From an uncultured Halomicronema sp. (lineage in GTDB: Bacteria; Cyanobacteriota; Cyanobacteriia; Phormidesmidales; Phormidesmidaceae), in the NCBI GenBank assembly GCA_937899725.1, contig CALCCA010000177.1, positions 1 to 55,333 on the forward strand: DNA of 55,333 nt, in the 5' to 3' direction. Of this stretch, positions 1-55,333 are shown piece by piece. Position 1 is the first letter of the stretch. Each line of letters opens with the position of its first letter. The position numbers and the translations under genes are program-made. Below the pieces are notes generated by a model, which made no database searches, was not told where the DNA came from, and saw nothing but the letters and a program-made list of their open reading frames with translations.

Positions 1-22
1 GATGCGTCTGATATGAATCATC

Positions 23-421
23 CTATCGGTTCAATTTCCGATAAGGTCTAATGACAGTCCATTGATCGGCATCGATTTCCTGCGCCAGGTCAACAGCTTT
101 TTGGTCGATCGCGTCAGCATCGAGCAGGCCCTTGGCGATCAGTAGCTTTTCACAGGCCTGCAGCCAGCATTCATAGTAGGTGCGGGAGTCGGTGGCGCTA
201 GACTCAGCCGTGGCGATTTCTTGAACGAGCTGATTGTTCCATTCGGTCCAGCTGTATTGGCGATCGGCGGCCAACTGATTGACGATCGCAAATGCCTTAG
301 CTTCCCAAGGCGCTTGAAAAACCGGCTCATCGGCGGCGGTGTGGCCGTCAGCGGCCAAGGGAGGCTGAGACGAGGGCGGCGGCATCTGAGTCATCGAGTT
401 AGGGCCCTTCGAGGTGGTCAT
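23..421 (-). CDS. Nitrile hydratase accessory protein (beta N-domain-like)
   Basis: A 132-residue protein resembling the small nitrile hydratase accessory/activator family, itself related to the N-terminal helical domain of the hydratase beta subunit. The family signature is visible: an EPVFQAPWEAKAFAI segment, a W-x-E-W motif near the middle, and a YYECWLQACEKLL helix. Such proteins are thought to escort the alpha subunit during metal loading and cysteine oxidation. It is the last gene of a four-gene minus-strand run (alpha, beta-N, beta-C, accessory). The ATG at 421 overlaps the end of the beta-C gene by 23 bases, which suggests translational coupling; an ATG at 394 would avoid the overlap. 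Family assignment is fairly sure. The chaperone role is inferred from the family, and a true third structural subunit cannot be excluded. Confidence 0.75.
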   Translation of the reverse strand: MTTSKGPNSMTQMPPPSSQPPLAADGHTAADEPVFQAPWEAKAFAIVNQLAADRQYSWTEWNNQLVQEIATAESSATDSRTYYECWLQACEKLLIAKGLLDADAIDQKAVDLAQEIDADQWTVIRPYRKLNR

Positions 422-767
422 CAAAGAGATCTAGATAGAGCGCATCACTCGCGGGCGCCGCTGGGCCCCATAGCGCTTGCGCCGGAAATCGCACGCTGTA
501 GACATGTTGGGGCTTCGTGGCCAGCAGCTGCCCCACCGTATCGGGAAAGACATACACCCCATGATCTTGCATGACGGTGCCCACCTTGCCGCGCACGTAG
601 CGCGGTAAGCGGGTGTAGGTGGCTGGGTGCACGACTCTGGCTCGCACTAAATCACCCACCTGAAACTGCGGCGGCAGATCGCTGTTGACCTGACAGCTAA
701 GGCCTTGTTGCAGCAGCGCTTTAGCAGCCGCTGCGGTCATACATTGATTACTGGTTTCAATCGTCAT
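399..767 (-). CDS. Nitrile hydratase/thiocyanate hydrolase, beta C-terminal domain as separate subunit
   Basis: A 122-residue protein matching only the C-terminal SH3-like barrel of the nitrile hydratase beta subunit: the F-x-V-G-D-x-V-R-A segment, then TYTRLPRYVRGKVGTV and a HVYSVRF strand. In ordinary nitrile hydratases this domain is fused to the helical N-domain, which here is encoded by the gene just upstream. Thiocyanate hydrolase (SCNase alpha subunit) and toyocamycin nitrile hydratase are known to be split in this way. I chose the ATG at 767, which leaves a 40-base gap after the upstream gene. The same frame is open back to 872, overlapping that gene, but the extension has no family similarity. 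The frame shift between the halves, two stop codons and a plausible internal start argue for a genuine split rather than a sequencing error. Confidence 0.75.
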   Translation of the reverse strand: MTIETSNQCMTAAAAKALLQQGLSCQVNSDLPPQFQVGDLVRARVVHPATYTRLPRYVRGKVGTVMQDHGVYVFPDTVGQLLATKPQHVYSVRFPAQALWGPAAPASDALYLDLFDDHLEGP

Positions 768-807
768 CGTTTCAAGCTGATGGGTTGCTGACACACTGGT
801 GACTGCT

Positions 808-1116
808 TTAACTCTCTGTCTGGCGGAGATGCGTGATGCGGTCTTCAATCTCGGCGGGGGTGAGCCAACCATGCTCGGTGAGCAATAACTCTAAGGCCGC
901 GAGCCAGCGCTCATAATAGCTAGCGCTGAGGTACTCGCCCGCGGGGATGCGCTCGGCAGCATGGCGCGTCTCATCCACAGGGAAGAACGTGCTAAAAGTG
1001 GCGAAACTCATGGCAAACACTTTGGCTTCCCAGGCGCTGTGAAAAACGGGCTCATTTTCCTCAATGGGAATCGCGCCGAGCCCCTGCATTCCCCCCAAAT
1101 CATGCGGTCCATTCAT
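808..1116 (-). CDS. Nitrile hydratase/thiocyanate hydrolase, beta N-terminal domain as separate subunit
   Basis: A 102-residue protein equal to the N-terminal helical half of a nitrile hydratase beta subunit. It begins MNGPHDLGGMQGLG, the classical beta start, continues with EPVFHSAWEAKVFAM, and ends with the RHAAERIPAGEYLSASYYERWL helix pair. The Arg of RHAAER aligns with the beta arginine that contacts the oxidised cysteines of the active site in known structures. A strong Shine-Dalgarno sequence (AGGAGGT) lies just upstream of the ATG at 1116. The gene follows the alpha gene by 12 bases. It stops after the domain linker, and the other half of beta is a separate gene downstream, as in thiocyanate hydrolase. 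Substrate (nitrile or thiocyanate) cannot be told from sequence. Confidence 0.8.
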   Translation of the reverse strand: MNGPHDLGGMQGLGAIPIEENEPVFHSAWEAKVFAMSFATFSTFFPVDETRHAAERIPAGEYLSASYYERWLAALELLLTEHGWLTPAEIEDRITHLRQTES

Positions 1117-1128
1117 GCGATTTACCTC

Positions 1129-1749
1129 CTAAGCGGCGATCGGGGTGGGTGAAGTCGGCGGCTCTACCTTAGCTGTCCCAATCATGGCATTGCGGGTGAC
1201 TAAAGCGGCCAACGCCTCCTCGGATAATCCTTCAGCGCCATCGGGGCGCTCTGGCAAGACCAGGTAGCGGAGGTCAGCATTACTATCCCACACGCACACT
1301 TCGACCGTATCGGGCAGCACGAGGCCAAATTCGGCCAACACGCTGCGGGGCTCAATGACGGCGCGTGATCGGTAGGCCAGCGATTTGTACCAGGTGGGCG
1401 GCAGGCCCAAAATCGCCCAGGGATAGCAGGAGCAGAGCGTACACACAATCAGGTTGTGCACCGTCGCCGTGTTTGCGACGACGATCATATGCTCACTCGA
1501 AAAGCCCGTGAGGCCGAGTTCGGCGATCGCGCCAGTGCCATCGGCTAACAGCCGACGTTTAAAGTCCGGGTCTACCCAGGCCTTCGCCACAATTTGAGCA
1601 CCGACATGGGGACCCACCTGATGCTCATAGTGCTCAATGATCGTGTCTAGTGCCGCCGGATCAACAATGCCTTTTTCAACTAAAAGCGATTCGATAGCTT
1701 TTACCCGCAGCGCGATCTCTGATTCTGGACGATGGTGATGAGTGGTCAT
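1129..1749 (-). CDS. Nitrile hydratase alpha / thiocyanate hydrolase gamma subunit
   Basis: The catalytic subunit of a nitrile hydratase-family enzyme, 206 residues, close to the usual size. The metal-binding claw reads [10 protein letters not shown] with Cys103, Cys106 and Cys108. The Thr after the first Cys is characteristic of cobalt-type enzymes (iron types have Ser). The [10 protein letters not shown] and [10 protein letters not shown] motifs downstream are family hallmarks. The enzyme adds water to a nitrile to give an amide or, in the gamma form, hydrolyses thiocyanate. The ATG at 1749 was chosen because family similarity starts there; 12 further in-frame residues upstream are not conserved. 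It is first in the minus-strand run and divergent from the cysteine hydrolase gene. A second alpha gene lies at 9222-9845. Confidence 0.88.
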
Positions 1750-1940
1750 CGGTGTAGAAATTTCCTCTCTGCCAACGCAAAGCAATGCTCTTTGAAGCAG
1801 CTGCCCTCTAACATCTCGTTATCAGGAACCAATGGCAAAGATTCTATCAAGCTTATCCTGAAATCCCAACCCTTGAACCCTCATAGTTGCCGCAGTTGTC
1901 CGCAAAAGTATACAGTTCGTTTAGCTCAGTCGAGGCCTAC
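1750..1940. promoter_or_regulatory. Divergent intergenic region between hydratase set 1 and the cysteine hydrolase
   Basis: This 191-base gap separates the divergent starts of the alpha subunit (minus) and the cysteine hydrolase (plus), so promoters for both must lie here or beyond. I looked for GTA-N8-TAC (NtcA) on both strands and found none, in contrast with the two other operons of this locus. A short run of CCCTTGAACCCT belongs to a simple repeat type seen again near 5690. No confident -35/-10 pair is claimed. Confidence 0.4.
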
Positions 1941-2621
1941 ATGGTTTTAGTCAAAACGTATACTCACCCCTTTGATCTGCCCCTCGAAAAAACGGCTTTA
2001 CTGATCATTGATATGCAAAATGACTTTTGCCATCCCGACGGATTTAACGGTAGCGAGCTAGCCCTTGATCTCACCGCCGTCAGAGCCATCATTCCGGCAA
2101 TTCAGTCGCTCCTTGACTGGGCTAGAAAAATGGAAATCAAGACTATTTTTACCCGCGAAAGTCACGCGCCGGATCTTGCTGATTTATCACCGAGCAAGCA
2201 AACGCGGTATGCCAATGCGGGGTCGCCCATTGGTCAGCGCGGTAAGATGGGCCGATTTTTGGTGAGAGGCGAAGCTGGGGTCGCCATTATCAATGAATTA
2301 CGACCGCTGCCAGAGGAAGCGCAGTTAGACAAACCCGCCCACTCTTGCTTTATTGAGACGTCTCTCGACCAGCAGTTGCGGGCCAACGACATCACCCACC
2401 TCATCATCACCGGTGTCACCACCGAATGCTGTGTGCTGGCCACCTACCGCCATGCCAGCGATCTGGGGTATTACTGCCTGCTGCTCGATGATTGTTGTGC
2501 GGCCTTTGAGCCGCAAGACCATGACGCGACGGTGCACATTTTGCAGGCGGAAGGCGGTGTCTTGGGTTGGGTGGCCAACTCTCTGCAGCTCTTTGGCGCC
2601 CTGTCAGTGAAATCAGCCTAA
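1941..2621 (+). CDS. Isochorismatase-family cysteine hydrolase (amidohydrolase)
   Basis: A 226-residue cytoplasmic hydrolase of the isochorismatase fold. The catalytic triad of the amidase members is present: Asp24 in LLIIDMQNDF, Lys131 in LDKPAHSCF, and Cys164 in the GVTTECCVLAT motif, with the cis-peptide segment before it. Relatives include biuret hydrolase, ureidoacrylate hydrolase (RutB), N-carbamoylsarcosine amidase and nicotinamidase; they split C-N bonds and release ammonia or a carbamoyl product. The start at 1941 is where similarity begins, with GAGG upstream. It lies between the split hydratase set and the ABC importer, so a reasonable inference is that it deaminates the amide made by the hydratase or the imported compound. 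The exact substrate cannot be predicted. Confidence 0.8.
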   Translation: MVLVKTYTHPFDLPLEKTALLIIDMQNDFCHPDGFNGSELALDLTAVRAIIPAIQSLLDWARKMEIKTIFTRESHAPDLADLSPSKQTRYANAGSPIGQRGKMGRFLVRGEAGVAIINELRPLPEEAQLDKPAHSCFIETSLDQQLRANDITHLIITGVTTECCVLATYRHASDLGYYCLLLDDCCAAFEPQDHDATVHILQAEGGVLGWVANSLQLFGALSVKSA

Positions 2622-2725
2622 ACGACGGTAGCTGACATCGCGATCTGGGGCTTTGCTGAATCCGTAAAATAGTTGGCGGTGAGTGGCTGATGCCGCAATA
2701 TTTTGAGGCTTGACTTGCTGTGACT

Positions 2726-2767
2726 GTGGCATTGGCTACAGCGAGCGCCGATTAAATTATCTACTGT
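2726..2767 (+). promoter_or_regulatory. NtcA-type nitrogen promoter upstream of the ABC importer
   Basis: The sequence GTG-N8-TAC (2726-2739) is followed after exactly 22 bases by TACTGT (2762-2767), which fits the -10 form TAN3T. This is the layout of NtcA-activated cyanobacterial promoters (GTA-N8-TAC, about 22 bases, TAN3T) with one deviation, GTG for GTA. The start of transcription would lie near 2774, about 57 bases before the lipoprotein gene at 2831. It implies induction under nitrogen shortage, signalled by 2-oxoglutarate. Binding is inferred from sequence only. Confidence 0.55.
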
Positions 2768-2830
2768 CATAGCATCAAGTTCCCTAAGCTCCTGCTTTGA
2801 CAACACTTGCCCAACCTTGAGGTGACTGCT

Positions 2831-3889
2831 ATGCCCCCGACTCCCCAACTGCTAGGGCGGCTTCTGATGCTTGCCCTCGGTGCCAGCCTGTGGACTGCCT
2901 GCGCCACGTCTGAGTCTGTCCCCGAGGAGACGGCAGAGACTCCATCATCAGACGCTGCGATCGCCCCGGATGAGCTGATTCCGGTGAAAGCGGGGCATCT
3001 AGTTGCGCTCGATATGGCCCCGCTGTTTGTGGGGGTTGAATCCGGCTGTTTTGCCGATAATGGCTTAGCCGTAGAAACCGTATTTTTTACGAATCCGGGT
3101 GATAACAATGCGGCTCTAGCGGGAGGGCAGATTGACTTTAGTACCAACCCCTTTACTTTGCCGTTTTTTGCCGCTAATAGTGGCGTCCCCATTAAGACGG
3201 TTGCGGCTGCCGGCGGGTGGGGCGTCATGCAGGTCATTATTAATAACGAGTATGGAGTTGAGTCCATCGCTGATTTGACCGAATTTGTCGCAAATAGTTC
3301 AGACGAAAAGCTGAAGATTGCCACCTTACGAGGCGACACTTTAGAGTTGATTTTGGTCGATGCCTTTGAAGAAGCTGGGATTGCCCCGGATGCTTTTGAA
3401 ATGGTTTACTTCGATGATTTGTTGGCGATGGTGGATGCGTTTCGGGTCGGTGAAGTCGATATTTTAAGCCACATCAAACCTTACACCACCCAGTTTGTGG
3501 CCAGCGGTGAAGCCACCGTGCTGACTGACAATGCCGAGGTGTGGTCACCGATGACGCCGAATACTGTGGTCAGCGTGTTGGAGCCCACCTTGAGCGATCG
3601 CCCCGAAGTGGTCGAAGCCTACCTGAAGGGCCTGCAGTGTGCGGCTGAAATCATCAATACTGACCCCGCCGCCGCGATCGCGCTGCTAACCGATGGCAAC
3701 TACTACCGGGTCGAGGAAGACGTCTTACTCACGGCCTTTGAAACGCAACCCTCACCCATTACCTTCACCCCGGATTTAGACGCCGTGCAAACCGTGGTCG
3801 ATAAAATGGTGGACTTGAAATATATCGAGTCTGATGTGCCTGCTGCCGATATCTTTGATACTGAGATTGTCAAAGGGTTAGAGCCGTAG
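2831..3889 (+). CDS. ABC transporter substrate-binding lipoprotein (NMT1/SsuA type)
   Basis: The extracytoplasmic substrate-binding protein of an ABC importer, 352 residues. A signal sequence with a cysteine at position 24 (SLWTAC) suggests lipid anchoring, although the lipobox is not ideal. A Ser/Pro/Glu-rich linker follows, then a fold like the NMT1/THI5 and SsuA/TauA/NrtA binding proteins (LDMAPLFVGVESGCFADNGL; AALAGGQIDF). The ATG at 2831 sits behind GAGGTGA; upstream extension to 2807 is possible but not supported. The permease and ATPase follow with 1- and 3-base gaps. The family carries nitrate, cyanate, sulfonates, taurine and thiamine precursors. The neighbouring hydratases point to a small nitrogen compound such as a nitrile, thiocyanate, cyanate or biuret-like molecule; this is inference. 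Confidence 0.82.
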   Translation: MPPTPQLLGRLLMLALGASLWTACATSESVPEETAETPSSDAAIAPDELIPVKAGHLVALDMAPLFVGVESGCFADNGLAVETVFFTNPGDNNAALAGGQIDFSTNPFTLPFFAANSGVPIKTVAAAGGWGVMQVIINNEYGVESIADLTEFVANSSDEKLKIATLRGDTLELILVDAFEEAGIAPDAFEMVYFDDLLAMVDAFRVGEVDILSHIKPYTTQFVASGEATVLTDNAEVWSPMTPNTVVSVLEPTLSDRPEVVEAYLKGLQCAAEIINTDPAAAIALLTDGNYYRVEEDVLLTAFETQPSPITFTPDLDAVQTVVDKMVDLKYIESDVPAADIFDTEIVKGLEP

Positions 3890-3890
3890 G

Positions 3891-4700
3891 ATGCCCCGTC
3901 AGATCTCTGGTCAGCCGGCATGGCAAGCTTCCCTACTGGCGATCGCCTGTGGGTTGGTATCTTGTGCGGTGGTGGTGGGCATTTGGGAAATGGCCGGTCG
4001 TGATTCGGCTAATCCGGTCACTCAGGTCTTGCCACCGCCCTCCCAGTTTTTGCCGGTGTTGTTTGAAAGCGACTTTAAAGTTGGCCTGGGCTCGCAGTCG
4101 GCCTCTATTTATCAGTCGGTCATGGTCACCTTGATCCGAGTTTCTCTGGGCATGGCGATCGCCTTTGTCGGCTCCATTGCCTGCGGTTTACTCATCAGTC
4201 TTTCCAAATGGTCGGAGTTGTTTATCTTGCCCCTGCTAGGGTTGATGGCACCGATCGCGCCCATTGCTTGGGTGCCCTTAGCGCTCGTCGTTTTTGGGGT
4301 AAGTAATTTGACTGCCATCTTCATCGTCTTTATGGGCGTGTTCTTTACGCTGACGATCGCCACGGTGGCTGAGATTAAGCGGATTCCGGCGCCGCTGTTA
4401 ATGACGGCTGAAAATTTGGGGGGTGGCAGCTTTAACCGCTGGCGCTGGGTGATTATTCCGGCGGTGCTACCCGGCGTGTTTACCCTCTTGCGACTCAACT
4501 TTATCGCCGCTTGGATGGCCGTGCTGGCCGCCGAGATGACCGGCTTGCGAGATGGCTTAGGCACTGTGGTGATGACGGGGCGTAACCTGTTCAACAGCGA
4601 TCTCATTTTGTTAGGCATCTGCATCATTGGCATCACTGGCTTCGCCGTTGATCGTTTACTGTTACTGATTCAGCGCAAGTTCTTTTGGTGGCAGGTTTAA
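3891..4700 (+). CDS. ABC transporter permease (SsuC/TauC type)
   Basis: The integral membrane subunit of the importer, 269 residues with about six hydrophobic segments. The cytoplasmic coupling loop of the BPD-transport family is recognisable: E-I-K-R-I-P, then LLMTAENLGGGSFNRW and VIIPAVLPGVFTLLR. An odd feature is the rather long periplasmic segment after the first helix. The gene starts one base after the stop of the binding-protein gene and ends three bases before the ATPase, so the three are surely cotranscribed. It most likely works as a homodimer. Confidence 0.85.
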   Translation: MPRQISGQPAWQASLLAIACGLVSCAVVVGIWEMAGRDSANPVTQVLPPPSQFLPVLFESDFKVGLGSQSASIYQSVMVTLIRVSLGMAIAFVGSIACGLLISLSKWSELFILPLLGLMAPIAPIAWVPLALVVFGVSNLTAIFIVFMGVFFTLTIATVAEIKRIPAPLLMTAENLGGGSFNRWRWVIIPAVLPGVFTLLRLNFIAAWMAVLAAEMTGLRDGLGTVVMTGRNLFNSDLILLGICIIGITGFAVDRLLLLIQRKFFWWQV

Positions 4701-4703
4701 AGG

Positions 4704-5579
4704 ATGGCAACCGGTGATCACTCCCAGACTTCCGGTGCTACCCCACCCATCATTGCCTGCCAGGCACTGACTAAAGACTTCTCAAGGGGGCGGCAAACAG
4801 CCCCGATTTTGGCGGACGTCAATTTGGCGGTTGACCCAGGCGGCTTTGTCACCATCTTGGGGCAGTCGGGGGGCGGTAAGTCAACGCTGCTAAAGCTGTT
4901 GGGCGGCTTCATTCCTCCCACTTCGGGGCAGGTGCTCTTTCACGGCTTGCCGTTGCCAGGCATTACTCCCAAAATTGGCATGGTGTTTCAAGAAAACACC
5001 CTTTACCCATGGCTGACGGTCGAACAAAATATTGGTTTTGGCTTTAAGGTGCGGGGCAAACAGCCGGCGCAATATCGCCAGCAGGTCAAACATTTTTTGG
5101 AGCATGTGGGGCTTTTTTCGGCGCGCCAGCTCTACCCCCATCAGCTTTCGGGGGGGATGAAGCAGCGGGTGTCGATCGCCCGCTCCATTGCGGTGCAGCC
5201 CGATGTCCTGCTCTTGGATGAGCCTTTTTCCGCGTTAGATATTCAATTACGTCGCCGCCTGCAGGGATTTTTGTCCGCTATTTGGCAAGATATGGCGACC
5301 ACTATGGTGCTGGTCACTCACAATGTGGAAGAGGCGATTTTATTGGGCCAAAGGCTGATTGTCGTGGGCGATCGCCCGGGCCGAATCATTGAAACGGTGG
5401 ATCTGTCAGATCCGCGATTTCGCGATCGCTACGATGCTCGCTTTTTAGCATTACAGCGCCATTTGGAAGGCGTCATTGAAGCCGATGCCTACATGCAGGA
5501 TAGTCGGCTGCCGTCGCATTCCGCAGAGATGAGATCGACCATCCCCAATCCCGCCTTCAACCCGTCACCTAAAACTTGA
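4704..5579 (+). CDS. ABC transporter ATP-binding protein (SsuB/TauB type)
   Basis: The ATPase of the importer, 291 residues. Walker A is GQSGGGKST, the Q-loop VFQENTLYPWLT, the signature LSGGMKQRVSIARS, Walker B VLLLDEPFSALD and the H-loop LVTHNVEEA, all in normal order. The C-terminal 40 residues are poorly conserved. It closes the three-gene transport operon. The pattern is that of nitrate/sulfonate/taurine-type importers, and the substrate is inferred only from neighbours. Confidence 0.88.
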   Translation: MATGDHSQTSGATPPIIACQALTKDFSRGRQTAPILADVNLAVDPGGFVTILGQSGGGKSTLLKLLGGFIPPTSGQVLFHGLPLPGITPKIGMVFQENTLYPWLTVEQNIGFGFKVRGKQPAQYRQQVKHFLEHVGLFSARQLYPHQLSGGMKQRVSIARSIAVQPDVLLLDEPFSALDIQLRRRLQGFLSAIWQDMATTMVLVTHNVEEAILLGQRLIVVGDRPGRIIETVDLSDPRFRDRYDARFLALQRHLEGVIEADAYMQDSRLPSHSAEMRSTIPNPAFNPSPKT

Positions 5580-5606
5580 AGCCCTGCTATCCCCAAAAAG
5601 CTATCA

Positions 5607-5649
5607 AGGACTCAGACTAACCTCTGGCTAGGGATTGCATCTGAGTCCT
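5607..5649. terminator. Possible bidirectional terminator stem-loop
   Basis: A perfect 10-base inverted repeat (AGGACTCAGA at 5607-5616, TCTGAGTCCT at 5640-5649) lies 28 bases after the ABC ATPase stop and between convergent genes. There is no clear U-tract, so termination is only a guess from position. Confidence 0.3.
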
Positions 5650-5818
5650 CTACAGCACTTTAAATGAGAGCTCTCTGCTGTTGCCCACCTTGAACCCTAA
5701 ACCTTGAACCTTAAGCCCAAGTCATCTACTACGGCCTAGCGGCATTTATCCCCCTTGCTTCCCAGCCCCCTTGCTCCTGATCGTCACGAAACAATAGGTA
5801 AATTGCTGCCATCCTCTA

Positions 5819-6313
5819 TTAGGGCTGAACTCTAGCGGGATATTGAGCCTTGTGAATGGTAAGAATCGTTTTGGAATTCAAGCGTTTAACCTCAGGGTTA
5901 CTTTTGAGAGAATTAATGAACTTCAACAAATCACGATTGTCTTTATAGATATATTCCAACATGAGATTAAATTCTCCCGTTACCGAGGCAATGTAGCTGA
6001 TACTTTTCATGCTGATCAGCTGACTGAGACTGGCCTCTAAAAATACGGGATCAATTTCTAGTTCCAAGTAAGCCACATTTTCATGTTTGACTTTACCCAT
6101 ATTAATAAAGGCACTAATAGAAATAATTGCTTCATCCAGGAGCCGTTTAACTCGATATCGGATCGTCGCTTCCGGCGAGTCGATAGAGCGGGCAATGTCG
6201 CTGTAAGCAATCCGACCATTTTGTTGTAGAAGTTCAATAATTTTTAGATCTAGCTGGTCTATTTCATATCCTTCAATGGCTTGGGCATCTGAATCAGGAG
6301 GAGAAATTTGCAT
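5819..6313 (-). CDS. Lrp/AsnC-family transcriptional regulator
   Basis: A feast/famine-type regulator of 164 residues. The N-terminal winged helix-turn-helix is clear (IDQLDLKIIELLQQNGRIAY, SDIARSI, EATIRYRVKRLLDEAII), followed by a ligand-binding RAM/AsnC domain (ISYIASVTGEFNLML; RLNSKTILTIHK). These proteins form octamers and respond to amino acids or other small metabolites. The ATG at 6313 was preferred; a GTG at 6337 would add eight residues. It is divergent from the DUF1097-GTPase-hydratase operon, across a gap holding an NtcA promoter and a 46-base palindrome, so it is the natural candidate for a local, substrate-sensing regulator. Base composition is more AT-rich than that of its neighbours. 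Confidence 0.85.
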   Translation of the reverse strand: MQISPPDSDAQAIEGYEIDQLDLKIIELLQQNGRIAYSDIARSIDSPEATIRYRVKRLLDEAIISISAFINMGKVKHENVAYLELEIDPVFLEASLSQLISMKSISYIASVTGEFNLMLEYIYKDNRDLLKFINSLKSNPEVKRLNSKTILTIHKAQYPARVQP

Positions 6314-6442
6314 AGTTCTATTGTTAAGCGATCGCACTCATAGATATTCATACTACAAGTCCTGACAGCATCACTGCTTAATTGCCGGCGTTTATGGATT
6401 CCGCATGATCTAAGTAAAAATTAACGATATCAGCAAATAAAA

Positions 6443-6484
6443 GTATTCCTCTCTACAGTTCTGGATAATAGTAGGCGATAAGAT
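6443..6484 (+). promoter_or_regulatory. Consensus NtcA-activated promoter of hydratase operon 2
   Basis: GTA (6443-6445), eight bases, TAC (6454-6456), then exactly 22 bases to TAAGAT (6479-6484). This matches the full consensus of class II NtcA-activated promoters in cyanobacteria: GTA-N8-TAC in place of a -35 box, followed by TAN3T. Transcription should begin near 6490, giving a leader of about 250 bases before the DUF1097 gene. It predicts that the whole operon from 6744 to 10312 is switched on by nitrogen limitation. Confidence 0.7.
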
Positions 6485-6542
6485 TGCTCTCAAAAGAGAA
6501 AGTCTGCATGAAAAATACATAGTTTTGATGCTTGTTATTACT

Positions 6543-6588
6543 ATCAAGACTATGCCAAAGACTCTAGAGTCTTTGGCATAGTCTTGAT
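6543..6588. promoter_or_regulatory. 46-bp perfect palindrome in the operon leader
   Basis: The arms 6543-6565 and 6566-6588 are exact reverse complements with no spacer, centred on TCTAGA. The palindrome lies about 50 bases downstream of the predicted NtcA start site and 155 bases before the DUF1097 ATG. In DNA it could be a high-symmetry operator, for example for the adjacent AsnC-type regulator. In RNA it would form a very stable hairpin without a following U-tract. Nothing else in the gap 6314-6743 looks coding. Confidence 0.6.
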
Positions 6589-6743
6589 GCCTGGAGTCAA
6601 GGTGGAAGTTTGATTGCCAAGGTGGCCTTGTAACTTGGGTGAGTTTAGGTTCTCTTTGGCTTTTAGCTGATGTTTTGTCTGAGTTTTATGGCCGTAGTAT
6701 TTGACGACTGAGCGGCAAGTATCCCTAGAAAGAAGTGTGTTCT

Positions 6744-7238
6744 ATGAAGCAATCGGAAGCGTTGACGATCAGTATTGGAGTTTTAGGTGGGGTCGATGTT
6801 TTTTTGACCGCAACGGTGATTTTGGTGCCGGTTTGGGTGACCTTTACGGCTTGGGCCTCCTTCTTTATCGTGGGCGGTGGCACCCAGGGGTTCATTAAGT
6901 CGGTCGCCTGCAACATTACCGGCATTATCATCGCGGCTCTATCTTTGTTAGCGATTGATTTGATTGGTGCTAGCCCAATTGTTGCGGCCATTTGTGTGGG
7001 GATTGGCAGCGCTGGGATGGTGCAAGCGTCAAAATTACCGTTTACCCACGGCATTACGCCGGCGATTGTTTGGGGCTTTTCTCAAACCGTGGGCACGGTT
7101 GCCGTGACCGGTTTGTCAGTGACTGCTCCGCTGCCGAGCAATCCCGTTTTGATTGCGATCGCCGCCATGATTTTGGGTGCCATCTTTGGCTACCTGTCCG
7201 AGGCTTGGGGCAAGGCAATGACCACCTCTGCCGCGTAG
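6744..7238 (+). CDS. DUF1097 family membrane protein
   Basis: A 164-residue integral membrane protein with about five hydrophobic helices and small-residue-rich segments ([21 protein letters not shown]), consistent with DUF1097, a family of unknown function. The ATG at 6744 has a purine-rich AGAAAGAAG upstream; a GTG at 6735 is an alternative. It is the first gene of the operon with the metal-chaperone GTPase and the full-length hydratase subunits. Because the hydratase is likely a cobalt enzyme, a role in metal or substrate/product passage is conceivable, but that is speculation. Confidence 0.75.
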
Positions 7239-7303
7239 GTGCAGTTTTTGAGGTGGCTGAGATTAGGGGTGGAAAACGTACCTTTAGCGAGAGGTTGATC
7301 GCG

Positions 7304-8287
7304 ATGGCATTGATTCAGAAAGTTCCGGTGACGGTACTGACCGGATATTTGGGCGCCGGTAAGACCACTTTGCTCAATCGCATGCTGACCGAAAATCATG
7401 GTCAGCGAATTGCCGTGATTGTCAATGAATTCGGTGAGGTGGGCATTGACCATCAGCTGGTGATTGATGCTGATGAAGAAATTTTTGAAATGAATAACGG
7501 CTGCATTTGTTGCACCGTGCGAGGTGATTTAATCCGAATTATCGGTAATCTCATGGCTCGGGTTGATGCCTTTGACCATTTAGTGATTGAAACGACTGGG
7601 CTTGCGGATCCGGCTCCGGTGATTCAGTCGTTTTTTACCGATGAGGTGATGGCTCGCCAAACCCAGTTGGATGCGGTGGTGACGGTCGTCGATGCCAAAT
7701 ATATCTCAGAGCATTGGGACAGTAGCGAAGCTCAAGAACAAATTGCCTTTGCCGATGTGATTTTGCTCAATAAATCAGATTTAGTGTCGCCAGAACACCT
7801 AGAGAATCTAGAGAAAAAGGTGCGCGGCTTGAATGCGATCGCGACTATTCACTCTACGCAAGACTGTGCCATTGGCTTAGAGCAGCTATTGGGTATTCAA
7901 TCCTTTGACCTGAAGAATGCCCTCAGTATCGATCCGCAGTTTTTGGATGAAGATGCCCACGAGCATGACGAATCGGTTTATTCAGTTGCGATTACCGCAA
8001 CGGGCACCGTCGATAGTGACCAGCTCAATCGGTGGCTCTATCAACTGGTGCAGGCGAAGGGCTCGGATATTTTTCGGATGAAAGGCATTTTAGATGTCGA
8101 TAATGCCGATCGCCGGTTTGTCTTTCAAGGCGTTCACATGACGTTAGATGGACGCCCTGGTAAACCCTGGCAGCCGGGTGAACGCCGTCAAAGTGAATTG
8201 GTCTTTATTGGCCGCAATTTAGACGAGGCAGAGCTGCGGCAAGGCTTTCAAGACTGTTTGGCTAAAGCCTATGCCGATGTGTCGTAA
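7304..8287 (+). CDS. COG0523 GTPase, nitrile hydratase metallochaperone (P47K/CobW type)
   Basis: A 327-residue P-loop GTPase of the CobW/P47K family. The P-loop GYLGAGKT is at residues 14-21, and the metal-binding C-I-C-C motif at 67-70 is intact. The switch segment [10 protein letters not shown] and the base-recognition NKSD follow, and a CobW C-terminal domain starts near residue 220 with a small His cluster (DEDAHEHDE). P47K members are needed for insertion of Fe or Co into nitrile hydratase. The ATG at 7304 is where similarity begins; the frame is open far upstream but overlaps the DUF1097 gene. No equivalent gene is seen near the split hydratase set, so this one may serve both enzymes. 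Confidence 0.87.
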
Positions 8288-8332
8288 TCAACTTTTACCT
8301 TTTTTTGATCTGGGGGAGACTGCGTTAAATCG

Positions 8333-9085
8333 ATGAAACTACAGCACTATTTAGGGGGACTAGAAAATTTAGACCCCGTCAACTTTGAAACTCAGGTTTT
8401 TGTTGAATCTTGGGAAGAACGGATCTTTGGCATTCACACGGCGATGATGGCGCTCAGCAATCATCTCGATGATTCTCTGCCGGATTATGAGATGGGGGCG
8501 GTGCCCACCGAGTTCAAAAGTTTTTGGACGTGGGGGCATTTGCGCATGGGGGCTGAGGCCATGCAGCCCTTTGAATATTTCCGCCTGCGGTATTACGAAA
8601 AATGGTTGGGGGGGATTTCGGGATTTTTTGTCTCCGAAGGCTATATCACCCAGGAAGAGTTGGATGCTCGCACTGCTGAGTTCTTGGCCGATGCCGACAA
8701 GGGGCCGAGCGATGCTTCGACGGCAGCCGCCGCCATTGATGAGCAGGTGGTGAAATATTTGACCGAGGGCGATTCGCCGATGCGGCCTTTGCCTGCGGTG
8801 CCGCAGTTCAGCGTGGGCGATCGCGTGCGGGTCAAAACTCTGGTCTCGGCTGACCATACGCGCCTGCCGGGTCATATTCGTGGCCGCGTGGCGGAAATCG
8901 TGAAAGTCTATGACGAAGCTTACACCTACTTTTTCCCCACGACTGACGGGTTAGGTACGCCCATGCCCATCTATAGCATCGTCATCAAGGCTACCGACAT
9001 CTGGGAAACCTCCCTGGCGGATGACAATTCGGTGTATTACAACGACATTTTTGAAGTGTATCTAGAGTATTTAGAAGACGATTAG
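8333..9085 (+). CDS. Nitrile hydratase beta subunit, full length
   Basis: A 250-residue beta subunit with both domains in one chain. The N-terminal helical part has an FVESWEERIFGIHTAM segment and a LRMGAEAMQPFEYFRLRYYEKWL helix pair, where the Arg of LRMGAE occupies the place of the active-site-facing beta arginine. A linker follows, then the SH3-like barrel (FSVGDRVRVK; HTRLPGHIRGRVAEIV). Compared with classical beta subunits the start is MKLQHYLGGLENLD instead of MNGxHDxGGM, and the loop before the barrel is long. The order beta-alpha-accessory is a common nitrile hydratase order and differs from the split set at the left end. Cobalt type is inferred from the alpha partner. Confidence 0.87.
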   Translation: MKLQHYLGGLENLDPVNFETQVFVESWEERIFGIHTAMMALSNHLDDSLPDYEMGAVPTEFKSFWTWGHLRMGAEAMQPFEYFRLRYYEKWLGGISGFFVSEGYITQEELDARTAEFLADADKGPSDASTAAAAIDEQVVKYLTEGDSPMRPLPAVPQFSVGDRVRVKTLVSADHTRLPGHIRGRVAEIVKVYDEAYTYFFPTTDGLGTPMPIYSIVIKATDIWETSLADDNSVYYNDIFEVYLEYLEDD

Positions 9086-9221
9086 CGATTTGTTAATCGC
9101 TGCCCGATTGAGCCCTTTGGGCCGCCGTGCTGACCCAAATTTGCGCCCGCTACTCAGCGTGGTTTGGGAGCTTAAAGGCGGTGTCTCAGCATTTGTAAAT
9201 CACAGCTACAAGGAGCGTGTC

Positions 9222-9845
9222 ATGCCCAGTAATTATCCCGGATTTGGGTATCCCCCCGATCGCGAAACGGTGAGTGCGGCGAAGGTAAAAGCCCTCGAAT
9301 CACTCCTGATTGAGAAAGGCATCATTACCAGCCAGACCGTGGAAACCGTTTTGAGTCATTTTGAGACCAAGATGGGGCCGTTTAACGGTGCGAAATTAGT
9401 CGCTCGGGCTTGGGTCGACCCAGAGTTTAAAGACCTGCTGGTGGCTGACTGTAATGCGGCCTGTCAGCAAATGGATTTTCCTGAGGGGATGTCTGGGGCC
9501 GAGGGCGAGCACATGCGCGTCGCCGAAAACACGCCCGAAGTCCATAACGTCATTGTCTGCACCTTGTGCTCTTGCTATCCCTGGCCCACCCTCGGCCTGC
9601 CCCCCTATTGGTACAAAGACCCCACTTTTCGCGCCCGCGTCACGCGAGAACCCCGCGTGGTGCTATCGGAGTTTGGCGTGGAGTTAGATGATTCGGTGGA
9701 GGTTCGCCTGTGGGATACCAGCGGTCAGATTCGCTGGTGGGTGCTGCCGCTGCGCCCTGCTGGTACCGAAGACATGAGTGAAGCCGAACTCGCGGAGTTG
9801 CTGACGCCGGAAGCCATGATGGGCGTGGCCACGGTCAAGGCTTAA
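9222..9845 (+). CDS. Nitrile hydratase alpha subunit, Co type
   Basis: A 207-residue catalytic subunit. The metal claw [10 protein letters not shown] has Cys113, Cys116 and Cys118, with Thr after the first Cys as in cobalt enzymes. LGLPPYWYKD and EPRVVLSEFG follow. The start at 9222 is set by AAGGAG ten bases upstream and by homology; the frame is open to 9090, but that stretch shows no family similarity. A 136-base gap separates it from beta. It is clearly paralogous to the alpha gene at 1129-1749, sharing the helix LLxEKGI and the WVDPxFK segment, yet differs through much of the first 100 residues, so the two sets may have different substrates. Confidence 0.9.
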   Translation: MPSNYPGFGYPPDRETVSAAKVKALESLLIEKGIITSQTVETVLSHFETKMGPFNGAKLVARAWVDPEFKDLLVADCNAACQQMDFPEGMSGAEGEHMRVAENTPEVHNVIVCTLCSCYPWPTLGLPPYWYKDPTFRARVTREPRVVLSEFGVELDDSVEVRLWDTSGQIRWWVLPLRPAGTEDMSEAELAELLTPEAMMGVATVKA

Positions 9846-9949
9846 ACCAGCTCCACCCCGATCAGCGGAGACGTCTGCTTGTTCCAGTCGTCTTACCGAC
9901 CCAGGCAGATCCGCTCCCTGACGCTAAATCATCGCCAAAGTGATTGTGT

Positions 9950-10312
9950 ATGTTTACTAAATTTGAGCATTTTGCTGCCACTAGCCTGATGGGCTCCTCC
10001 GAAGAAGCGCCCCCTCGCCAGGATGGGCATCTCCAGTTTGATCGTGATTGGGAAAAGCTCGCTTTTGGGGTGGCGATCGCCCTTTCTAAGCAAGGCTATT
10101 TCGAGTGGGAAGAGTTTCGGCAGACGCTGATTGCCACCATTGCCGAATGGGAGGCCACCCATGAACTCGATGACCCCGATTGGGACTACTACCAATGTTG
10201 GTTAGCCGCTTTAGAAAAACAGGTCGTCGCCTCGGGGGTGCTCGCTGCCAGTGAATGGGCAGCCCTGGTAACTCAACTGCTGGATTGTAAAGGCCCGACA
10301 GCGACAACTTGA
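9950..10312 (+). CDS. Nitrile hydratase accessory protein (beta N-domain-like)
   Basis: A 120-residue protein of the same accessory family as the gene at 23-421. The conserved order is D-R-D-W-E-K-L-A-F-G-V-A, then YFEWEEFRQTLIATI, then WDYYQCWLAALEKQVV. It resembles the helical N-domain of the beta subunit and, by family, acts as an activator or subunit-exchange chaperone for the alpha subunit. ATG at 9950 was preferred over a TTG at 9944. It is the last gene of the NtcA-promoter operon; repeat-rich non-coding DNA begins after it. Confidence 0.75.
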   Translation: MFTKFEHFAATSLMGSSEEAPPRQDGHLQFDRDWEKLAFGVAIALSKQGYFEWEEFRQTLIATIAEWEATHELDDPDWDYYQCWLAALEKQVVASGVLAASEWAALVTQLLDCKGPTATT

Positions 10313-10638
10313 ACCGATGCCCGAGACAATAATCCTGAATCATCGCCATATCAGTGGCCAAATTAAGCGGAAGGCCCGACGACGCCAACCACTCTGTTTG
10401 TTTACTTCCGCTGTCAATTTTCCGCAACCGAGAACAGCCGAGAGGGGGTTTCTGGGGGGCCGTATTTGATTGACTAACGGTAGATGGCGATCGCTCAAGA
10501 ACACCTGCAATCAGTTGGCCGCTGCCTGAGCGCGGCAATTCAGTCTCCCGGTTGCAGCGGATGCTTTTCAGACTGCGATGATGGCAAAGCCTCGGGGCAA
10601 TAGAGACCGCCTGATCTCACCGAAGGTTGAGCGGAGTC

Positions 10639-10679
10639 GTTCAGTCAGCTGTCTCCCTCAGGGAGACGGCTGACTGAAC
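10639..10679. repeat. Long hairpin repeat (20-bp arms)
   Basis: The arms 10639-10658 and 10660-10679 are reverse complements with one mismatch that would still pair as G-U in RNA. The centre contains CTCCCTCAGGGAG. Directly before it, at 10627-10641, lies TTGAGCGGAGTCGTT, which recurs at 10919-10933 and, inverted, at 10894-10907. These look like dispersed cyanobacterial repeats. Confidence 0.65.
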
Positions 10680-10825
10680 ATGTGTAGCCATGATTTTGAG
10701 AATTGAGACAGTACCGATTCTCTGAGACAAGACGACAAATCTGGCCCCTCTGCTCTTTGGTTCTCCTACATTTCTAAGGTGGCATCGGGAGTCTGAGCCA
10801 ATTAATTGATAGGTGCTGAACCGTC

Positions 10826-10996
10826 TTATACCAGTTCTACGAATTACAGCTACACAGACAAGTCGGCTTTCTCCCTCGGGGAGACGCGATGCGAACGACT
10901 CCGCTCAGCCTACGTTCCTTGAGCGGAGTCGTTGGCGTAGCCTTCCCGTAGGGAATAAGGAAGATCTGTAGCCCAGTTTCAGAGAATTGGTATTAA
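10826..10996. repeat. MITE-like element with nested hairpin
   Basis: The ends form an imperfect terminal inverted repeat: TTATACCAGTTCT at 10826-10838 and AGAATTGGTATTAA at 10983-10996. Further inside, 14-base perfect arms (10894-10907 and 10920-10933) form another hairpin, and TTCCCGTAGGGAA follows at 10943-10955. There is no coding capacity. Size and structure fit a non-autonomous mobile repeat or its remnant. The whole gap 10313-11395 shows no other gene; the rest is unremarkable sequence. Confidence 0.5.
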
Positions 10997-11395
10997 TCAT
11001 GGCTGCGCCAACTCAATGGCTTCCTAATTCCTAATCTCACCGCGATTAGACTGTCTCAGTCGGGTTACAAAAGTTGAGGTAAGGTCTGGCGTAGGGGGAT
11101 CGGGTTGAGAAGACGATCCGAATTGTCGCCTCAACCCAGCCAGTACGGCCTATGGGCCATCCAACTGCATTCACGGCGATCGCCTCACTTTCGGCTCAAG
11201 ACATGCCACAACCGGTTTGAGGAACTTATTCAGAAATAATCGGTTCAGGTATTGAAGACATCAGCAGTGAACCGACTGTTGACTTGCCTACTGAGACTCG
11301 TTGTAAATCTCTAACCCCCCTTTAGAGCAACTTTTCTTGGCATTTTACAATGTCAGCATTCCGACCCTCATCAGGCAGCATTTACGAGAAGAACC

Positions 11396-12682
11396 ATGGC
11401 CCTAGATCTTGATCGGTTCTGGAAAGCGCTCAATCCATCAAAACCCCTCAATATTGCCCATGCTGAAGATGTCAAATACTACATTGATTTCTCCGATGTG
11501 CGGGGCGGTAATGTCACTCGCCAACTCGCCCGTACCATTGAGCGGTTGAAAGACAGTCCCACTTGTCAGTTGTTTACTGGACATATCGGTTGCGGTAAAT
11601 CGACTGAGTTGTTGTGTCTCCAAACGCACCTGACAAAAGCCGGATTTCACGTCGTTTTTTTTGAGTCCAGTGATGAAATGGATCTCAACGATGTGGATGT
11701 GACCGATATTCTGATGGCGATCGCCCGGCAGGTGAGTGCCAGTCTAGAAGCCATCAATATTTGTCTCAAGCCCAACTATTTCGTCTCACTGTTTCGCGAA
11801 GTGAGTGAGATTTTAAGAACGCCGATCGAAATTAGCAACGTGCAGTTTTCGGCAGGGCTGGCCAGCGTCACCGCCAGCACTAAAGACAGTCCCGAACTGC
11901 GACGGCAGATGCGGCAGATTATGGAGCCCCGCACCAACAACATTCTGGAGTCAATCAATCAGGAACTGCTCGCCCCTGCCGATGCCGCGTTGAAAAAGCA
12001 GGGCTACCAGGGGCTCGTTGTTTTGATTGATAATCTGGATCGGCTCGATAATACCGAAAAAGCGGGCAAACCTCAGCCCGCTTACCTGTTCGTCGATCGC
12101 GGGGAACAACTGCGGCGGCTCAACTGTCACGTGGTCTACACCATTCCCATCGTGCTGGTGTTCTCGAATGAACTCAATCCCCTGGCTAATCGCTTTGGCA
12201 TCGATCCACAAGTATTGCCGATGGTGATTACGCGCTATGCCGATGAGGCCCTCTGTGAACCTGGGCTAGAGCTGTTGCGGCAGCTCATTCTGGCGCGAGC
12301 GTTTCCCGAAACATTGCCCAGCGATCGCCTAGAGCGCGTGGGCGAAATTTTTGAAGACTTAGCAACCCTCGATCTCCTCTGCATGGCTAGCGGCGGCCAT
12401 GTAAGAAATTTGCTCAAGCTGGGGTTTAGCTGCCTGCAGCGCATGGATCCCCCCTTTTCGCGCGACTGTGTGGAGCGGGTGATTCGGCAGCGCCGCAACG
12501 AACTCTGGCGCGCCATTACCCCAGATGAAATGGAGTTGTTGCAGCAGGTCAAGCGCGAGAAGAAAGCGCGGGGCGAGACCAGTTACGAAGTGCTGCTGAA
12601 GAGCATGTTTGTGTTTGAATACCGCAGTGACGACTATGGTCACTGGTTTGACGTCAACCCCATTCTTTATGACGATCTCTAA
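11396..12682 (+). CDS. P-loop ATPase partner of the STAND-WD40 protein
   Basis: A 428-residue AAA/STAND-like ATPase. Walker A is GHIGCGKS at residues 62-69, Walker B is LVVLIDNLDRL with Asp212, and a sensor-like arginine-rich stretch follows. The N-terminus (MALDLDRFWKALNPSKPLN) precedes the core, and the C-terminal 100 residues look like a winged-helix region. No membrane segment or recognised effector domain is seen. It overlaps the next gene by 14 bases (the next ATG is at 12669), so the two are translationally coupled. In cyanobacteria such pairs of a short ATPase and a very large NTPase-repeat protein recur and may act in signalling or phage defence; the function here is unknown. Confidence 0.8.
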   Translation: MALDLDRFWKALNPSKPLNIAHAEDVKYYIDFSDVRGGNVTRQLARTIERLKDSPTCQLFTGHIGCGKSTELLCLQTHLTKAGFHVVFFESSDEMDLNDVDVTDILMAIARQVSASLEAINICLKPNYFVSLFREVSEILRTPIEISNVQFSAGLASVTASTKDSPELRRQMRQIMEPRTNNILESINQELLAPADAALKKQGYQGLVVLIDNLDRLDNTEKAGKPQPAYLFVDRGEQLRRLNCHVVYTIPIVLVFSNELNPLANRFGIDPQVLPMVITRYADEALCEPGLELLRQLILARAFPETLPSDRLERVGEIFEDLATLDLLCMASGGHVRNLLKLGFSCLQRMDPPFSRDCVERVIRQRRNELWRAITPDEMELLQQVKREKKARGETSYEVLLKSMFVFEYRSDDYGHWFDVNPILYDDL

Positions 12683-15600
12683 AGTCCCGGCACTGTCATC
12701 CGCCAATCAAGATGCGTTGCGATCGCTGATCCGCTCGATTGAGCGATCGCAGGGCACGTTTTCGCTGATTTTGGCCCGCTGCAACTATCGGATGCTGCGC
12801 GATCGCGTCCGAACGGCGCTCACACAGCAGCTGCAAGTTCCCTTGCAAGCAGTTGACCTGACGCCCCACTCCTCAACGCTGTACACCGCGATCGGTCGCG
12901 CCTTAGGCAACAAGCCACCCACGGCCATCATTGTCAGTGGGCTGGAGACGGTCACCGATCTCGATACGTTTCTTCGGGTGGCCAATCAAAGCCGAGAAGA
13001 GTTTCGCAACAACCTAGCCTGTCCGCTCGTGATCTGGGTGACCGACAGCCTGCTCAATCGGCTCATCCGCGACGCCACCGATTTTGAAAGCTGGGCCTCA
13101 GTCACCCTAGAGTTCGAAACTGACTTGTCGGAACTGACTCAGTTTGTCGAGCAAACTGCCGACACGATTTTCGAGCAGCTCCTGAACTCCCGCGAAAACA
13201 TTTTTCTCGACAATCAGGTGCTCGACCTCGATCAAAAATCTCCCCTGCGAGCTGAACTGCGCACGGCCTGCGAAGAGATTCATCAGTATTTAGATCCCCT
13301 GCCATCAGCCGTCGAAGCCAGTAGCCAGTTTATTCTGGGTCGCGTCGCGGATAACAATACTGAAGCAGCCCGACAGCATTACGAGCGCAGCCTCGAACTT
13401 TGGCAGCAAGTGGGCCATCAAGATCGCTACGGTCATGTCCAGTTTTATCTGGGTCTGTGGTGGGGCAATTATGCGGTGCGCCACCTGCCAGATCGCACAG
13501 CGGGATTGCAAAAATCGCGGGCGTGGTTAGAAGCCGCAATTCAGACTTTTGAAGCCATTGAGCAGCACCATCGGGTAGCTCAATTCATTAATTATTTAGG
13601 CGAGGTGCTGCATCGCCAAGCCGACTGGCTCGCGCTAGATGAGTTAGCTCATCAGGCCTTTACCCTACATCAACGCTTTTGCGATTACTTTCGTCAGGCG
13701 AAGGCGCTTGGGTTTATGGCGGCGGTGGCGATCGCCCACCAAAAATGGGTGCAGGCCGAATATCACGCCAACTTGGCCCTTAGCACTTGGCAACAGGCGG
13801 CTGAGCTGATGATGGCCGAGGGCGATCATGCCGCCCTGCTCAACTGGGAACGGAAGTTTCACCGGCCCTGGTATCTCTATTTTTTAGGGGCAGCCCAACG
13901 GCACAGTCAAAATTTTGTCCCCGCCACCCAAACTTTGGAAGAGGCACGTCAAACCGCGCGACCCAGCTACGATCCTGACCTCTATACCTACATCCTGAAT
14001 GAGCTACGAGAGGTCTACTTCACCCAAAAAGCCTATCTCAAGGCCTATGAAACCCGTCAGCTCCGGCGAGAAATTCAGAGTCAATTCAATTTACGGCCCT
14101 TTGTCGGCCCCGGTCGGTTACAGGCCAGTCAAGAAGTCACCAATCCTTCTTTGCCCCAGCCCCAGAGCCGCGATCATATCGCTCCAGAAATTGCCACCTC
14201 GGTCCGCTACCAAGACATCACGGCCCTGCTGCAGCGGATTGAACGCAAAGACTTTCGCCTCAGCGTGATTTATGGCCCCTCGGGCGTTGGCAAAAGCTCC
14301 GTGCTCCAAGCCGGATTGCTGCCAGCTCTGGAGCAGCGCACCTTTGAAGGGCGACCAGTGATTGCGGTGCTGCAACAGGTTTATCAAAACTGGATACCGG
14401 AACTCGGCCATCAGCTCACCCAGGCCTGTCAAGAAATTTACCCTGATGCGACGCCGATTCCGACTTTTGACTCCCTAGAAGCGATCTTGCAGCAGCTGCG
14501 AGAAAATGAAGAACGATACTTCAAAACAGTGCTAGTTTTCGATCAGTTTGAAGAATTCTTTTTCGCCAACTCTAACGTTGATGAGCGCTATCGATTTTAT
14601 GATTTTGCGGCGAGCTGCCTCAAAATTCTGGATGTTGAAATCATTCTTTCGATGAAAGAAGATTATCTACATTACCTATTAGTCTGTAATCGACTGACCG
14701 ATTTGGCGATTATTGGCAATAATATCCTCGACAAAAAAATCCTTTATTACATTGGCAACTTCACTCAAGAAGAAACCTACAACATCGTTAAAAATCGCAC
14801 CCAGCATACGCGCATAAAATTTGATGATGATTTGATTGATCAGATGGTGCAAGATCTGGCCGATCAGTTTGATCAGGTACGTCCTATTGAGCTGCAAATT
14901 GTGGGCGCTCAGCTGCAAACGGAAGAAATCACGACGTTAGCTCGGTACCAGGAACTCGCCCAAAATGGCTGCCAACCCAAAGAAGAGTTGGTCAATCGGT
15001 ACCTGGAAAACGTGGTGGAAGATTGCGGGGCCGAAAATCAAGACTTAGCTGAAATCATTCTCTATTTGCTCACCAGTAAGGAAGGCACTCGTCCGGTTAA
15101 GACCAAGTCAGAACTGATGCAGGAAAAGCTGTATGAAGCGCTGTCTAGCACCCCTCAACAAATCGATCTCATTCTGGGGATTTTTGTCCGAGCGGGGCTA
15201 GTGCTGCTGGTGCCCTCAGCCCCGGCGGACTCCTACCAGCTAGTCCATGATTATCTCGTTAATTTAATTCGAGAAAAGGTCGAGACCAAGCACCAAGAAA
15301 AAATCACCGACTTAATGAAGCAAGTGCGGGGATTAGACAAAACCGTCCGCTTGTTGGCAGGGCTACTGATCTCTATTATCTCGGTAGGCTGTGTGCTGTA
15401 TCTGCTTTATCGCAATAACAAATTGCTTTATCAGGTCACTCAGCTAGAGCGCGACTCCATTGAGAATCAAAGCAAATTTGATGGCTATCAGCTCAACAGT
15501 CTGGAATCTGCCGTGCGCGTGGCCGATCAGTTCAATGAGCGATCGGTGCTCGAAAAGCGTACCACCCTACCCATTCATACTCTGCAGTCGATTCTGGACA

Positions 15601-17840
15601 ATATTTCAGAAAGACGCTGGGTCGATACTCAGCAAGTGCAAATATTCGCCGCTGATGTACACGCCGAAAAACAGTTGGTTGCCACGGCAGGGCTCGACCA
15701 AACGGTAAAAATTTGGGACTTTTCTGGGCAAGAGAAATACGACATCGATATTTCTCAGCAGATGTCAGACTCAACTCAAATTTGGGATGTTCGGCTGACA
15801 GCTGCGGGCGATCGCCTCGCCGTGATTGATAGCGCGGGCCAACTCATGCTCTGGCAACTTGCCGCTGATCAAGCTGAGCCGGAATTATTGCGTCAGGCCC
15901 ATGTCTCTGAGAACTTTCTGACCCGCCTGGTGTCGAGTCCTGATAAATCCGTTTTAGCTACGGCAGGGGCCGACGGCATGATCCGCCTGTGGCAGGCTGA
16001 CACGCTCGCCCCCCTCGCCGACTGGCAGGCCCATGACGTGCCTATCAGTAGCCTGTACTTTAGTGGCGGTCAGCAGCTCGTGTCGGCCGACTATGAGGGC
16101 CAGATTCGAGTTTGGTCCACCGAGACTGCAGAAACTGGTCAGGGCAGAACCCCATTACGCGAGTTTTCGGTATCGAGTCCCGACAATACCCCCCTGAGCA
16201 CCTTTGGCCTGGCCGTGAGCCCTGAGGGTGATTTCCTGGCCGCCGCGTCAGAAGACGGTTTTGTGCGGCTTTGGGACTTAGCGTCCGGCGAACTGTTACA
16301 GCAATTTTTAGCCCATAATGGCCGCTGGATCACGGCGATTGACTTTGTGACCGGCTTGCGCCCCGATACTGCTCAGACCCAGGTGTTACAACTGGTGACA
16401 GCCGATGATCAAGGCGCGATTCGGAGCTGGTCAGTCGATGCCGCCCAGAGTGTTCAACTTCAGGAGTTGAAAGGACATCAGGGTTGGATTTGGAATTTGC
16501 TCCACACCTCTCAAGCGACTCTGTCCCAAACGGCAGCAGCGACAGCGACCGATCCACTCCTGATCTCTACTGGCATTGATGGCCGCTTGCGCTTTTGGGA
16601 TCTGAACCACATCTTTGAACAAAATTCTGGCTTTCTCACCAGCGTGATAGGGCATCAAGATCCAGAGTTTGGTTGGGGCCAGGCTTGGAGTACCAGCTAT
16701 AGTGCCAGTCGCAAGTTGCTGGCGACTGCTGGCTCTGATGGCACTGCGAAGGTTTGGCAGTTAGCAGACCCTGCAGAGGCTCAACAACACCCGCAATTCC
16801 GGTTTCAACTCCAGCATGAAACGGAGCCCTCGTCCCAGTGTGAAGCGCTAGCGACGAATATTGACGTGTTTTGGGTCGTTTTTTCCCCTGATGAGTCCAC
16901 GATCGCCACAGCTGGGGCTGACTGTACTGTGCGACTTTGGGATAGTGAAACGGGTCAACCGCGCCCTGGGGTGATGCAGCACGAGGCCGATGCCTTTGTG
17001 TACAGCGTAGCGTTCAGCCCTGATGGTAACTACATTGCTTCCGCTGACTCTAGGGGCCGCCTCTTTTTGTGGACAGCTGCCGGTGAGCTAGTGGGGAATT
17101 TTCTGCCCACGGAAGCGGGGGCCGCAAATCCGAAGAAACAACCCGTCTTTGCAGTTAAGTTTAGCCCTGATGGTGATTACATTGCGACCGCTAGTGAAGA
17201 CGGGAACGTCAAGCTCTGGGCCTTAGAAGTTGGTCAAGACGGCAACCGGCAATTGCCAGCTGAGCCGATCGCTACTTTGGCGGGGCATCGTCAAGGCGCC
17301 ACCAGCGTTGACTTTAGCGGCGATGGTCTGATTGCCACCGCCGGGAAGGATGGCACCGTGCGCATTTGGGAAATGGCCACTGTGCTCCAACAGGAGTTTC
17401 CTCAACCGATTCAGGCACTGTCGGCCTACAGTCGGCGGGTCACTTGGGTCGAGTTTCAGCAAACGGAGGGCGCCCCCACCGAGTGGCTGGCGACCGCCAG
17501 TAAAGACGGCTCAGTGATTATCTGGGATCGCAGCCTAGAGGGTTGGGGGTTTCAGCAACCGGGCAACGTGTTTAAGCGGCGCTATCAGTTTGCCGGTCAT
17601 CAGGAGGGCGCATTCAGTGCGACGTTTATCCATGCCGGTCAGCAAATCGCAGTCGCTCAGGGAGATGGCGACATTAAGCTGTGGCCATTAGAAACGACCC
17701 CACAGCTGATCGAGCGCGCTTGCCAATGGCTCGACACAGCATCTGAAACGCTATCAGCCGAGCGATCGCCAGAATCGATCTGGCCTGGGCAAAGTACACC
17801 CACTCCGGATATTGCCACCGTGTGCCGTAAATATGAGTAA
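12669..17840 (+). CDS. Giant membrane-anchored STAND NTPase with TPR-like and WD40 repeats
   Basis: A 1,723-residue protein. Residues 1-190 resemble an NTPase fold that has lost its P-loop. About 200-470 is helical and TPR-like. A STAND-type NTPase follows with Walker A GPSGVGKS at 536-543 and Walker B LVFDQFEEFF at 622-631. A winged-helix-like stretch leads to a single transmembrane segment near 895-916. From about 1000 on there are 14 recognisable WD motifs (IWD, LWQ, VWS and so on), enough for two seven-bladed propellers. The ATG at 12669 overlaps the upstream ATPase gene. The architecture fits a regulated oligomerising switch that senses a ligand with its WD40 part. Whether it serves immunity, stress signalling or development cannot be read from sequence. 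Confidence 0.85.
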   Translation: MTISKVPALSSANQDALRSLIRSIERSQGTFSLILARCNYRMLRDRVRTALTQQLQVPLQAVDLTPHSSTLYTAIGRALGNKPPTAIIVSGLETVTDLDTFLRVANQSREEFRNNLACPLVIWVTDSLLNRLIRDATDFESWASVTLEFETDLSELTQFVEQTADTIFEQLLNSRENIFLDNQVLDLDQKSPLRAELRTACEEIHQYLDPLPSAVEASSQFILGRVADNNTEAARQHYERSLELWQQVGHQDRYGHVQFYLGLWWGNYAVRHLPDRTAGLQKSRAWLEAAIQTFEAIEQHHRVAQFINYLGEVLHRQADWLALDELAHQAFTLHQRFCDYFRQAKALGFMAAVAIAHQKWVQAEYHANLALSTWQQAAELMMAEGDHAALLNWERKFHRPWYLYFLGAAQRHSQNFVPATQTLEEARQTARPSYDPDLYTYILNELREVYFTQKAYLKAYETRQLRREIQSQFNLRPFVGPGRLQASQEVTNPSLPQPQSRDHIAPEIATSVRYQDITALLQRIERKDFRLSVIYGPSGVGKSSVLQAGLLPALEQRTFEGRPVIAVLQQVYQNWIPELGHQLTQACQEIYPDATPIPTFDSLEAILQQLRENEERYFKTVLVFDQFEEFFFANSNVDERYRFYDFAASCLKILDVEIILSMKEDYLHYLLVCNRLTDLAIIGNNILDKKILYYIGNFTQEETYNIVKNRTQHTRIKFDDDLIDQMVQDLADQFDQVRPIELQIVGAQLQTEEITTLARYQELAQNGCQPKEELVNRYLENVVEDCGAENQDLAEIILYLLTSKEGTRPVKTKSELMQEKLYEALSSTPQQIDLILGIFVRAGLVLLVPSAPADSYQLVHDYLVNLIREKVETKHQEKITDLMKQVRGLDKTVRLLAGLLISIISVGCVLYLLYRNNKLLYQVTQLERDSIENQSKFDGYQLNSLESAVRVADQFNERSVLEKRTTLPIHTLQSILDNISERRWVDTQQVQIFAADVHAEKQLVATAGLDQTVKIWDFSGQEKYDIDISQQMSDSTQIWDVRLTAAGDRLAVIDSAGQLMLWQLAADQAEPELLRQAHVSENFLTRLVSSPDKSVLATAGADGMIRLWQADTLAPLADWQAHDVPISSLYFSGGQQLVSADYEGQIRVWSTETAETGQGRTPLREFSVSSPDNTPLSTFGLAVSPEGDFLAAASEDGFVRLWDLASGELLQQFLAHNGRWITAIDFVTGLRPDTAQTQVLQLVTADDQGAIRSWSVDAAQSVQLQELKGHQGWIWNLLHTSQATLSQTAAATATDPLLISTGIDGRLRFWDLNHIFEQNSGFLTSVIGHQDPEFGWGQAWSTSYSASRKLLATAGSDGTAKVWQLADPAEAQQHPQFRFQLQHETEPSSQCEALATNIDVFWVVFSPDESTIATAGADCTVRLWDSETGQPRPGVMQHEADAFVYSVAFSPDGNYIASADSRGRLFLWTAAGELVGNFLPTEAGAANPKKQPVFAVKFSPDGDYIATASEDGNVKLWALEVGQDGNRQLPAEPIATLAGHRQGATSVDFSGDGLIATAGKDGTVRIWEMATVLQQEFPQPIQALSAYSRRVTWVEFQQTEGAPTEWLATASKDGSVIIWDRSLEGWGFQQPGNVFKRRYQFAGHQEGAFSATFIHAGQQIAVAQGDGDIKLWPLETTPQLIERACQWLDTASETLSAERSPESIWPGQSTPTPDIATVCRKYE

Positions 17841-18057
17841 CGGCAAGGTAGACTCGCCAGCGCTTTCTTTTTTTGATTGTGCCAGTTAAATGGGCCAGTT
17901 GAGATAATGTCTCTGATTGCTCAATGGGCTCAGGCGATCGCACTATTCTGTAAGTGTGAGGGTTAAGGCCTCAGCAACCTCACTTGATTCGTGAACGATG
18001 TCAGGGCCTAAATCTACCGTTTGTTCTCCAGTCCTGCCTCCATTAGGAGTCAACCCC

Positions 18058-18270
18058 ATGAAACTCAACCTCACAGCTACCCTTAGTATCCTGTGTCTCA
18101 GTGCCGGTGTATTGACGGTTTGGGCAGGAACACAAACCCTCGCCCAAAACCTGCCAGCCGATGGCCCCGTGGCCAGCGAGTATGATCCGCCTAGTCGCTC
18201 TCGTCCCCGTGGCAGCTACCCCGGTGGCACCCGATTCATCGAGCCCACCCCTCACCGCAACTACGTCTAA
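18058..18270 (+). CDS. Small secreted protein, unknown function
   Basis: A 70-residue protein with an N-terminal signal peptide (MKLNLTATLSILCLSAGVLT, likely cleavage after TLAQ or nearby). The short mature part is rich in Pro, Ser, Arg and Gly (YDPPSRSRPRG; YPGG). AGGAG nine bases before the ATG supports the start. No family is recognised. It stands alone between the STAND operon and a convergent decarboxylase gene. Short secreted peptides of this kind occur widely in cyanobacteria. Confidence 0.65.
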   Translation: MKLNLTATLSILCLSAGVLTVWAGTQTLAQNLPADGPVASEYDPPSRSRPRGSYPGGTRFIEPTPHRNYV

Positions 18271-18341
18271 AATCTAATTCTGGTTGTGAACGAGGTTAGG
18301 TTGCCACTCAAGTCCTCGTCACTGGCCACGAGACACCCCTA

Positions 18342-18386
18342 CAGCGATGGATTTTGCTCCCTTCAAACAGCGGAAATCCATCGCTG
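18342..18386. terminator. 13-bp perfect stem-loop between convergent genes
   Basis: CAGCGATGGATTT (18342-18354) and AAATCCATCGCTG (18374-18386) form a perfect stem with a 19-base loop, downstream of both the small secreted protein gene and the decarboxylase gene. No T-run follows, so it may be a repeat element serving as a bidirectional terminator. The gap 18271-18528 holds nothing else. Confidence 0.4.
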
Positions 18387-18528
18387 AATCGTGAGTAGAG
18401 GGGGCTAAGCCGCCGCCCTCGCCCCAAAAACACGCTCTAAAACCGGATACGAATCTGAGTCATCTGTAGCGCTCTGCCATGAAGTCGCAGGAATGCTTGA
18501 TTTGGCCCTAACTTGAGCACCGGAGTGG

Positions 18529-19998
18529 CTACGTTGCCGATCGCTGGGTTGCAGCCCAGAACTGATCGATCGCCGCAAATATCAGCTCAATTTCGGCCAG
18601 GGTTGTGTAAGGGTTTAACAGCACCACCTTGAGCCAGTTGTGGCCGCGATATCGCGGCAGCGACAAAAAGGCCCGCGCTTCCTGCAGTAGATGCGCCTGT
18701 AGTTGGCGATTCCAGTCGTCCCACTGGTCTGCTGGCAGCCACTGGGGGCAGCCCCGAAAACAGACCAGATTCATCTCTGGCTCACTGGCCAACTGCAGCT
18801 CGGGTCGGGCTTTAACGGCGGCGGTGAAATGCGCCGTTAGGGCATAGTTAGCTGCGATCAGGGCGCGATAGCCCTGCTGTCCCACATGCTGCAAAGACAG
18901 CCACAGCTTTAGCACATCGGCATGGCGGGTGCCCTGCACCGCAATTTCACCCAGATTGACCCAGTCATCTTCCGTATTCATGTATGGGGCTGCGACTTGA
19001 AAGTGCTGCTGCAGCTGCTCCATCTCGCGAAACAATACCGAGGCGCAGGTTTTCGCCACATAGAGCCACTTTTGCGGATTAAACGTGACGGAATCGGCCT
19101 GCTCAATGCCCTGCAGGCGATCGCGATAGGCCTCAGCAAACATCAGTGCCCCCCCGTAGGCCGCATCGACGTGAAACCATAGGTCATGCTCACGAGCGAT
19201 CGCCGCTAGCTCTACCAGCGGGTCAATATTGCCCGTCACCGTTGTGCCCGCTGTCGCCACTAGTGCAAACGGTTTTTGGCCCTGCTGCTGAGCTTGGTGG
19301 ATCGCCTGACGCAGCGCCTGCAGATCCAGCTGTGACTGGTCGTTAGTGGCTACTGCGATCGCGCCATCGGTGCCTAACCCCAGCAGCATTGCCGCCTTTT
19401 TGATCGAGGAATGCGCCATTTCCGACACGAAAAAGACGGGAGGCTGCGCCTGGCCCGTCAGCCCCGTGTTGAGGGTGTCGAGCTTGACATTGCGAGCCAC
19501 GGCCAGGGCCTGCAGGTTAGCCAAACTACCGCCGCTGACCAACAGCCCGCCAGCGCGATCGCCCAGGCCAAATAGCTGTGCAATTTCGCGCAGCAGCAGC
19601 GGCTCCAACCGCGAAAACAACGGTGACATCTCGACGCTTAGCATGTTGTTATTGAGCGCCGCTACCACCCAATCGCCAACGATTGAAGCCGTTGTCGGCA
19701 GTGGATCCATGTGCCCCACATAGCCGGGATGAGCGGGGTTCATCGCCGTGCTCAATACGGTGTCTAGCGTCGCCATCAGGGTCGCAACGTCACCCGATTT
19801 TTCGGGCAGGGCGATCGCGGGTAAGGTCTGCAGCGCCGGCAAAGGGGTCTGGTCTGCCGCCCCGGTCAAATAATCCAAAATCCGCGTAGCGACCTGGCTC
19901 AGCAACGCCTCAATTGCCGCTCGATTCTCGCCCCGTGGGTGCACAAACGCAGTCTCAGGCAACCTCGAAAAATCCAAGTTCCAACTCCATCGCGTCAT
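18529..19998 (-). CDS. PLP-dependent group II amino acid decarboxylase
   Basis: A 489-residue enzyme of the pyridoxal-phosphate decarboxylase family that includes glutamate, aspartate, aromatic amino acid and 2,4-diaminobutyrate decarboxylases. The PLP lysine is Lys310 in FNPQKWLYV, and the cofactor-binding Asp278 is in [20 protein letters not shown] and the [12 protein letters not shown] entry are typical. I set the start at 19998; the frame extends another 37 residues without conserved sequence. Which amino acid is used cannot be told. It lies downstream of serine dehydratase in the betaine-catabolic region on the same strand, but a small gene on the opposite strand and a repeat lie between them, so it may be independently expressed. 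Confidence 0.85.
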
Positions 19999-20120
19999 CC
20001 CTGATTGTGAATGATTCCGCCCGCCAAAAGCGAACCGACAATTTGGCATTGATTCTAGCGAGCAAAATCTGGCAACATCCTCGCCCTTCGCCTTCTCCAG
20101 TGCCGACAACTCTGGCTGCT

Positions 20121-20187
20121 ACCTGAACCCCGAACCCTCTACCCCCTACTCTCGACCCTCGACTCTCGACCCTCCACTCCCCATCCC
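20121..20187. repeat. Simple-sequence repeat of CCCT/CGAC type
   Basis: A pyrimidine-rich run made of near-repeats of CTCGACCCT and CCGAACCCTCTACC. Its reverse complement closely resembles the run at 26457-26540, so the two copies lie in inverted orientation around the 20-26 kb gene block. This type of degenerate short tandem repeat is common between cyanobacterial genes. Confidence 0.6.
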
Positions 20188-20232
20188 AATTTCCCAATTC
20201 GCCAAAATGCTAATCTCTTAATCACCCTCTTT

Positions 20233-20505
20233 ATGCGATCGCTGATGGGCACTCAATCCACCGCTAAAACTATTTTTTTACTCGCTTCGATGGTGGGTTG
20301 GCTCATCGTCGGCGCTGCTCTGATGTATCTGTTTCCCACCCTGGCGGATCAGATTGTGGGCAGCGATCTCACCCATTTGTGGATGACCAATTTGACTCGC
20401 AGCGGCTATCAGCCCGCATTAGCGTGGACGGGTGGCGGTATCGCCCTGGCCATTACTACTGTCATGAATCTGGTTTGGTATCAGCGGTTTGACGGTCGAG
20501 TATAG
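20233..20505 (+). CDS. Small two-helix membrane protein
   Basis: A 90-residue protein with two clear hydrophobic helices (about residues 13-36 and 62-81) and an arginine-containing C-terminal tail. No recognisable family. ATGs at 20233 and 20245 are both possible; neither has a clear Shine-Dalgarno sequence. It lies on the strand opposite to its neighbours, between decarboxylase and serine dehydratase. It could be a small subunit or an orphan; membrane location is the only supported statement. Confidence 0.55.
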   Translation: MRSLMGTQSTAKTIFLLASMVGWLIVGAALMYLFPTLADQIVGSDLTHLWMTNLTRSGYQPALAWTGGGIALAITTVMNLVWYQRFDGRV

Positions 20506-20623
20506 ACCGAATTTTGACTGCCTCATCGCCCCAAACACCGCCCGCCGCCCCACCCCCTGAATCAATAGACCCATAAAGGTTGCCTTGCGGCTAAATCGAA
20601 ATTCCCAGCGATCGCGCTTCCCG

Positions 20624-22015
20624 TCAACACTCAATCACGTTCACGGTAGTCACATTCACCGCCAGCCCACCGCGAGAAGTTTCCTTATACTTTTCGTGCA
20701 TGTCGCGGCCCGTGTCGCGCATGGTTTTGATCACCTTATCGAGGTGAACGCAGTGTTCGCCATTGCCTTTCAGCGCCATGCGCGACGCGTTGATCGCCTT
20801 GATGGCACCCATCGCATTGCGTTCGATGCAGGGCACCTGCACTAGCCCGCCGACCGGGTCGCAGGTCAGACCGAGGTTATGTTCCATGCCAATTTCTGCC
20901 GCGTTCTCAACCTGTGCTGGGGTGCCGCCGAGGACTGCGGCTAAAGCCCCCGCCGCCATCGAGCAGGCGACGCCCACTTCCCCCTGACAGCCCACGTCTG
21001 CGCCTGAGATCGAGGCATTTTCTTTATAGAGGATGGCGATCGCCCCCGCCGTCAGCAAAAACCGAACAATGCCGTCGTCGCTCGCGCCGTGACAAAACCG
21101 ATGGTAGTAGTGCAACACCGCCGGGATGATGCCTGCTGCGCCATTGGTCGGAGCCGTCACGATACGCCCCCCAGCGGCATTCTCCTCGTTGACTGCCATG
21201 GCGTAGACATTCACCCAGTCCATGATGCTGAGCGGGTCGGCGAGGGCAAAGTCCGATCGCTCCTTCAGATGGCGATAAAGATCGGCAGCTCGCCGCTTCA
21301 CCTTGAGGCCGCCGGGCAGCGTGCCCGCGGTATGGCAGCCGCGAGAAACGCAGTCTTGCATGACCCGCCACAGCCGCAACAGCCCCGCCCGAATGTCGGT
21401 TTCGGACCGCCACACCAACTCGTTTTGCAGCATTAAGTCGCTGATGGCGATGCCGTCTTGTTGGCAATAGTCCAGCAGTTGTGCTGCCGTGGTGAACGGG
21501 TAGGGCACGGGGGATTGGTGCAGCTGCAGACGATCGATACAGGCCGCGTTTTCATCCACCACAAAGCCGCCACCAATGGAATAATAGGTGCGCGATCGCA
21601 GCATCGCCCCGAAGGCATCAAAGGCGGTGAACATCATGCCGTTGGGATGAAAGGGCAGGGGCTGCCAGTGAAAATTCAAGTCCGTCTTTTCGTCAAAGGG
21701 CACGGCATATTGCCGCAGCAGCCAGATCGAGTTGGTTTCGTGCACGCGGTGCAAATAGCCTTCCACCATATCGGTGTTGACCGATTCGGGCGATTCGCCT
21801 TCTAAGCCGAGGAGGATAGCGCGATCGCTGCCGTGTCCGCGTCCCGTTGCGCCCAGCGATCCGTGCAGGTCAATCTGCAGGCGTCTGATTTGATTTAGCA
21901 ATTCATCCCTGGCCAGCCCCTGGGCGAACTGTTGCGCCGCCTTCATCGGGCCAACCGTGTGGGAACTGGAAGGGCCGATGCCGATTTTGAAGATGTCGAA
22001 AACGCTGGTAGACAT
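20624..22015 (-). CDS. sdaA: L-serine ammonia-lyase, iron-sulfur type
   Basis: A single-chain L-serine dehydratase of 463 residues that converts serine to pyruvate and ammonia with a [4Fe-4S] cluster. The N-terminal beta domain starts [20 protein letters not shown], containing the SSSHT substrate motif. In the alpha domain the cluster cysteines are visible in [15 protein letters not shown] and VPCIERN. The ATG at 22015 is the family start; the longer open frame upstream runs through a 24-base tandem repeat. In this block it can complete glycine betaine breakdown: glycine plus methylene-THF gives serine, which this enzyme sends to pyruvate. Confidence 0.93.
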
Positions 22016-22022
22016 TTTGGGT

Positions 22023-22070
22023 GTGAGGGTAATTGAGTGGATGGGGGTGAGGGTAATTGGGTGGATGGGG
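22023..22070. repeat. 24-bp tandem repeat, two copies
   Basis: Units 22023-22046 and 22047-22070 differ by one base (GTGAGGGTAATTGRGTGGAT, then GGGG). They lie immediately upstream of the serine dehydratase start, where they would form part of its leader. Confidence 0.75.
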
Positions 22071-22086
22071 GTCGCAGGGACTGCAG

Positions 22087-22152
22087 GGGCGAGGCATTTG
22101 GTAAACAACGTTATTTGCCAATCCAGAAAGTAACAACCCAAATGCCTCGCCC
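22087..22152. repeat. Short inverted-repeat element with 15-bp arms
   Basis: GGGCGAGGCATTTGG (22087-22101) and CCAAATGCCTCGCCC (22138-22152) are perfect reverse complements 36 bases apart. The element lies between the MetF-like gene and serine dehydratase. GCGAGGCATTT-type arms are familiar from dispersed cyanobacterial repeats. It could also act as a stem-loop in the mRNA. Confidence 0.6.
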
Positions 22153-22181
22153 GTACGGGATATTGGCGGGAAACCGATATG

Positions 22182-22964
22182 TCACGCCGGAATGACCACG
22201 TCAGATTGGCGCGTAATCAGCCAGTCGCCCGATCGCTGAATGCCGCCAAAGGTATAGAGATGAAAATGGTCGATGCGATCGCCCAAGCCATCCACCAGAT
22301 AATCGGGCGTTTGCACGGTGAGCAGTTTGCCCAGACGTCCTGACTGATGACGCAAGCCTAGCAGGCTGGTTTTGACGCCGCAGATGTGGGCAAATTTCAG
22401 CAGCGTGGCAGGAGATGTGGGGCCAGCAATGCCGAGGTAGATGGGCAGGGTATTGAAGGTTTCAATGCGATCGAGCCAGCGATGAATGGTGGCCACATCC
22501 AATGACCACTGGGTCATGACGAACATTTCGGTGCCGGTGTCGCGGGCGTACTGGTTTTTCAAGTTGAGGAAATAATCGCACTCTCGCTCACTCAAGACCG
22601 GCATGCCTTCTGGGTGTCCGGCGACACCGACCCGCAGCCCGTCAAACAGTCCCGTTTCCAGCAGATCCAGCGTGGAGGTGAAGGGGCCAGCGGGGCGATC
22701 GGGGCTGCCGCCGATGAGGAGAACTTGGCGGATTTGCGCTTCGGTTTTGAGGGCAGACAGGTAGCTGGAGAGGTGGACGCGATCGCGGATGCTTCTCGCC
22801 GGAACGTGAGGAATCGGGGCACCCCCCAGCTGTCGCAGCTTGACCGCTTGGGCGACCACATCGCGATCGTCCGCCCCTGGCAAGTACGTGATCGACACCT
22901 CCCGGATGCCCTTCGGCAATGCCGAGACATCCACCTTTGGCGTGACTTCGATGGAAAACTGCAT
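22182..22964 (-). CDS. MetF-like methylenetetrahydrofolate reductase family protein
   Basis: A 260-residue TIM-barrel protein resembling 5,10-methylenetetrahydrofolate reductase: FSIEVTPK at the start, the [10 protein letters not shown] strand, a central [14 protein letters not shown] segment, and [13 protein letters not shown] for the substrate side. It is somewhat shorter than E. coli MetF (296 residues). Dimethylglycine and sarcosine dehydrogenases hand one-carbon units to THF as methylene-THF. A MetF-type enzyme beside them would reduce or recycle these units, which fits the block. It follows the EamA gene by 30 bases and is likely cotranscribed with it. Confidence 0.75.
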
Positions 22965-22994
22965 TGCGTCAACCTGTGAAAGAAATGGGTCAGC

Positions 22995-23930
22995 TCAAGG
23001 CATCATGCTGCGTAATTTTCTGGGGTCAGGATTGCACACATCCTCGGCACTATCAGTGCCTCCCCGGTAAACCAAGGCCACACCGATCGCCGTAATCAAC
23101 AGACCCGCCGCATCGACCCAAGCGATTTGGTCGTTGAATAGGAGAAATCCCAGCAACAAGGTTGTGGGTGGGGAAAGATACATCAAACTAGACACTCGGG
23201 CCGCTGTGCGATATTCCAACAGCTTTAGCATCAGCCCGTAAGACCCAATTGAAAGCACGATGGTCAGCCAGGCCAGGGCCAACATGAGCGGCCCACTCCA
23301 CTGGATGCTCAAGCCCTCGACCAACACTGCCAAGGGCCACAGGGCGATCACGCTGACCACTGCCTGCACAAATAAACTGGGAATGACCGACAAATTCTGT
23401 CCTGCTTGGTTGCGGTTGAGATGCCGCTGATACAACGTTGCCAGGGTCATACTGGCCGCCGCGAGAAAGGGCAGGACATATCCGACCAGCGAAACCCCTG
23501 CCGCGCCATCTAGTTTGGTAACGACCACCAACACCACCCCGACTAAACCAATGCCCAAGCCCCACCACTGCACGGGCGATATTGATTCCCCCAACAGCGG
23601 GCCAGATAAAACGCTAGTTGCCATGGGCTGCAACGCCGTGATGAGGGCCACAATCCACGGAGAAACGCCGAGGGCGATCGCGCCAAACACAGCACTGAGC
23701 CAAATGGCGTGAGCGAGGAGGCCAATGATGGCGGAACGGGCGATCGCCGCTCGACTCGGGAATCGCAATTGGCGGCGATAGCTGAGCCAGATGAATAACA
23801 AGACGGCGACGCTCACATATCGAACAAACAGTAACGTAAAGGGGCCGGCATAAGGCAGCCCATACTTTGCCCCGATGAAACCGGAACTCCAGAGCACCAC
23901 AAACAATAATTCCAATCCGATCAGGTGCAT
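22995..23930 (-). CDS. EamA/DMT-family transporter
   Basis: A 311-residue membrane protein with ten predicted helices in two homologous EamA halves (LWSSGFIGAKYGLPYAGPFTL near the N-terminus; a second GxxxxA-rich half after residue 150). The family exports amino acids and other metabolites, and some members import. The ATG at 23930 was chosen; eight more in-frame residues are possible. It lies between the dehydrogenase and MetF genes on the same strand, so export of an amino acid made in excess during betaine breakdown is an inference. Confidence 0.82.
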   Translation of the reverse strand: MHLIGLELLFVVLWSSGFIGAKYGLPYAGPFTLLFVRYVSVAVLLFIWLSYRRQLRFPSRAAIARSAIIGLLAHAIWLSAVFGAIALGVSPWIVALITALQPMATSVLSGPLLGESISPVQWWGLGIGLVGVVLVVVTKLDGAAGVSLVGYVLPFLAAASMTLATLYQRHLNRNQAGQNLSVIPSLFVQAVVSVIALWPLAVLVEGLSIQWSGPLMLALAWLTIVLSIGSYGLMLKLLEYRTAARVSSLMYLSPPTTLLLGFLLFNDQIAWVDAAGLLITAIGVALVYRGGTDSAEDVCNPDPRKLRSMMP

Positions 23931-23995
23931 GTTCAAAGCCTCGTTGCAGTCCACTCTCTAGCAGCATAGAGTGGCCGTTGGATGATGACGATGTG

Positions 23996-26419
23996 CTAAA
24001 GCAGCTTTTCTACGACAGTCGCGGTCAGCACTTTACCGAAGTACTCCACCGCGACCGATGTGCCAGGTTGGGCATAACCCAGCGGTAGATAGGCATACAC
24101 CACACCGCGTCCCAGACTGTAGCCGTAGCCCGCACTGGTGGCATAGCCCAGCACCTTGCCGTCCGCTATCACCGGTTCTTTGCCCATCACCACTGCCGCC
24201 GGATCATCTAAGGTCAAGAAGCACAGCTTGCGACTCGCATATTCCTTCCTTTGCAGCAGCGCCTCCTTACCGATGAAATCCCCCTTATTTGGCTTTACCG
24301 CAAAGCCCAGACCCGCTTCATAGGGGTCGTACTCGGTGTGGATATCGGTGCCCCACAGCAAAAAGCCCTTCTCCAACCGCAGCGTTTCAAACGCGGCCAG
24401 ACCGGCAGCGATCATGCCGTGTGACTGACCTGCCGACCACAGGGTATCCCACAGCTTCAGACCGCACTCCGTCGGCGCGTAGATTTCCCAACCTTCCTCA
24501 CCGACGTAGGACACCCGCACCGCCAGCACGGGAATATTGCCGATGCGAATGTGCTGATTGGTGAAGAATTTGAATTGCGGTTTCGATACATCAGTCTGGG
24601 TAACTGATTGCAGCACCGCCGGGGCTTTTGGCCCCCAGAGGCCCACACAGCAGTAGCTGGAGGACACATCCGTAAGGCGGACAGACCCATCGTCCGGCAG
24701 ATGCGCCTGCATCCAGGCCAAATCATGCCCATGGACGGAACCGCCTGTCACCACCCAGTATTTTTCTTTGCCTAAACGGCTCACGGTTAGGTCGCACATG
24801 ATGCCGCCATTCTCGTCCAGCATGGCGGTGTAAATCACCTTGCCGACGGGCTTATCCACGTTGTTGGCGCAAAGACCTTGTAGATAGTCCACTACTCCGG
24901 GGCCGGTGATTTCAAATTTGGCGAAGGGGGTGAGGTCATAGAGGGCCACGCGATCGCGGGTGGCGAGATGCTCTGCCCCTTGAATCGGTGACCAGTGCTT
25001 GGCCTCCCAGCCATGACGGAGCGGCACGTCGTACTCATCCAACAACGCAATGTTGGACTTGTACCACTGGGGCCGCTCCCACCCCGCGCTGAAAATGAAT
25101 TGGGCACCCATTTCTTTCAGGCGCGGGTAAAAGGGACTGACCCGCAGCTCCCGTGAATGGGTCTGCTGATCGAGCGGGTGAATGATGTCGTACACCTCGT
25201 CGTACTGTTGGGCCCCCGCGCGGGTGATGAAGTCGCCACTCTGGCACACTGCTGGGAATCGATGAATATCCATTTCGTGGATGTCGAGGCTGGGGACGCC
25301 GGTGGTCATGAGTTCGGCGACAATTTTGCCCACCCCGCCGCCGTGGGTCACCCACACCGCTTCCGCCACCCAAAAACCTTTGGCCTTAGTCGATTCACCG
25401 ATGACGGAACCGCTGTCCGGCGTGAAGGAGAACATGCCGTTGATTTTGTAGGGCAGTTCTGCCCCTTGCAGCGCGGGGAATAACTCGGTGGTGGATGCCC
25501 AGGCGGGGCCAAAGTGCTCTTCAGTAAAAGGCTTGACCGACGGCATCACGGGCGCATCGGCGTAGGGCAAAATGTTGTCGGGATCAACCAGCAGCGGCTC
25601 GTGCTGATAGGAGCCAATGCCCCAGCAGTCCCCATGCTGCCGGAAATACATGGCGTGATCCTGATGGCGCACCATGGGGTAGTTGACTTCCTCCGTTGCC
25701 CCAGCCAGTTCAGCAATCGGGGCGGTTTTCACATACTGGTGCTGCACGGGGGTGAGGGGAATGACTTCGCCCACCATGCGGCCAATCCGCGGCCCCCAAA
25801 TCCCCGCACAGACGAGCACTTTATCAGCTTCGATGCGGCCCTTGTCCGTGATCACTGCCTGCACCTGACCCTCCACCACCTCAATATCCATCACGGTGGT
25901 GTTGCCGTAGAATTCAGCGGCTCCGATTGCTGTGGCGGAGTTGGCTAACGCTTCTGCCGCCCGTAGTGCTTTGGCGATACCGTCTGTCGGCACATAGTAA
26001 CCGCCGAGGATTGTGGTTTCGTCCATCAAAGGGACTTTGGCTTTAACCTCTGCCGGCGTCAGCAAAGTCGCCCCTTCTACGCCCCAGGATTTGGCCCAGC
26101 CGAGTTTGCGCTGCAGTTCCGCCATGCGCTCCTCGGTGTAGGCCACCTCAATGCCGCCGCAGGGATAATAGGCGGGGCCTTCGTCGGTGCTGAGCTGGCT
26201 ATACAAGTCGATGGTGTATTGGGCCAGCTTGGTCATGGTTTTCGACGCGTTGGTTTGAAATACCAGACCGGGAGCGTGGGACGTGGAACCGCCGGTGGCA
26301 AAGAGGGGACCTTGTTCCACGACGACAATGTCTTTCCAGCCTTGTTTGACGAGGTGATAGGCGGTGCTGCAGCCGACGATGCCAGCACCGATAACAACCA
26401 GGGTGGCGTGAGTTTTCAT
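23996..26419 (-). CDS. Dimethylglycine/sarcosine dehydrogenase (FAD + folate domains)
   Basis: An 807-residue flavoenzyme. Residues 1-400 are a DAO-type FAD domain starting with VVIGAGIVGCSTAYHL; the segment GGSTSHAPG contains a His at the position that carries covalent FAD in dimethylglycine dehydrogenase. A FAO M linker follows, then a GcvT-like aminomethyltransferase domain (about 430-807) that binds tetrahydrofolate (LWGPKAPAVLQ; VSYVGEEGWEIY; GLGFAVKPNKGDFIGK). The enzyme oxidatively demethylates dimethylglycine or sarcosine and passes formaldehyde to THF. It lies downstream of the Rieske demethylase and upstream of the MetF-like gene. The choice between the two substrates cannot be made by eye. 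Confidence 0.88.
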   Translation of the reverse strand: MKTHATLVVIGAGIVGCSTAYHLVKQGWKDIVVVEQGPLFATGGSTSHAPGLVFQTNASKTMTKLAQYTIDLYSQLSTDEGPAYYPCGGIEVAYTEERMAELQRKLGWAKSWGVEGATLLTPAEVKAKVPLMDETTILGGYYVPTDGIAKALRAAEALANSATAIGAAEFYGNTTVMDIEVVEGQVQAVITDKGRIEADKVLVCAGIWGPRIGRMVGEVIPLTPVQHQYVKTAPIAELAGATEEVNYPMVRHQDHAMYFRQHGDCWGIGSYQHEPLLVDPDNILPYADAPVMPSVKPFTEEHFGPAWASTTELFPALQGAELPYKINGMFSFTPDSGSVIGESTKAKGFWVAEAVWVTHGGGVGKIVAELMTTGVPSLDIHEMDIHRFPAVCQSGDFITRAGAQQYDEVYDIIHPLDQQTHSRELRVSPFYPRLKEMGAQFIFSAGWERPQWYKSNIALLDEYDVPLRHGWEAKHWSPIQGAEHLATRDRVALYDLTPFAKFEITGPGVVDYLQGLCANNVDKPVGKVIYTAMLDENGGIMCDLTVSRLGKEKYWVVTGGSVHGHDLAWMQAHLPDDGSVRLTDVSSSYCCVGLWGPKAPAVLQSVTQTDVSKPQFKFFTNQHIRIGNIPVLAVRVSYVGEEGWEIYAPTECGLKLWDTLWSAGQSHGMIAAGLAAFETLRLEKGFLLWGTDIHTEYDPYEAGLGFAVKPNKGDFIGKEALLQRKEYASRKLCFLTLDDPAAVVMGKEPVIADGKVLGYATSAGYGYSLGRGVVYAYLPLGYAQPGTSVAVEYFGKVLTATVVEKLL

Positions 26420-26456
26420 GGGTAGGCTCCGAGGGCTAGACGTGAATGGGAGAAGG

Positions 26457-26540
26457 GGGATGGGGAGTGGAGGGTTCAGGGTAGAAAGTAGAGGGTGCGG
26501 AGTAGGGTAGAAGGTCGAGAGTGGAGGGTTCAGGGTTGGG
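26457..26540. repeat. Simple-sequence repeat, GGAGGGTTCAGGG type
   Basis: Degenerate units such as GTGGAGGGTTCAGGG and GTAGAGGGTGCGGAG recur several times. The run is the approximate reverse complement of the repeat at 20121-20187. Confidence 0.6.
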
Positions 26541-26626
26541 GATTCTTTGGGTTCTGCGAGCCGGGTGGAGCCTGATGGAGTTTTGAACTCGGGGTTCTTC
26601 CGGCGATTGTTAGTCAGGACACCCGT

Positions 26627-26688
26627 AGGGCCGGGTTTTGTAGAGACCTTAATAGCGATGAACGTGAGCTTCTCGCTAAACCCGCCCT
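26627..26688. repeat. Inverted repeat element in the gap before the dehydrogenase
   Basis: AGGGCCGGGTTT near 26627 pairs, with one bulge, with AAACCCGCCCT at 26678-26688. The gap 26420-26806 holds only this element, the simple repeat to its left and unassigned sequence. It separates the Rieske gene from the dehydrogenase gene, so these two may not share one uninterrupted transcript. Confidence 0.45.
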
Positions 26689-26806
26689 GACAGTAGCGGT
26701 AGGTTCTTTCTCAGAACTCCCCCCAGTTCTGAGGATTGGGTTGGGTCACGGCTCACAGTGGAATTAGTTGGCTTTGATGGCTATCGCTGCTGGTTAAGGA
26801 GCGGGG

Positions 26807-28027
26807 TCAAGGGGGGAGTTCTCCGATCGCACGAGCGACCATCTGCTGAAATCGGTAGACCGGCTGTTCTAACTCGGGAGAAAAGCAGCCGCCATCGAAC
26901 CGGGGTGAGTTGCGGCCCGCCTGCAGGCGCTCGATCATGGCGATGTCTTCGTCGTTGGTATCGCGCCAGAGATCGATGGGTAGGTTGCGCAGTGCTTGGT
27001 TCTCGGGCGTCATGGCCTCATCTCCCATGAAGTAAAAGGCCAGGCGCTCTTGCGTTTGAGTGGGACTCAGGGGATTGACGGTAAACGCCAAAAAGTAGTC
27101 AGGGTGAACGCCCAGCATGAGGTTGGGAAACACGGTGATGTATTCGGCGACGGTGGCTTTTTGGTGAGCGGCCAAATCGGGCAGGCAGGGCAGCGATCGC
27201 CCCTCAATCTCACCACTTTTGTAGAGCAGGCTGCCCTGACCCACATGAACATCGCCGACCTCAAAGGCAAAGTGGTCTTCCATGCGAGAGCAACTGTTCA
27301 AGGCGGGATGCACCCAGCTCAAGTGATAGCTTTCTGAAAAGTTTTCGACGGCCAGCTTCCAGTTGGCGTTGCACTGCAGCGAGACTTCGCGAGGCTCATG
27401 GCGCAGCAGGCTCAGATCGTACATCGACCAGCGATCGCGCACTGGCTGCAAATACTCTGCCAGGGGCGGCGCATCACCTGACAAATTGACGAAGATTAGG
27501 TCGAGCCACTGATCACAACGAATGGGCTGCAGGCCGCGCTTGTCGCGATCAAAACCTTCGTAGGAATCTTTGTAGTAGCCGCCAAAATGGGGCGTATTTT
27601 TCAGGCTGCCGTCGAGCTTGTAAGTCCAAGAGTGATAGGGGCAGCGCAAGTGTGCCTGCACGTGGCAGGGCTGCTCGACCAACTGCAGGCCGCGATGGCT
27701 ACAAATATTGTGAAAGGCTCCCAGCTGACCCGCGCGATCGCGCACCAGCACGATAGGCATCCCGGCCACATCCGTCGGATACACATCGCCGGGATGCGGT
27801 AGGTCTGACGCCAACCCCACACAGACCCAGTAGCGGCTAAAGATCGCTTGTCGCTCTTGCTCTAGGTGCTGAGCACTCGTATACGCTTCACCCGGCAACC
27901 CCGGCTGACGATAATCATCGAGGTGGATAACCGCCGATTCTGATCCCGTATTCACCTCCTGATAGCTGCTATAAGGCTCAACCAAGGTCAGCTCAGGGGC
28001 AGGGGCAACAACTTTTTCCTGGGTCAT
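26807..28027 (-). CDS. gbcA: Rieske oxygenase, glycine betaine demethylase (GbcA-like)
   Basis: The oxygenase of a two-component Rieske system, 406 residues. The [2Fe-2S] ligands are Cys109/His111 (ICSHRGL) and Cys129/His132 (CPYHSW). The mononuclear iron site shows the motif ENFSESYHLSWVHP, typical of the choline monooxygenase/glycine betaine demethylase branch. Such enzymes turn glycine betaine into dimethylglycine plus formaldehyde. The ATG at 28027 follows GAGG. Context (BCCT transporter divergent, dimethylglycine dehydrogenase downstream) favours glycine betaine, but choline or carnitine oxygenation is possible. The ferredoxin reductase partner (GbcB) is absent from the window, so a host reductase or ferredoxin must supply electrons. 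Confidence 0.8.
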   Translation of the reverse strand: MTQEKVVAPAPELTLVEPYSSYQEVNTGSESAVIHLDDYRQPGLPGEAYTSAQHLEQERQAIFSRYWVCVGLASDLPHPGDVYPTDVAGMPIVLVRDRAGQLGAFHNICSHRGLQLVEQPCHVQAHLRCPYHSWTYKLDGSLKNTPHFGGYYKDSYEGFDRDKRGLQPIRCDQWLDLIFVNLSGDAPPLAEYLQPVRDRWSMYDLSLLRHEPREVSLQCNANWKLAVENFSESYHLSWVHPALNSCSRMEDHFAFEVGDVHVGQGSLLYKSGEIEGRSLPCLPDLAAHQKATVAEYITVFPNLMLGVHPDYFLAFTVNPLSPTQTQERLAFYFMGDEAMTPENQALRNLPIDLWRDTNDEDIAMIERLQAGRNSPRFDGGCFSPELEQPVYRFQQMVARAIGELPP

Positions 28028-28111
28028 ACTCTGCCTCTGTGGCACTTGCACGAATTTTATCGGGGCACTTCACCTGTAACCAAAGACCTGTTGCCGACGC
28101 ACCGGGCAACT

Positions 28112-28145
28112 CAACATCCATCCAAAAACGACTTAATGGATGTTG
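28112..28145. promoter_or_regulatory. Candidate operator, 10-bp inverted repeat
   Basis: CAACATCCAT (28112-28121) and ATGGATGTTG (28136-28145) are perfect reverse complements 14 bases apart. They lie 85 bases upstream of the Rieske gene start in the divergent gap shared with the BCCT gene. ATCACAAGTGAT, a small palindrome, follows at about 28170. The regulator is unknown; the GntR protein at 32417 is one candidate. Confidence 0.4.
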
Positions 28146-28561
28146 TCATTACAAGTGCTTCAAACATGTCATCACAAGTGATAGAAGAGACCATAAAGGC
28201 GCAAAAACTCTTTTTATGTTCTCTGTTTTACAGTTTCAAAACTTTTTTGTAGAAATTTTCTGAACAGGAAAAGTCCTCTCTGCAAAGGCTATTCAAGGTC
28301 TGAGTTGATAGTTTAAGAGGCTGCAGCCGCTATAATTCTCTGTCAAAAATCAAGATTCCAAGACTTGTCGCGACAATGGTATCGACAATGACAGTCTTTT
28401 AAGATAGCGCGGCTTAAATTCATTTTCGATAGAGTTTCTGGACTGCTTGCCGCAGCTGGGAGAGTGGTTCCTTGCTGAAGAAAAGAACGTTTGCGAGCTG
28501 AGATATTTTGAATGCTGCCTCAGCTAAGCCCACACAACCCTATTACGGGGTGTTGTGATTT

Positions 28562-28621
28562 CTTGCCAATCATGTGATTTCTGCTGAAAAGTGTTCACAG
28601 GTAACATGATTGGCAGGCAAG
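28562..28621. promoter_or_regulatory. Candidate stem-loop/operator upstream of the betaine transporter
   Basis: CTTGCCAATCATG (28562-28574) pairs with CATGATTGGC-AG-GCAAG (28605-28621), with a two-base bulge. It lies about 155 bases before the BCCT ATG at 28775 and would fall in the promoter or leader. The rest of the gap 28028-28774 is AT-rich and without a gene. Confidence 0.4.
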
Positions 28622-28774
28622 AAGTGGCGGCGTCAGTGACGGAATTGAGCAGTAATTTGCTGTGGTTCCGGCTCACGAAACTCTCTGTTTAAGAAGCATT
28701 GCAGTGCTACGACGGGTGTTTCTTGCAGAGATCTGTTTGCCGTTCGTTGATGTGTTGAAAACTGAATCACCCCT

Positions 28775-30448
28775 ATGACTACTCAGAATAATGGGCAGGG
28801 AAGTCATGACGAGCATCCATTTGTGATGCCTGAGCATGCTCCCACGCGCCATATTAGTCGCCGCCCCGGCGATCGCAATATCACCGGTAAAGGCTTTGAT
28901 TTCCATCCCGAAGTCTTCCTAGTATCCGGTGGTTTAATCCTGCTATTTGTAGTGTTTACCCTGGTTTTTCAAGAACCTGCCGAGACGGCTTTTGGCGCAG
29001 TTCAGGGTTTCATCGCGGGCTCTTTAGGATGGTTTTTCATCCTCTCAGTTTCCCTCTTCTTAATCTTCACCATCTTTCTGGCGTTCAGTAAGCTGGGGCA
29101 AGTCCGTCTCGGCGGCCCCGATGCCAAACCAGAATTTCCCACCTTTGCTTGGGTCGCGATGCTGATCAGCGCGGGCATGGGCATTGGCCTCATGTTTTGG
29201 AGCGTGGCCGAACCCACTTTCCACTTCCAAGATCCCCCCGCTTTGCTGGGTGACATCGCCCCAAGTACCGCCGATGCGGCCAAGCAAGCTTTGGGCATCA
29301 CCTTTTTCCATTGGGGCTTGCATGCCTGGGGCATTTACGCCCTGGTGGGTCTATCCCTCGCCTTTTTTGCCTTTAACTGGGGCCTGCCGCTGACCATCCG
29401 CTCGGTGTTCTATCCCTTGCTGGGGGAAAAGATCTACGGCTGGCCGGGCAATGTGATTGACATTTTGGCCGTGGCCTCTACGCTGTTCGGCCTCGCCACC
29501 TCCCTCGGGTTTGGTGTTCAGCAGGTCAACGCGGGCTTCAACTTCTTGTTTGGGCTACAAATTAGCACCCCGGTTCAAGTGGGGCTCATCTTTATTATCA
29601 CGGGCTTTGCCACAGCCTCTGTGGTCTCTGGCTTAGGCAATGGGGTTCGCCGCTTGAGCGAGCTGAACATGACCTTGGCTGCAGTGCTCATGGCCTTTGT
29701 GCTGCTGGTTGGTCCAACCCTGTTTATCCTCAATTCGTTTGTGGAAACTCTGGGCTACTATGCCGCTTCGCTACCCACCCTCAGCTTTTGGACAGAAACG
29801 TTCTCGGGCACTAGCTGGCAAAATAGCTGGACGGTGTTTTATTGGGGTTGGTGGGTGTCTTGGTCGCCCTTTGTGGGCATCTTCATCGCTCGGGTCTCGA
29901 AGGGACGAACCGTGCGGGAATTCATTTTGGGGGTGCTGCTGCTGCCTTCCATGCTGACCTTTTTGTGGATGTCAGTGTTTGGCGGCACTGCCCTCAGTTT
30001 TGAGCTGAATGAAGCCACGGCAGGCGTGATTAGCACCGCCGTGGGTGACAACGTGTCAACCGCTTTGTTTGTCATGCTGCAGCAGCTGCCGCTCACTGGC
30101 ATCACGTCTTTTGTGGGCATCGTGTTGGTGGTGGTCTTCTTTGTCACTTCTTCTGACTCGGGTTCGCTAGTGGTAGATAGCTTGACCTCGGGCGGCAAAC
30201 TCGAATCGCCCGTGCCGCAACGGGTCTTTTGGGCCGTGATGGAGGGCGTCGTGGCAGCAGCCCTACTGTTGGGCGGCGGTCTAGGCGCTTTGCAGACGGC
30301 TTCGATCGCCACGGGTTTCCCCTTTGCGATTGTGCTGTTGATCATGTGCTACAGCATCTACAAAGGGCTGCGGTACGAGCATGATGTGGTGCATGTGAAA
30401 AAGGTGCTACAAGAGTCTGACGCTGCCGAAAAAGCGATCGCGTCCTAA
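28775..30448 (+). CDS. BCCT family betaine/choline/carnitine transporter
   Basis: A 557-residue secondary transporter with about 12 helices. The BCCT signature is present: ISAGMGIGLMFWSVAEP (glycine-rich stretch of helix 3) and the aromatic WGWWVSWSPFVGIFIARVSKGRT segment that forms the trimethylammonium box. The GMGIG form is that of sodium-coupled BetP-like carriers. The soluble N-terminus is about 45 residues; the C-terminus is short, unlike the long osmosensing tail of BetP. Divergent from the Rieske demethylase, it most likely imports glycine betaine for catabolism rather than only for osmoprotection. No Shine-Dalgarno sequence is visible before the ATG. Confidence 0.9.
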   Translation: MTTQNNGQGSHDEHPFVMPEHAPTRHISRRPGDRNITGKGFDFHPEVFLVSGGLILLFVVFTLVFQEPAETAFGAVQGFIAGSLGWFFILSVSLFLIFTIFLAFSKLGQVRLGGPDAKPEFPTFAWVAMLISAGMGIGLMFWSVAEPTFHFQDPPALLGDIAPSTADAAKQALGITFFHWGLHAWGIYALVGLSLAFFAFNWGLPLTIRSVFYPLLGEKIYGWPGNVIDILAVASTLFGLATSLGFGVQQVNAGFNFLFGLQISTPVQVGLIFIITGFATASVVSGLGNGVRRLSELNMTLAAVLMAFVLLVGPTLFILNSFVETLGYYAASLPTLSFWTETFSGTSWQNSWTVFYWGWWVSWSPFVGIFIARVSKGRTVREFILGVLLLPSMLTFLWMSVFGGTALSFELNEATAGVISTAVGDNVSTALFVMLQQLPLTGITSFVGIVLVVVFFVTSSDSGSLVVDSLTSGGKLESPVPQRVFWAVMEGVVAAALLLGGGLGALQTASIATGFPFAIVLLIMCYSIYKGLRYEHDVVHVKKVLQESDAAEKAIAS

Positions 30449-30606
30449 CGGGCTCTTTTGCTTTTTCTCTGGATGAGGCGTCATCAGCTTGATAAGCCTC
30501 ATCCAGATTCAGAGGTGGAGTTTTAATCTCTAGGGCAACCTCACCGCCTGCGGCACCTCTCCTTCTCAAGGAGAGGCTTAACTAGACTCTGGCTCCTCTC
30601 CTTCTC

Positions 30607-30780
30607 AAGGCTACGGCTTATACACATCTCTAGTAAGACTGCAAAATGCTGCATTGGCCCCCCTTTATCCCCCCAACTTTGGGGGGAGGCCGGAGTTCAC
30701 AGTCCCCCAGAATTGGGGGATGTAGGGGGCTAGATCTCTGGAAACGACCAACCAGAGACTTGTGTATAAGCGGCAGCCTT
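30607..30780. repeat. 174-bp MITE-like element inside a duplicated repeat
   Basis: Terminal inverted repeats: 30607-30626 (AAGGCTACGGCTTATACACA) and 30761-30780, matching at 18 of 20 positions. Inside are CCCCCCAACTTTGGGGGG and a CCCCCAGAATTGGGGG hairpin of a type common in cyanobacterial intergenic DNA. On either side lie two copies of a second unit (CTTAACTARACTCTGG with CCTCTCCTT arms; 30556-30606 and 30781-30832), as if the element had landed in an older repeat. No coding capacity. The gap 30449-31123 otherwise has only a 14-bp tandem repeat. Confidence 0.6.
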
Positions 30781-30919
30781 CTATAAGGAGAAGCTTAACT
30801 AAACTCTGGTTCCTCTCCTTGAGAAGGAGAGGTTAGGTGAGGTTTTCCTAGGCCAGCACAACTTCAGTTTTCAACTTGGACGGGGTTTGAAGTCTCCGTG
30901 GCCAGGATTACCCCTCAGG

Positions 30920-30947
30920 ATTGAACTTTCAACATTGAACTTTCAAC
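30920..30947. repeat. 14-bp tandem repeat, two copies
   Basis: TTGAACTTTCAACA followed by TTGAACTTTCAACG. It lies about 180 bases upstream of the sarcosine oxidase gene. No function assigned. Confidence 0.6.
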
Positions 30948-31123
30948 GATGCAGCATTGCGATTAAGCCAGCGTGAGGCGATCGCCCACCTTTTCCCCAG
31001 ACCAGGCAACCATTCTGAGCAAACTCTATCAAGCCTTGCCGCAGCGACGGACCATGGTCTGTCGCCTGACGGTTGCAAAATTCTGAATATGCCCCTGACT
31101 TTTCACTAGGAGTTTGATTGGCA

Positions 31124-32281
31124 ATGGTGAAACAATTTGATGTCATCGTGGTCGGTGCAGGCGGCGTCGGCAGTGCCGCTGCGTACTATCTGGCTAAGGC
31201 CGGACAAAAAGTCCTGCTGTTAGAGCAGTTTGAGCTAGACCACCAAAACGGCAGCTCCTATGGTCAGTCGCGGGTCATTCGCTATACCTACGACCATCCT
31301 ACCTACGTCAATCTGATGCAGGATGCCTATCCGCTGTGGTTCGCCCTGCAAGAAGAAGCTGGCGAAAAACTGTATGTGAAGACCGGCGGCCTCGACTTTG
31401 GCTTTCCCGAAACCGATACCTTCCAACGCATGAAAGCCAGCTTGGATGAATCGCGCTTGCCATATGAGTATCTCTCCCAAGCTGAAATTGCTCACCGGTA
31501 TCCTCAGTTTGCGCTCGAAGATGGCATGACCGGTCTGTTTAACCCTGATGGGGGCTTGCTCAAAACCTCTCGTTGTGTGCTCGCCCATGCGCGATTGGCT
31601 CAGGCCAGGGGTGCAACCGTGATTGATCAGACCCCTGTGCTCAAAATCACCCCTTCAGATTATGGCGTTGAAGTCGAGACGGAGACAGAGACGTATCGGT
31701 GCGATCGCATTGTGCTGACCGTGGGCAGTTGGGCCAAGGGCCTGCTGGCTGAGCAAGGGATTGATTTGCCCCTCAAGATCATGCCCTGCCAACTCGGCTT
31801 CTATGAACCGAAAAACGCCGCCGACTTTGAACCCGGCAAATTTCCCGTGTTCTTTGCTCATATGAATGGCGACTACGGCGAAATGCCCTACGGGATTCCC
31901 CACGAAGATCCCAGCATTGGCGTCAAAATCACCACGTTTTACGGTTGGGACACTGTGGATAAACCCAGCGAGGTGGACTACACCCCCAGTCAGGCGTGGA
32001 CCGAGCGCATCCGTGACTGGGCTAACCAATATCTGCCTGGCGCGGCGGGGCCGCTGCTTTACACCCGCCGCTGCCTCTACACCGTGACCCCAGACAAAGA
32101 TTTCGTCGTTGATCAACATCCCGACTATCCCCATGTGGTCATCGGTGCGGGCTTCTCCGGGCACGGCTTTAAGTTCACCACGCTGATGGGCAAAATGCTG
32201 GCTGATTTGGCCGTCGAGGGTAAGACGCCCCACGACACGAGTTTATTCAAGTTGTCGCGATTTCAGCTGATCGCGGCGTAG
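31124..32281 (+). CDS. Monomeric sarcosine oxidase (MSOX-type FAD oxidase)
   Basis: A 385-residue flavoprotein of the monomeric sarcosine oxidase/N-methyltryptophan oxidase family. The dinucleotide motif VVGAGGVGSAAAYYLA opens the protein, SYGQSRVIRYTY follows as the flavin-side arginine segment, and Cys317 in RRCLYTVTPDKDF corresponds to the cysteine that binds FAD covalently in MSOX. GAGFSGHGFK closes the FAD domain. It would oxidise sarcosine to glycine, formaldehyde and H2O2, the last demethylation in betaine breakdown. ATG at 31124 was used; a TTG at 31118 has better spacing (5 bases) to AGGAG and remains possible. Other N-methyl amino acids are alternative substrates. Confidence 0.87.
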   Translation: MVKQFDVIVVGAGGVGSAAAYYLAKAGQKVLLLEQFELDHQNGSSYGQSRVIRYTYDHPTYVNLMQDAYPLWFALQEEAGEKLYVKTGGLDFGFPETDTFQRMKASLDESRLPYEYLSQAEIAHRYPQFALEDGMTGLFNPDGGLLKTSRCVLAHARLAQARGATVIDQTPVLKITPSDYGVEVETETETYRCDRIVLTVGSWAKGLLAEQGIDLPLKIMPCQLGFYEPKNAADFEPGKFPVFFAHMNGDYGEMPYGIPHEDPSIGVKITTFYGWDTVDKPSEVDYTPSQAWTERIRDWANQYLPGAAGPLLYTRRCLYTVTPDKDFVVDQHPDYPHVVIGAGFSGHGFKFTTLMGKMLADLAVEGKTPHDTSLFKLSRFQLIAA

Positions 32282-32416
32282 CCAGCGTCAGGGGGGGCAG
32301 GAAAAAGGGGAATCCTCGGGCTGAAATTTTGAGGCTTTATGCCAGGTGTGGGGCTATTTTCTGCCAGCAGGTTCCTCGGCAAATTTCGATAAGATGTCAG
32401 GGATGGTCAGCAGACG

Positions 32417-33187
32417 ATGACATTTTTTATGGTTCCGAGTGAACAGCTTTCAGATAAGCAGCCTCTGCATGTCGCAATTTCGGAACAGTTGAAGCAAAAA
32501 ATTGAAGTCGGCGACTATGTGCCCGGTAGCCGCTTGCCCAGTGAATTTGACCTCGGCCAAGTCTTTGGTGTCAGTCGCACTACCATCCGCAAGGCGATCG
32601 CTAACCTGACGCAGCAAGGTCTTGTCACTACCCAACAAGGTAAAGGCATCTTTGTCACCGAGCAGCACAAGATCAGTTTTTCCATGTCGAATCCGCTGAT
32701 GCAGTTTGACGCAGCCTTGCAGCAGCAGGGCTACGAGGCACGCGTGCATTCTCTGCGGTTTCAGCCCATTGAGGCACCCGCAGAGGTGAGCCGCCAACTG
32801 CAGCTGACTGAGCCATCCGCCCCGGTGTATTGGCAAGAGAAAATTATTTATGCTGCCGCATCGCCGATCGCCCTCGACATCACTTACTATCCAGCCGCGA
32901 TCGCAACGCCCCTCGCCAGCGAACTGCAGCACGGTTTTACCTACAGCACCTTAGCGCAGGGTGGCATCACCCTCACTGCAGCAGCAGTGAGACTAGAGAG
33001 TGTGCCCGCCACCTACGAACTCAGCGAATATTTAGCCGTCCCGCTAGGGATGCCGCTGCTGGTGTTTAATTATTTGGCCTATCAGCGCGATCGGCAGCCC
33101 GTGGTTTGCGGCAAAACCCTATCGCGCTCTGACTGGACCTGCTACACCGCCGAAGTTGAGGTTGCCTCGCCTAACTCGCTGAGGTAA
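32417..33187 (+). CDS. GntR/HutC-family regulator with UTRA domain
   Basis: A 256-residue transcription factor. Residues 18-85 form the GntR winged helix (LKQKIEVGDYVPGSRLPSEFDL, then FGVSRTTIRKAI and GKGIFV). The rest is a UTRA ligand domain (VYWQEKIIYAAASPIALDITYYP). HutC-type regulators bind small metabolites and usually repress nearby uptake and catabolic genes. It lies 135 bases after sarcosine oxidase on the same strand, so control of the betaine genes is the simplest guess. An inner ATG at 32432 is an alternative start. Confidence 0.85.
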   Translation: MTFFMVPSEQLSDKQPLHVAISEQLKQKIEVGDYVPGSRLPSEFDLGQVFGVSRTTIRKAIANLTQQGLVTTQQGKGIFVTEQHKISFSMSNPLMQFDAALQQQGYEARVHSLRFQPIEAPAEVSRQLQLTEPSAPVYWQEKIIYAAASPIALDITYYPAAIATPLASELQHGFTYSTLAQGGITLTAAAVRLESVPATYELSEYLAVPLGMPLLVFNYLAYQRDRQPVVCGKTLSRSDWTCYTAEVEVASPNSLR

Positions 33188-33256
33188 GGCGGTTATGCAT
33201 TTGACGGAAACGGTCTTTCTGATGAAGTTGTTGATTGGCATCGCTAATATTTAGGG

Positions 33257-33691
33257 ATGGAAATTCTTCTTGGCGTTGGCATCGGAGAGCTGCTGTTTGG
33301 ACTGGCAGAAGCTCAAGTACAGGCAAAACTGGGGGCAGCAGATAGGTCATACACCACTGAATTGGGTTGTCGGAGAGTGCAGTTTGACGAATTGATGTTG
33401 GAACTTTCCTTCGAGCCAGAGAATGAAAATTTGTTGGGATGGATTGAAGTACATAATCCCCAAGCAACCTTATTTGGGCACCTACTCATCGAAAAATCCA
33501 GGCAGAACGTTTTGACTCTGTTGGCTAAGAAGCTGGGAAATCCTTCAGAATACGAGGACTACGGTAGCTTCAATACGGCTTTCTATGAGGAACAATGGCT
33601 CGAACTTCATTTTGAGTTTGGCCGACTTAAAAGCATCAACTTCGGAGTTTGGTATAGCGAAGATGATCAACCACTATGGCCCAACGGTTAA
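33257..33691 (+). CDS. Hypothetical protein, 144 residues
   Basis: A soluble, acidic protein without signal peptide or membrane segment. It has alternating strands (CRRVQFDELMLELSF; QWLELHFEFGRLKSINFGVWY) and an acidic C-terminus. I do not recognise the family. Its size, acidity and isolated position beside a toxin-antitoxin pair are like those of immunity proteins of polymorphic toxins, but no toxin gene is next to it, so this is only a remark. Confidence 0.6.
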   Translation: MEILLGVGIGELLFGLAEAQVQAKLGAADRSYTTELGCRRVQFDELMLELSFEPENENLLGWIEVHNPQATLFGHLLIEKSRQNVLTLLAKKLGNPSEYEDYGSFNTAFYEEQWLELHFEFGRLKSINFGVWYSEDDQPLWPNG

Positions 33692-33796
33692 AGTGCCAAA
33701 GTTGGGCAAAGTTAAGATTGTGTAGCGATCGCAATGCCCTTGACTGGTTGCCTAGGGAAAACATGGTTACAACGCTCAAACAGCCATCCTCGCTAA

Positions 33797-33943
33797 TCCA
33801 TTGGCGTTGCTGGCATCGGGGATGAATGGAAATGCGTAACTCAGACTAAATTTGGCTTTTGGAATTCAGTTCATCCCGAAATTAAGCAACGCCGAGCATA
33901 CCTCAATCATCCAGCTGAAGAGTTGACTTATCCAATCGCTTAG
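33797..33943 (+). pseudogene. Possible gene remnant
   Basis: A 48-codon open stretch without a start codon reads ...GDEWKCVTQTKFGFWNSV, then HPEIKQRRAYLNHPAEELTY up to a stop. It has the look of a real protein C-terminus (codon use, Pro/Asp/Glu turns) but is cut off by a stop at 33794. The source gene is not recognised. The remaining sequence in 33692-33994 shows nothing else. Confidence 0.3.
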
Positions 33944-33994
33944 TACACGCATCTAGGCCAAACACTGCTTTGCGATAATGAGAGGAGAAAATTT

Positions 33995-34237
33995 ATGCAA
34001 GTCACAATCAATCTGCCCCCAGATTTAGAGCAGGATTTGATTCGTCAAGCAGCCCAATCTAACATGCCGCTTCAAACTCTCATCTTGCAAGCTTTACGTC
34101 GGACAACTCAATCAACTGCTGCAGCCACTTCACAGTGGTCAGAGATAGTCATAGCTTACGCCGGGACTCCTGATTTTCCTGCCTTTGAGGCTTACCGTGA
34201 CGAACTTCTTCCGCCCCATGAACCGGAACTGTTTTGA
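33995..34237 (+). CDS. Antitoxin of a VapBC-type pair
   Basis: An 80-residue protein. Its N-terminal half looks like a ribbon-helix-helix DNA-binding fold (MQVTINLPPDLEQDLIRQAA), preceded by the strong site GAGAGGAGAAA. The C-terminal half is acidic with aromatic residues (PDFPAFEAYRDELLPPHEPELF), the usual toxin-wrapping tail. Its stop overlaps the toxin start (TGATG), so the two are coupled. It should neutralise the PIN toxin and repress its own operon. Confidence 0.75.
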   Translation: MQVTINLPPDLEQDLIRQAAQSNMPLQTLILQALRRTTQSTAAATSQWSEIVIAYAGTPDFPAFEAYRDELLPPHEPELF

Positions 34238-34641
34238 TGCGCTATCTCCTCGATACCTGCGTCATTAGCGATTTCATCAAAGGTGAACCCGGAACGATGG
34301 CAAAACTCAAGCAAACATCACCTGTCGATATCGCAATTTCAGCCGTGACTGTGATGGAATTGCAATACGGCTTAGTTCTCAATCCGCAACGGGCTCAAAA
34401 AGTTGAACCAGCGATTTCCAGCATTTTAGCTGCCGTCACGATGCTGCCTTTCAGCAACGACGAGGCTGAACAAGCCGCTCGAATTCGGGCTGTGCTCAAA
34501 TCTCAAGGACAACCGATCGGCGCTTACGATGTCTTGATTGCGGCTACGGCCCTTCAACATGACTTGATTATGGTTACAGCCAACCAAAGAGAGTTCGAAC
34601 GGGTTGCCAACTTACAACTCGAAAATTGGCGGCAAACCTAG
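34237..34641 (+). CDS. vapC: PIN-domain toxin (VapC family)
   Basis: A 134-residue ribonuclease toxin. The acidic Mg2+ residues are present in order: Asp in YLLDTCVISD, Glu in VTVMELQYG, Asp in GAYDVLIAATAL, and a final Asn/Glu segment in VTANQREFERV. VapC toxins cleave tRNA or rRNA. The ATG at 34237 overlaps the antitoxin stop. The gene appears intact and full length. Confidence 0.88.
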   Translation: MRYLLDTCVISDFIKGEPGTMAKLKQTSPVDIAISAVTVMELQYGLVLNPQRAQKVEPAISSILAAVTMLPFSNDEAEQAARIRAVLKSQGQPIGAYDVLIAATALQHDLIMVTANQREFERVANLQLENWRQT

Positions 34642-34677
34642 ATGCGTAGCGATCGCCTGACCTTGAGGACTGGCAGC

Positions 34678-35952
34678 TTACCGCCACACCTTAGCCACCC
34701 GACCCTGTAGAGATTGGTTGAGGAAGGGGGTATTGCGAGCGGGCGATCGCAACGTGGTCGCCTCCACCGTCCATGTTTGAGCTGGGTCGAACAAAAAGGC
34801 TTCGACGGGCTGATCCACCGCAATCGTGGGCGGGGCCATGCCTAAACAGTGGGCGGGGCCGCAGCTCATGGCCTGCAGTAGTTCCAGTGGCGTCCAGTCA
34901 TGGGGGGCGACGAACCGCTGCCAGAGGGCGGACAGGGCCAGCTCCAACCCGATCGCCCCTGGTGGCGCATCGCTAAAGGCCACCGTTTTTTCTTCATAGG
35001 TGTAGGGGCTGTGGTCGATCGTGATCGCGGCCAGCACGCCCGATTTTGCCCCGGCAATCAGCGCCGCCTGATCGGCTGGATTCCCCAGCGGCGGTTCCAA
35101 CCGTAAATTGGGGTCATAGCTCAAGGCATCGGCGGTGGAAAACAGCAGGTGCATCCAGGTGGTGCTGGCGGTCACGGGCAATCCAGCCGCCTGAGCTTCC
35201 CGCACTAGCTCCACACTGCGGGCGGTCGATAGGCGCATCAGGTGAACTGGGGTGCCAATTTCGCGTACCAGTTCTAGCACCGTGGTTAGTGCCGCAGTTT
35301 CAGCGGCGACCAGCGTACCGGGCAGGCCGCCCATTTGCGCCAGGGAACCTTCGCGAGCAATGCCGTTACCGGCCAGCGCGCGATCGCAGGGCCAGAGGGC
35401 GATGGGTCGCCGCAGGGGATGGGCATATTCCAACAGGCGGCGCAGCAGGACGGGATTGCTCAGCGGTTGACCATCGGCGAATCCGGCCAGGGCTAAGTCT
35501 GCCGTCCCGGCGATCACCGCCAGCTCGGTCATGTGTTCGCCTTGCGCGCCGAGGGTCAGCGCCGCCCAGGGCAGCAGCATCGGTCGCGGGTTCACCCCAG
35601 CCGTATCGGCCAGACTGAGCAAATGGCGAATGGCGGCGGGCTGATCTAACGGTGGATCGGTATCGGGCAAAATGCTGAGGCGCGTCACCCCACCCGCGAT
35701 CGCCCCCGCCAGCAGAGCCGCCAGGGTTTCGCGGGGTTCGTTGCCCGGTTCACTACTGTGGCTGTACAGATCGACCAGACCCGGCGCGAGAATTTTGCCG
35801 GTGCCGTCGATGATTTCCACTTCACTGTCGGGGCGATCAAGGCGGGGGGCAATGGCCCGAAACCGGCCCGCCTCGATCCACACATCGGCAGTCTGATCGG
35901 TCTGCGTCGCCGGGTCGATCACCCGCACCTGCTGCAGTAAGGTGCCTGTCAT
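34678..35952 (-). CDS. Dihydroorotase-like protein, probably non-catalytic
   Basis: A 424-residue amidohydrolase-superfamily protein clearly related to type I dihydroorotase: LAPGLVDLYSHSSEPG at the first metal site, STARSVELVREAQAAGLPV in the middle, DHSPYTYEEK near the end. The metal and catalytic ligands are largely changed. The HxH pair reads Y-S-H, the later His positions are replaced (IALWPCD for the vHaE-type segment; RLST for HvST; STTWMHLL for PHHLLL), while the Asp of DHSP remains. Catalysis is therefore doubtful. Inactive dihydroorotases are known as structural partners of aspartate transcarbamoylase, and that role is plausible here. Codon use and frame look normal, so it is not a decayed gene. 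Confidence 0.82.
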   Translation of the reverse strand: MTGTLLQQVRVIDPATQTDQTADVWIEAGRFRAIAPRLDRPDSEVEIIDGTGKILAPGLVDLYSHSSEPGNEPRETLAALLAGAIAGGVTRLSILPDTDPPLDQPAAIRHLLSLADTAGVNPRPMLLPWAALTLGAQGEHMTELAVIAGTADLALAGFADGQPLSNPVLLRRLLEYAHPLRRPIALWPCDRALAGNGIAREGSLAQMGGLPGTLVAAETAALTTVLELVREIGTPVHLMRLSTARSVELVREAQAAGLPVTASTTWMHLLFSTADALSYDPNLRLEPPLGNPADQAALIAGAKSGVLAAITIDHSPYTYEEKTVAFSDAPPGAIGLELALSALWQRFVAPHDWTPLELLQAMSCGPAHCLGMAPPTIAVDQPVEAFLFDPAQTWTVEATTLRSPARNTPFLNQSLQGRVAKVWR

Positions 35953-36008
35953 GCTCCCTGCCTACCCGGCGGATGCCGCATCTCCAGGCGGTTCTGGCCT
36001 GCCCCCAT

Positions 36009-37364
36009 TTAGAGCGCCCCCGCAGCCGTTTGATCAAACACGCTGCCCGAGAGGTGAATGGTGATATTCGCTGCCGTCAGCACTGGCGCACTCTCCACCC
36101 CGGTAGGATAGTCAATCACGCTCACCGCGCCATTGCCCTGCTTAAACTGCCAAAACGACGCTGGCCCTAACCCCATCACATGGCAAAGAATGGCTTTGTT
36201 GACGGCGTCGTGAGCGGAGACCAGCACCGTCACGGGCTGGTCGGTGCCGCTGTATTGCGCGACGATGTCGTTCCAAGCAGCGATCGCTCGCGCCCATACC
36301 TGCTCCAGATTTTCGCCCCCCTCACCGGGCATATCGACCGTTTCGGGGTGGGTTTGCCACTGCTGCAGCATGCCGGGATAGCCCGACTCGATCTCGTTTT
36401 CGTAGAGCCCTTCCCAGTCGCCGTGGCCGATTTCCTTGAGGCCGTCGGTGGTGGTAAGCGTGATGTCGGGATGGTGCTGCAAAATCAGCTCCGCCGTTTC
36501 CTTCGGACGCGAGAGGGAACTGCTCACCGCCGCATCAATTTTCACGTCTTGCAGAAATTCCGCCGCCTGTTTTCCCTGGTTTCGACCGTTCTCATTGAGG
36601 GGAATGTCGATCTGCCCTTGAAAGCGCTTTTGGCGGTTCCATTCGGTTTCACCGTGACGCACGAGCAGCAGGCGGGGGCCGTGGTAGCGCGATCGCCGCG
36701 CTGGCACGGCTTCGCCCATGTGACTGGTCAGGTTCATCGACTCTAGCTGCACCCCTTGGCCGAACTCACCGGCAAAGTTCAGCAGGCTAATGGCGCAGTT
36801 GGCCTGCCCCAGCTGCTCGTGAATTTCTGGCCCTTTGCCCAAGGCGGTGGCGATCAAAGCGCGATTGATGGCGCTGTGCCCGACGATGAGCAGCGTTTGG
36901 CCCGGATGCTGGGGCAAAATCGTTTGCCAAAACTGCGTCGCGCGATCGTAGAGCGATCGCACCGGATAAAACTCTGTACCGTCGGTCAGCGGCATCTTGC
37001 AGTTGAGCGGATCGTAGTGCCAAGCATGATAAATGTCGGGATACTGGGCCTCGGCCTCAGCAAACGAGAGCCCTTCCCACAGGGGCAAATTGATCTCTTT
37101 GATCATCGGTGTGGGTGCAGGCGCGGGGGTATCGGGCAGTTCTTTTTGCAGCACGTCCACAATCGTAGACGCTGTTTTGAAGGCGCGCTTGAGCGGGCTG
37201 GCATACACGTGATCAAAGGTAATGCCCCGCAGCGTCTCGCCCACGCGCTGGGCTTGGGCCACCCCCATCTCCGTCAGTTCAGACACATCGATCTGCCCTT
37301 GAATCAGCTTTTTGACGTTGTAAGTGCTTTGACCGTGCCTGACTAAGATGACGCGCGTTTTCAA
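36009..37364 (-). CDS. Tandem histidine phosphatase (phosphoglycerate mutase family)
   Basis: A 451-residue protein with two histidine phosphatase domains in a row. The first has LVRHGQSTYN at residues 8-17 and its distal VGHSAINRA; the second starts near residue 235 with LVRHGETEWN and ends with SAHDAVNKAIL. Both RHG motifs and the second-half His are present, so both domains may be active. Tandem members in cyanobacteria are annotated as phosphoglycerate mutase, phosphoserine phosphatase or alpha-ribazole phosphatase, and which applies cannot be decided by eye. It runs parallel to the dihydroorotase-like gene with a 56-base gap. Confidence 0.85.
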   Translation of the reverse strand: MKTRVILVRHGQSTYNVKKLIQGQIDVSELTEMGVAQAQRVGETLRGITFDHVYASPLKRAFKTASTIVDVLQKELPDTPAPAPTPMIKEINLPLWEGLSFAEAEAQYPDIYHAWHYDPLNCKMPLTDGTEFYPVRSLYDRATQFWQTILPQHPGQTLLIVGHSAINRALIATALGKGPEIHEQLGQANCAISLLNFAGEFGQGVQLESMNLTSHMGEAVPARRSRYHGPRLLLVRHGETEWNRQKRFQGQIDIPLNENGRNQGKQAAEFLQDVKIDAAVSSSLSRPKETAELILQHHPDITLTTTDGLKEIGHGDWEGLYENEIESGYPGMLQQWQTHPETVDMPGEGGENLEQVWARAIAAWNDIVAQYSGTDQPVTVLVSAHDAVNKAILCHVMGLGPASFWQFKQGNGAVSVIDYPTGVESAPVLTAANITIHLSGSVFDQTAAGAL

Positions 37365-37550
37365 GGTGTTTCCCTCTCCCTGCGTAAAACCAGTCCGATT
37401 CTACCCCGAGGCGGTTTATCCCCATGAGGACTTATGCGTGGCTTCCTGGTATCTCCTAACTTTGGGGGCGAGGGGTGCGATCGAGGATGCCTTTGGCGTC
37501 TGTCGGCTTGCCGCTGCTAGATTTATGGCGATAACGGAGGGCAATAGGGC

Positions 37551-38660
37551 ATGGCGGATAAGGAGCAATTAGCTTCGCTCTGGAAGAGAGTACAGGTATG
37601 GAATCAGTGGAGAAGAGATAATCCAGATGAGGCAATCGACCTCCGCAGTGCTAACCTCAGCGGTGCTAACCTCAACTATGCGGATCTCAGCAGTGCCAAC
37701 CTCCACTGTGCTGACCTCAACCGTACCGACCTTAGCGATGCCAACCTCAACTATGCGGATCTCAGCAGTGCCAACCTCCACCTTGCCAAGTTCAGGGATG
37801 CCAAGATCAGCGGTGCCAACCTCAACCGTGCCGACCTCAGCGGTGCCGACCTTAACGATGCCGATCTCAGCGGTGCCGACCTCAGCAATGCCCTGCTCGG
37901 CGGTACTGACCTCCGCAGTGCCGACCTTAGCGATGCCGACCTCAGCGGTACCGACCTCAGCGGTGCCAACCTCAGCGGTGCCGACCTCAACAATGCCCTA
38001 CTCGGTGATGCCCTACTCGGCGAGACGTTATTCGCTGACGTTGATCTGAGTCGTGTTCAAGGACTGACGAAATGCCATTATCTCGGGCCTAGCACCCTTG
38101 ATCATCGAACGTTATCCCGCTCGGGTCAGCTGCCCGAATCATTCCTGCGGGGCGTGGGCTTACCCGATACCTTCATTGACTACATCCCCTCACTGTTTAA
38201 TCAGCCCCTCCAGTTCTATTCCTGCTTTATCAGCTACTCCCACATGGACGAGGCGTTTGCCAAACGACTACACGCCGACCTGCAAGACAAGGGGGTGCGC
38301 TGCTGGTATGCCCCCGAAGACTTGCCCATTGGCGAAAAAATTCGCGTCGGCATTGACCAAGCCATTCGCAAGCATGACAAGTTGCTGCTCATCCTCTCGG
38401 AGCACTCCGTCAATAGTCAGTGGGTCGAAAGCGAAATGGAAGCGGCGCTAGAGAAAGAGCGAGAGAGCCACAAGCTGGTGCTGTTTCCCGTCCGCATTGA
38501 TGACACCGTGATGCAAAACCGAGACGGGTGGCCGCGCGTGGTCAGAAACACTCGCAATATCGGCAACTTCTGCAACTGGAAAGACTATGACGCCTACCAG
38601 CAGGTGTTTGAGCGCTTAGTCAGAGACTTGAAGACGTCGTTGGCTGAGAGGGGGGATTAG
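37551..38660 (+). CDS. Pentapeptide-repeat protein with C-terminal TIR domain
   Basis: A 369-residue protein. Residues 28-165 are pentapeptide repeats of the A(D/N)LSx type, forming a right-handed quadrilateral helix. A linker leads to a TIR domain (about 222-365) starting [20 protein letters not shown]. The [12 protein letters not shown] segment carries a Glu in the position of the catalytic Glu of NAD-cleaving TIR domains. GGAGG precedes the ATG. It ends five bases before the convergent pentapeptide pseudogene. TIR domains with repeat scaffolds can be NADases in defence or signalling adaptors; which one applies is not known here. Confidence 0.85.
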
Positions 38661-38665
38661 GTGTT

Positions 38666-39358
38666 TTAGTCTTGCTGAGGGTTGCTGGCTGCTTCAATGT
38701 CCTCAAGCGACAATCCCTGCGGTAATTTGGCACCGTCAAGCTTAGCTCCCTTCAGAGTGTGCGCCTCAACTGTGGCCCCAGTGAGGTCAGCCTTAAAGAA
38801 GTTGGCCTTGCTGAGGTGGGCGCTGCTGAGGTTGGCCCCGCTGAAGTTGACAAAGCGGAGGTCGGCATAGTTGAGGTCGGCATAGCTGAGGTCGGCATAG
38901 CTGAGGCTGGCCCCCGTGAGATAGGCGTTGTGGAGACTGGCATAGCTGAGGTTGGTATAGCTGAGGTCAGCATGGCTGAGGTCGGCCTCGCTGAGGTCGA
39001 CCCCGCTGAAGTTGACAAAGCGGAGGTTGGTATAACCGAGGTCGACCCCGCTGAGGTCAGCATCGCTGAGGTCAGCCTTGTCAAGGTTGGCCTCGATGAG
39101 TTTGGCATCGTTGAGTAAGGCTCTGCTGAGGTAGGCATGGCTGAGGTCGACCCCGCTGAGGTCGAGCTTGCTGAGGTTGGCCCGAAAGAAGTTAGCCTTG
39201 CTGAGATCAGCCCCGCTGAGGTCGAGCTTCGCTTTGCTGAGCACCTCAGCCTCGATCAAAAACTGAATCACACTGGCTTTCCGGGCTCCATCTCCTTTAA
39301 ATCGCCGCAGAGTAGACAGGGTTCTGGCGCGAATTACATCAACCGATGCGGCAAGCAA
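38666..39358 (-). pseudogene. 3' part of an interrupted pentapeptide-repeat gene
   Basis: A 230-codon frame. It opens with the family's conserved helical segment (SVDVIRARTLSTLRRF; KASVIQFLIEAEVLS), followed by about 25 pentapeptide repeats (ADLSx). The only start in frame is a TTG at 39358, and homologous sequence continues upstream of it to about 39424. Together with the frame at 39519-39953 it was once a single gene: removing 103 bases (39425-39525 plus a duplicated GC) joins both frames exactly, giving a 394-residue protein. It may still be expressed as a fragment. Confidence 0.7.
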
Positions 39359-39424
39359 CTCCTCTTCATTGCGATTGAGTGGCTCTTGGTCATTGCGAGG
39401 AGCGTATTTTCTTGTCGCTATAGC

Positions 39425-39525
39425 AGAAGTCGGAATGCAGAAGTCGGAAGTCGGAGTTAAAAGGCTCGTCAGATGGTGATTTCAGCTATCTAGAGTGACC
39501 GGATCAAATTGCGGCTTGCTATAGT
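39425..39525. repeat. 101-bp insertion with AGAAGTCGGA repeats
   Basis: The segment starts with AGAAGTCGGAATGCAGAAG and more AAGTCGG units and ends GCTTGCTATAGT. It is flanked by GC on both sides (39423-39424 and 39526-39527). Its removal with one GC restores the reading frame and a family-typical DKNLLAIATRK junction. It is a small repeat element of the kind scattered in cyanobacteria. Confidence 0.6.
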
Positions 39526-39953
39526 GCCAGCAAGTTCTTGTCCACTAATAGCGTTGAGAGCCGATCAATATAATTTTGGAGAATCTCTTCTCTCTCTTCA
39601 TCGGCGGCGATTTCTCGCTGTTGTTTAGCTTCTACAGCGGCGATTTTTCGCTGTTGATTGGCTTCTGTCCTGGCTTGTTTCCGCTGTTGTCGTTGCAGGA
39701 GGTAGCCCAAAACCGCCAATGACAAAGGCACCCCAAGCAGCTCTAACCATTGCCAAAACGACTGACCAAGCAGAAAGCATTGGGTGAGGTTTAGAGAATC
39801 TACGCATCGCTTGACGTCTGGTTGTCCTTGCCAGTAGGCGATCGTTGCAGCAATGAGCAGGCCGACGCTGATTCCTGCCAGCCCCTTCTGCCAGGAGGGT
39901 ATAGCTTTCCATCGCATGTAGATGGTCTCTGCCACTGCAAGCTTTTTGATCAT
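39519..39953 (-). pseudogene. 5' part of the interrupted pentapeptide-repeat gene
   Basis: A 144-codon frame with two transmembrane helices (about residues 23-42 and 66-86), then a coiled-coil stretch rich in Arg, Gln, Lys and Glu (QRKIAAVEAKQQREIAADEE) and the conserved EEILQNYIDRLSTLLVDKNLLA. In related cyanobacterial proteins this is followed directly by VIRARTLS and pentapeptide repeats, which here lie on the other side of a small insertion. The frame stops at TAG inside the inserted DNA. A truncated membrane peptide could still be made. Confidence 0.7.
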
Positions 39954-40000
39954 GATCGCCGTTGTTCAACGTTGAGATTAGCCACGTCCTGAGCGCCCTA

Positions 40001-40040
40001 AAAACAACAAACCCCTAGTACTTTAAAAGACCAGGGGTTT
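40001..40040 (-). terminator. Rho-independent terminator of the CHAT operon
   Basis: Read on the minus strand, AAACCCCTGGTCTTTTAAAG pairs with the following TACTAGGGGTTT (core arms 40033-40040 and 40009-40016), and a T-rich GTTGTTTTTA follows. It lies about 190 bases after the stop of the TPS-CHAT gene. The rest of the gap 39954-40229 has no supported gene. Confidence 0.65.
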
Positions 40041-40229
40041 AAGGGTGGAGCTAGAACAATATTACCTAGCTTCCCGCTACCGCCAGGGCCCGAGCTGCCA
40101 TAAACCACACACAGCACCTCCTCAGCGCCATAGAGGGGCAGCGGTGTAGCGAAAGCGCTAATCGTGGTTAAACGAAAGGGCCTCATAATCGGGGCTCCCT
40201 GATCTTTTGAAGTCAACCGCCAGTGATGT

Positions 40230-43200
40230 TTATGGGGCGCTGCCGACCTGCACAAAGGCCGCCCACAGGGCCGGATCGTCGGGATAGGTTTCCAATGCGG
40301 AGAGCATCGCCTCGCGCAGGGCCTGGGGCGTATTGCCCTGTTTCAGGCGCTCGGTGTGAAAGTCGATCAGCAAGTCGGCGGTTTGCTGATCGGGCACTTG
40401 CCAGAGAGACACCACCACCTGAGGCACCCCGGCGGCCATGAACGATCGCGATAGACCAATCACCCCATCGCCGGTAATGCGGCCCCGACCCGTGTCGCAG
40501 GCACTCAAAATCGCCAAACTGGCCTGCAGCGGCTGCTCTAGAATTTCGGCAGCGGTGAGGAAGCCATCGTTCTGGGCATCGGGAGCCAGCGCCAGCGCCC
40601 CCTGCAGCGGCTGTGTGCTGTTGAATTCGCCGTGGGTGGCCAGGTGAATGATATCGGCCTCCGCCAGGGCGGCTTTGACCTCTGCTTCGGTGGCGTCGCC
40701 GCGTAACAACGGCGTGGCCGAGAGCAGATCCGCCACGGTGGCAGCCTCTGTTTCGGCGTTGGGTAGGGGTACAAAGCTGCCGGGCATGGGACTGGGGTTG
40801 CCCACGACAAGGGCGTTCGGGGCGGCTGCGTTGGCAGGCGCGGCGCGGTTGCTCGTCAGCTCCAGCACCTGAATCGACGGCGTGATCGCCACGGTGTGCT
40901 GCTCAATCAAATAGGTACCCTGCTCGTCTTGCAGGGCGGCAAACGGCACGAGAAAGAGATGTTCTTGCGGGACGAAGATGACGAGATCGTTGGGGTCAGT
41001 GGGCAACAGTTCCGCGATGGGGGCGATGAGCAAATCATGGAGCTGCTGCAGGGGCGGCTGGGCGATCGCCCCCGTAGGCTCGACCCGCGAGAGTTCACCG
41101 ACTGGCAGGGTCGGATCGGGCAGGACGAAGTCAGGATGACTCACGGTGACGGTCTGCCCATCGGGCGACAGACTGACCACTTCGTAGGGGGCAATGTCTG
41201 GCAGGTCACCTGCTCGTCTCACAAAATCGCCGGGTTGCAGGGGGCGATCGCCCACGCTGGGCACCACCCGCAGGCCCCGGTTCGTCGCCACGAGGGACGG
41301 ATGACGACCGGTGAGCGCAGTGCGGGTCTCAACCACGAGATCGGCGACAGTGCTGGCCGAGACCGCAGTGGGCAGACTGACTGAGCGAAACTGCACCGTG
41401 CCATCCGGCGACACCACCCAAATATAGAGCTGGGCATCTCTCGGCTCGACCGGATTTTGTACCGATGCGGCATGGGGTGGCTCCGCTACCTGGTCGCGAA
41501 TGATGGCATATTCCACCAGGGTGGCGTTTTGAGTGGCGGCGATTTGCTGCAGTCGGGCCAGACTGGGAGGCGACACTGGCCCAGCGGCACTGGCTGGCCC
41601 TTGGCCACGGGCGAGCAGTTCCACAAAGGCGCGGGCACGACTGCGTTCTGATACTTCGAGGGCGATGGTCAGTTTGTCTTGATTGACCAGCGCTTCTTGC
41701 AAGTTGTTGTAGGCGGCCAGCTGAGTTTCAAAAATGGAGATTTTGAAGGCATCATTAGTCCCCAAACCGGCGCGCAGCGATTCCCAAAGTTCGATCGCAG
41801 TGAAAAGGGTCTGTTCCGCTTCGGTCAGTCGGTTTAGATACAGCAGCGCGTTCCCCACATTCGTCAGGGCGACCCCCTCGCCGAGCCGGGAGCCGAGCTG
41901 CTGAGCGATCGTCCGCGCCTCCTGGCTATAGCGATAGGCCTGGTCGTAATTTTGCTGGTAGGCGTAGACCGTGCTGAGCCCGAGCAAAATCTGGGCGGCC
42001 TCTAGGGGCTCTGCCAACGTCGTCGCCAGGGCCAGCCCTTGCTCATGGTGGGCGATCGCCTCCGCAAAGCGCCCCTGAATAGCTCGCGTTGAGCCCAGAT
42101 TGCCGTAAGCCTGCATTTCGCCGTAGCGATCGCCCGCACCCCGCGCAATATCGAGGCTGGTGAGTTGATGCTGGGCGGCTTGTTCGTAGTCCTTTTCGGC
42201 AAAGTAGGCGTTGCCGAGATTGCGATAGGTCAGTGCCTTCCACTGCGGCGCGGTCTCAATGGGCAGGCGGCTGAGGCTGCGCTCATAGAAGTCAATGGCG
42301 GTGGCGTAATCGCCGAGGGCTGCATAGGTGGCCCCTAGCCCTCCCAGCGCAATCCCTTCTTGAGTCGCATCCCTCAGGGCGATCGCCTGATCGAGCTGCT
42401 GTTGATGCAAGTCCAACGCGGTGAGATAGTCGCCAATGACAAAGTGCGAAATCGCCAAGTTGTTGAGGGAATAGGCAATCCAGCGAGTATCGCCTTGGGC
42501 GGTAGCCGTCGCCAGGTTAGCTTCGTAGCAGTCAATTAGTGCTTCATAAAGGGCCTCGGAGCGATCGCGGGCGGCGGTGTTCTCGACACTTTCAACCGTG
42601 GCCTGGCAGTTGCGCAGGCCGGTATTGGCCTCGGAGTCGGCTGCTGATTCGGCTGCCGGTGAGGCGATGCCGTCTTCCTCAATGGAGTCAGTGGTGGCAT
42701 CACTGGAGGTCGTTTCTCCGTCGGTGGTCGGGGTGCCGCTATCCGTTTCTGGGGTGGGCGTGGAGGGCTCGGTTTCGTCGGTCAACAGCGAACTGCCAGC
42801 CTCGGGCTCCCCTTCAACGGCGGAGCCGTTGTCACCGGCGGCGGGTGCGGGCAAGTCGTCCTCACCGCCGCCTTCGTCGCCGCCCTCCCCGGTTTCGCCC
42901 TCGTCGTCCGGTTCCTGAAGCTGACTCAGATTGACGCCCCCGCCCGGTGGCGGCAGCGCTTGGTTTTCCCGTGGCTCTGTAGCAATGTCCAAACTGGGCA
43001 CGTTGGCAGCGGGAGCATTCGCGGCGCTCGGGGGAAAGATGCCATCCTCACCGGTACTGATCGCGATCGCGGCCCCAATCAACAAGCTGGGTTCGGGCAG
43101 CACCATGCCGAGCACGCTGAGTTCCTCTAGCTGCGGCGACTGGGCCAGCGACAGGCTCTGTATAACCGTTTGCTCCGTTGGCAGGAGATCAGGCTGGGAC

Positions 43201-45719
43201 GGAGGAGCCGCTCCCAAGGTGGGATCAAGCGTCGTCACGTCGGGCAACTCGGGGGAATCAGGTGTCTCCGAGGCCGCGATCGTGACGGTGATGGCGACTG
43301 GGGCAGAATTGGCGACGCCATCTTGAGCCCGCAGGGTAAAGGCCGTAATCGTGCCGCTGGTATCAGCGGGGGGGATGAATTGCAGGGTATCGGTGGGGGC
43401 GATCGCATCACCGGCCTGCACGGGCACGCCATTTCTCAGCAGCGTCCCTGACTGAATCGAGGCGATTTCCAGCATGGTGATGTCGCTGTTGGCGTCAGCA
43501 ATCGTCGGGTTGAGGTCAGCCACGGTAAAGTCCAGCGGCTGATCGACTGCTGTGGCCAGTTGCTGTGAGGCAGACAGCGTCGGTGGGGCGTTGACTGAGG
43601 TGATGGTGACAGCGGGCGAGGGATTGTCAGTACCGCCAGTGGGTTGGACATCGAAGGTACCGCTGGTGAGCACGCTATCAGCGGCGATCGCGCCCGCTGT
43701 GCCATTCACGGCGGCATTGCCAATCGTCAAGGCCGCGTTCGTCGGGCCGCCATCATGCTGAATGGTTACCGTGCCGGGGTTGGCCCCTTGAGCGTTAATG
43801 GTGATGCCAGCGCTCAAGCCTTGCACGGTGCCGTTGGCCACAATATTGACGTCGCCCCCCGGATTGACGCTGGTAGTGGTGGCCGTGATCGCATCAAAGG
43901 TAATGTCGCCGCTGGACATCAGACTCACCGCGCCGGGAGCTACCGCGCTGGTATCAATCGCGCCCAGCTGTAACCCCGCCCCCATCACTGTTACCGGGCC
44001 GCCCTGGGTTTGCAGGGTCGTGCCGCCACCGGCAATCACCCCGCCGCTGCCGCTGTTATCAGCATCCGCCTGCAGCGTGATCGCGCCGAAATTGGTGGTG
44101 AGATTGCCGTTGAGAAAAATGTTGTTGTTGGCGATCGCGGTCAAGCCGACGCCGGTGGTGGTGGTGACATCGGTACTAAAGGTAATGTCATTGGTGGCTT
44201 GCAGCACCACATTGGCCAACGCGGCGTTGAGCGCGGTGACGTCAATGCGCGTCGTGTTGTTGGCCCCCAGGTCAGGATCACCAAACTCATCCACTGCCGT
44301 GAGTGCAGCGGTATCGGCTCCGGCAGCCACAATCTCAATGTTGGTGGGATCTAGCAGCAGCGTGCCGGTGCGGCCCGACGCTGCGAAGGCATTCACCGTG
44401 CCCGAAAACTGGAGTGACTGGGCCGCCGAGACTTCGACCAAGCCGCCACTGCCGCTGCCATTGCCCTGCACGCTGGCCTGGCCGAGAAATCGCGTCGTGT
44501 TGGCCCAGACGATTATCGTGCCGCCATCGCCTGCCTGCAGCGCGTCCGCCGCGAGCTGAGACTCGGCATCGACGGTCGTAACCTGCGCCCGAGGCAACGA
44601 CCCCTGCCCCTGAAAGTCGCCGCCAATGCGGATGTCGCCGCCGCCGCTGGCCCCCGAGGCAATGACGTCCGCCGCGAGGAGCGAGACCTGCTCGCCTAAC
44701 AAATAGATTTGCCCCCCTTCGCTCCCCGCTACCGTGATTTCTCCTGACGCAATCACGCTGCCCAGTTCGACCGGAGCCGCCGCCGTGGCAGACTCCAGGC
44801 GAACGGTGCCGTCCGCCGCCTGAACAACGGTCAGATCCGCAGCCGCGAGGCCGCTACCGGTAAGCAATTCGGGGAGGGCCAGCGAATTCAGCTGTAACTG
44901 TCCGGTGGCAGTCAGGGTTGGCGGAATTTCCAGACTGAGCAGCTGATTTTCCTGACTGATGCGCACTAAATTTTCACCGGGAATTGCCGCTAGCGTAATG
45001 GTGCCTTCAGGGGCGGTGATGCTGCCCAGATTGATGACTTCGCCGCCCAACAGCGTGATGGATTCGCCAGCGTCTACGGTCAGATCGCCCAGGTTGAGCA
45101 CCGTGCCGGATGAGTCACCGGTGAAGGCGAAACCATTAGGGGTGCCGGTCAGCGCTTCATAGGCGGTAGGATTTTGCACATCTAACCAGGTGTCACCGAA
45201 GCCGATCTGGTAGGCTGTCGTGGCCGTAAAGGAGCCAGTCAGATCGATCGCGCCATGGGGGCCAAAAATGACGCCCGCCGGATTGATCAGATACAGATTG
45301 GCACTACTGCCACTAACCTGCAGCAGCCCGTTAATGATCGAGGCGTTCCCGCCATTGACGCTGCCGAGAATGTTTTGAATCTCCGGCGAGGCGATAAAGT
45401 TAGCGACCTGCTCCGCCGTCAGGCCAAACTCCTGAAAGCTGTGGAAGAGGTTGGCCCCATCGCCGGAAAGCTGGCCGCCCGTGATGTCAAGTTGGCTGCC
45501 GTCGGGCGTCACCACGGTGCCGGTGCCGTCCGCATTGGGAATCACGGCCTGAGCGAGTCGAGGCGACGAGAACTGCGGCTGCCGCCCCGTCGGGGGAGAC
45601 AGCAGCGGCTGCACCGAGACGGGTGGCCGGGGGGCGTCCATGCGGGCAGCGAGCGCGACTGACGCGAGCAGCAAGGGCGGCGGGGCCGGGGGCGCGATCG
45701 CACAAAAGATACATAACAT
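40230..45719 (-). CDS. Giant TPS-type exoprotein with TPR and CHAT protease domains
   Basis: An 1,829-residue protein. After a hydrophobic, alanine/proline-rich leader comes a two-partner-secretion (filamentous haemagglutinin N-terminal) domain, about residues 60-330 (NADGTGTVVTPDGSQLD; NLYLINPAGVIFGPHGAIDL). Beta-repeat stretches follow, then a cadherin-like segment (about 720-830), an acidic Gly/Glu linker (about 930-990), TPR repeats (about 1040-1350) and a C-terminal CHAT caspase-like domain with His1696 (LATHGEF) and Cys1741 (SACDTGRG). It is thus an apparently exported protease tethered to a TPS domain. No TpsB porin gene is in the window. It is the last gene of the sigma-DUF1822-CHASE2 run, 15 bases after its neighbour. 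Confidence 0.87.
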   Translation of the reverse strand: MLCIFCAIAPPAPPPLLLASVALAARMDAPRPPVSVQPLLSPPTGRQPQFSSPRLAQAVIPNADGTGTVVTPDGSQLDITGGQLSGDGANLFHSFQEFGLTAEQVANFIASPEIQNILGSVNGGNASIINGLLQVSGSSANLYLINPAGVIFGPHGAIDLTGSFTATTAYQIGFGDTWLDVQNPTAYEALTGTPNGFAFTGDSSGTVLNLGDLTVDAGESITLLGGEVINLGSITAPEGTITLAAIPGENLVRISQENQLLSLEIPPTLTATGQLQLNSLALPELLTGSGLAAADLTVVQAADGTVRLESATAAAPVELGSVIASGEITVAGSEGGQIYLLGEQVSLLAADVIASGASGGGDIRIGGDFQGQGSLPRAQVTTVDAESQLAADALQAGDGGTIIVWANTTRFLGQASVQGNGSGSGGLVEVSAAQSLQFSGTVNAFAASGRTGTLLLDPTNIEIVAAGADTAALTAVDEFGDPDLGANNTTRIDVTALNAALANVVLQATNDITFSTDVTTTTGVGLTAIANNNIFLNGNLTTNFGAITLQADADNSGSGGVIAGGGTTLQTQGGPVTVMGAGLQLGAIDTSAVAPGAVSLMSSGDITFDAITATTTSVNPGGDVNIVANGTVQGLSAGITINAQGANPGTVTIQHDGGPTNAALTIGNAAVNGTAGAIAADSVLTSGTFDVQPTGGTDNPSPAVTITSVNAPPTLSASQQLATAVDQPLDFTVADLNPTIADANSDITMLEIASIQSGTLLRNGVPVQAGDAIAPTDTLQFIPPADTSGTITAFTLRAQDGVANSAPVAITVTIAASETPDSPELPDVTTLDPTLGAAPPSQPDLLPTEQTVIQSLSLAQSPQLEELSVLGMVLPEPSLLIGAAIAISTGEDGIFPPSAANAPAANVPSLDIATEPRENQALPPPGGGVNLSQLQEPDDEGETGEGGDEGGGEDDLPAPAAGDNGSAVEGEPEAGSSLLTDETEPSTPTPETDSGTPTTDGETTSSDATTDSIEEDGIASPAAESAADSEANTGLRNCQATVESVENTAARDRSEALYEALIDCYEANLATATAQGDTRWIAYSLNNLAISHFVIGDYLTALDLHQQQLDQAIALRDATQEGIALGGLGATYAALGDYATAIDFYERSLSRLPIETAPQWKALTYRNLGNAYFAEKDYEQAAQHQLTSLDIARGAGDRYGEMQAYGNLGSTRAIQGRFAEAIAHHEQGLALATTLAEPLEAAQILLGLSTVYAYQQNYDQAYRYSQEARTIAQQLGSRLGEGVALTNVGNALLYLNRLTEAEQTLFTAIELWESLRAGLGTNDAFKISIFETQLAAYNNLQEALVNQDKLTIALEVSERSRARAFVELLARGQGPASAAGPVSPPSLARLQQIAATQNATLVEYAIIRDQVAEPPHAASVQNPVEPRDAQLYIWVVSPDGTVQFRSVSLPTAVSASTVADLVVETRTALTGRHPSLVATNRGLRVVPSVGDRPLQPGDFVRRAGDLPDIAPYEVVSLSPDGQTVTVSHPDFVLPDPTLPVGELSRVEPTGAIAQPPLQQLHDLLIAPIAELLPTDPNDLVIFVPQEHLFLVPFAALQDEQGTYLIEQHTVAITPSIQVLELTSNRAAPANAAAPNALVVGNPSPMPGSFVPLPNAETEAATVADLLSATPLLRGDATEAEVKAALAEADIIHLATHGEFNSTQPLQGALALAPDAQNDGFLTAAEILEQPLQASLAILSACDTGRGRITGDGVIGLSRSFMAAGVPQVVVSLWQVPDQQTADLLIDFHTERLKQGNTPQALREAMLSALETYPDDPALWAAFVQVGSAP

Positions 45720-45734
45720 CGGGTGGGGGCTCCA

Positions 45735-46418
45735 TTAGTTTTCGACCGGGAAATCGCAGATTACGGCGTCACTCGAACCGTCTAGCGCCGCGCTTTGGGC
45801 CACACAGAGGGTCGCCGGGCGCGCACGGACATAGGCCCACTCATTCTCTAGATAGAGCGCCATCTGACTGGAGCCAGCCTGAAACTCAATCCGCGCCACT
45901 GCCGCCGAAAACACGTCTGTGTAACCGCGATAAACCTCGTGGCACAGGCCCCAGCGGCCACATTCTAAAAGCATCAGCGGGCCGTAATTGTCGTCAAACG
46001 CTGGCGCAACGTAAACCGTGCGATAGGTTTTGTGCCAAGCGGCGATCGCCCGCTGTGACTGGGGCGCATAGCCAAACAGCACCGCGGGAAAAGCGGCCAT
46101 CGATAGGAGAACGCCCCCCGCGACCGCGATCGCCAGCAGCATAACAGCGCGTCGCGCGACCGGTTGCCACTGGGGTTTGAGTACCCTGAGCAGCAGCAGC
46201 CCGACTAACCCGCCGCCCAATACCGGCAGCGCTAACCCGACGCTCGTACTGATTAGCAGTGCCGGGAGTCCCAGGTGGCTGTAGCCCAGTGCCAACCAGT
46301 GCCAGCCCGGTCCCTGACCACCAGTGAAGGGGGCATACCAGAGCCAGCCGATCGCCGCGCCCCCGGCCCAGAGGGCCAGCAGTATCAGCAGGGGCGGTTT
46401 TGACAGGAACGGGGGCAT
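45735..46418 (-). CDS. Membrane protein of the CHAT operon, unknown function
   Basis: A 227-residue protein with three or four hydrophobic helices in its first 125 residues (LLILLALWAGGAAIGWLWY; ALLISTSVGLALPVLGGGLVGLLLL; AVMLLAIAVAGGVLLSMAAF). An outward or lumenal C-terminal domain follows with four cysteines (ECGRWGLCHEV; ATLCVAQ; VICDF) that could form disulfides. No family recognised. It lies between the DUF928 gene and the giant TPS-CHAT gene on the same strand, so it is probably part of that system. Confidence 0.7.
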   Translation of the reverse strand: MPPFLSKPPLLILLALWAGGAAIGWLWYAPFTGGQGPGWHWLALGYSHLGLPALLISTSVGLALPVLGGGLVGLLLLRVLKPQWQPVARRAVMLLAIAVAGGVLLSMAAFPAVLFGYAPQSQRAIAAWHKTYRTVYVAPAFDDNYGPLMLLECGRWGLCHEVYRGYTDVFSAAVARIEFQAGSSQMALYLENEWAYVRARPATLCVAQSAALDGSSDAVICDFPVEN

Positions 46419-46514
46419 CGCTTTTCTCGCTATGGATACAGAGCCCGATAGATCGCCAGGGTCTAGGCTGGGTGGGGCGATGGGGGATATTCCGCACCCT
46501 GGGCTCTAAATGCT

Positions 46515-47240
46515 TTAATCGGGCTGACAGCAGTCGGTGAGGGGCTGCTCGACGACATCATTGAGCTGGACGAGATCGTGCTCTAGGAGGCTGGCCCAGT
46601 TGAGGAAAGCGGCTTCCGATCGGGGATTTTGCAAGCGCTGCTCGGCGAGTGCGGTTAAGGTGTCGTACCAAAAGCCGTGACTGGCCAGCAGGGCGATGCG
46701 TTCGTCGGTGTCCGCAGTGGCGAGCTGCTGCGCCAGTTCGTCGGTGGGCGATCGCCGCACCACGATGCCTGTGGTAGCTGGGCCATCGCCACTCTCGTCC
46801 GGACAATCGACTGACAGGGTCCAGCGGTAGGGTACGTCGGGGGCCAGCTCCGGGGCCGCTTCGGGCCCGGGCAATCGACTGATGCCCACGTCCGGAATGG
46901 CGCTGTAGGTCGCGGTGTACAAGATTTCGTCGCTGCCTTCGGGGGTTAGCGTCAAGGCCACCGAGCGGCCAGCCTCCGAGAGAAACACCCAGAACGTCGG
47001 CTGAGCCTGCAGCGTTTCACCCCAGTGGGTTTGGGTCGGTTCGAGCGCGATAATGCCACAGCCCCGACTGCCCGCATCGCGCACCGTACTGCTGCGTCCT
47101 GGTGCGCCCCGATTGGGCGGATTGAAGGGCACGGCTAGGGGCGCTACATCCGCGATCGCCACCAGGGCCAGTAAGCTCCAAAGCATCGCTGTCAACCCAC
47201 CCAGGCGTGTTTGACGAGGCTGTGTAAATAAGGATTTCAT
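46515..47240 (-). CDS. DUF928 family protein
   Basis: A 241-residue cyanobacterial protein of the DUF928 family. It has an N-terminal signal or anchor helix (MLWSLLALVAIADVAPLAV), then a beta-rich domain: LEPTQTHWGETLQAQPTFWVFL, a YTATYSAIPDVGISRLPG stretch and LSVDCPDESGDGPATTGIVV, followed by helices. The ATG at 47240 overlaps the stop of the CHASE2-CHAT gene as ATGA. Upstream extension is possible but would lie inside that gene. DUF928 proteins often accompany CHASE2 and TPS-CHAT genes; their role is not known. Confidence 0.82.
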   Translation of the reverse strand: MKSLFTQPRQTRLGGLTAMLWSLLALVAIADVAPLAVPFNPPNRGAPGRSSTVRDAGSRGCGIIALEPTQTHWGETLQAQPTFWVFLSEAGRSVALTLTPEGSDEILYTATYSAIPDVGISRLPGPEAAPELAPDVPYRWTLSVDCPDESGDGPATTGIVVRRSPTDELAQQLATADTDERIALLASHGFWYDTLTALAEQRLQNPRSEAAFLNWASLLEHDLVQLNDVVEQPLTDCCQPD

Positions 47241-49582
47241 GAGGGCAATTTTTTCCTGAGTTGAGAGTGATCGAGCCCGTGAGCGCTGGCAACAGTAACG
47301 ACCGTGGCCAAAGTGGAACCGATCGCGGCTGGCACTAGAGGCACCCACCAGCTTAGATTCAGCAGTCCCCACGCAATTCCGTACAGCAGCAGGACGCTAC
47401 CCCCGGCGGCGATCGCGGCCACACTCAGACGCCGCCCGCGCCAGCCCACCAAACCCCCTAAGCCACACCAGGCCGTGATCCACACTAGCTCTACCCCAGC
47501 GGGCCAGACGCGAATGGGCGAACGTCCGTCTAAGGCCGCGGTCAGCAAATGATTGACCATTTGCGCGTGCAGCAAGACCCCCTCAGTTTGCTGGCGGGGC
47601 CATTGGTTAGCCCCGGCGGGCGTCAGAAAAAAGTCCGTCGGATTCGAGACCGGAGCCGACATGCCGATGAGCACGATATAGTTCTCCAGACTTTCCAGGT
47701 CGATGTTTTGTGTCAGGAGGTCGGCTACAGAAATTTGTTGAACAAATGTTTCGGTAGCCGTGTAGTTAAGCCACACCTGAAACCCCCAGTGATCGAGCTG
47801 GTGATAAGGGCCAGAGTGGCTTTGCAGCGGCGCAAACTGAGCGCGGCCCAGCTGCAATCGTTCGTCAGGTAAGATTTGCGGCTCAATGCCTTGCGCATCG
47901 AGATATTGGATGGCCAGCTGCGCACTCAGCGAAAACTCTGTGGCGCAGGGGTCATCGATCTCGGGCGTCATAAATAATAAGTGGCGGCGCATGACGCCGT
48001 CATGGTCTTCGACCACGTTGCTAAAGCCCAAGCGCTCGGTCGGCAGACTCGGCGGTGGGGCGATGCCATCGCCCTGGCCTAAGCGCACACTGCACAGCCC
48101 GACGAGATTGTTTTGCGCCGCCAGCAGCGGTGCTAATGGACTGTTTTCCTCCGGCCGATCGCGAAAAATATCTAGCCCAATCAGCCGGGGCTCGTAGGGC
48201 TGCAGGCGCTCGATTACCTGGGCCAACACGGCATCCGGCAGGGGATAGCCATAGCGGTTGATGTCAGCTTCCGTGGCCTCAACCACCAGCAGTCGTTCGG
48301 GGGTGGCGCGGGGCAAACGCTGCTGCAGGAGGCGATCGTAGGCACGGAGTTCCGCCGGTTGCAGCCCCCCCAGCGATCGCACCGCCAAGATCAGCACCGA
48401 CGCAGCGACGCTGGCCACCAGCGCAATGTGTCCCCGTCGGCGATCGCTCACCAGCGGCGCGGCGGGGGAGGTGGGTGGGGAGGCCAGCGGAGACGACTGG
48501 GTATCCCCCTGCAGCTGAGGCCAGGTGGGCGGCGGGTCGGGCACCGTTTGCACCAGCACCGGTAGCCAACTCGCACAGGGAAAGTCGCCTTCTAAGCCCT
48601 GCAGCCGCTCGCGGGCCTGCCGGAGAGCCAGTGGCAAAGGTTGGCCAGCGGCATAGGCCGGTAGCAAGTAGGTCAAAAACAGCTGCGCAATGCGATCGGG
48701 CACCGGCTGGCGCATGACGATCAGCTGCGGCAGGTTCACCTGCTCTAGCGCGGGCACTAACCCCAAGCCGTCACAGGAGTTAAAAATTGCCAGCTGCAGG
48801 CCGTTGGCGATCGCTCGCCGGAGCCCGTAGCGCAGCTCCTCCAGAGTCAGGCTGTCGTGGGGGTTGATGAAAATGCGCCCGGTGGCTGCAGCGCTCTCGC
48901 TGTGCCCCGCAAAAAATAGGACGTGCCAGGGCCGCTCCCACAGCTGGTCGTTGATATCCTGTCGCTGGGGCTCAACTAAAAAGGTGACGTGGGCCTGGGG
49001 CAGCGCGGTCAACAGGGCGCGATCGCGGCTGACGTCAATGCCCGCGCTATGGCCCAAGATAGCGAGCACGTTGACTTGGGTCGAGTTCCCCGGAGCGATC
49101 GCTGGTCGCTTAAACTGCGCCGCGCTGAGAGCGACTTCCGCCTGGGGATAGTGCTCTAAAAACTCCCACAGGTGCCAGGGTAGCTGCTGCAGATCGGGGT
49201 TCGCGGTGCGCACCAACACCCGCACGATGTCGTCGGGCTGTAGCTCTTCGCGCAGCCGGCGGTCAATCGGGCGAAAGGCGGCGGCTGAGAGCCACTGGTT
49301 AAACTGTTGCTGTAGCTTCTGCGCCGCCTGCTGACAGGCAGCAACCCGCTGAATTGAGCCGACATACACAATCTCTTTGGGGCGAATGCGCGTCGGTGTA
49401 TCGAGCTGCCGGTAGCACTGCTGCCACGCCTGCAGCTGCTGTTGCAGGACGGGGTCGGTCGGTAACGTGCCCGTCACCACCGCCGCCGGGCGATCGCCCT
49501 CGGCACCCACTTCCGCCGTCACGCGAAATCCCTGGTGCTCCAGGTTGCCATCGAGAATAAGCGTAACCAACTGACAGCGCAT
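47237..49582 (-). CDS. CHAT protease fused to CHASE2 sensor domain
   Basis: A 781-residue membrane protein. Residues 90-360 are a CHAT caspase-like domain with His227 (FFAGHSES) and Cys270 (FNSCDGLG), so both catalytic residues are present. A Pro/Ser linker and a transmembrane helix (about 390-410) lead to a CHASE2 extracytoplasmic sensor domain (about 410-690). Three C-terminal helices follow (VELVWITAWCGLGGLVGW; VAAIAAGGSVLLLYGIAW; VPLVPAAIGSTLATVVTVA). The protein can therefore sense a signal outside and gate a protease inside. It overlaps the DUF928 gene by four bases and follows the DUF1822 gene by 69 bases. Confidence 0.88.
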   Translation of the reverse strand: MRCQLVTLILDGNLEHQGFRVTAEVGAEGDRPAAVVTGTLPTDPVLQQQLQAWQQCYRQLDTPTRIRPKEIVYVGSIQRVAACQQAAQKLQQQFNQWLSAAAFRPIDRRLREELQPDDIVRVLVRTANPDLQQLPWHLWEFLEHYPQAEVALSAAQFKRPAIAPGNSTQVNVLAILGHSAGIDVSRDRALLTALPQAHVTFLVEPQRQDINDQLWERPWHVLFFAGHSESAAATGRIFINPHDSLTLEELRYGLRRAIANGLQLAIFNSCDGLGLVPALEQVNLPQLIVMRQPVPDRIAQLFLTYLLPAYAAGQPLPLALRQARERLQGLEGDFPCASWLPVLVQTVPDPPPTWPQLQGDTQSSPLASPPTSPAAPLVSDRRRGHIALVASVAASVLILAVRSLGGLQPAELRAYDRLLQQRLPRATPERLLVVEATEADINRYGYPLPDAVLAQVIERLQPYEPRLIGLDIFRDRPEENSPLAPLLAAQNNLVGLCSVRLGQGDGIAPPPSLPTERLGFSNVVEDHDGVMRRHLLFMTPEIDDPCATEFSLSAQLAIQYLDAQGIEPQILPDERLQLGRAQFAPLQSHSGPYHQLDHWGFQVWLNYTATETFVQQISVADLLTQNIDLESLENYIVLIGMSAPVSNPTDFFLTPAGANQWPRQQTEGVLLHAQMVNHLLTAALDGRSPIRVWPAGVELVWITAWCGLGGLVGWRGRRLSVAAIAAGGSVLLLYGIAWGLLNLSWWVPLVPAAIGSTLATVVTVASAHGLDHSQLRKKLPS

Positions 49583-49651
49583 GGGGTCGATACCGGCTTC
49601 AGATCAGGACAAATAGACTCTTCAAGACAGTCGTCGCAGGGGTAGCTACCG

Positions 49652-50638
49652 CTACACTTCAAACCGTTCGGTATAGGTGCGATCGCCCAGCACCACTTGC
49701 ACGCTAAACTGCTCCGCGATCGCGGCGACAAACTTGAGCTGAATCGCTTCCGTATCGCGGGCCTCCGCCTGCATCACCGCGACGTCAGCAGCATCCAAAA
49801 TCGCCAGTCGCAGGGCCGTCGGCAGGCGAGTCTGGCCCACCGCCGGACTCAGCTGCACCCAGATTTCTAGCTCATCTGGCCCTTGAGGCAGCAGTCCCAC
49901 CAGCAGCGTCACGGTGACGGCGGCGGCCCCAGTGCCGAGCACGATGGACTTAGACTGGCCAACTTGAGGCACCGGTTGCGGTGAGCTATCGGCAGCATCC
50001 GTCCCTCCTGTTTCAGCTGCCGCGCCACTGCGCCAGGCAAAGGTTGGTGACGGTGCGGTGAGTTCGGCCACCGTGTCGGCGACCGCTTGCCAACCCGTCT
50101 CGACTGTTTGCTGAAGCCAACGACTCAGGCGCACCGGCATCGCTTCAGTCGCCTGCTGGGCTAAAAAACTGCCCAACATTTCCGGAGACTGCAGATCTGA
50201 CAGTGGAATAGAAGTGACGTCTCCGGTGGGAACGGGGCGGGTGGCGGTAAAACCGAGGAGCGTGGCCTGACGCAACGAAGCGTCGAGGTAAATGGCGAGA
50301 TAGGCAATCCGATCGCTGCTCACAGCAGCCGGAATGGCGATCGCGCTCGCCCCCGGTAAGACTGGCCGACATTCCAGCCGTCCGACCCCGCTCACCATTA
50401 CATCGGCCACATCCAGCAGCATTTGCTGCGCCGGATCGTGGCTGTAGCTTGCGCTCCAATCAATGTCATAGCCCCGCCTCTCCAGATAGGTCGCCCCTGC
50501 ATAGGCTGCCAGGGTATTGAGGTAGACGCGTTTTTGCACCGCAGGCACCGAGTGGCGGCGTTGAAAGTCTTGGGCGCGACGGTGGGCCGTTAGGGCCAGC
50601 GGCAGCGATGCCGCCGATAAGTTGCTCAAGTCGTTCAT
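49652..50638 (-). CDS. DUF1822 family protein
   Basis: A 328-residue cytoplasmic protein of a family confined mainly to cyanobacteria. The first 130 residues are helical (AHRRAQDFQRRHSVPAVQKRVYLNTLAAYA), typical of DUF1822, and the C-terminal 120 residues form a beta-rich domain (VTVTLLVGLLPQGPDELEIWVQL; IQLKFVAAIAEQFSVQVVLGDRTYTERFEV). Family members regularly follow a sigma-like gene and precede CHAT-CHASE2 genes. They are suspected adaptors or substrates of the protease, but no function is established. Confidence 0.8.
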   Translation of the reverse strand: MNDLSNLSAASLPLALTAHRRAQDFQRRHSVPAVQKRVYLNTLAAYAGATYLERRGYDIDWSASYSHDPAQQMLLDVADVMVSGVGRLECRPVLPGASAIAIPAAVSSDRIAYLAIYLDASLRQATLLGFTATRPVPTGDVTSIPLSDLQSPEMLGSFLAQQATEAMPVRLSRWLQQTVETGWQAVADTVAELTAPSPTFAWRSGAAAETGGTDAADSSPQPVPQVGQSKSIVLGTGAAAVTVTLLVGLLPQGPDELEIWVQLSPAVGQTRLPTALRLAILDAADVAVMQAEARDTEAIQLKFVAAIAEQFSVQVVLGDRTYTERFEV

Positions 50639-50671
50639 GGTTGAGGTCTCACGGGGGAACGGGGCCGCACC

Positions 50672-51574
50672 TTATAGCAGGCGCTGAAACTGGGGGGCAA
50701 ACTTATCGCAGCAGCGTTGAAAAAAGCTGCTGAGGGTGGGGACTTTGATCGCATACTCCTGGGCAATGTCTTCCCAACTGCGTTCGCCAAAGCGAGCCAG
50801 GGCGATCGCCTGAAAACTGGCCTCTGGGTGATGGCGAATGTGCGTGGTTCGAAACTGGTCGTCGGGGTCAGTGGCAATGTAGTCGCGCACGGTGTGCGCC
50901 AGCGAGGGCGTCTCTGGCGACGGCGCGGCGATCGCCTCCAAATCATTCAAATTGGGTAGTTCTTGAGTCTCCTGCTCGTTAAACTCACGACGGCAGTCAA
51001 GGATCTGGCGATCAAGGCGAAAGTTGACCCAGTTCATAAATTTTTGCGCCGTGCCGCGCTCTGGGTCATAGTTCTCAATTTTGCGGCAGACGTAGGTTAG
51101 CGTTTGGTTCAGCGCCTCCTCATAAAGCAGGTCATAAAACGCGGGCGTAAACTTACTGCGATGGGGATGCGCCAGCCGCCCAGAACGCCGAATCGCCTCG
51201 ATTAACTGGGTTAGAGCGTGCTGTCTTTGAGGACTGCGAGCCGGATGCCGTTGGGCTTCTAACGCTAGCTGCTTAAGCTGATCATCCGTGAGAGCTGCTT
51301 GGAGAGCAGTTGCCTGTACGACGGTACTCCACTCCGAAACTGCGCCGTGATCGCCCTGGTATTGCTCAACTGCTGCCGTTGCGGCTACCAGCATCTGCTG
51401 CTGCAAGCGATCGCGCAGCGCTTGATAAACCGGATTGTCCGGAGCCTCTGGGCCGGGTCGGCCCAATCGCTGCGATCGCATCAGCACCGCAACAATGGCC
51501 GCCAGCGCCGCCGCCCGATTTGCCGGGGTAGCCTGTTGCGCTTGGTGCAGCAGTGGCGTCAGTTCTAAATCCAT
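50672..51574 (-). CDS. Sigma-70-like factor heading the CHAT operon
   Basis: A 300-residue protein with features of a divergent ECF-like sigma factor. A long N-terminal helical extension (1-130) precedes a region 2-like segment (YDLLYEEALNQTLTYVCRKI; NYDPERGTAQKFMNWVNFRLDRQILDCRRE) and a C-terminal region 4-like helix-turn-helix (SWEDIAQEYAIKVPTLSSFF). The region 3 linker is missing, as in ECF types. ATG at 51574 was preferred over GTG at 51580. It is first of six same-strand genes. No anti-sigma gene is recognised beside it, so the CHAT protease or DUF1822 protein may control it. Confidence 0.72.
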   Translation of the reverse strand: MDLELTPLLHQAQQATPANRAAALAAIVAVLMRSQRLGRPGPEAPDNPVYQALRDRLQQQMLVAATAAVEQYQGDHGAVSEWSTVVQATALQAALTDDQLKQLALEAQRHPARSPQRQHALTQLIEAIRRSGRLAHPHRSKFTPAFYDLLYEEALNQTLTYVCRKIENYDPERGTAQKFMNWVNFRLDRQILDCRREFNEQETQELPNLNDLEAIAAPSPETPSLAHTVRDYIATDPDDQFRTTHIRHHPEASFQAIALARFGERSWEDIAQEYAIKVPTLSSFFQRCCDKFAPQFQRLL

Positions 51575-51789
51575 AAGCACTACTTACCGCAGCCGCCAGT
51601 CACGGATGACCCGCGATGACGTTTTCACAATTTACGGAGTCGGCCCTGCAGCTCAGCGAATTCCCTCAAATCATATCGGACTAACGCCGAATGCCCCATC
51701 TCAGGGCTCTGACTCCCGGCAACGCAGCACGACTGGCGGCCTGGGCCGCCGGTGAGAACAGTCGTGACGCGAGCCCGCGATCGCCGCCG

Positions 51790-52161
51790 CTAAGACAACG
51801 CGCAGATCGTGTAGATTCTGACATTGCGGGCAATATCGTCAGTGTTTCTGAGTCTGAGCTGCCAAGTGTTATAGCCTTCCGGGTGGGAATTAATCACCTT
51901 GAAACCAGCGAACGCATTGCCAGAAACGCCTTCGGTTTGAAAGCCGCTACTAATTGCGCCGCGATCAGCGGGACAGTGCCAAACCAAACTGGCAGACTGC
52001 CCCGCGTCCACATTTACCCAATCAGATATCGCCGTCATATAAGTTGACGGCGGTCGCGCGATCGCGCTCGACATAAAAATGCTAATTGTCGTCGCGACGG
52101 CAATCGCCAAAACCAGTACCGGTTTATTGAAGCGCTGAAATAACTGTTGGATGACAGACAT
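51790..52161 (-). CDS. Small secreted protein, unknown function
   Basis: A 123-residue protein with an N-terminal signal sequence (VLVLAIAVATTISIFMSSAIA, likely cleavage near ARP). The mature beta-rich domain has two cysteines that could pair (VWHCPADRGAISSGFQT; RIYTICALS). Its layout resembles small bacterial exported domains with a C-P...G-G-F motif, but no family is assigned. The ATG at 52161 was chosen over further in-frame starts because the signal sequence begins there. Confidence 0.65.
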   Translation of the reverse strand: MSVIQQLFQRFNKPVLVLAIAVATTISIFMSSAIARPPSTYMTAISDWVNVDAGQSASLVWHCPADRGAISSGFQTEGVSGNAFAGFKVINSHPEGYNTWQLRLRNTDDIARNVRIYTICALS

Positions 52162-52390
52162 AAGACCAAGCTCCAAAGTGCAGAGTGTTGTTACATCCAT
52201 CACTCAGGGTGATTGGCAGACTTTTATGCAAATTGAGCGATCAAATCGGTCGAGGCATCCAATGATTGGCTTCTGCAGTGTCATGCCTTAGCTCTCAGAC
52301 CAGCTTGTCTAAGCGATCGCGAGAATATTTGAGTCTAAGACTGCAATTACTCAACAGTTCGGTTCACCGGTGGTGGGTATTTTCTCGTGT

Positions 52391-52822
52391 CTAAAAGGTT
52401 TCATCCAGGAAACGCTTTTTGAGTTCGGGAGTTGGCATTCGACAGGTGGTACGCTTACCAAACCATCTGTAGCGGTTACGAGCTACCCATCGATAGACAA
52501 AGTCGCGAATCAATGGTGGAACAACTCTCAAATAATAAAGCAGAGACCACAACCCATTTAAATGCCGAAATATCATTAGTACGGCAGTAGAGTGAGTATA
52601 GTATCGACTCTGGTTGACGAAAACAATTGTTTCAGGCTGAGATGAGATTCCTAAGCCTCTCAAAATTGCTTTTCCCGCTACCGATTGCTGTGATGCAAAA
52701 GAGAAATATTGCTGAGGATCGCGATCAATAACAAAGCTTACGAATCCATCACAAACATTACAGAATCCATCAAAAAGGATGACTGGCTCTAGATTGATTT
52801 CTGTTTCTCTATCGGTATTCAT
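52391..52822 (-). CDS. DCC-family thiol-disulfide oxidoreductase-like protein (DUF393)
   Basis: A 143-residue protein of the DCC family. The signature FDGFCNVCDGFVSFVIDRD has the C-x-x-C pair of a thioredoxin-like fold, and RHLNGLWSLLYYLRVVPPLIRDFVYRWVARNRYRWF completes the family pattern. Members are predicted thiol-disulfide oxidoreductases; the substrate is unknown. The gene stands alone and is more AT-rich than neighbouring genes. Confidence 0.85.
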   Translation of the reverse strand: MNTDRETEINLEPVILFDGFCNVCDGFVSFVIDRDPQQYFSFASQQSVAGKAILRGLGISSQPETIVFVNQSRYYTHSTAVLMIFRHLNGLWSLLYYLRVVPPLIRDFVYRWVARNRYRWFGKRTTCRMPTPELKKRFLDETF

Positions 52823-52970
52823 GTTGCGAAATCGATTTTTTTAAAGGTCAACGTCGTTGGCTGGTGAAACTTGAAAAGTAGCTGCAGGGTAACGTTCTCG
52901 ATAGGGAATGCCTTGAAAATCTTGTAGTATGCTTAGCGCCTCTGGTTTTCGGGGCGATCGCTTTTCTGCT

Positions 52971-53618
52971 TCACGTAATTTGCTGTCTCACCCAGTCTCG
53001 AATCGCTCGGCGTAAAGCCAGTCTGCCGCTTTGGCGATGCGCTGCAATCAACTGCGGGAGTTCCTGCACCTTGAGCGATGGAAACACTTGGCTCTGACTG
53101 GCTTCGGCATATTGATTTTGCTGCAATTGATAGATCGTCAGGGTCCCGCTGTCATAGCACCAAATTTCGGGCACGCCGAGCCGAGCGTAAATGGGAAACC
53201 GCGCCAGCGACTTTCGCGTAAGGTCAATTTCGAGCGCCAGATCCGGCGGTGGGTCTTGGGTTAGGTCAAACTCAAGCCGACCGCGAATCTGCGCTTCGTT
53301 TTGAAAGTAAAAGCAATTATCGGCCTCTAAACCGGCCTGCTCCGCCTGTCGTCGCCAAGTCGTAGAGCCATAGCTCTCATAGTCTTGCTCTAAAACTTCG
53401 GCAATATCTTCAATGGCAATACTGATTGATTGCTTAAAGTATTCGTGTTCGGGGAGCGGCGCCATAATTTCCAGCAGGCCATTCGTGTAGGCAATCCGAG
53501 TATTCCGGTGTTGGCCCAATTCCGCCAAAATCGCTTCAAACTCGCCCCAAGACACCTCACGGAGCAACAGGCTCTGTCCCGGAAGCACCTCTAATTGACG
53601 AAGCTGTAAGGTCACCAT
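52971..53618 (-). CDS. Uma2-family endonuclease-like protein (DUF820)
   Basis: A 215-residue protein of the Uma2 family, which is greatly expanded in cyanobacteria. The PD-(D/E)xK nuclease core is visible: RIAYTNGLLEIMAPLPEHE, then QDPPPDLALEIDLTRKS (Asp, Glu and Lys residues) and GVPEIWCYD. The start at 53618 matches the family; upstream extension to 53768 has no similarity. Function is unproven; links to mobile elements or DNA repair have been suggested for the family. Confidence 0.85.
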   Translation of the reverse strand: MVTLQLRQLEVLPGQSLLLREVSWGEFEAILAELGQHRNTRIAYTNGLLEIMAPLPEHEYFKQSISIAIEDIAEVLEQDYESYGSTTWRRQAEQAGLEADNCFYFQNEAQIRGRLEFDLTQDPPPDLALEIDLTRKSLARFPIYARLGVPEIWCYDSGTLTIYQLQQNQYAEASQSQVFPSLKVQELPQLIAAHRQSGRLALRRAIRDWVRQQIT

Positions 53619-53773
53619 TGGCGTCACTGGCAAAATGGTCTCTCCACCACTATGGCGTATCGTCCTGATTTTTAATGACCTGACTTTCGCATAAAACCCT
53701 CGAATTGCGCTGAGTGATAAATGGAACGGGGTGATCACTGTTTCAAAAACACAGCACTTCAGGAGCAACAGTC

Positions 53774-55177
53774 ATGTTTCATGCCAAGATGCTTTACCGC
53801 ATTCTCCGTAAGCTACCGATCGCCGCTTTATTACTGACCTGCACAGCGACCGAAGCTAACGCCCAAAACTTGTCAAACCTTCGCTATCAGGCAGTTTGGC
53901 ACTCGGGTTCCGGCTCCAACATCGTGACGGAACCGCTCAATCGATCGGAATTCATTCAAAGAGGCCAAGAACTGACTAGCCAGGGGTTGCGCCTGGTCGA
54001 TTTGGAAACAGCAGAAGTCAACGGCGATCGCATTTATGTTGGCGTTTGGGTCAGTGGTTCTGGCAGCAATATCTTTGATGGGCCCATGACTCGCGGCGAA
54101 TTTCGTGACCGGCGCGAAGAATTGCGATCGCAAGGGCTGCGGCTCATCGATTTTGAGGTATTTCAGGCCAACGATGGTAGACGGCGGTTTGTCGGGGTGT
54201 GGCGATCGGGCAGTGGTGAGGAAAGACTTTCCCTGCCGCGTAATGCTGAAGAGTTCACGGCGCTAGGCGAAGACTTCACCTCACGGGGTTTACGGCTGGT
54301 GGATGTCGAAGTCGAACGCAACCAAGGCGAACTGCAATATCGTGGGCTCTGGCGCGAGGGCACTGGCTCCAATCTATTTTCTACACCGCAACAACCCGCC
54401 GACTTTCGCGCCCTGCGTGATCAAATGGTTGCCGATGGCCTAGAGCTGATTGATATGGAGCGTATTGGCAATCCAGGCGAACAGGAATTTGTCAGTGTAT
54501 GGGCGTCTGGCAATGGCGAAAGTCGGCTATCGATTCCCCGAAATTTTGCCAATTTCGTAACCTTCGGTGAACAACAAACGGCTGCGGGGATGCGCACCCA
54601 GGATTTTGAACTCTTTTTGTCTGACGCTGCTTCTACGCCGCCCGATGATGACAACAGCGATGAAGAAGATCCCGATGACGACGACTCGGATCCTGCCAAT
54701 CCGGGACCTGGCGGCGATAGTGTTCCCGACTGGGTAGAGGTTTCCTCCAATGAGGGTCGGGTCATCGTTGACTTTAGCAATATGGTTGGCAACTATCCGC
54801 GCATCACGCTGCCGCTGGAAGCGCTACCGGAATCTCTTTTCAGTAATGAGGATGGGTCGCTCACTATTCCTGATACCTTTTGCGGCATCAGAGTGACCCA
54901 TGCCGAATCGTTCACCTGGCAAACACAGGATAATCAGGTGGTTACCACCAGCCCGTACCTACAGTCCAGCGATGTTGAAGAAGATTTCGGCAGTGAATTC
55001 TTCTTCAATGGACTGAGTTTTACCGGCGCGATCGGTCAGTGTGAGGAAGACAATGACCCTTGGCAGTTCAACTATCCCCTCACAGAAAACAGCGGCGATA
55101 GTCCTCTCGCTAACATGAAACTCATCATTGAGGGGGTGGACAGCGGCTCCACCATTGAGTTCCTTGATGCTAATTAG
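53774..55177 (+). CDS. Secreted protein with five tandem beta-repeat domains
   Basis: A 467-residue exported protein with a signal sequence ending near ANAQ. Residues 35-275 contain five repeats of about 48 residues, each with a VW-x-S-G-S/N-G motif followed by EF and (G-L-R/E-L-x-D-x-E). They resemble the bacterial tandem repeat domain BTRD1. An acidic Asp/Pro linker (about 285-315) leads to a C-terminal beta-rich domain with two cysteines (TFCGIRV; GQCEED). BTRD1 repeats occur with secreted hydrolases, but no catalytic domain is recognised here. After it, 55178-55333 holds nothing recognisable. Confidence 0.7.
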   Translation: MFHAKMLYRILRKLPIAALLLTCTATEANAQNLSNLRYQAVWHSGSGSNIVTEPLNRSEFIQRGQELTSQGLRLVDLETAEVNGDRIYVGVWVSGSGSNIFDGPMTRGEFRDRREELRSQGLRLIDFEVFQANDGRRRFVGVWRSGSGEERLSLPRNAEEFTALGEDFTSRGLRLVDVEVERNQGELQYRGLWREGTGSNLFSTPQQPADFRALRDQMVADGLELIDMERIGNPGEQEFVSVWASGNGESRLSIPRNFANFVTFGEQQTAAGMRTQDFELFLSDAASTPPDDDNSDEEDPDDDDSDPANPGPGGDSVPDWVEVSSNEGRVIVDFSNMVGNYPRITLPLEALPESLFSNEDGSLTIPDTFCGIRVTHAESFTWQTQDNQVVTTSPYLQSSDVEEDFGSEFFFNGLSFTGAIGQCEEDNDPWQFNYPLTENSGDSPLANMKLIIEGVDSGSTIEFLDAN

Positions 55178-55333
55178 GGACTGTCATCCGGGCGCGGTCA
55201 AAGCCTTTCAGCAAAGGAATGACAACCCCTAGCCTGTGGAGTGAATACGGGCGCGGGTGTGCTTAACCCCAAAGATTCCGGCTCTACGGAAATGAGTATG
55301 CTGTTGTAGCAACTACTATACCGAGCCGTTATG

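Follow-up and report, generated by a model that had tools for sequence, protein, structure and literature searches.

The window, a 55,333-nucleotide stretch of contig CALCCA010000177.1 from an uncultured Halomicronema sp., carries six consecutive, tightly spaced genes, all on the minus strand. From the upstream end these encode: a sigma-like protein (50672-51580; 302 aa); a DUF1822 protein (49652-50638; 328 aa; Pfam 5e-51); a receptor protease combining CHAT and CHASE2 domains (47237-49582; 781 aa); a DUF928 protein (46515-47240; 241 aa counted from the ATG in the ATGA overlap); a membrane protein with four cysteines (45735-46418; 227 aa); and a giant TPS-TPR-CHAT exoprotein (40230-45719; 1829 aa). 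The ORF coordinates give intergenic distances of 33, 69, -4, 96 and 15 bases in that order, in agreement with the operon proposed in the first-pass annotation. The operon-closing terminator noted there is likewise real: it lies on the minus strand at 39998-40042, about 190 bases past the last stop codon, with a fold of -18.1 kcal/mol (z -4.8) that none of 200 shuffles equals and a T-rich run behind the stem; a simple terminator scan admitting only loops of 3-8 does not list it. A gene for a TIR-pentapeptide protein adjoins the operon. The gene arrangement is more than chance, because its order recurs in other genomes.

The receptor protease is characterized by an N-terminal CHAT domain (Pfam 9e-12), a hydrophobic segment (383-407), a CHASE2 domain (1.4e-58) and C-terminal hydrophobic segments between residues 718 and 767, as delineated by Pfam, hydropathy and alignment A1. 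Both members of its expected catalytic dyad are present, namely His227 (codon 48902-48904, minus strand) and Cys270 (codon 48773-48775, minus strand), each conserved in 114 of 115 rows with a gap in the remaining one; a region of about 95 residues ahead of the CHAT domain is conserved in the 11 rows of A1. This dyad and the CHASE2 C-terminus with its hydrophobic segments are as in the EACC2-caspase systems predicted by Kaur et al. (2021, eLife; PMC8195603), which are described as a constant N-terminal module with a caspase/CHAT domain and a variable C-terminus, CHASE2 being named, and with an ECF sigma factor and DUF1822 as neighbors. Both neighbors, the sigma factor by its fold, are present in the window and its relatives. 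The core of sigma, DUF1822 and CHAT-CHASE2 is an EACC2 system of the kind already predicted and as such is not new, and no EACC2 model was matched in the profile libraries scanned. The excerpted description in that paper includes no DUF928, TPS or TPR-CHAT partners, no promoter or target genes, and no role for DUF1822 as inhibitor or substrate; it calls DUF1822 a TPR protein, whereas the AF2 model obtained here comprises an α/β domain and a β-sandwich. A further cyanobacterial protein joining a CHAT domain to a membrane segment is HetF, a putative protease of Anabaena (PMC8406250); it differs in possessing TPRs and, going by its published domain sketch, in lacking CHASE2, and the NCBIfam HetF equivalog model reached 25.8 bits against a cut-off of 1200.

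The DUF928 protein (Pfam 5e-36) has an N-terminal hydrophobic segment (12-41) and is probably exported. DUF928 is a general neighbor of CHASE2: 84 of 129 DUF928 genes lie within 3 kb of the CHASE2 matches listed, against 1.7 expected, in a count that leaves aside five DUF928 matches out of 134, which are weak or fragmentary, and 23 CHASE2 matches out of 173, the majority of which are absent from the list, and whose DUF1822 places are those among the matches listed. Two DUF928 genes, in L247 and L249, were missed by longest-ORF calling and recovered by tblastn. The membrane protein has three or four hydrophobic segments and its cysteines at positions 153, 159, 205 and 221; relatives of it were found only in two loci of the same genus, G470 and G299. 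In the TPS-TPR-CHAT protein (Pfam CHAT 3e-72, TPS 2.4e-38), the second dyad noted in the first-pass annotation, His1696/Cys1741, is also in place, the His in all 51 rows and the Cys in 49 with two gaps, the window sequence being counted twice in this alignment. This protein, with its TPS domain, is probably secreted; it starts with a hydrophobic stretch (1-21) that has no clear positively charged region, and the signal peptide of its L133 relative looks normal by eye. No gene beside it is labeled as TpsB, and TpsB-like genes occur elsewhere in the genome (L151, L153, L154 and the end of L049).

The sigma-like protein appears to contain a σ2-σ4 unit (residues 97-302) preceded by a degenerate duplicate of σ2 (residues 1-97), the latter recovered by self-similarity (blastp 9e-6; hhalign 96.6%). 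All 50 VIA-align matches listed for residues 97-302 of its AF2 model (mean pLDDT 85.5) are sigma factors or sigma chains, σE (1or7) being matched with Z 10.4 and SigW also among the matches; a Z of at least 8 is seen in 13 of 997 chains. Foldseek alone gives weak results. At the level of profiles, no Pfam model matches the protein at E 0.01, and it scores 17.2 bits against the NCBIfam model TIGR02937, below its curated cut-off of 42.9; that model matches 11 of the 29 rows of alignment A4 at E 0.01, and Pfam sigma models at most 4 of them. The C30 sigma copy, also encoded in this genome, does pass the Pfam model for sigma region 4. A PDB profile search returned nothing significant among sigma structures (best E 0.22), with peptidyl-tRNA hydrolase ahead of them (E 0.006). 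Because the curated family cut-off is not reached, we file it only as a divergent protein that is sigma-like by its modeled fold; that fold and the duplicate σ2 are additions to the earlier prediction.

That linkage of these genes should recur in other genomes was a check set by the first-pass annotation, and it does recur. Among 79 CHAT-CHASE2 genes, DUF928 comes immediately after in 66 (a contig end cuts off four more), DUF1822 immediately before in 61 (one cut off) and the sigma gene two genes ahead in 37 (four cut off). DUF1822 itself is widespread: of 244 genomes sampled across the phylum, 164 have a match, 155 above the cut-off, though many of these are weak single matches in small genomes.

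The DUF1822 protein is modeled as an N-domain (~1-175), a linker (187-220, pLDDT <50) and a β C-domain (~226-327). The latter finds Ig-like folds (best Z 7.7) and encloses the sole hydrophobic segment; Foldseek gives no match for the protein at E 0.001. The disordered, indel-rich linker contains a candidate protease site of the form [F/L/W]-R-[S/N/G] at Arg203 (codon 50030-50032, minus strand), where 80 aligned rows have 78 Arg and two Lys, preceded by a mostly hydrophobic residue (Phe in 54) and followed by Ser, Asn or Gly in 64. We consider DUF1822 a likely candidate for the inhibitor of the sigma protein. Of 30 loci, 29 have the sigma gene next to DUF1822, and in 19 there is no CHAT of this type in the 1.5 kb fetched on each side; hence, DUF1822 is a likelier target of the protease than the sigma factor. 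The line from CHAT to sigma drawn in the first-pass annotation fits these findings, as does its outside signal acting through a cytoplasmic CHAT protease with a second, exported CHAT protease; it is the sigma factor as the direct target that has become less likely. All 19 DUF1822 proteins lacking such a CHAT within the 1.5 kb fetched have Arg203 as well, and an EACC2-type CHAT was not found in three genomes whose DUF1822 genes all lack such a CHAT nearby; the Arg thus serves something beyond this protease. Such conservation where no protease is nearby, together with the invariant Trp174 and Trp183 just ahead of the linker, would suit a positive sigma adaptor, either a chaperone or a bridge to RNA polymerase, with the Arg as a docking residue and CHAT cutting something else. 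We consider this unlikely, in that a hydrophobic-Arg-Ser/Asn/Gly sequence in a disordered, indel-rich linker is as expected of a cleavage site, and the gene order, sigma followed by regulator, is that typical of sigma/anti-sigma pairs.

A promoter motif points to what the sigma factor may control in some relatives. The pattern AAGTTTTGTAAC-N15-GCGTAAAA is found there with sigma genes and also with some of the genes for EACC2-CHAT proteins, TPS proteins and secreted proteases. Among 43 nonredundant sigma genes, 8 have it upstream, whereas among 1149 other genes only 2 do, each of which is divergent from a sigma gene; this enrichment is no independent test, since the pattern was read by word counts from the same sigma upstreams; its boxes at wrong spacers have no upstream matches. 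It replaced the outcome of a gapped-motif EM on the 43 upstreams (total IC 13.2 against 9.7-10.4 in six random sets), which was diluted because many upstreams have no motif. A PWM trained on 15 of 18 sites (an odd site and two near-duplicates were dropped) finds 27 sites of at least 20 bits, compared with 2 in reversed, 0-5 in spacer-shifted and 3 in box-swapped controls. Of the 27, eleven neither served in training nor closely copy a training site; three of these eleven stand ahead of TPS genes or a TPS run. On the other side, the strict pattern is absent from 35 of the 43 sigma upstreams, and across 291 genomes it gives 46 matches against 40 for a backward control. In 21 of these places that were inspected, picked first by resemblance, the neighbor is a sigma, EACC2-CHAT or secreted-trypsin gene 5 times; the other 16 fall within or ahead of genes with no relation to the system, or where a contig ends. 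The motif is absent upstream of the sigma gene of the window (best PWM score 0.2 bits), the exact pattern was not found in its own genome, and no promoter was found for its own genus. A window candidate with the right spacer spotted by eye, TTGTGAAAAC-N15-CCGTGACT, fails the PWM. The window and L249 have a GTCCGATATGATT stretch in common, seen by eye, possibly a housekeeping -10.

We propose, with a probability of roughly 45%, that the operon is a transmembrane relay. An external cue would be bound by CHASE2, probably together with the exported DUF928 protein, whose part is suggested by linkage, and would activate the cytoplasmic CHAT domain, which sits at the receptor's opposite end and has a conserved dyad. 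CHAT would act on DUF1822, the two-domain partner and likely inhibitor of the sigma factor, by cutting the linker at or near Arg203. The freed ECF-like sigma would, in part of the relatives, transcribe its own operon and exported products, which the motif of the relatives suggests to be TPS exoproteins, secreted serine proteases and further CHAT proteins; in the family of the window the TPS-TPR-CHAT exoprotein would be wired directly into the operon. We count for this reading the order sigma-DUF1822-CHAT-CHASE2-DUF928, the dyads, the sigma fold, the DUF928-CHASE2 pairing, a relative (G299) holding all six genes, the TPS gene behind the core in some family loci, the promoter pattern, the PWM sites, Arg203 and a published analog, Csx29/Csx30/CASP-σ. 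Against it we count the presence of Arg203 where no such CHAT is near, the PDB profile search with its lack of a significant sigma match, the sigma gene being in its expected place in only 37 of 79 cases, the upstreams that lack the pattern, its near-equal backward control and unrelated places, and its absence from the window and own genome. Confidence here and in the stronger proposal that follows is set somewhat lower because only eleven of the 27 strong PWM sites are independent of training. The stronger proposal, that DUF1822 represents a new class of protease-gated anti-sigma factors, which a transmembrane receptor of caspase-like type would cut at an invariant Arg, in a non-CRISPR, membrane-bound Craspase switch with exported proteases and TPS exoproteins as output, including a second CHAT protease outside the cytoplasm, is well short of even odds.

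In the analog, the CHAT protease Csx29 cuts Csx30, the inhibitor of CASP-σ (PMC10028731). The parts in common are a CHAT protease, a partner with two flexibly linked domains and an ECF-like sigma with its own motif, so that the relay would work like Craspase/CASP, a membrane receptor taking over from the RNA-guided effector. The Cas7-11/crRNA of Craspase has its counterpart in a CHASE2 membrane receptor, and the cut in Csx30 falls within a C-domain loop rather than in the linker. The Csx29 model has no match for the receptor and gives 23.9 bits (cut-off 300) with the large protein; Csx30 is not among the matches listed for DUF1822, whose fold lists are filled by its β C-domain and not its N-domain, so that this absence is uninformative. 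Regulated proteolysis in the RseA-σE and RsiW-SigW systems couples an envelope signal, via proteolysis of an inhibitor, to an ECF sigma. Both are also named in the Craspase work (PMC10028731), and the modeled sigma matches σE and SigW in a proposed path of the same sequence. Unlike in those systems, the receptor would itself be the protease, of a caspase-like clan and cytoplasmic, and the sole hydrophobic segment of DUF1822 sits inside its β domain.

The prediction by Kaur et al. for EACC2 systems (PMC8195603) leads to another reading, in which the receptor cleaves itself in response to a cue from an invader or from stress, and the sigma factor induces immunity or suicide genes. Motif sites ahead of EACC2-CHAT genes, one of which carries nSTAND1-WD40, and the adjoining TIR-pentapeptide gene are in its favor. 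Nonetheless, we judge it improbable: PADLOC has no match for the receptor, DUF1822 or the sigma protein, CHASE2 and DUF928 indicate an external cue, and several of the predicted targets are exported. The defense or cell-death role floated in the first-pass annotation is not established by these data: the only PADLOC hits, to a TPR model and weakly to BovA, fall on the large protein.

Less probable still is that the TPS-TPR-CHAT and four-cysteine genes are passengers behind the EACC2 core with no common function, for although the four-cysteine protein was found only in the genus and a TPS or CHAT gene lies two genes behind the receptor on the same strand in only 9 of 79 cases (9 on the opposite strand, 10 off the contig), 20 of 45 named loci (the 45 of the 79 genes used for flank counts, not phylogenetically independent) have a TPS within 9.5 kb of the core against 3.7% expected per locus, the order is identical in two genera, motif sites stand ahead of TPS genes and both cores of the own genome adjoin a TPS gene. 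Of 11 loci in the family, five have the TPS gene directly behind the core, and two of these five belong to a different genus, the TPS-TPR-CHAT gene after DUF928 being found in the own genus and one other of the family; a TPS near the core in only 3 of 19 loci of other genomes, beside the 20 of 45, is counted against the relay.

Conserved gene order, the promoter of the relatives and a possible cut site turn a predicted system into a concrete, testable relay. A predicted 'conflict system' thereby gains a testable rival, namely surface signaling and the control of exported proteins. If true, the relay would be a case of CHAT-to-sigma wiring outside CRISPR with named controlled genes, and would give a role to both DUF1822 and DUF928, two families of unknown function.

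The operon is real and conserved. The six consecutive minus-strand genes of the first-pass annotation, coding for a sigma-like factor, a DUF1822 protein, a CHAT-CHASE2 protein, a DUF928 protein, a membrane protein with four cysteines and a TPS-TPR-CHAT protein, are present as it had described them (gaps of 33, 69, -4, 96 and 15 bases), with the terminator that it had placed behind the last gene being a strong intrinsic one; Pfam backs the domain identities of the encoded proteins. The 7.0-Mb assembly (216 contigs, the window being contig C177) holds 18 CHAT, 8 TPS and 5 DUF928 matches and, on contig C30, a second copy of the core: a 409-aa sigma factor (Pfam sigma region 4 at 1.5e-12), DUF1822, CHAT-CHASE2 and DUF928, past which lie an 89-aa ORF and then a TPS gene. 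Near the operon, a gene for a pentapeptide-repeat protein that ends in a TIR domain (37551-38660, plus strand; TIR_2 at 7e-25, weak ThsB_TIR) is convergent with that of a second pentapeptide protein (38666-39358, minus strand), which lies just past the operon end. Elsewhere in the window, the plus-strand stretch 11396-17840 encodes an nSTAND1-WD40 protein of 1743 aa; the protein before it, of 428 aa, had no Pfam match at 1e-5. At another locus, L199, an EACC2-CHAT is fused to an nSTAND1-WD40 part.

The claimed linkage of these genes holds beyond the window. Scanning genome contigs for relatives of the core yielded at least 78 distinct loci with 79 CHAT-CHASE2 genes, the named relatives found being cyanobacteria. 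Among the matches listed, DUF928 lies directly behind CHAT-CHASE2 in 66 of 79 (four run off the contig), DUF1822 directly before it in 61 (one off the contig) and sigma two genes before it in 37 (four off the contig; another CHAT gene stands there in four). For 45 of these genes at least 9 kb is available on each side; within 9.5 kb of them, DUF928 is present in 44 cases, while DUF1822, sigma and TPS are present in 37, 29 and 20, respectively, a further CHAT in 18, and TPS or CHAT in 28. By chance TPS is expected in 3.7% of such stretches (218 TPS genes in 124 Mb from 19 genomes); because the loci share descent, no fair probability can be given for this linkage. In 19 loci of other genomes, each with ~3 kb of sequence ahead and ~13 kb behind, TPS is labelled in three and another CHAT in nine. 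The TPS link is tight in the window's own family, with TPS directly behind in 5 of 11 loci. All six genes recur in genome G299; G468 has sigma, DUF1822, CHAT-CHASE2, DUF928 and TPS-TPR-CHAT without the four-cysteine gene, and the same five are present in G359, from another genus, and in G471, from the genus of G359, where the TPS-TPR frame is shorter. The 6.3-kb contig of G470 carries DUF1822, CHAT-CHASE2, DUF928, the four-cysteine gene and the start of TPS. In the loci examined, relatives of the four-cysteine protein were found in the window's own genus only.

DUF928 keeps company with CHASE2 more generally: across 19 genomes, 84 of 129 DUF928 genes have CHASE2 no more than 3 kb away, against 1.7 expected, and for 75 of them it is on the same strand; of the 101 with no DUF1822 within 6 kb among the matches listed, 58 have CHASE2 this close. 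One DUF928-CHASE2 array, in Nostoc punctiforme, is mentioned in PMC5587647, which also mentions an acid response of the DUF928 protein sll1891. In the window's own genome, two more CHASE2 proteins, one of 549 aa at L148 (contig C142) and one of 649 aa at L149 (C97), are paired with DUF928, one pair divergent and one tandem, with no sigma or DUF1822 labelled nearby.

The window's sigma protein scores under curated cut-offs, and its row in a 29-row alignment of sigma relatives has no Pfam match; a PDB profile search found no significant sigma chain, and Foldseek alone is weak (best sigma E 0.58). Across the alignment, TIGR02937 matches 11 of 29 rows at E 0.01; all 18 NCBIfam families matched are sigma factors; and Pfam more weakly detects sigma region 2 in four rows and region 4 in three, besides two unrelated families with three row matches. 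With the predicted structure (mean pLDDT 85.5), a VIA-align comparison of residues 97-302 returned sigma factors in 50 of the 50 matches listed (three by title), among them E. coli sigmaE at Z 10.4 with the domains angled differently (rmsd 12.3 over 151), SigK (Z 9.3; 2.5 Å over 82) and SigW (Z 9.2). Helical folds easily attain such Z scores, and the identification by fold thus rests on the uniformity of the list rather than the height of Z. The first 97 residues repeat sigma2 in degenerate form (blastp 8.6e-6, hhalign 96.6%), a duplication also found in L105 and L248-L250, and by profile only in L251 and L252.

In the CHAT-CHASE2 receptor the CHAT domain is N-terminal, and by hydropathy CHASE2 lies between a hydrophobic segment at residues 383-407 and further ones within 718-767; because these segments frame CHASE2, it should be outside and CHAT cytoplasmic. 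The His227/Cys270 dyad is kept in 114 of 115 rows, the remaining row being a gap, and residue 187 is likewise acidic in 114 (110 Asp, 4 Glu). Caspase-clan proteases that cleave after arginine have an acid in the S1 pocket, which makes residue 187 a candidate for this role. The AF2 model of DUF1822 (pLDDT 82) comprises an N-domain (~1-175), a linker with 187-220 under pLDDT 50, and a beta C-domain, which matches Ig-like folds at Z 7.7 or less; Foldseek gave no match at E 0.001. Within the linker, position 203 holds Arg in 78 of 80 nonredundant proteins and Lys in the other two, ranking fifth (tied) by entropy among 305 well-filled columns, with the next best linker column at 1.41 bits; Phe precedes it in 54 of 80, and Ser, Asn or Gly follows in 64. 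This pattern resembles that expected of a cleavage site, making Arg203 a candidate cut site. Its retention in 19 of 19 DUF1822 proteins lacking EACC2-CHAT within the 1.5 kb fetched, however, counts against this reading; in CHAT-paired DUF1822 it is kept in 10 of 11, one frame being broken.

Among 12 chosen genomes, a small sample, three with a single unpaired DUF1822 (G143, G054, G078) have no EACC2-type CHAT (best 41 bits), nor do eight without a DUF1822 match (best 35 bits); G048, which does have DUF1822, shows strong matches of 245, 154 and 90 bits. Within this sample, EACC2-CHAT is found where DUF1822 is, and not the reverse. Frames of ~520-570 aa weakly similar to the receptor CHAT were seen in G143, G078, G051, G103, G072 and G170; they turn up repeatedly where a strong match to EACC2-CHAT is lacking, and could possibly be another protease for sigma-DUF1822 pairs. 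Many small genomes (~2 Mb) in family f30 have a single weak match to DUF1822 each (mostly between 1e-5 and 1e-13), a remote form of DUF1822 that stands alone. Sigma adjoins DUF1822 in 29 of 30 loci (the exception being L042); from this pairing and the analogy of Csx30, we infer that DUF1822 would be a sigma inhibitor.

The pattern TTTGTAA[AC]-N14-16-[GC][CT][GA]TAAA, counted in the very upstreams from which it was derived, stands before sigma genes in 8 of 43 nonredundant cases (12 of all 58). Of 1149 other genes two have it, each lying divergent to a sigma gene, and controls with altered spacers or with the pattern shuffled gave no matches. The sigma gene of G066, outside the loci that yielded the pattern, also bears it. 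A weight matrix built from 15 sites and scanned over 2.04 Mb of loci found 27 sites of at least 20 bits, versus 2 in reversed sequence, 0-5 for the spacer-shifted and 3 for the box-swapped matrix. Ten are training sites, six are near copies at sigma genes and 11 are others: two, alike, at 113 bases before the TPS genes of L138; one before the PEP-CTERM gene heading the TPS/TPR-CHAT run of L120; one in L086, ahead of a gene that diverges from sigma; and seven before unrelated, unknown or no genes. For the TPS of L139, like L138 from related Nostoc, a site equally far ahead of the gene scores 19.4 bits. Besides those at sigma genes, training sites stand at a subtilase gene of L120 that diverges from sigma (Pfam S8 5e-33); at the EACC2-CHAT genes of G022, G024 (whose protein carries nSTAND1-WD40) and G042 (there behind a 150-aa gene); and before secreted trypsin genes in G022 (480 bases) and G024 (258 bases, with COP23 and TPR proteins following). 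The best site upstream of the window's sigma gene reaches 0.2 bits, and the exact pattern has no match in its genome; the promoter hence supports a part of the family and not the window's operon. The window has a single strong match to the matrix (25.1 bits; 28200-28260, minus strand); it falls in an AT-rich patch ~160 bases upstream of the gene for a Rieske oxygenase (26807-28051) and may have arisen by chance. Upstream of the sigma genes of L250, L251 and L252, paired words like TTTTATGCAAA / TTTGCATAAAA were noticed by eye, perhaps an operator.

The core of the operon is an already published prediction: Kaur 2021 (PMC8195603) describes EACC2-caspase proteins whose C-termini include CHASE2 among others, places an ECF sigma together with DUF1822 in the majority of TRADD-N-independent neighbourhoods, and suggests autoproteolysis with a sigma output. 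The main text of Kaur 2020 (PMC7159879) gave no hit for CHASE2, DUF1822 or sigma factor, and literature on DUF1822, DUF928, EACC2 and CHASE2-CHAT (without preprints and with few subscription journals) contained no other study of the system; the comparisons with Craspase and HetF draw on PMC10028731 and PMC8406250, respectively. As far as the literature searched shows, the following are new: DUF928 as a partner of CHASE2, the TPS-TPR-CHAT wiring, the promoter with its candidate targets in relatives, the candidate cut site and the duplicated sigma2.
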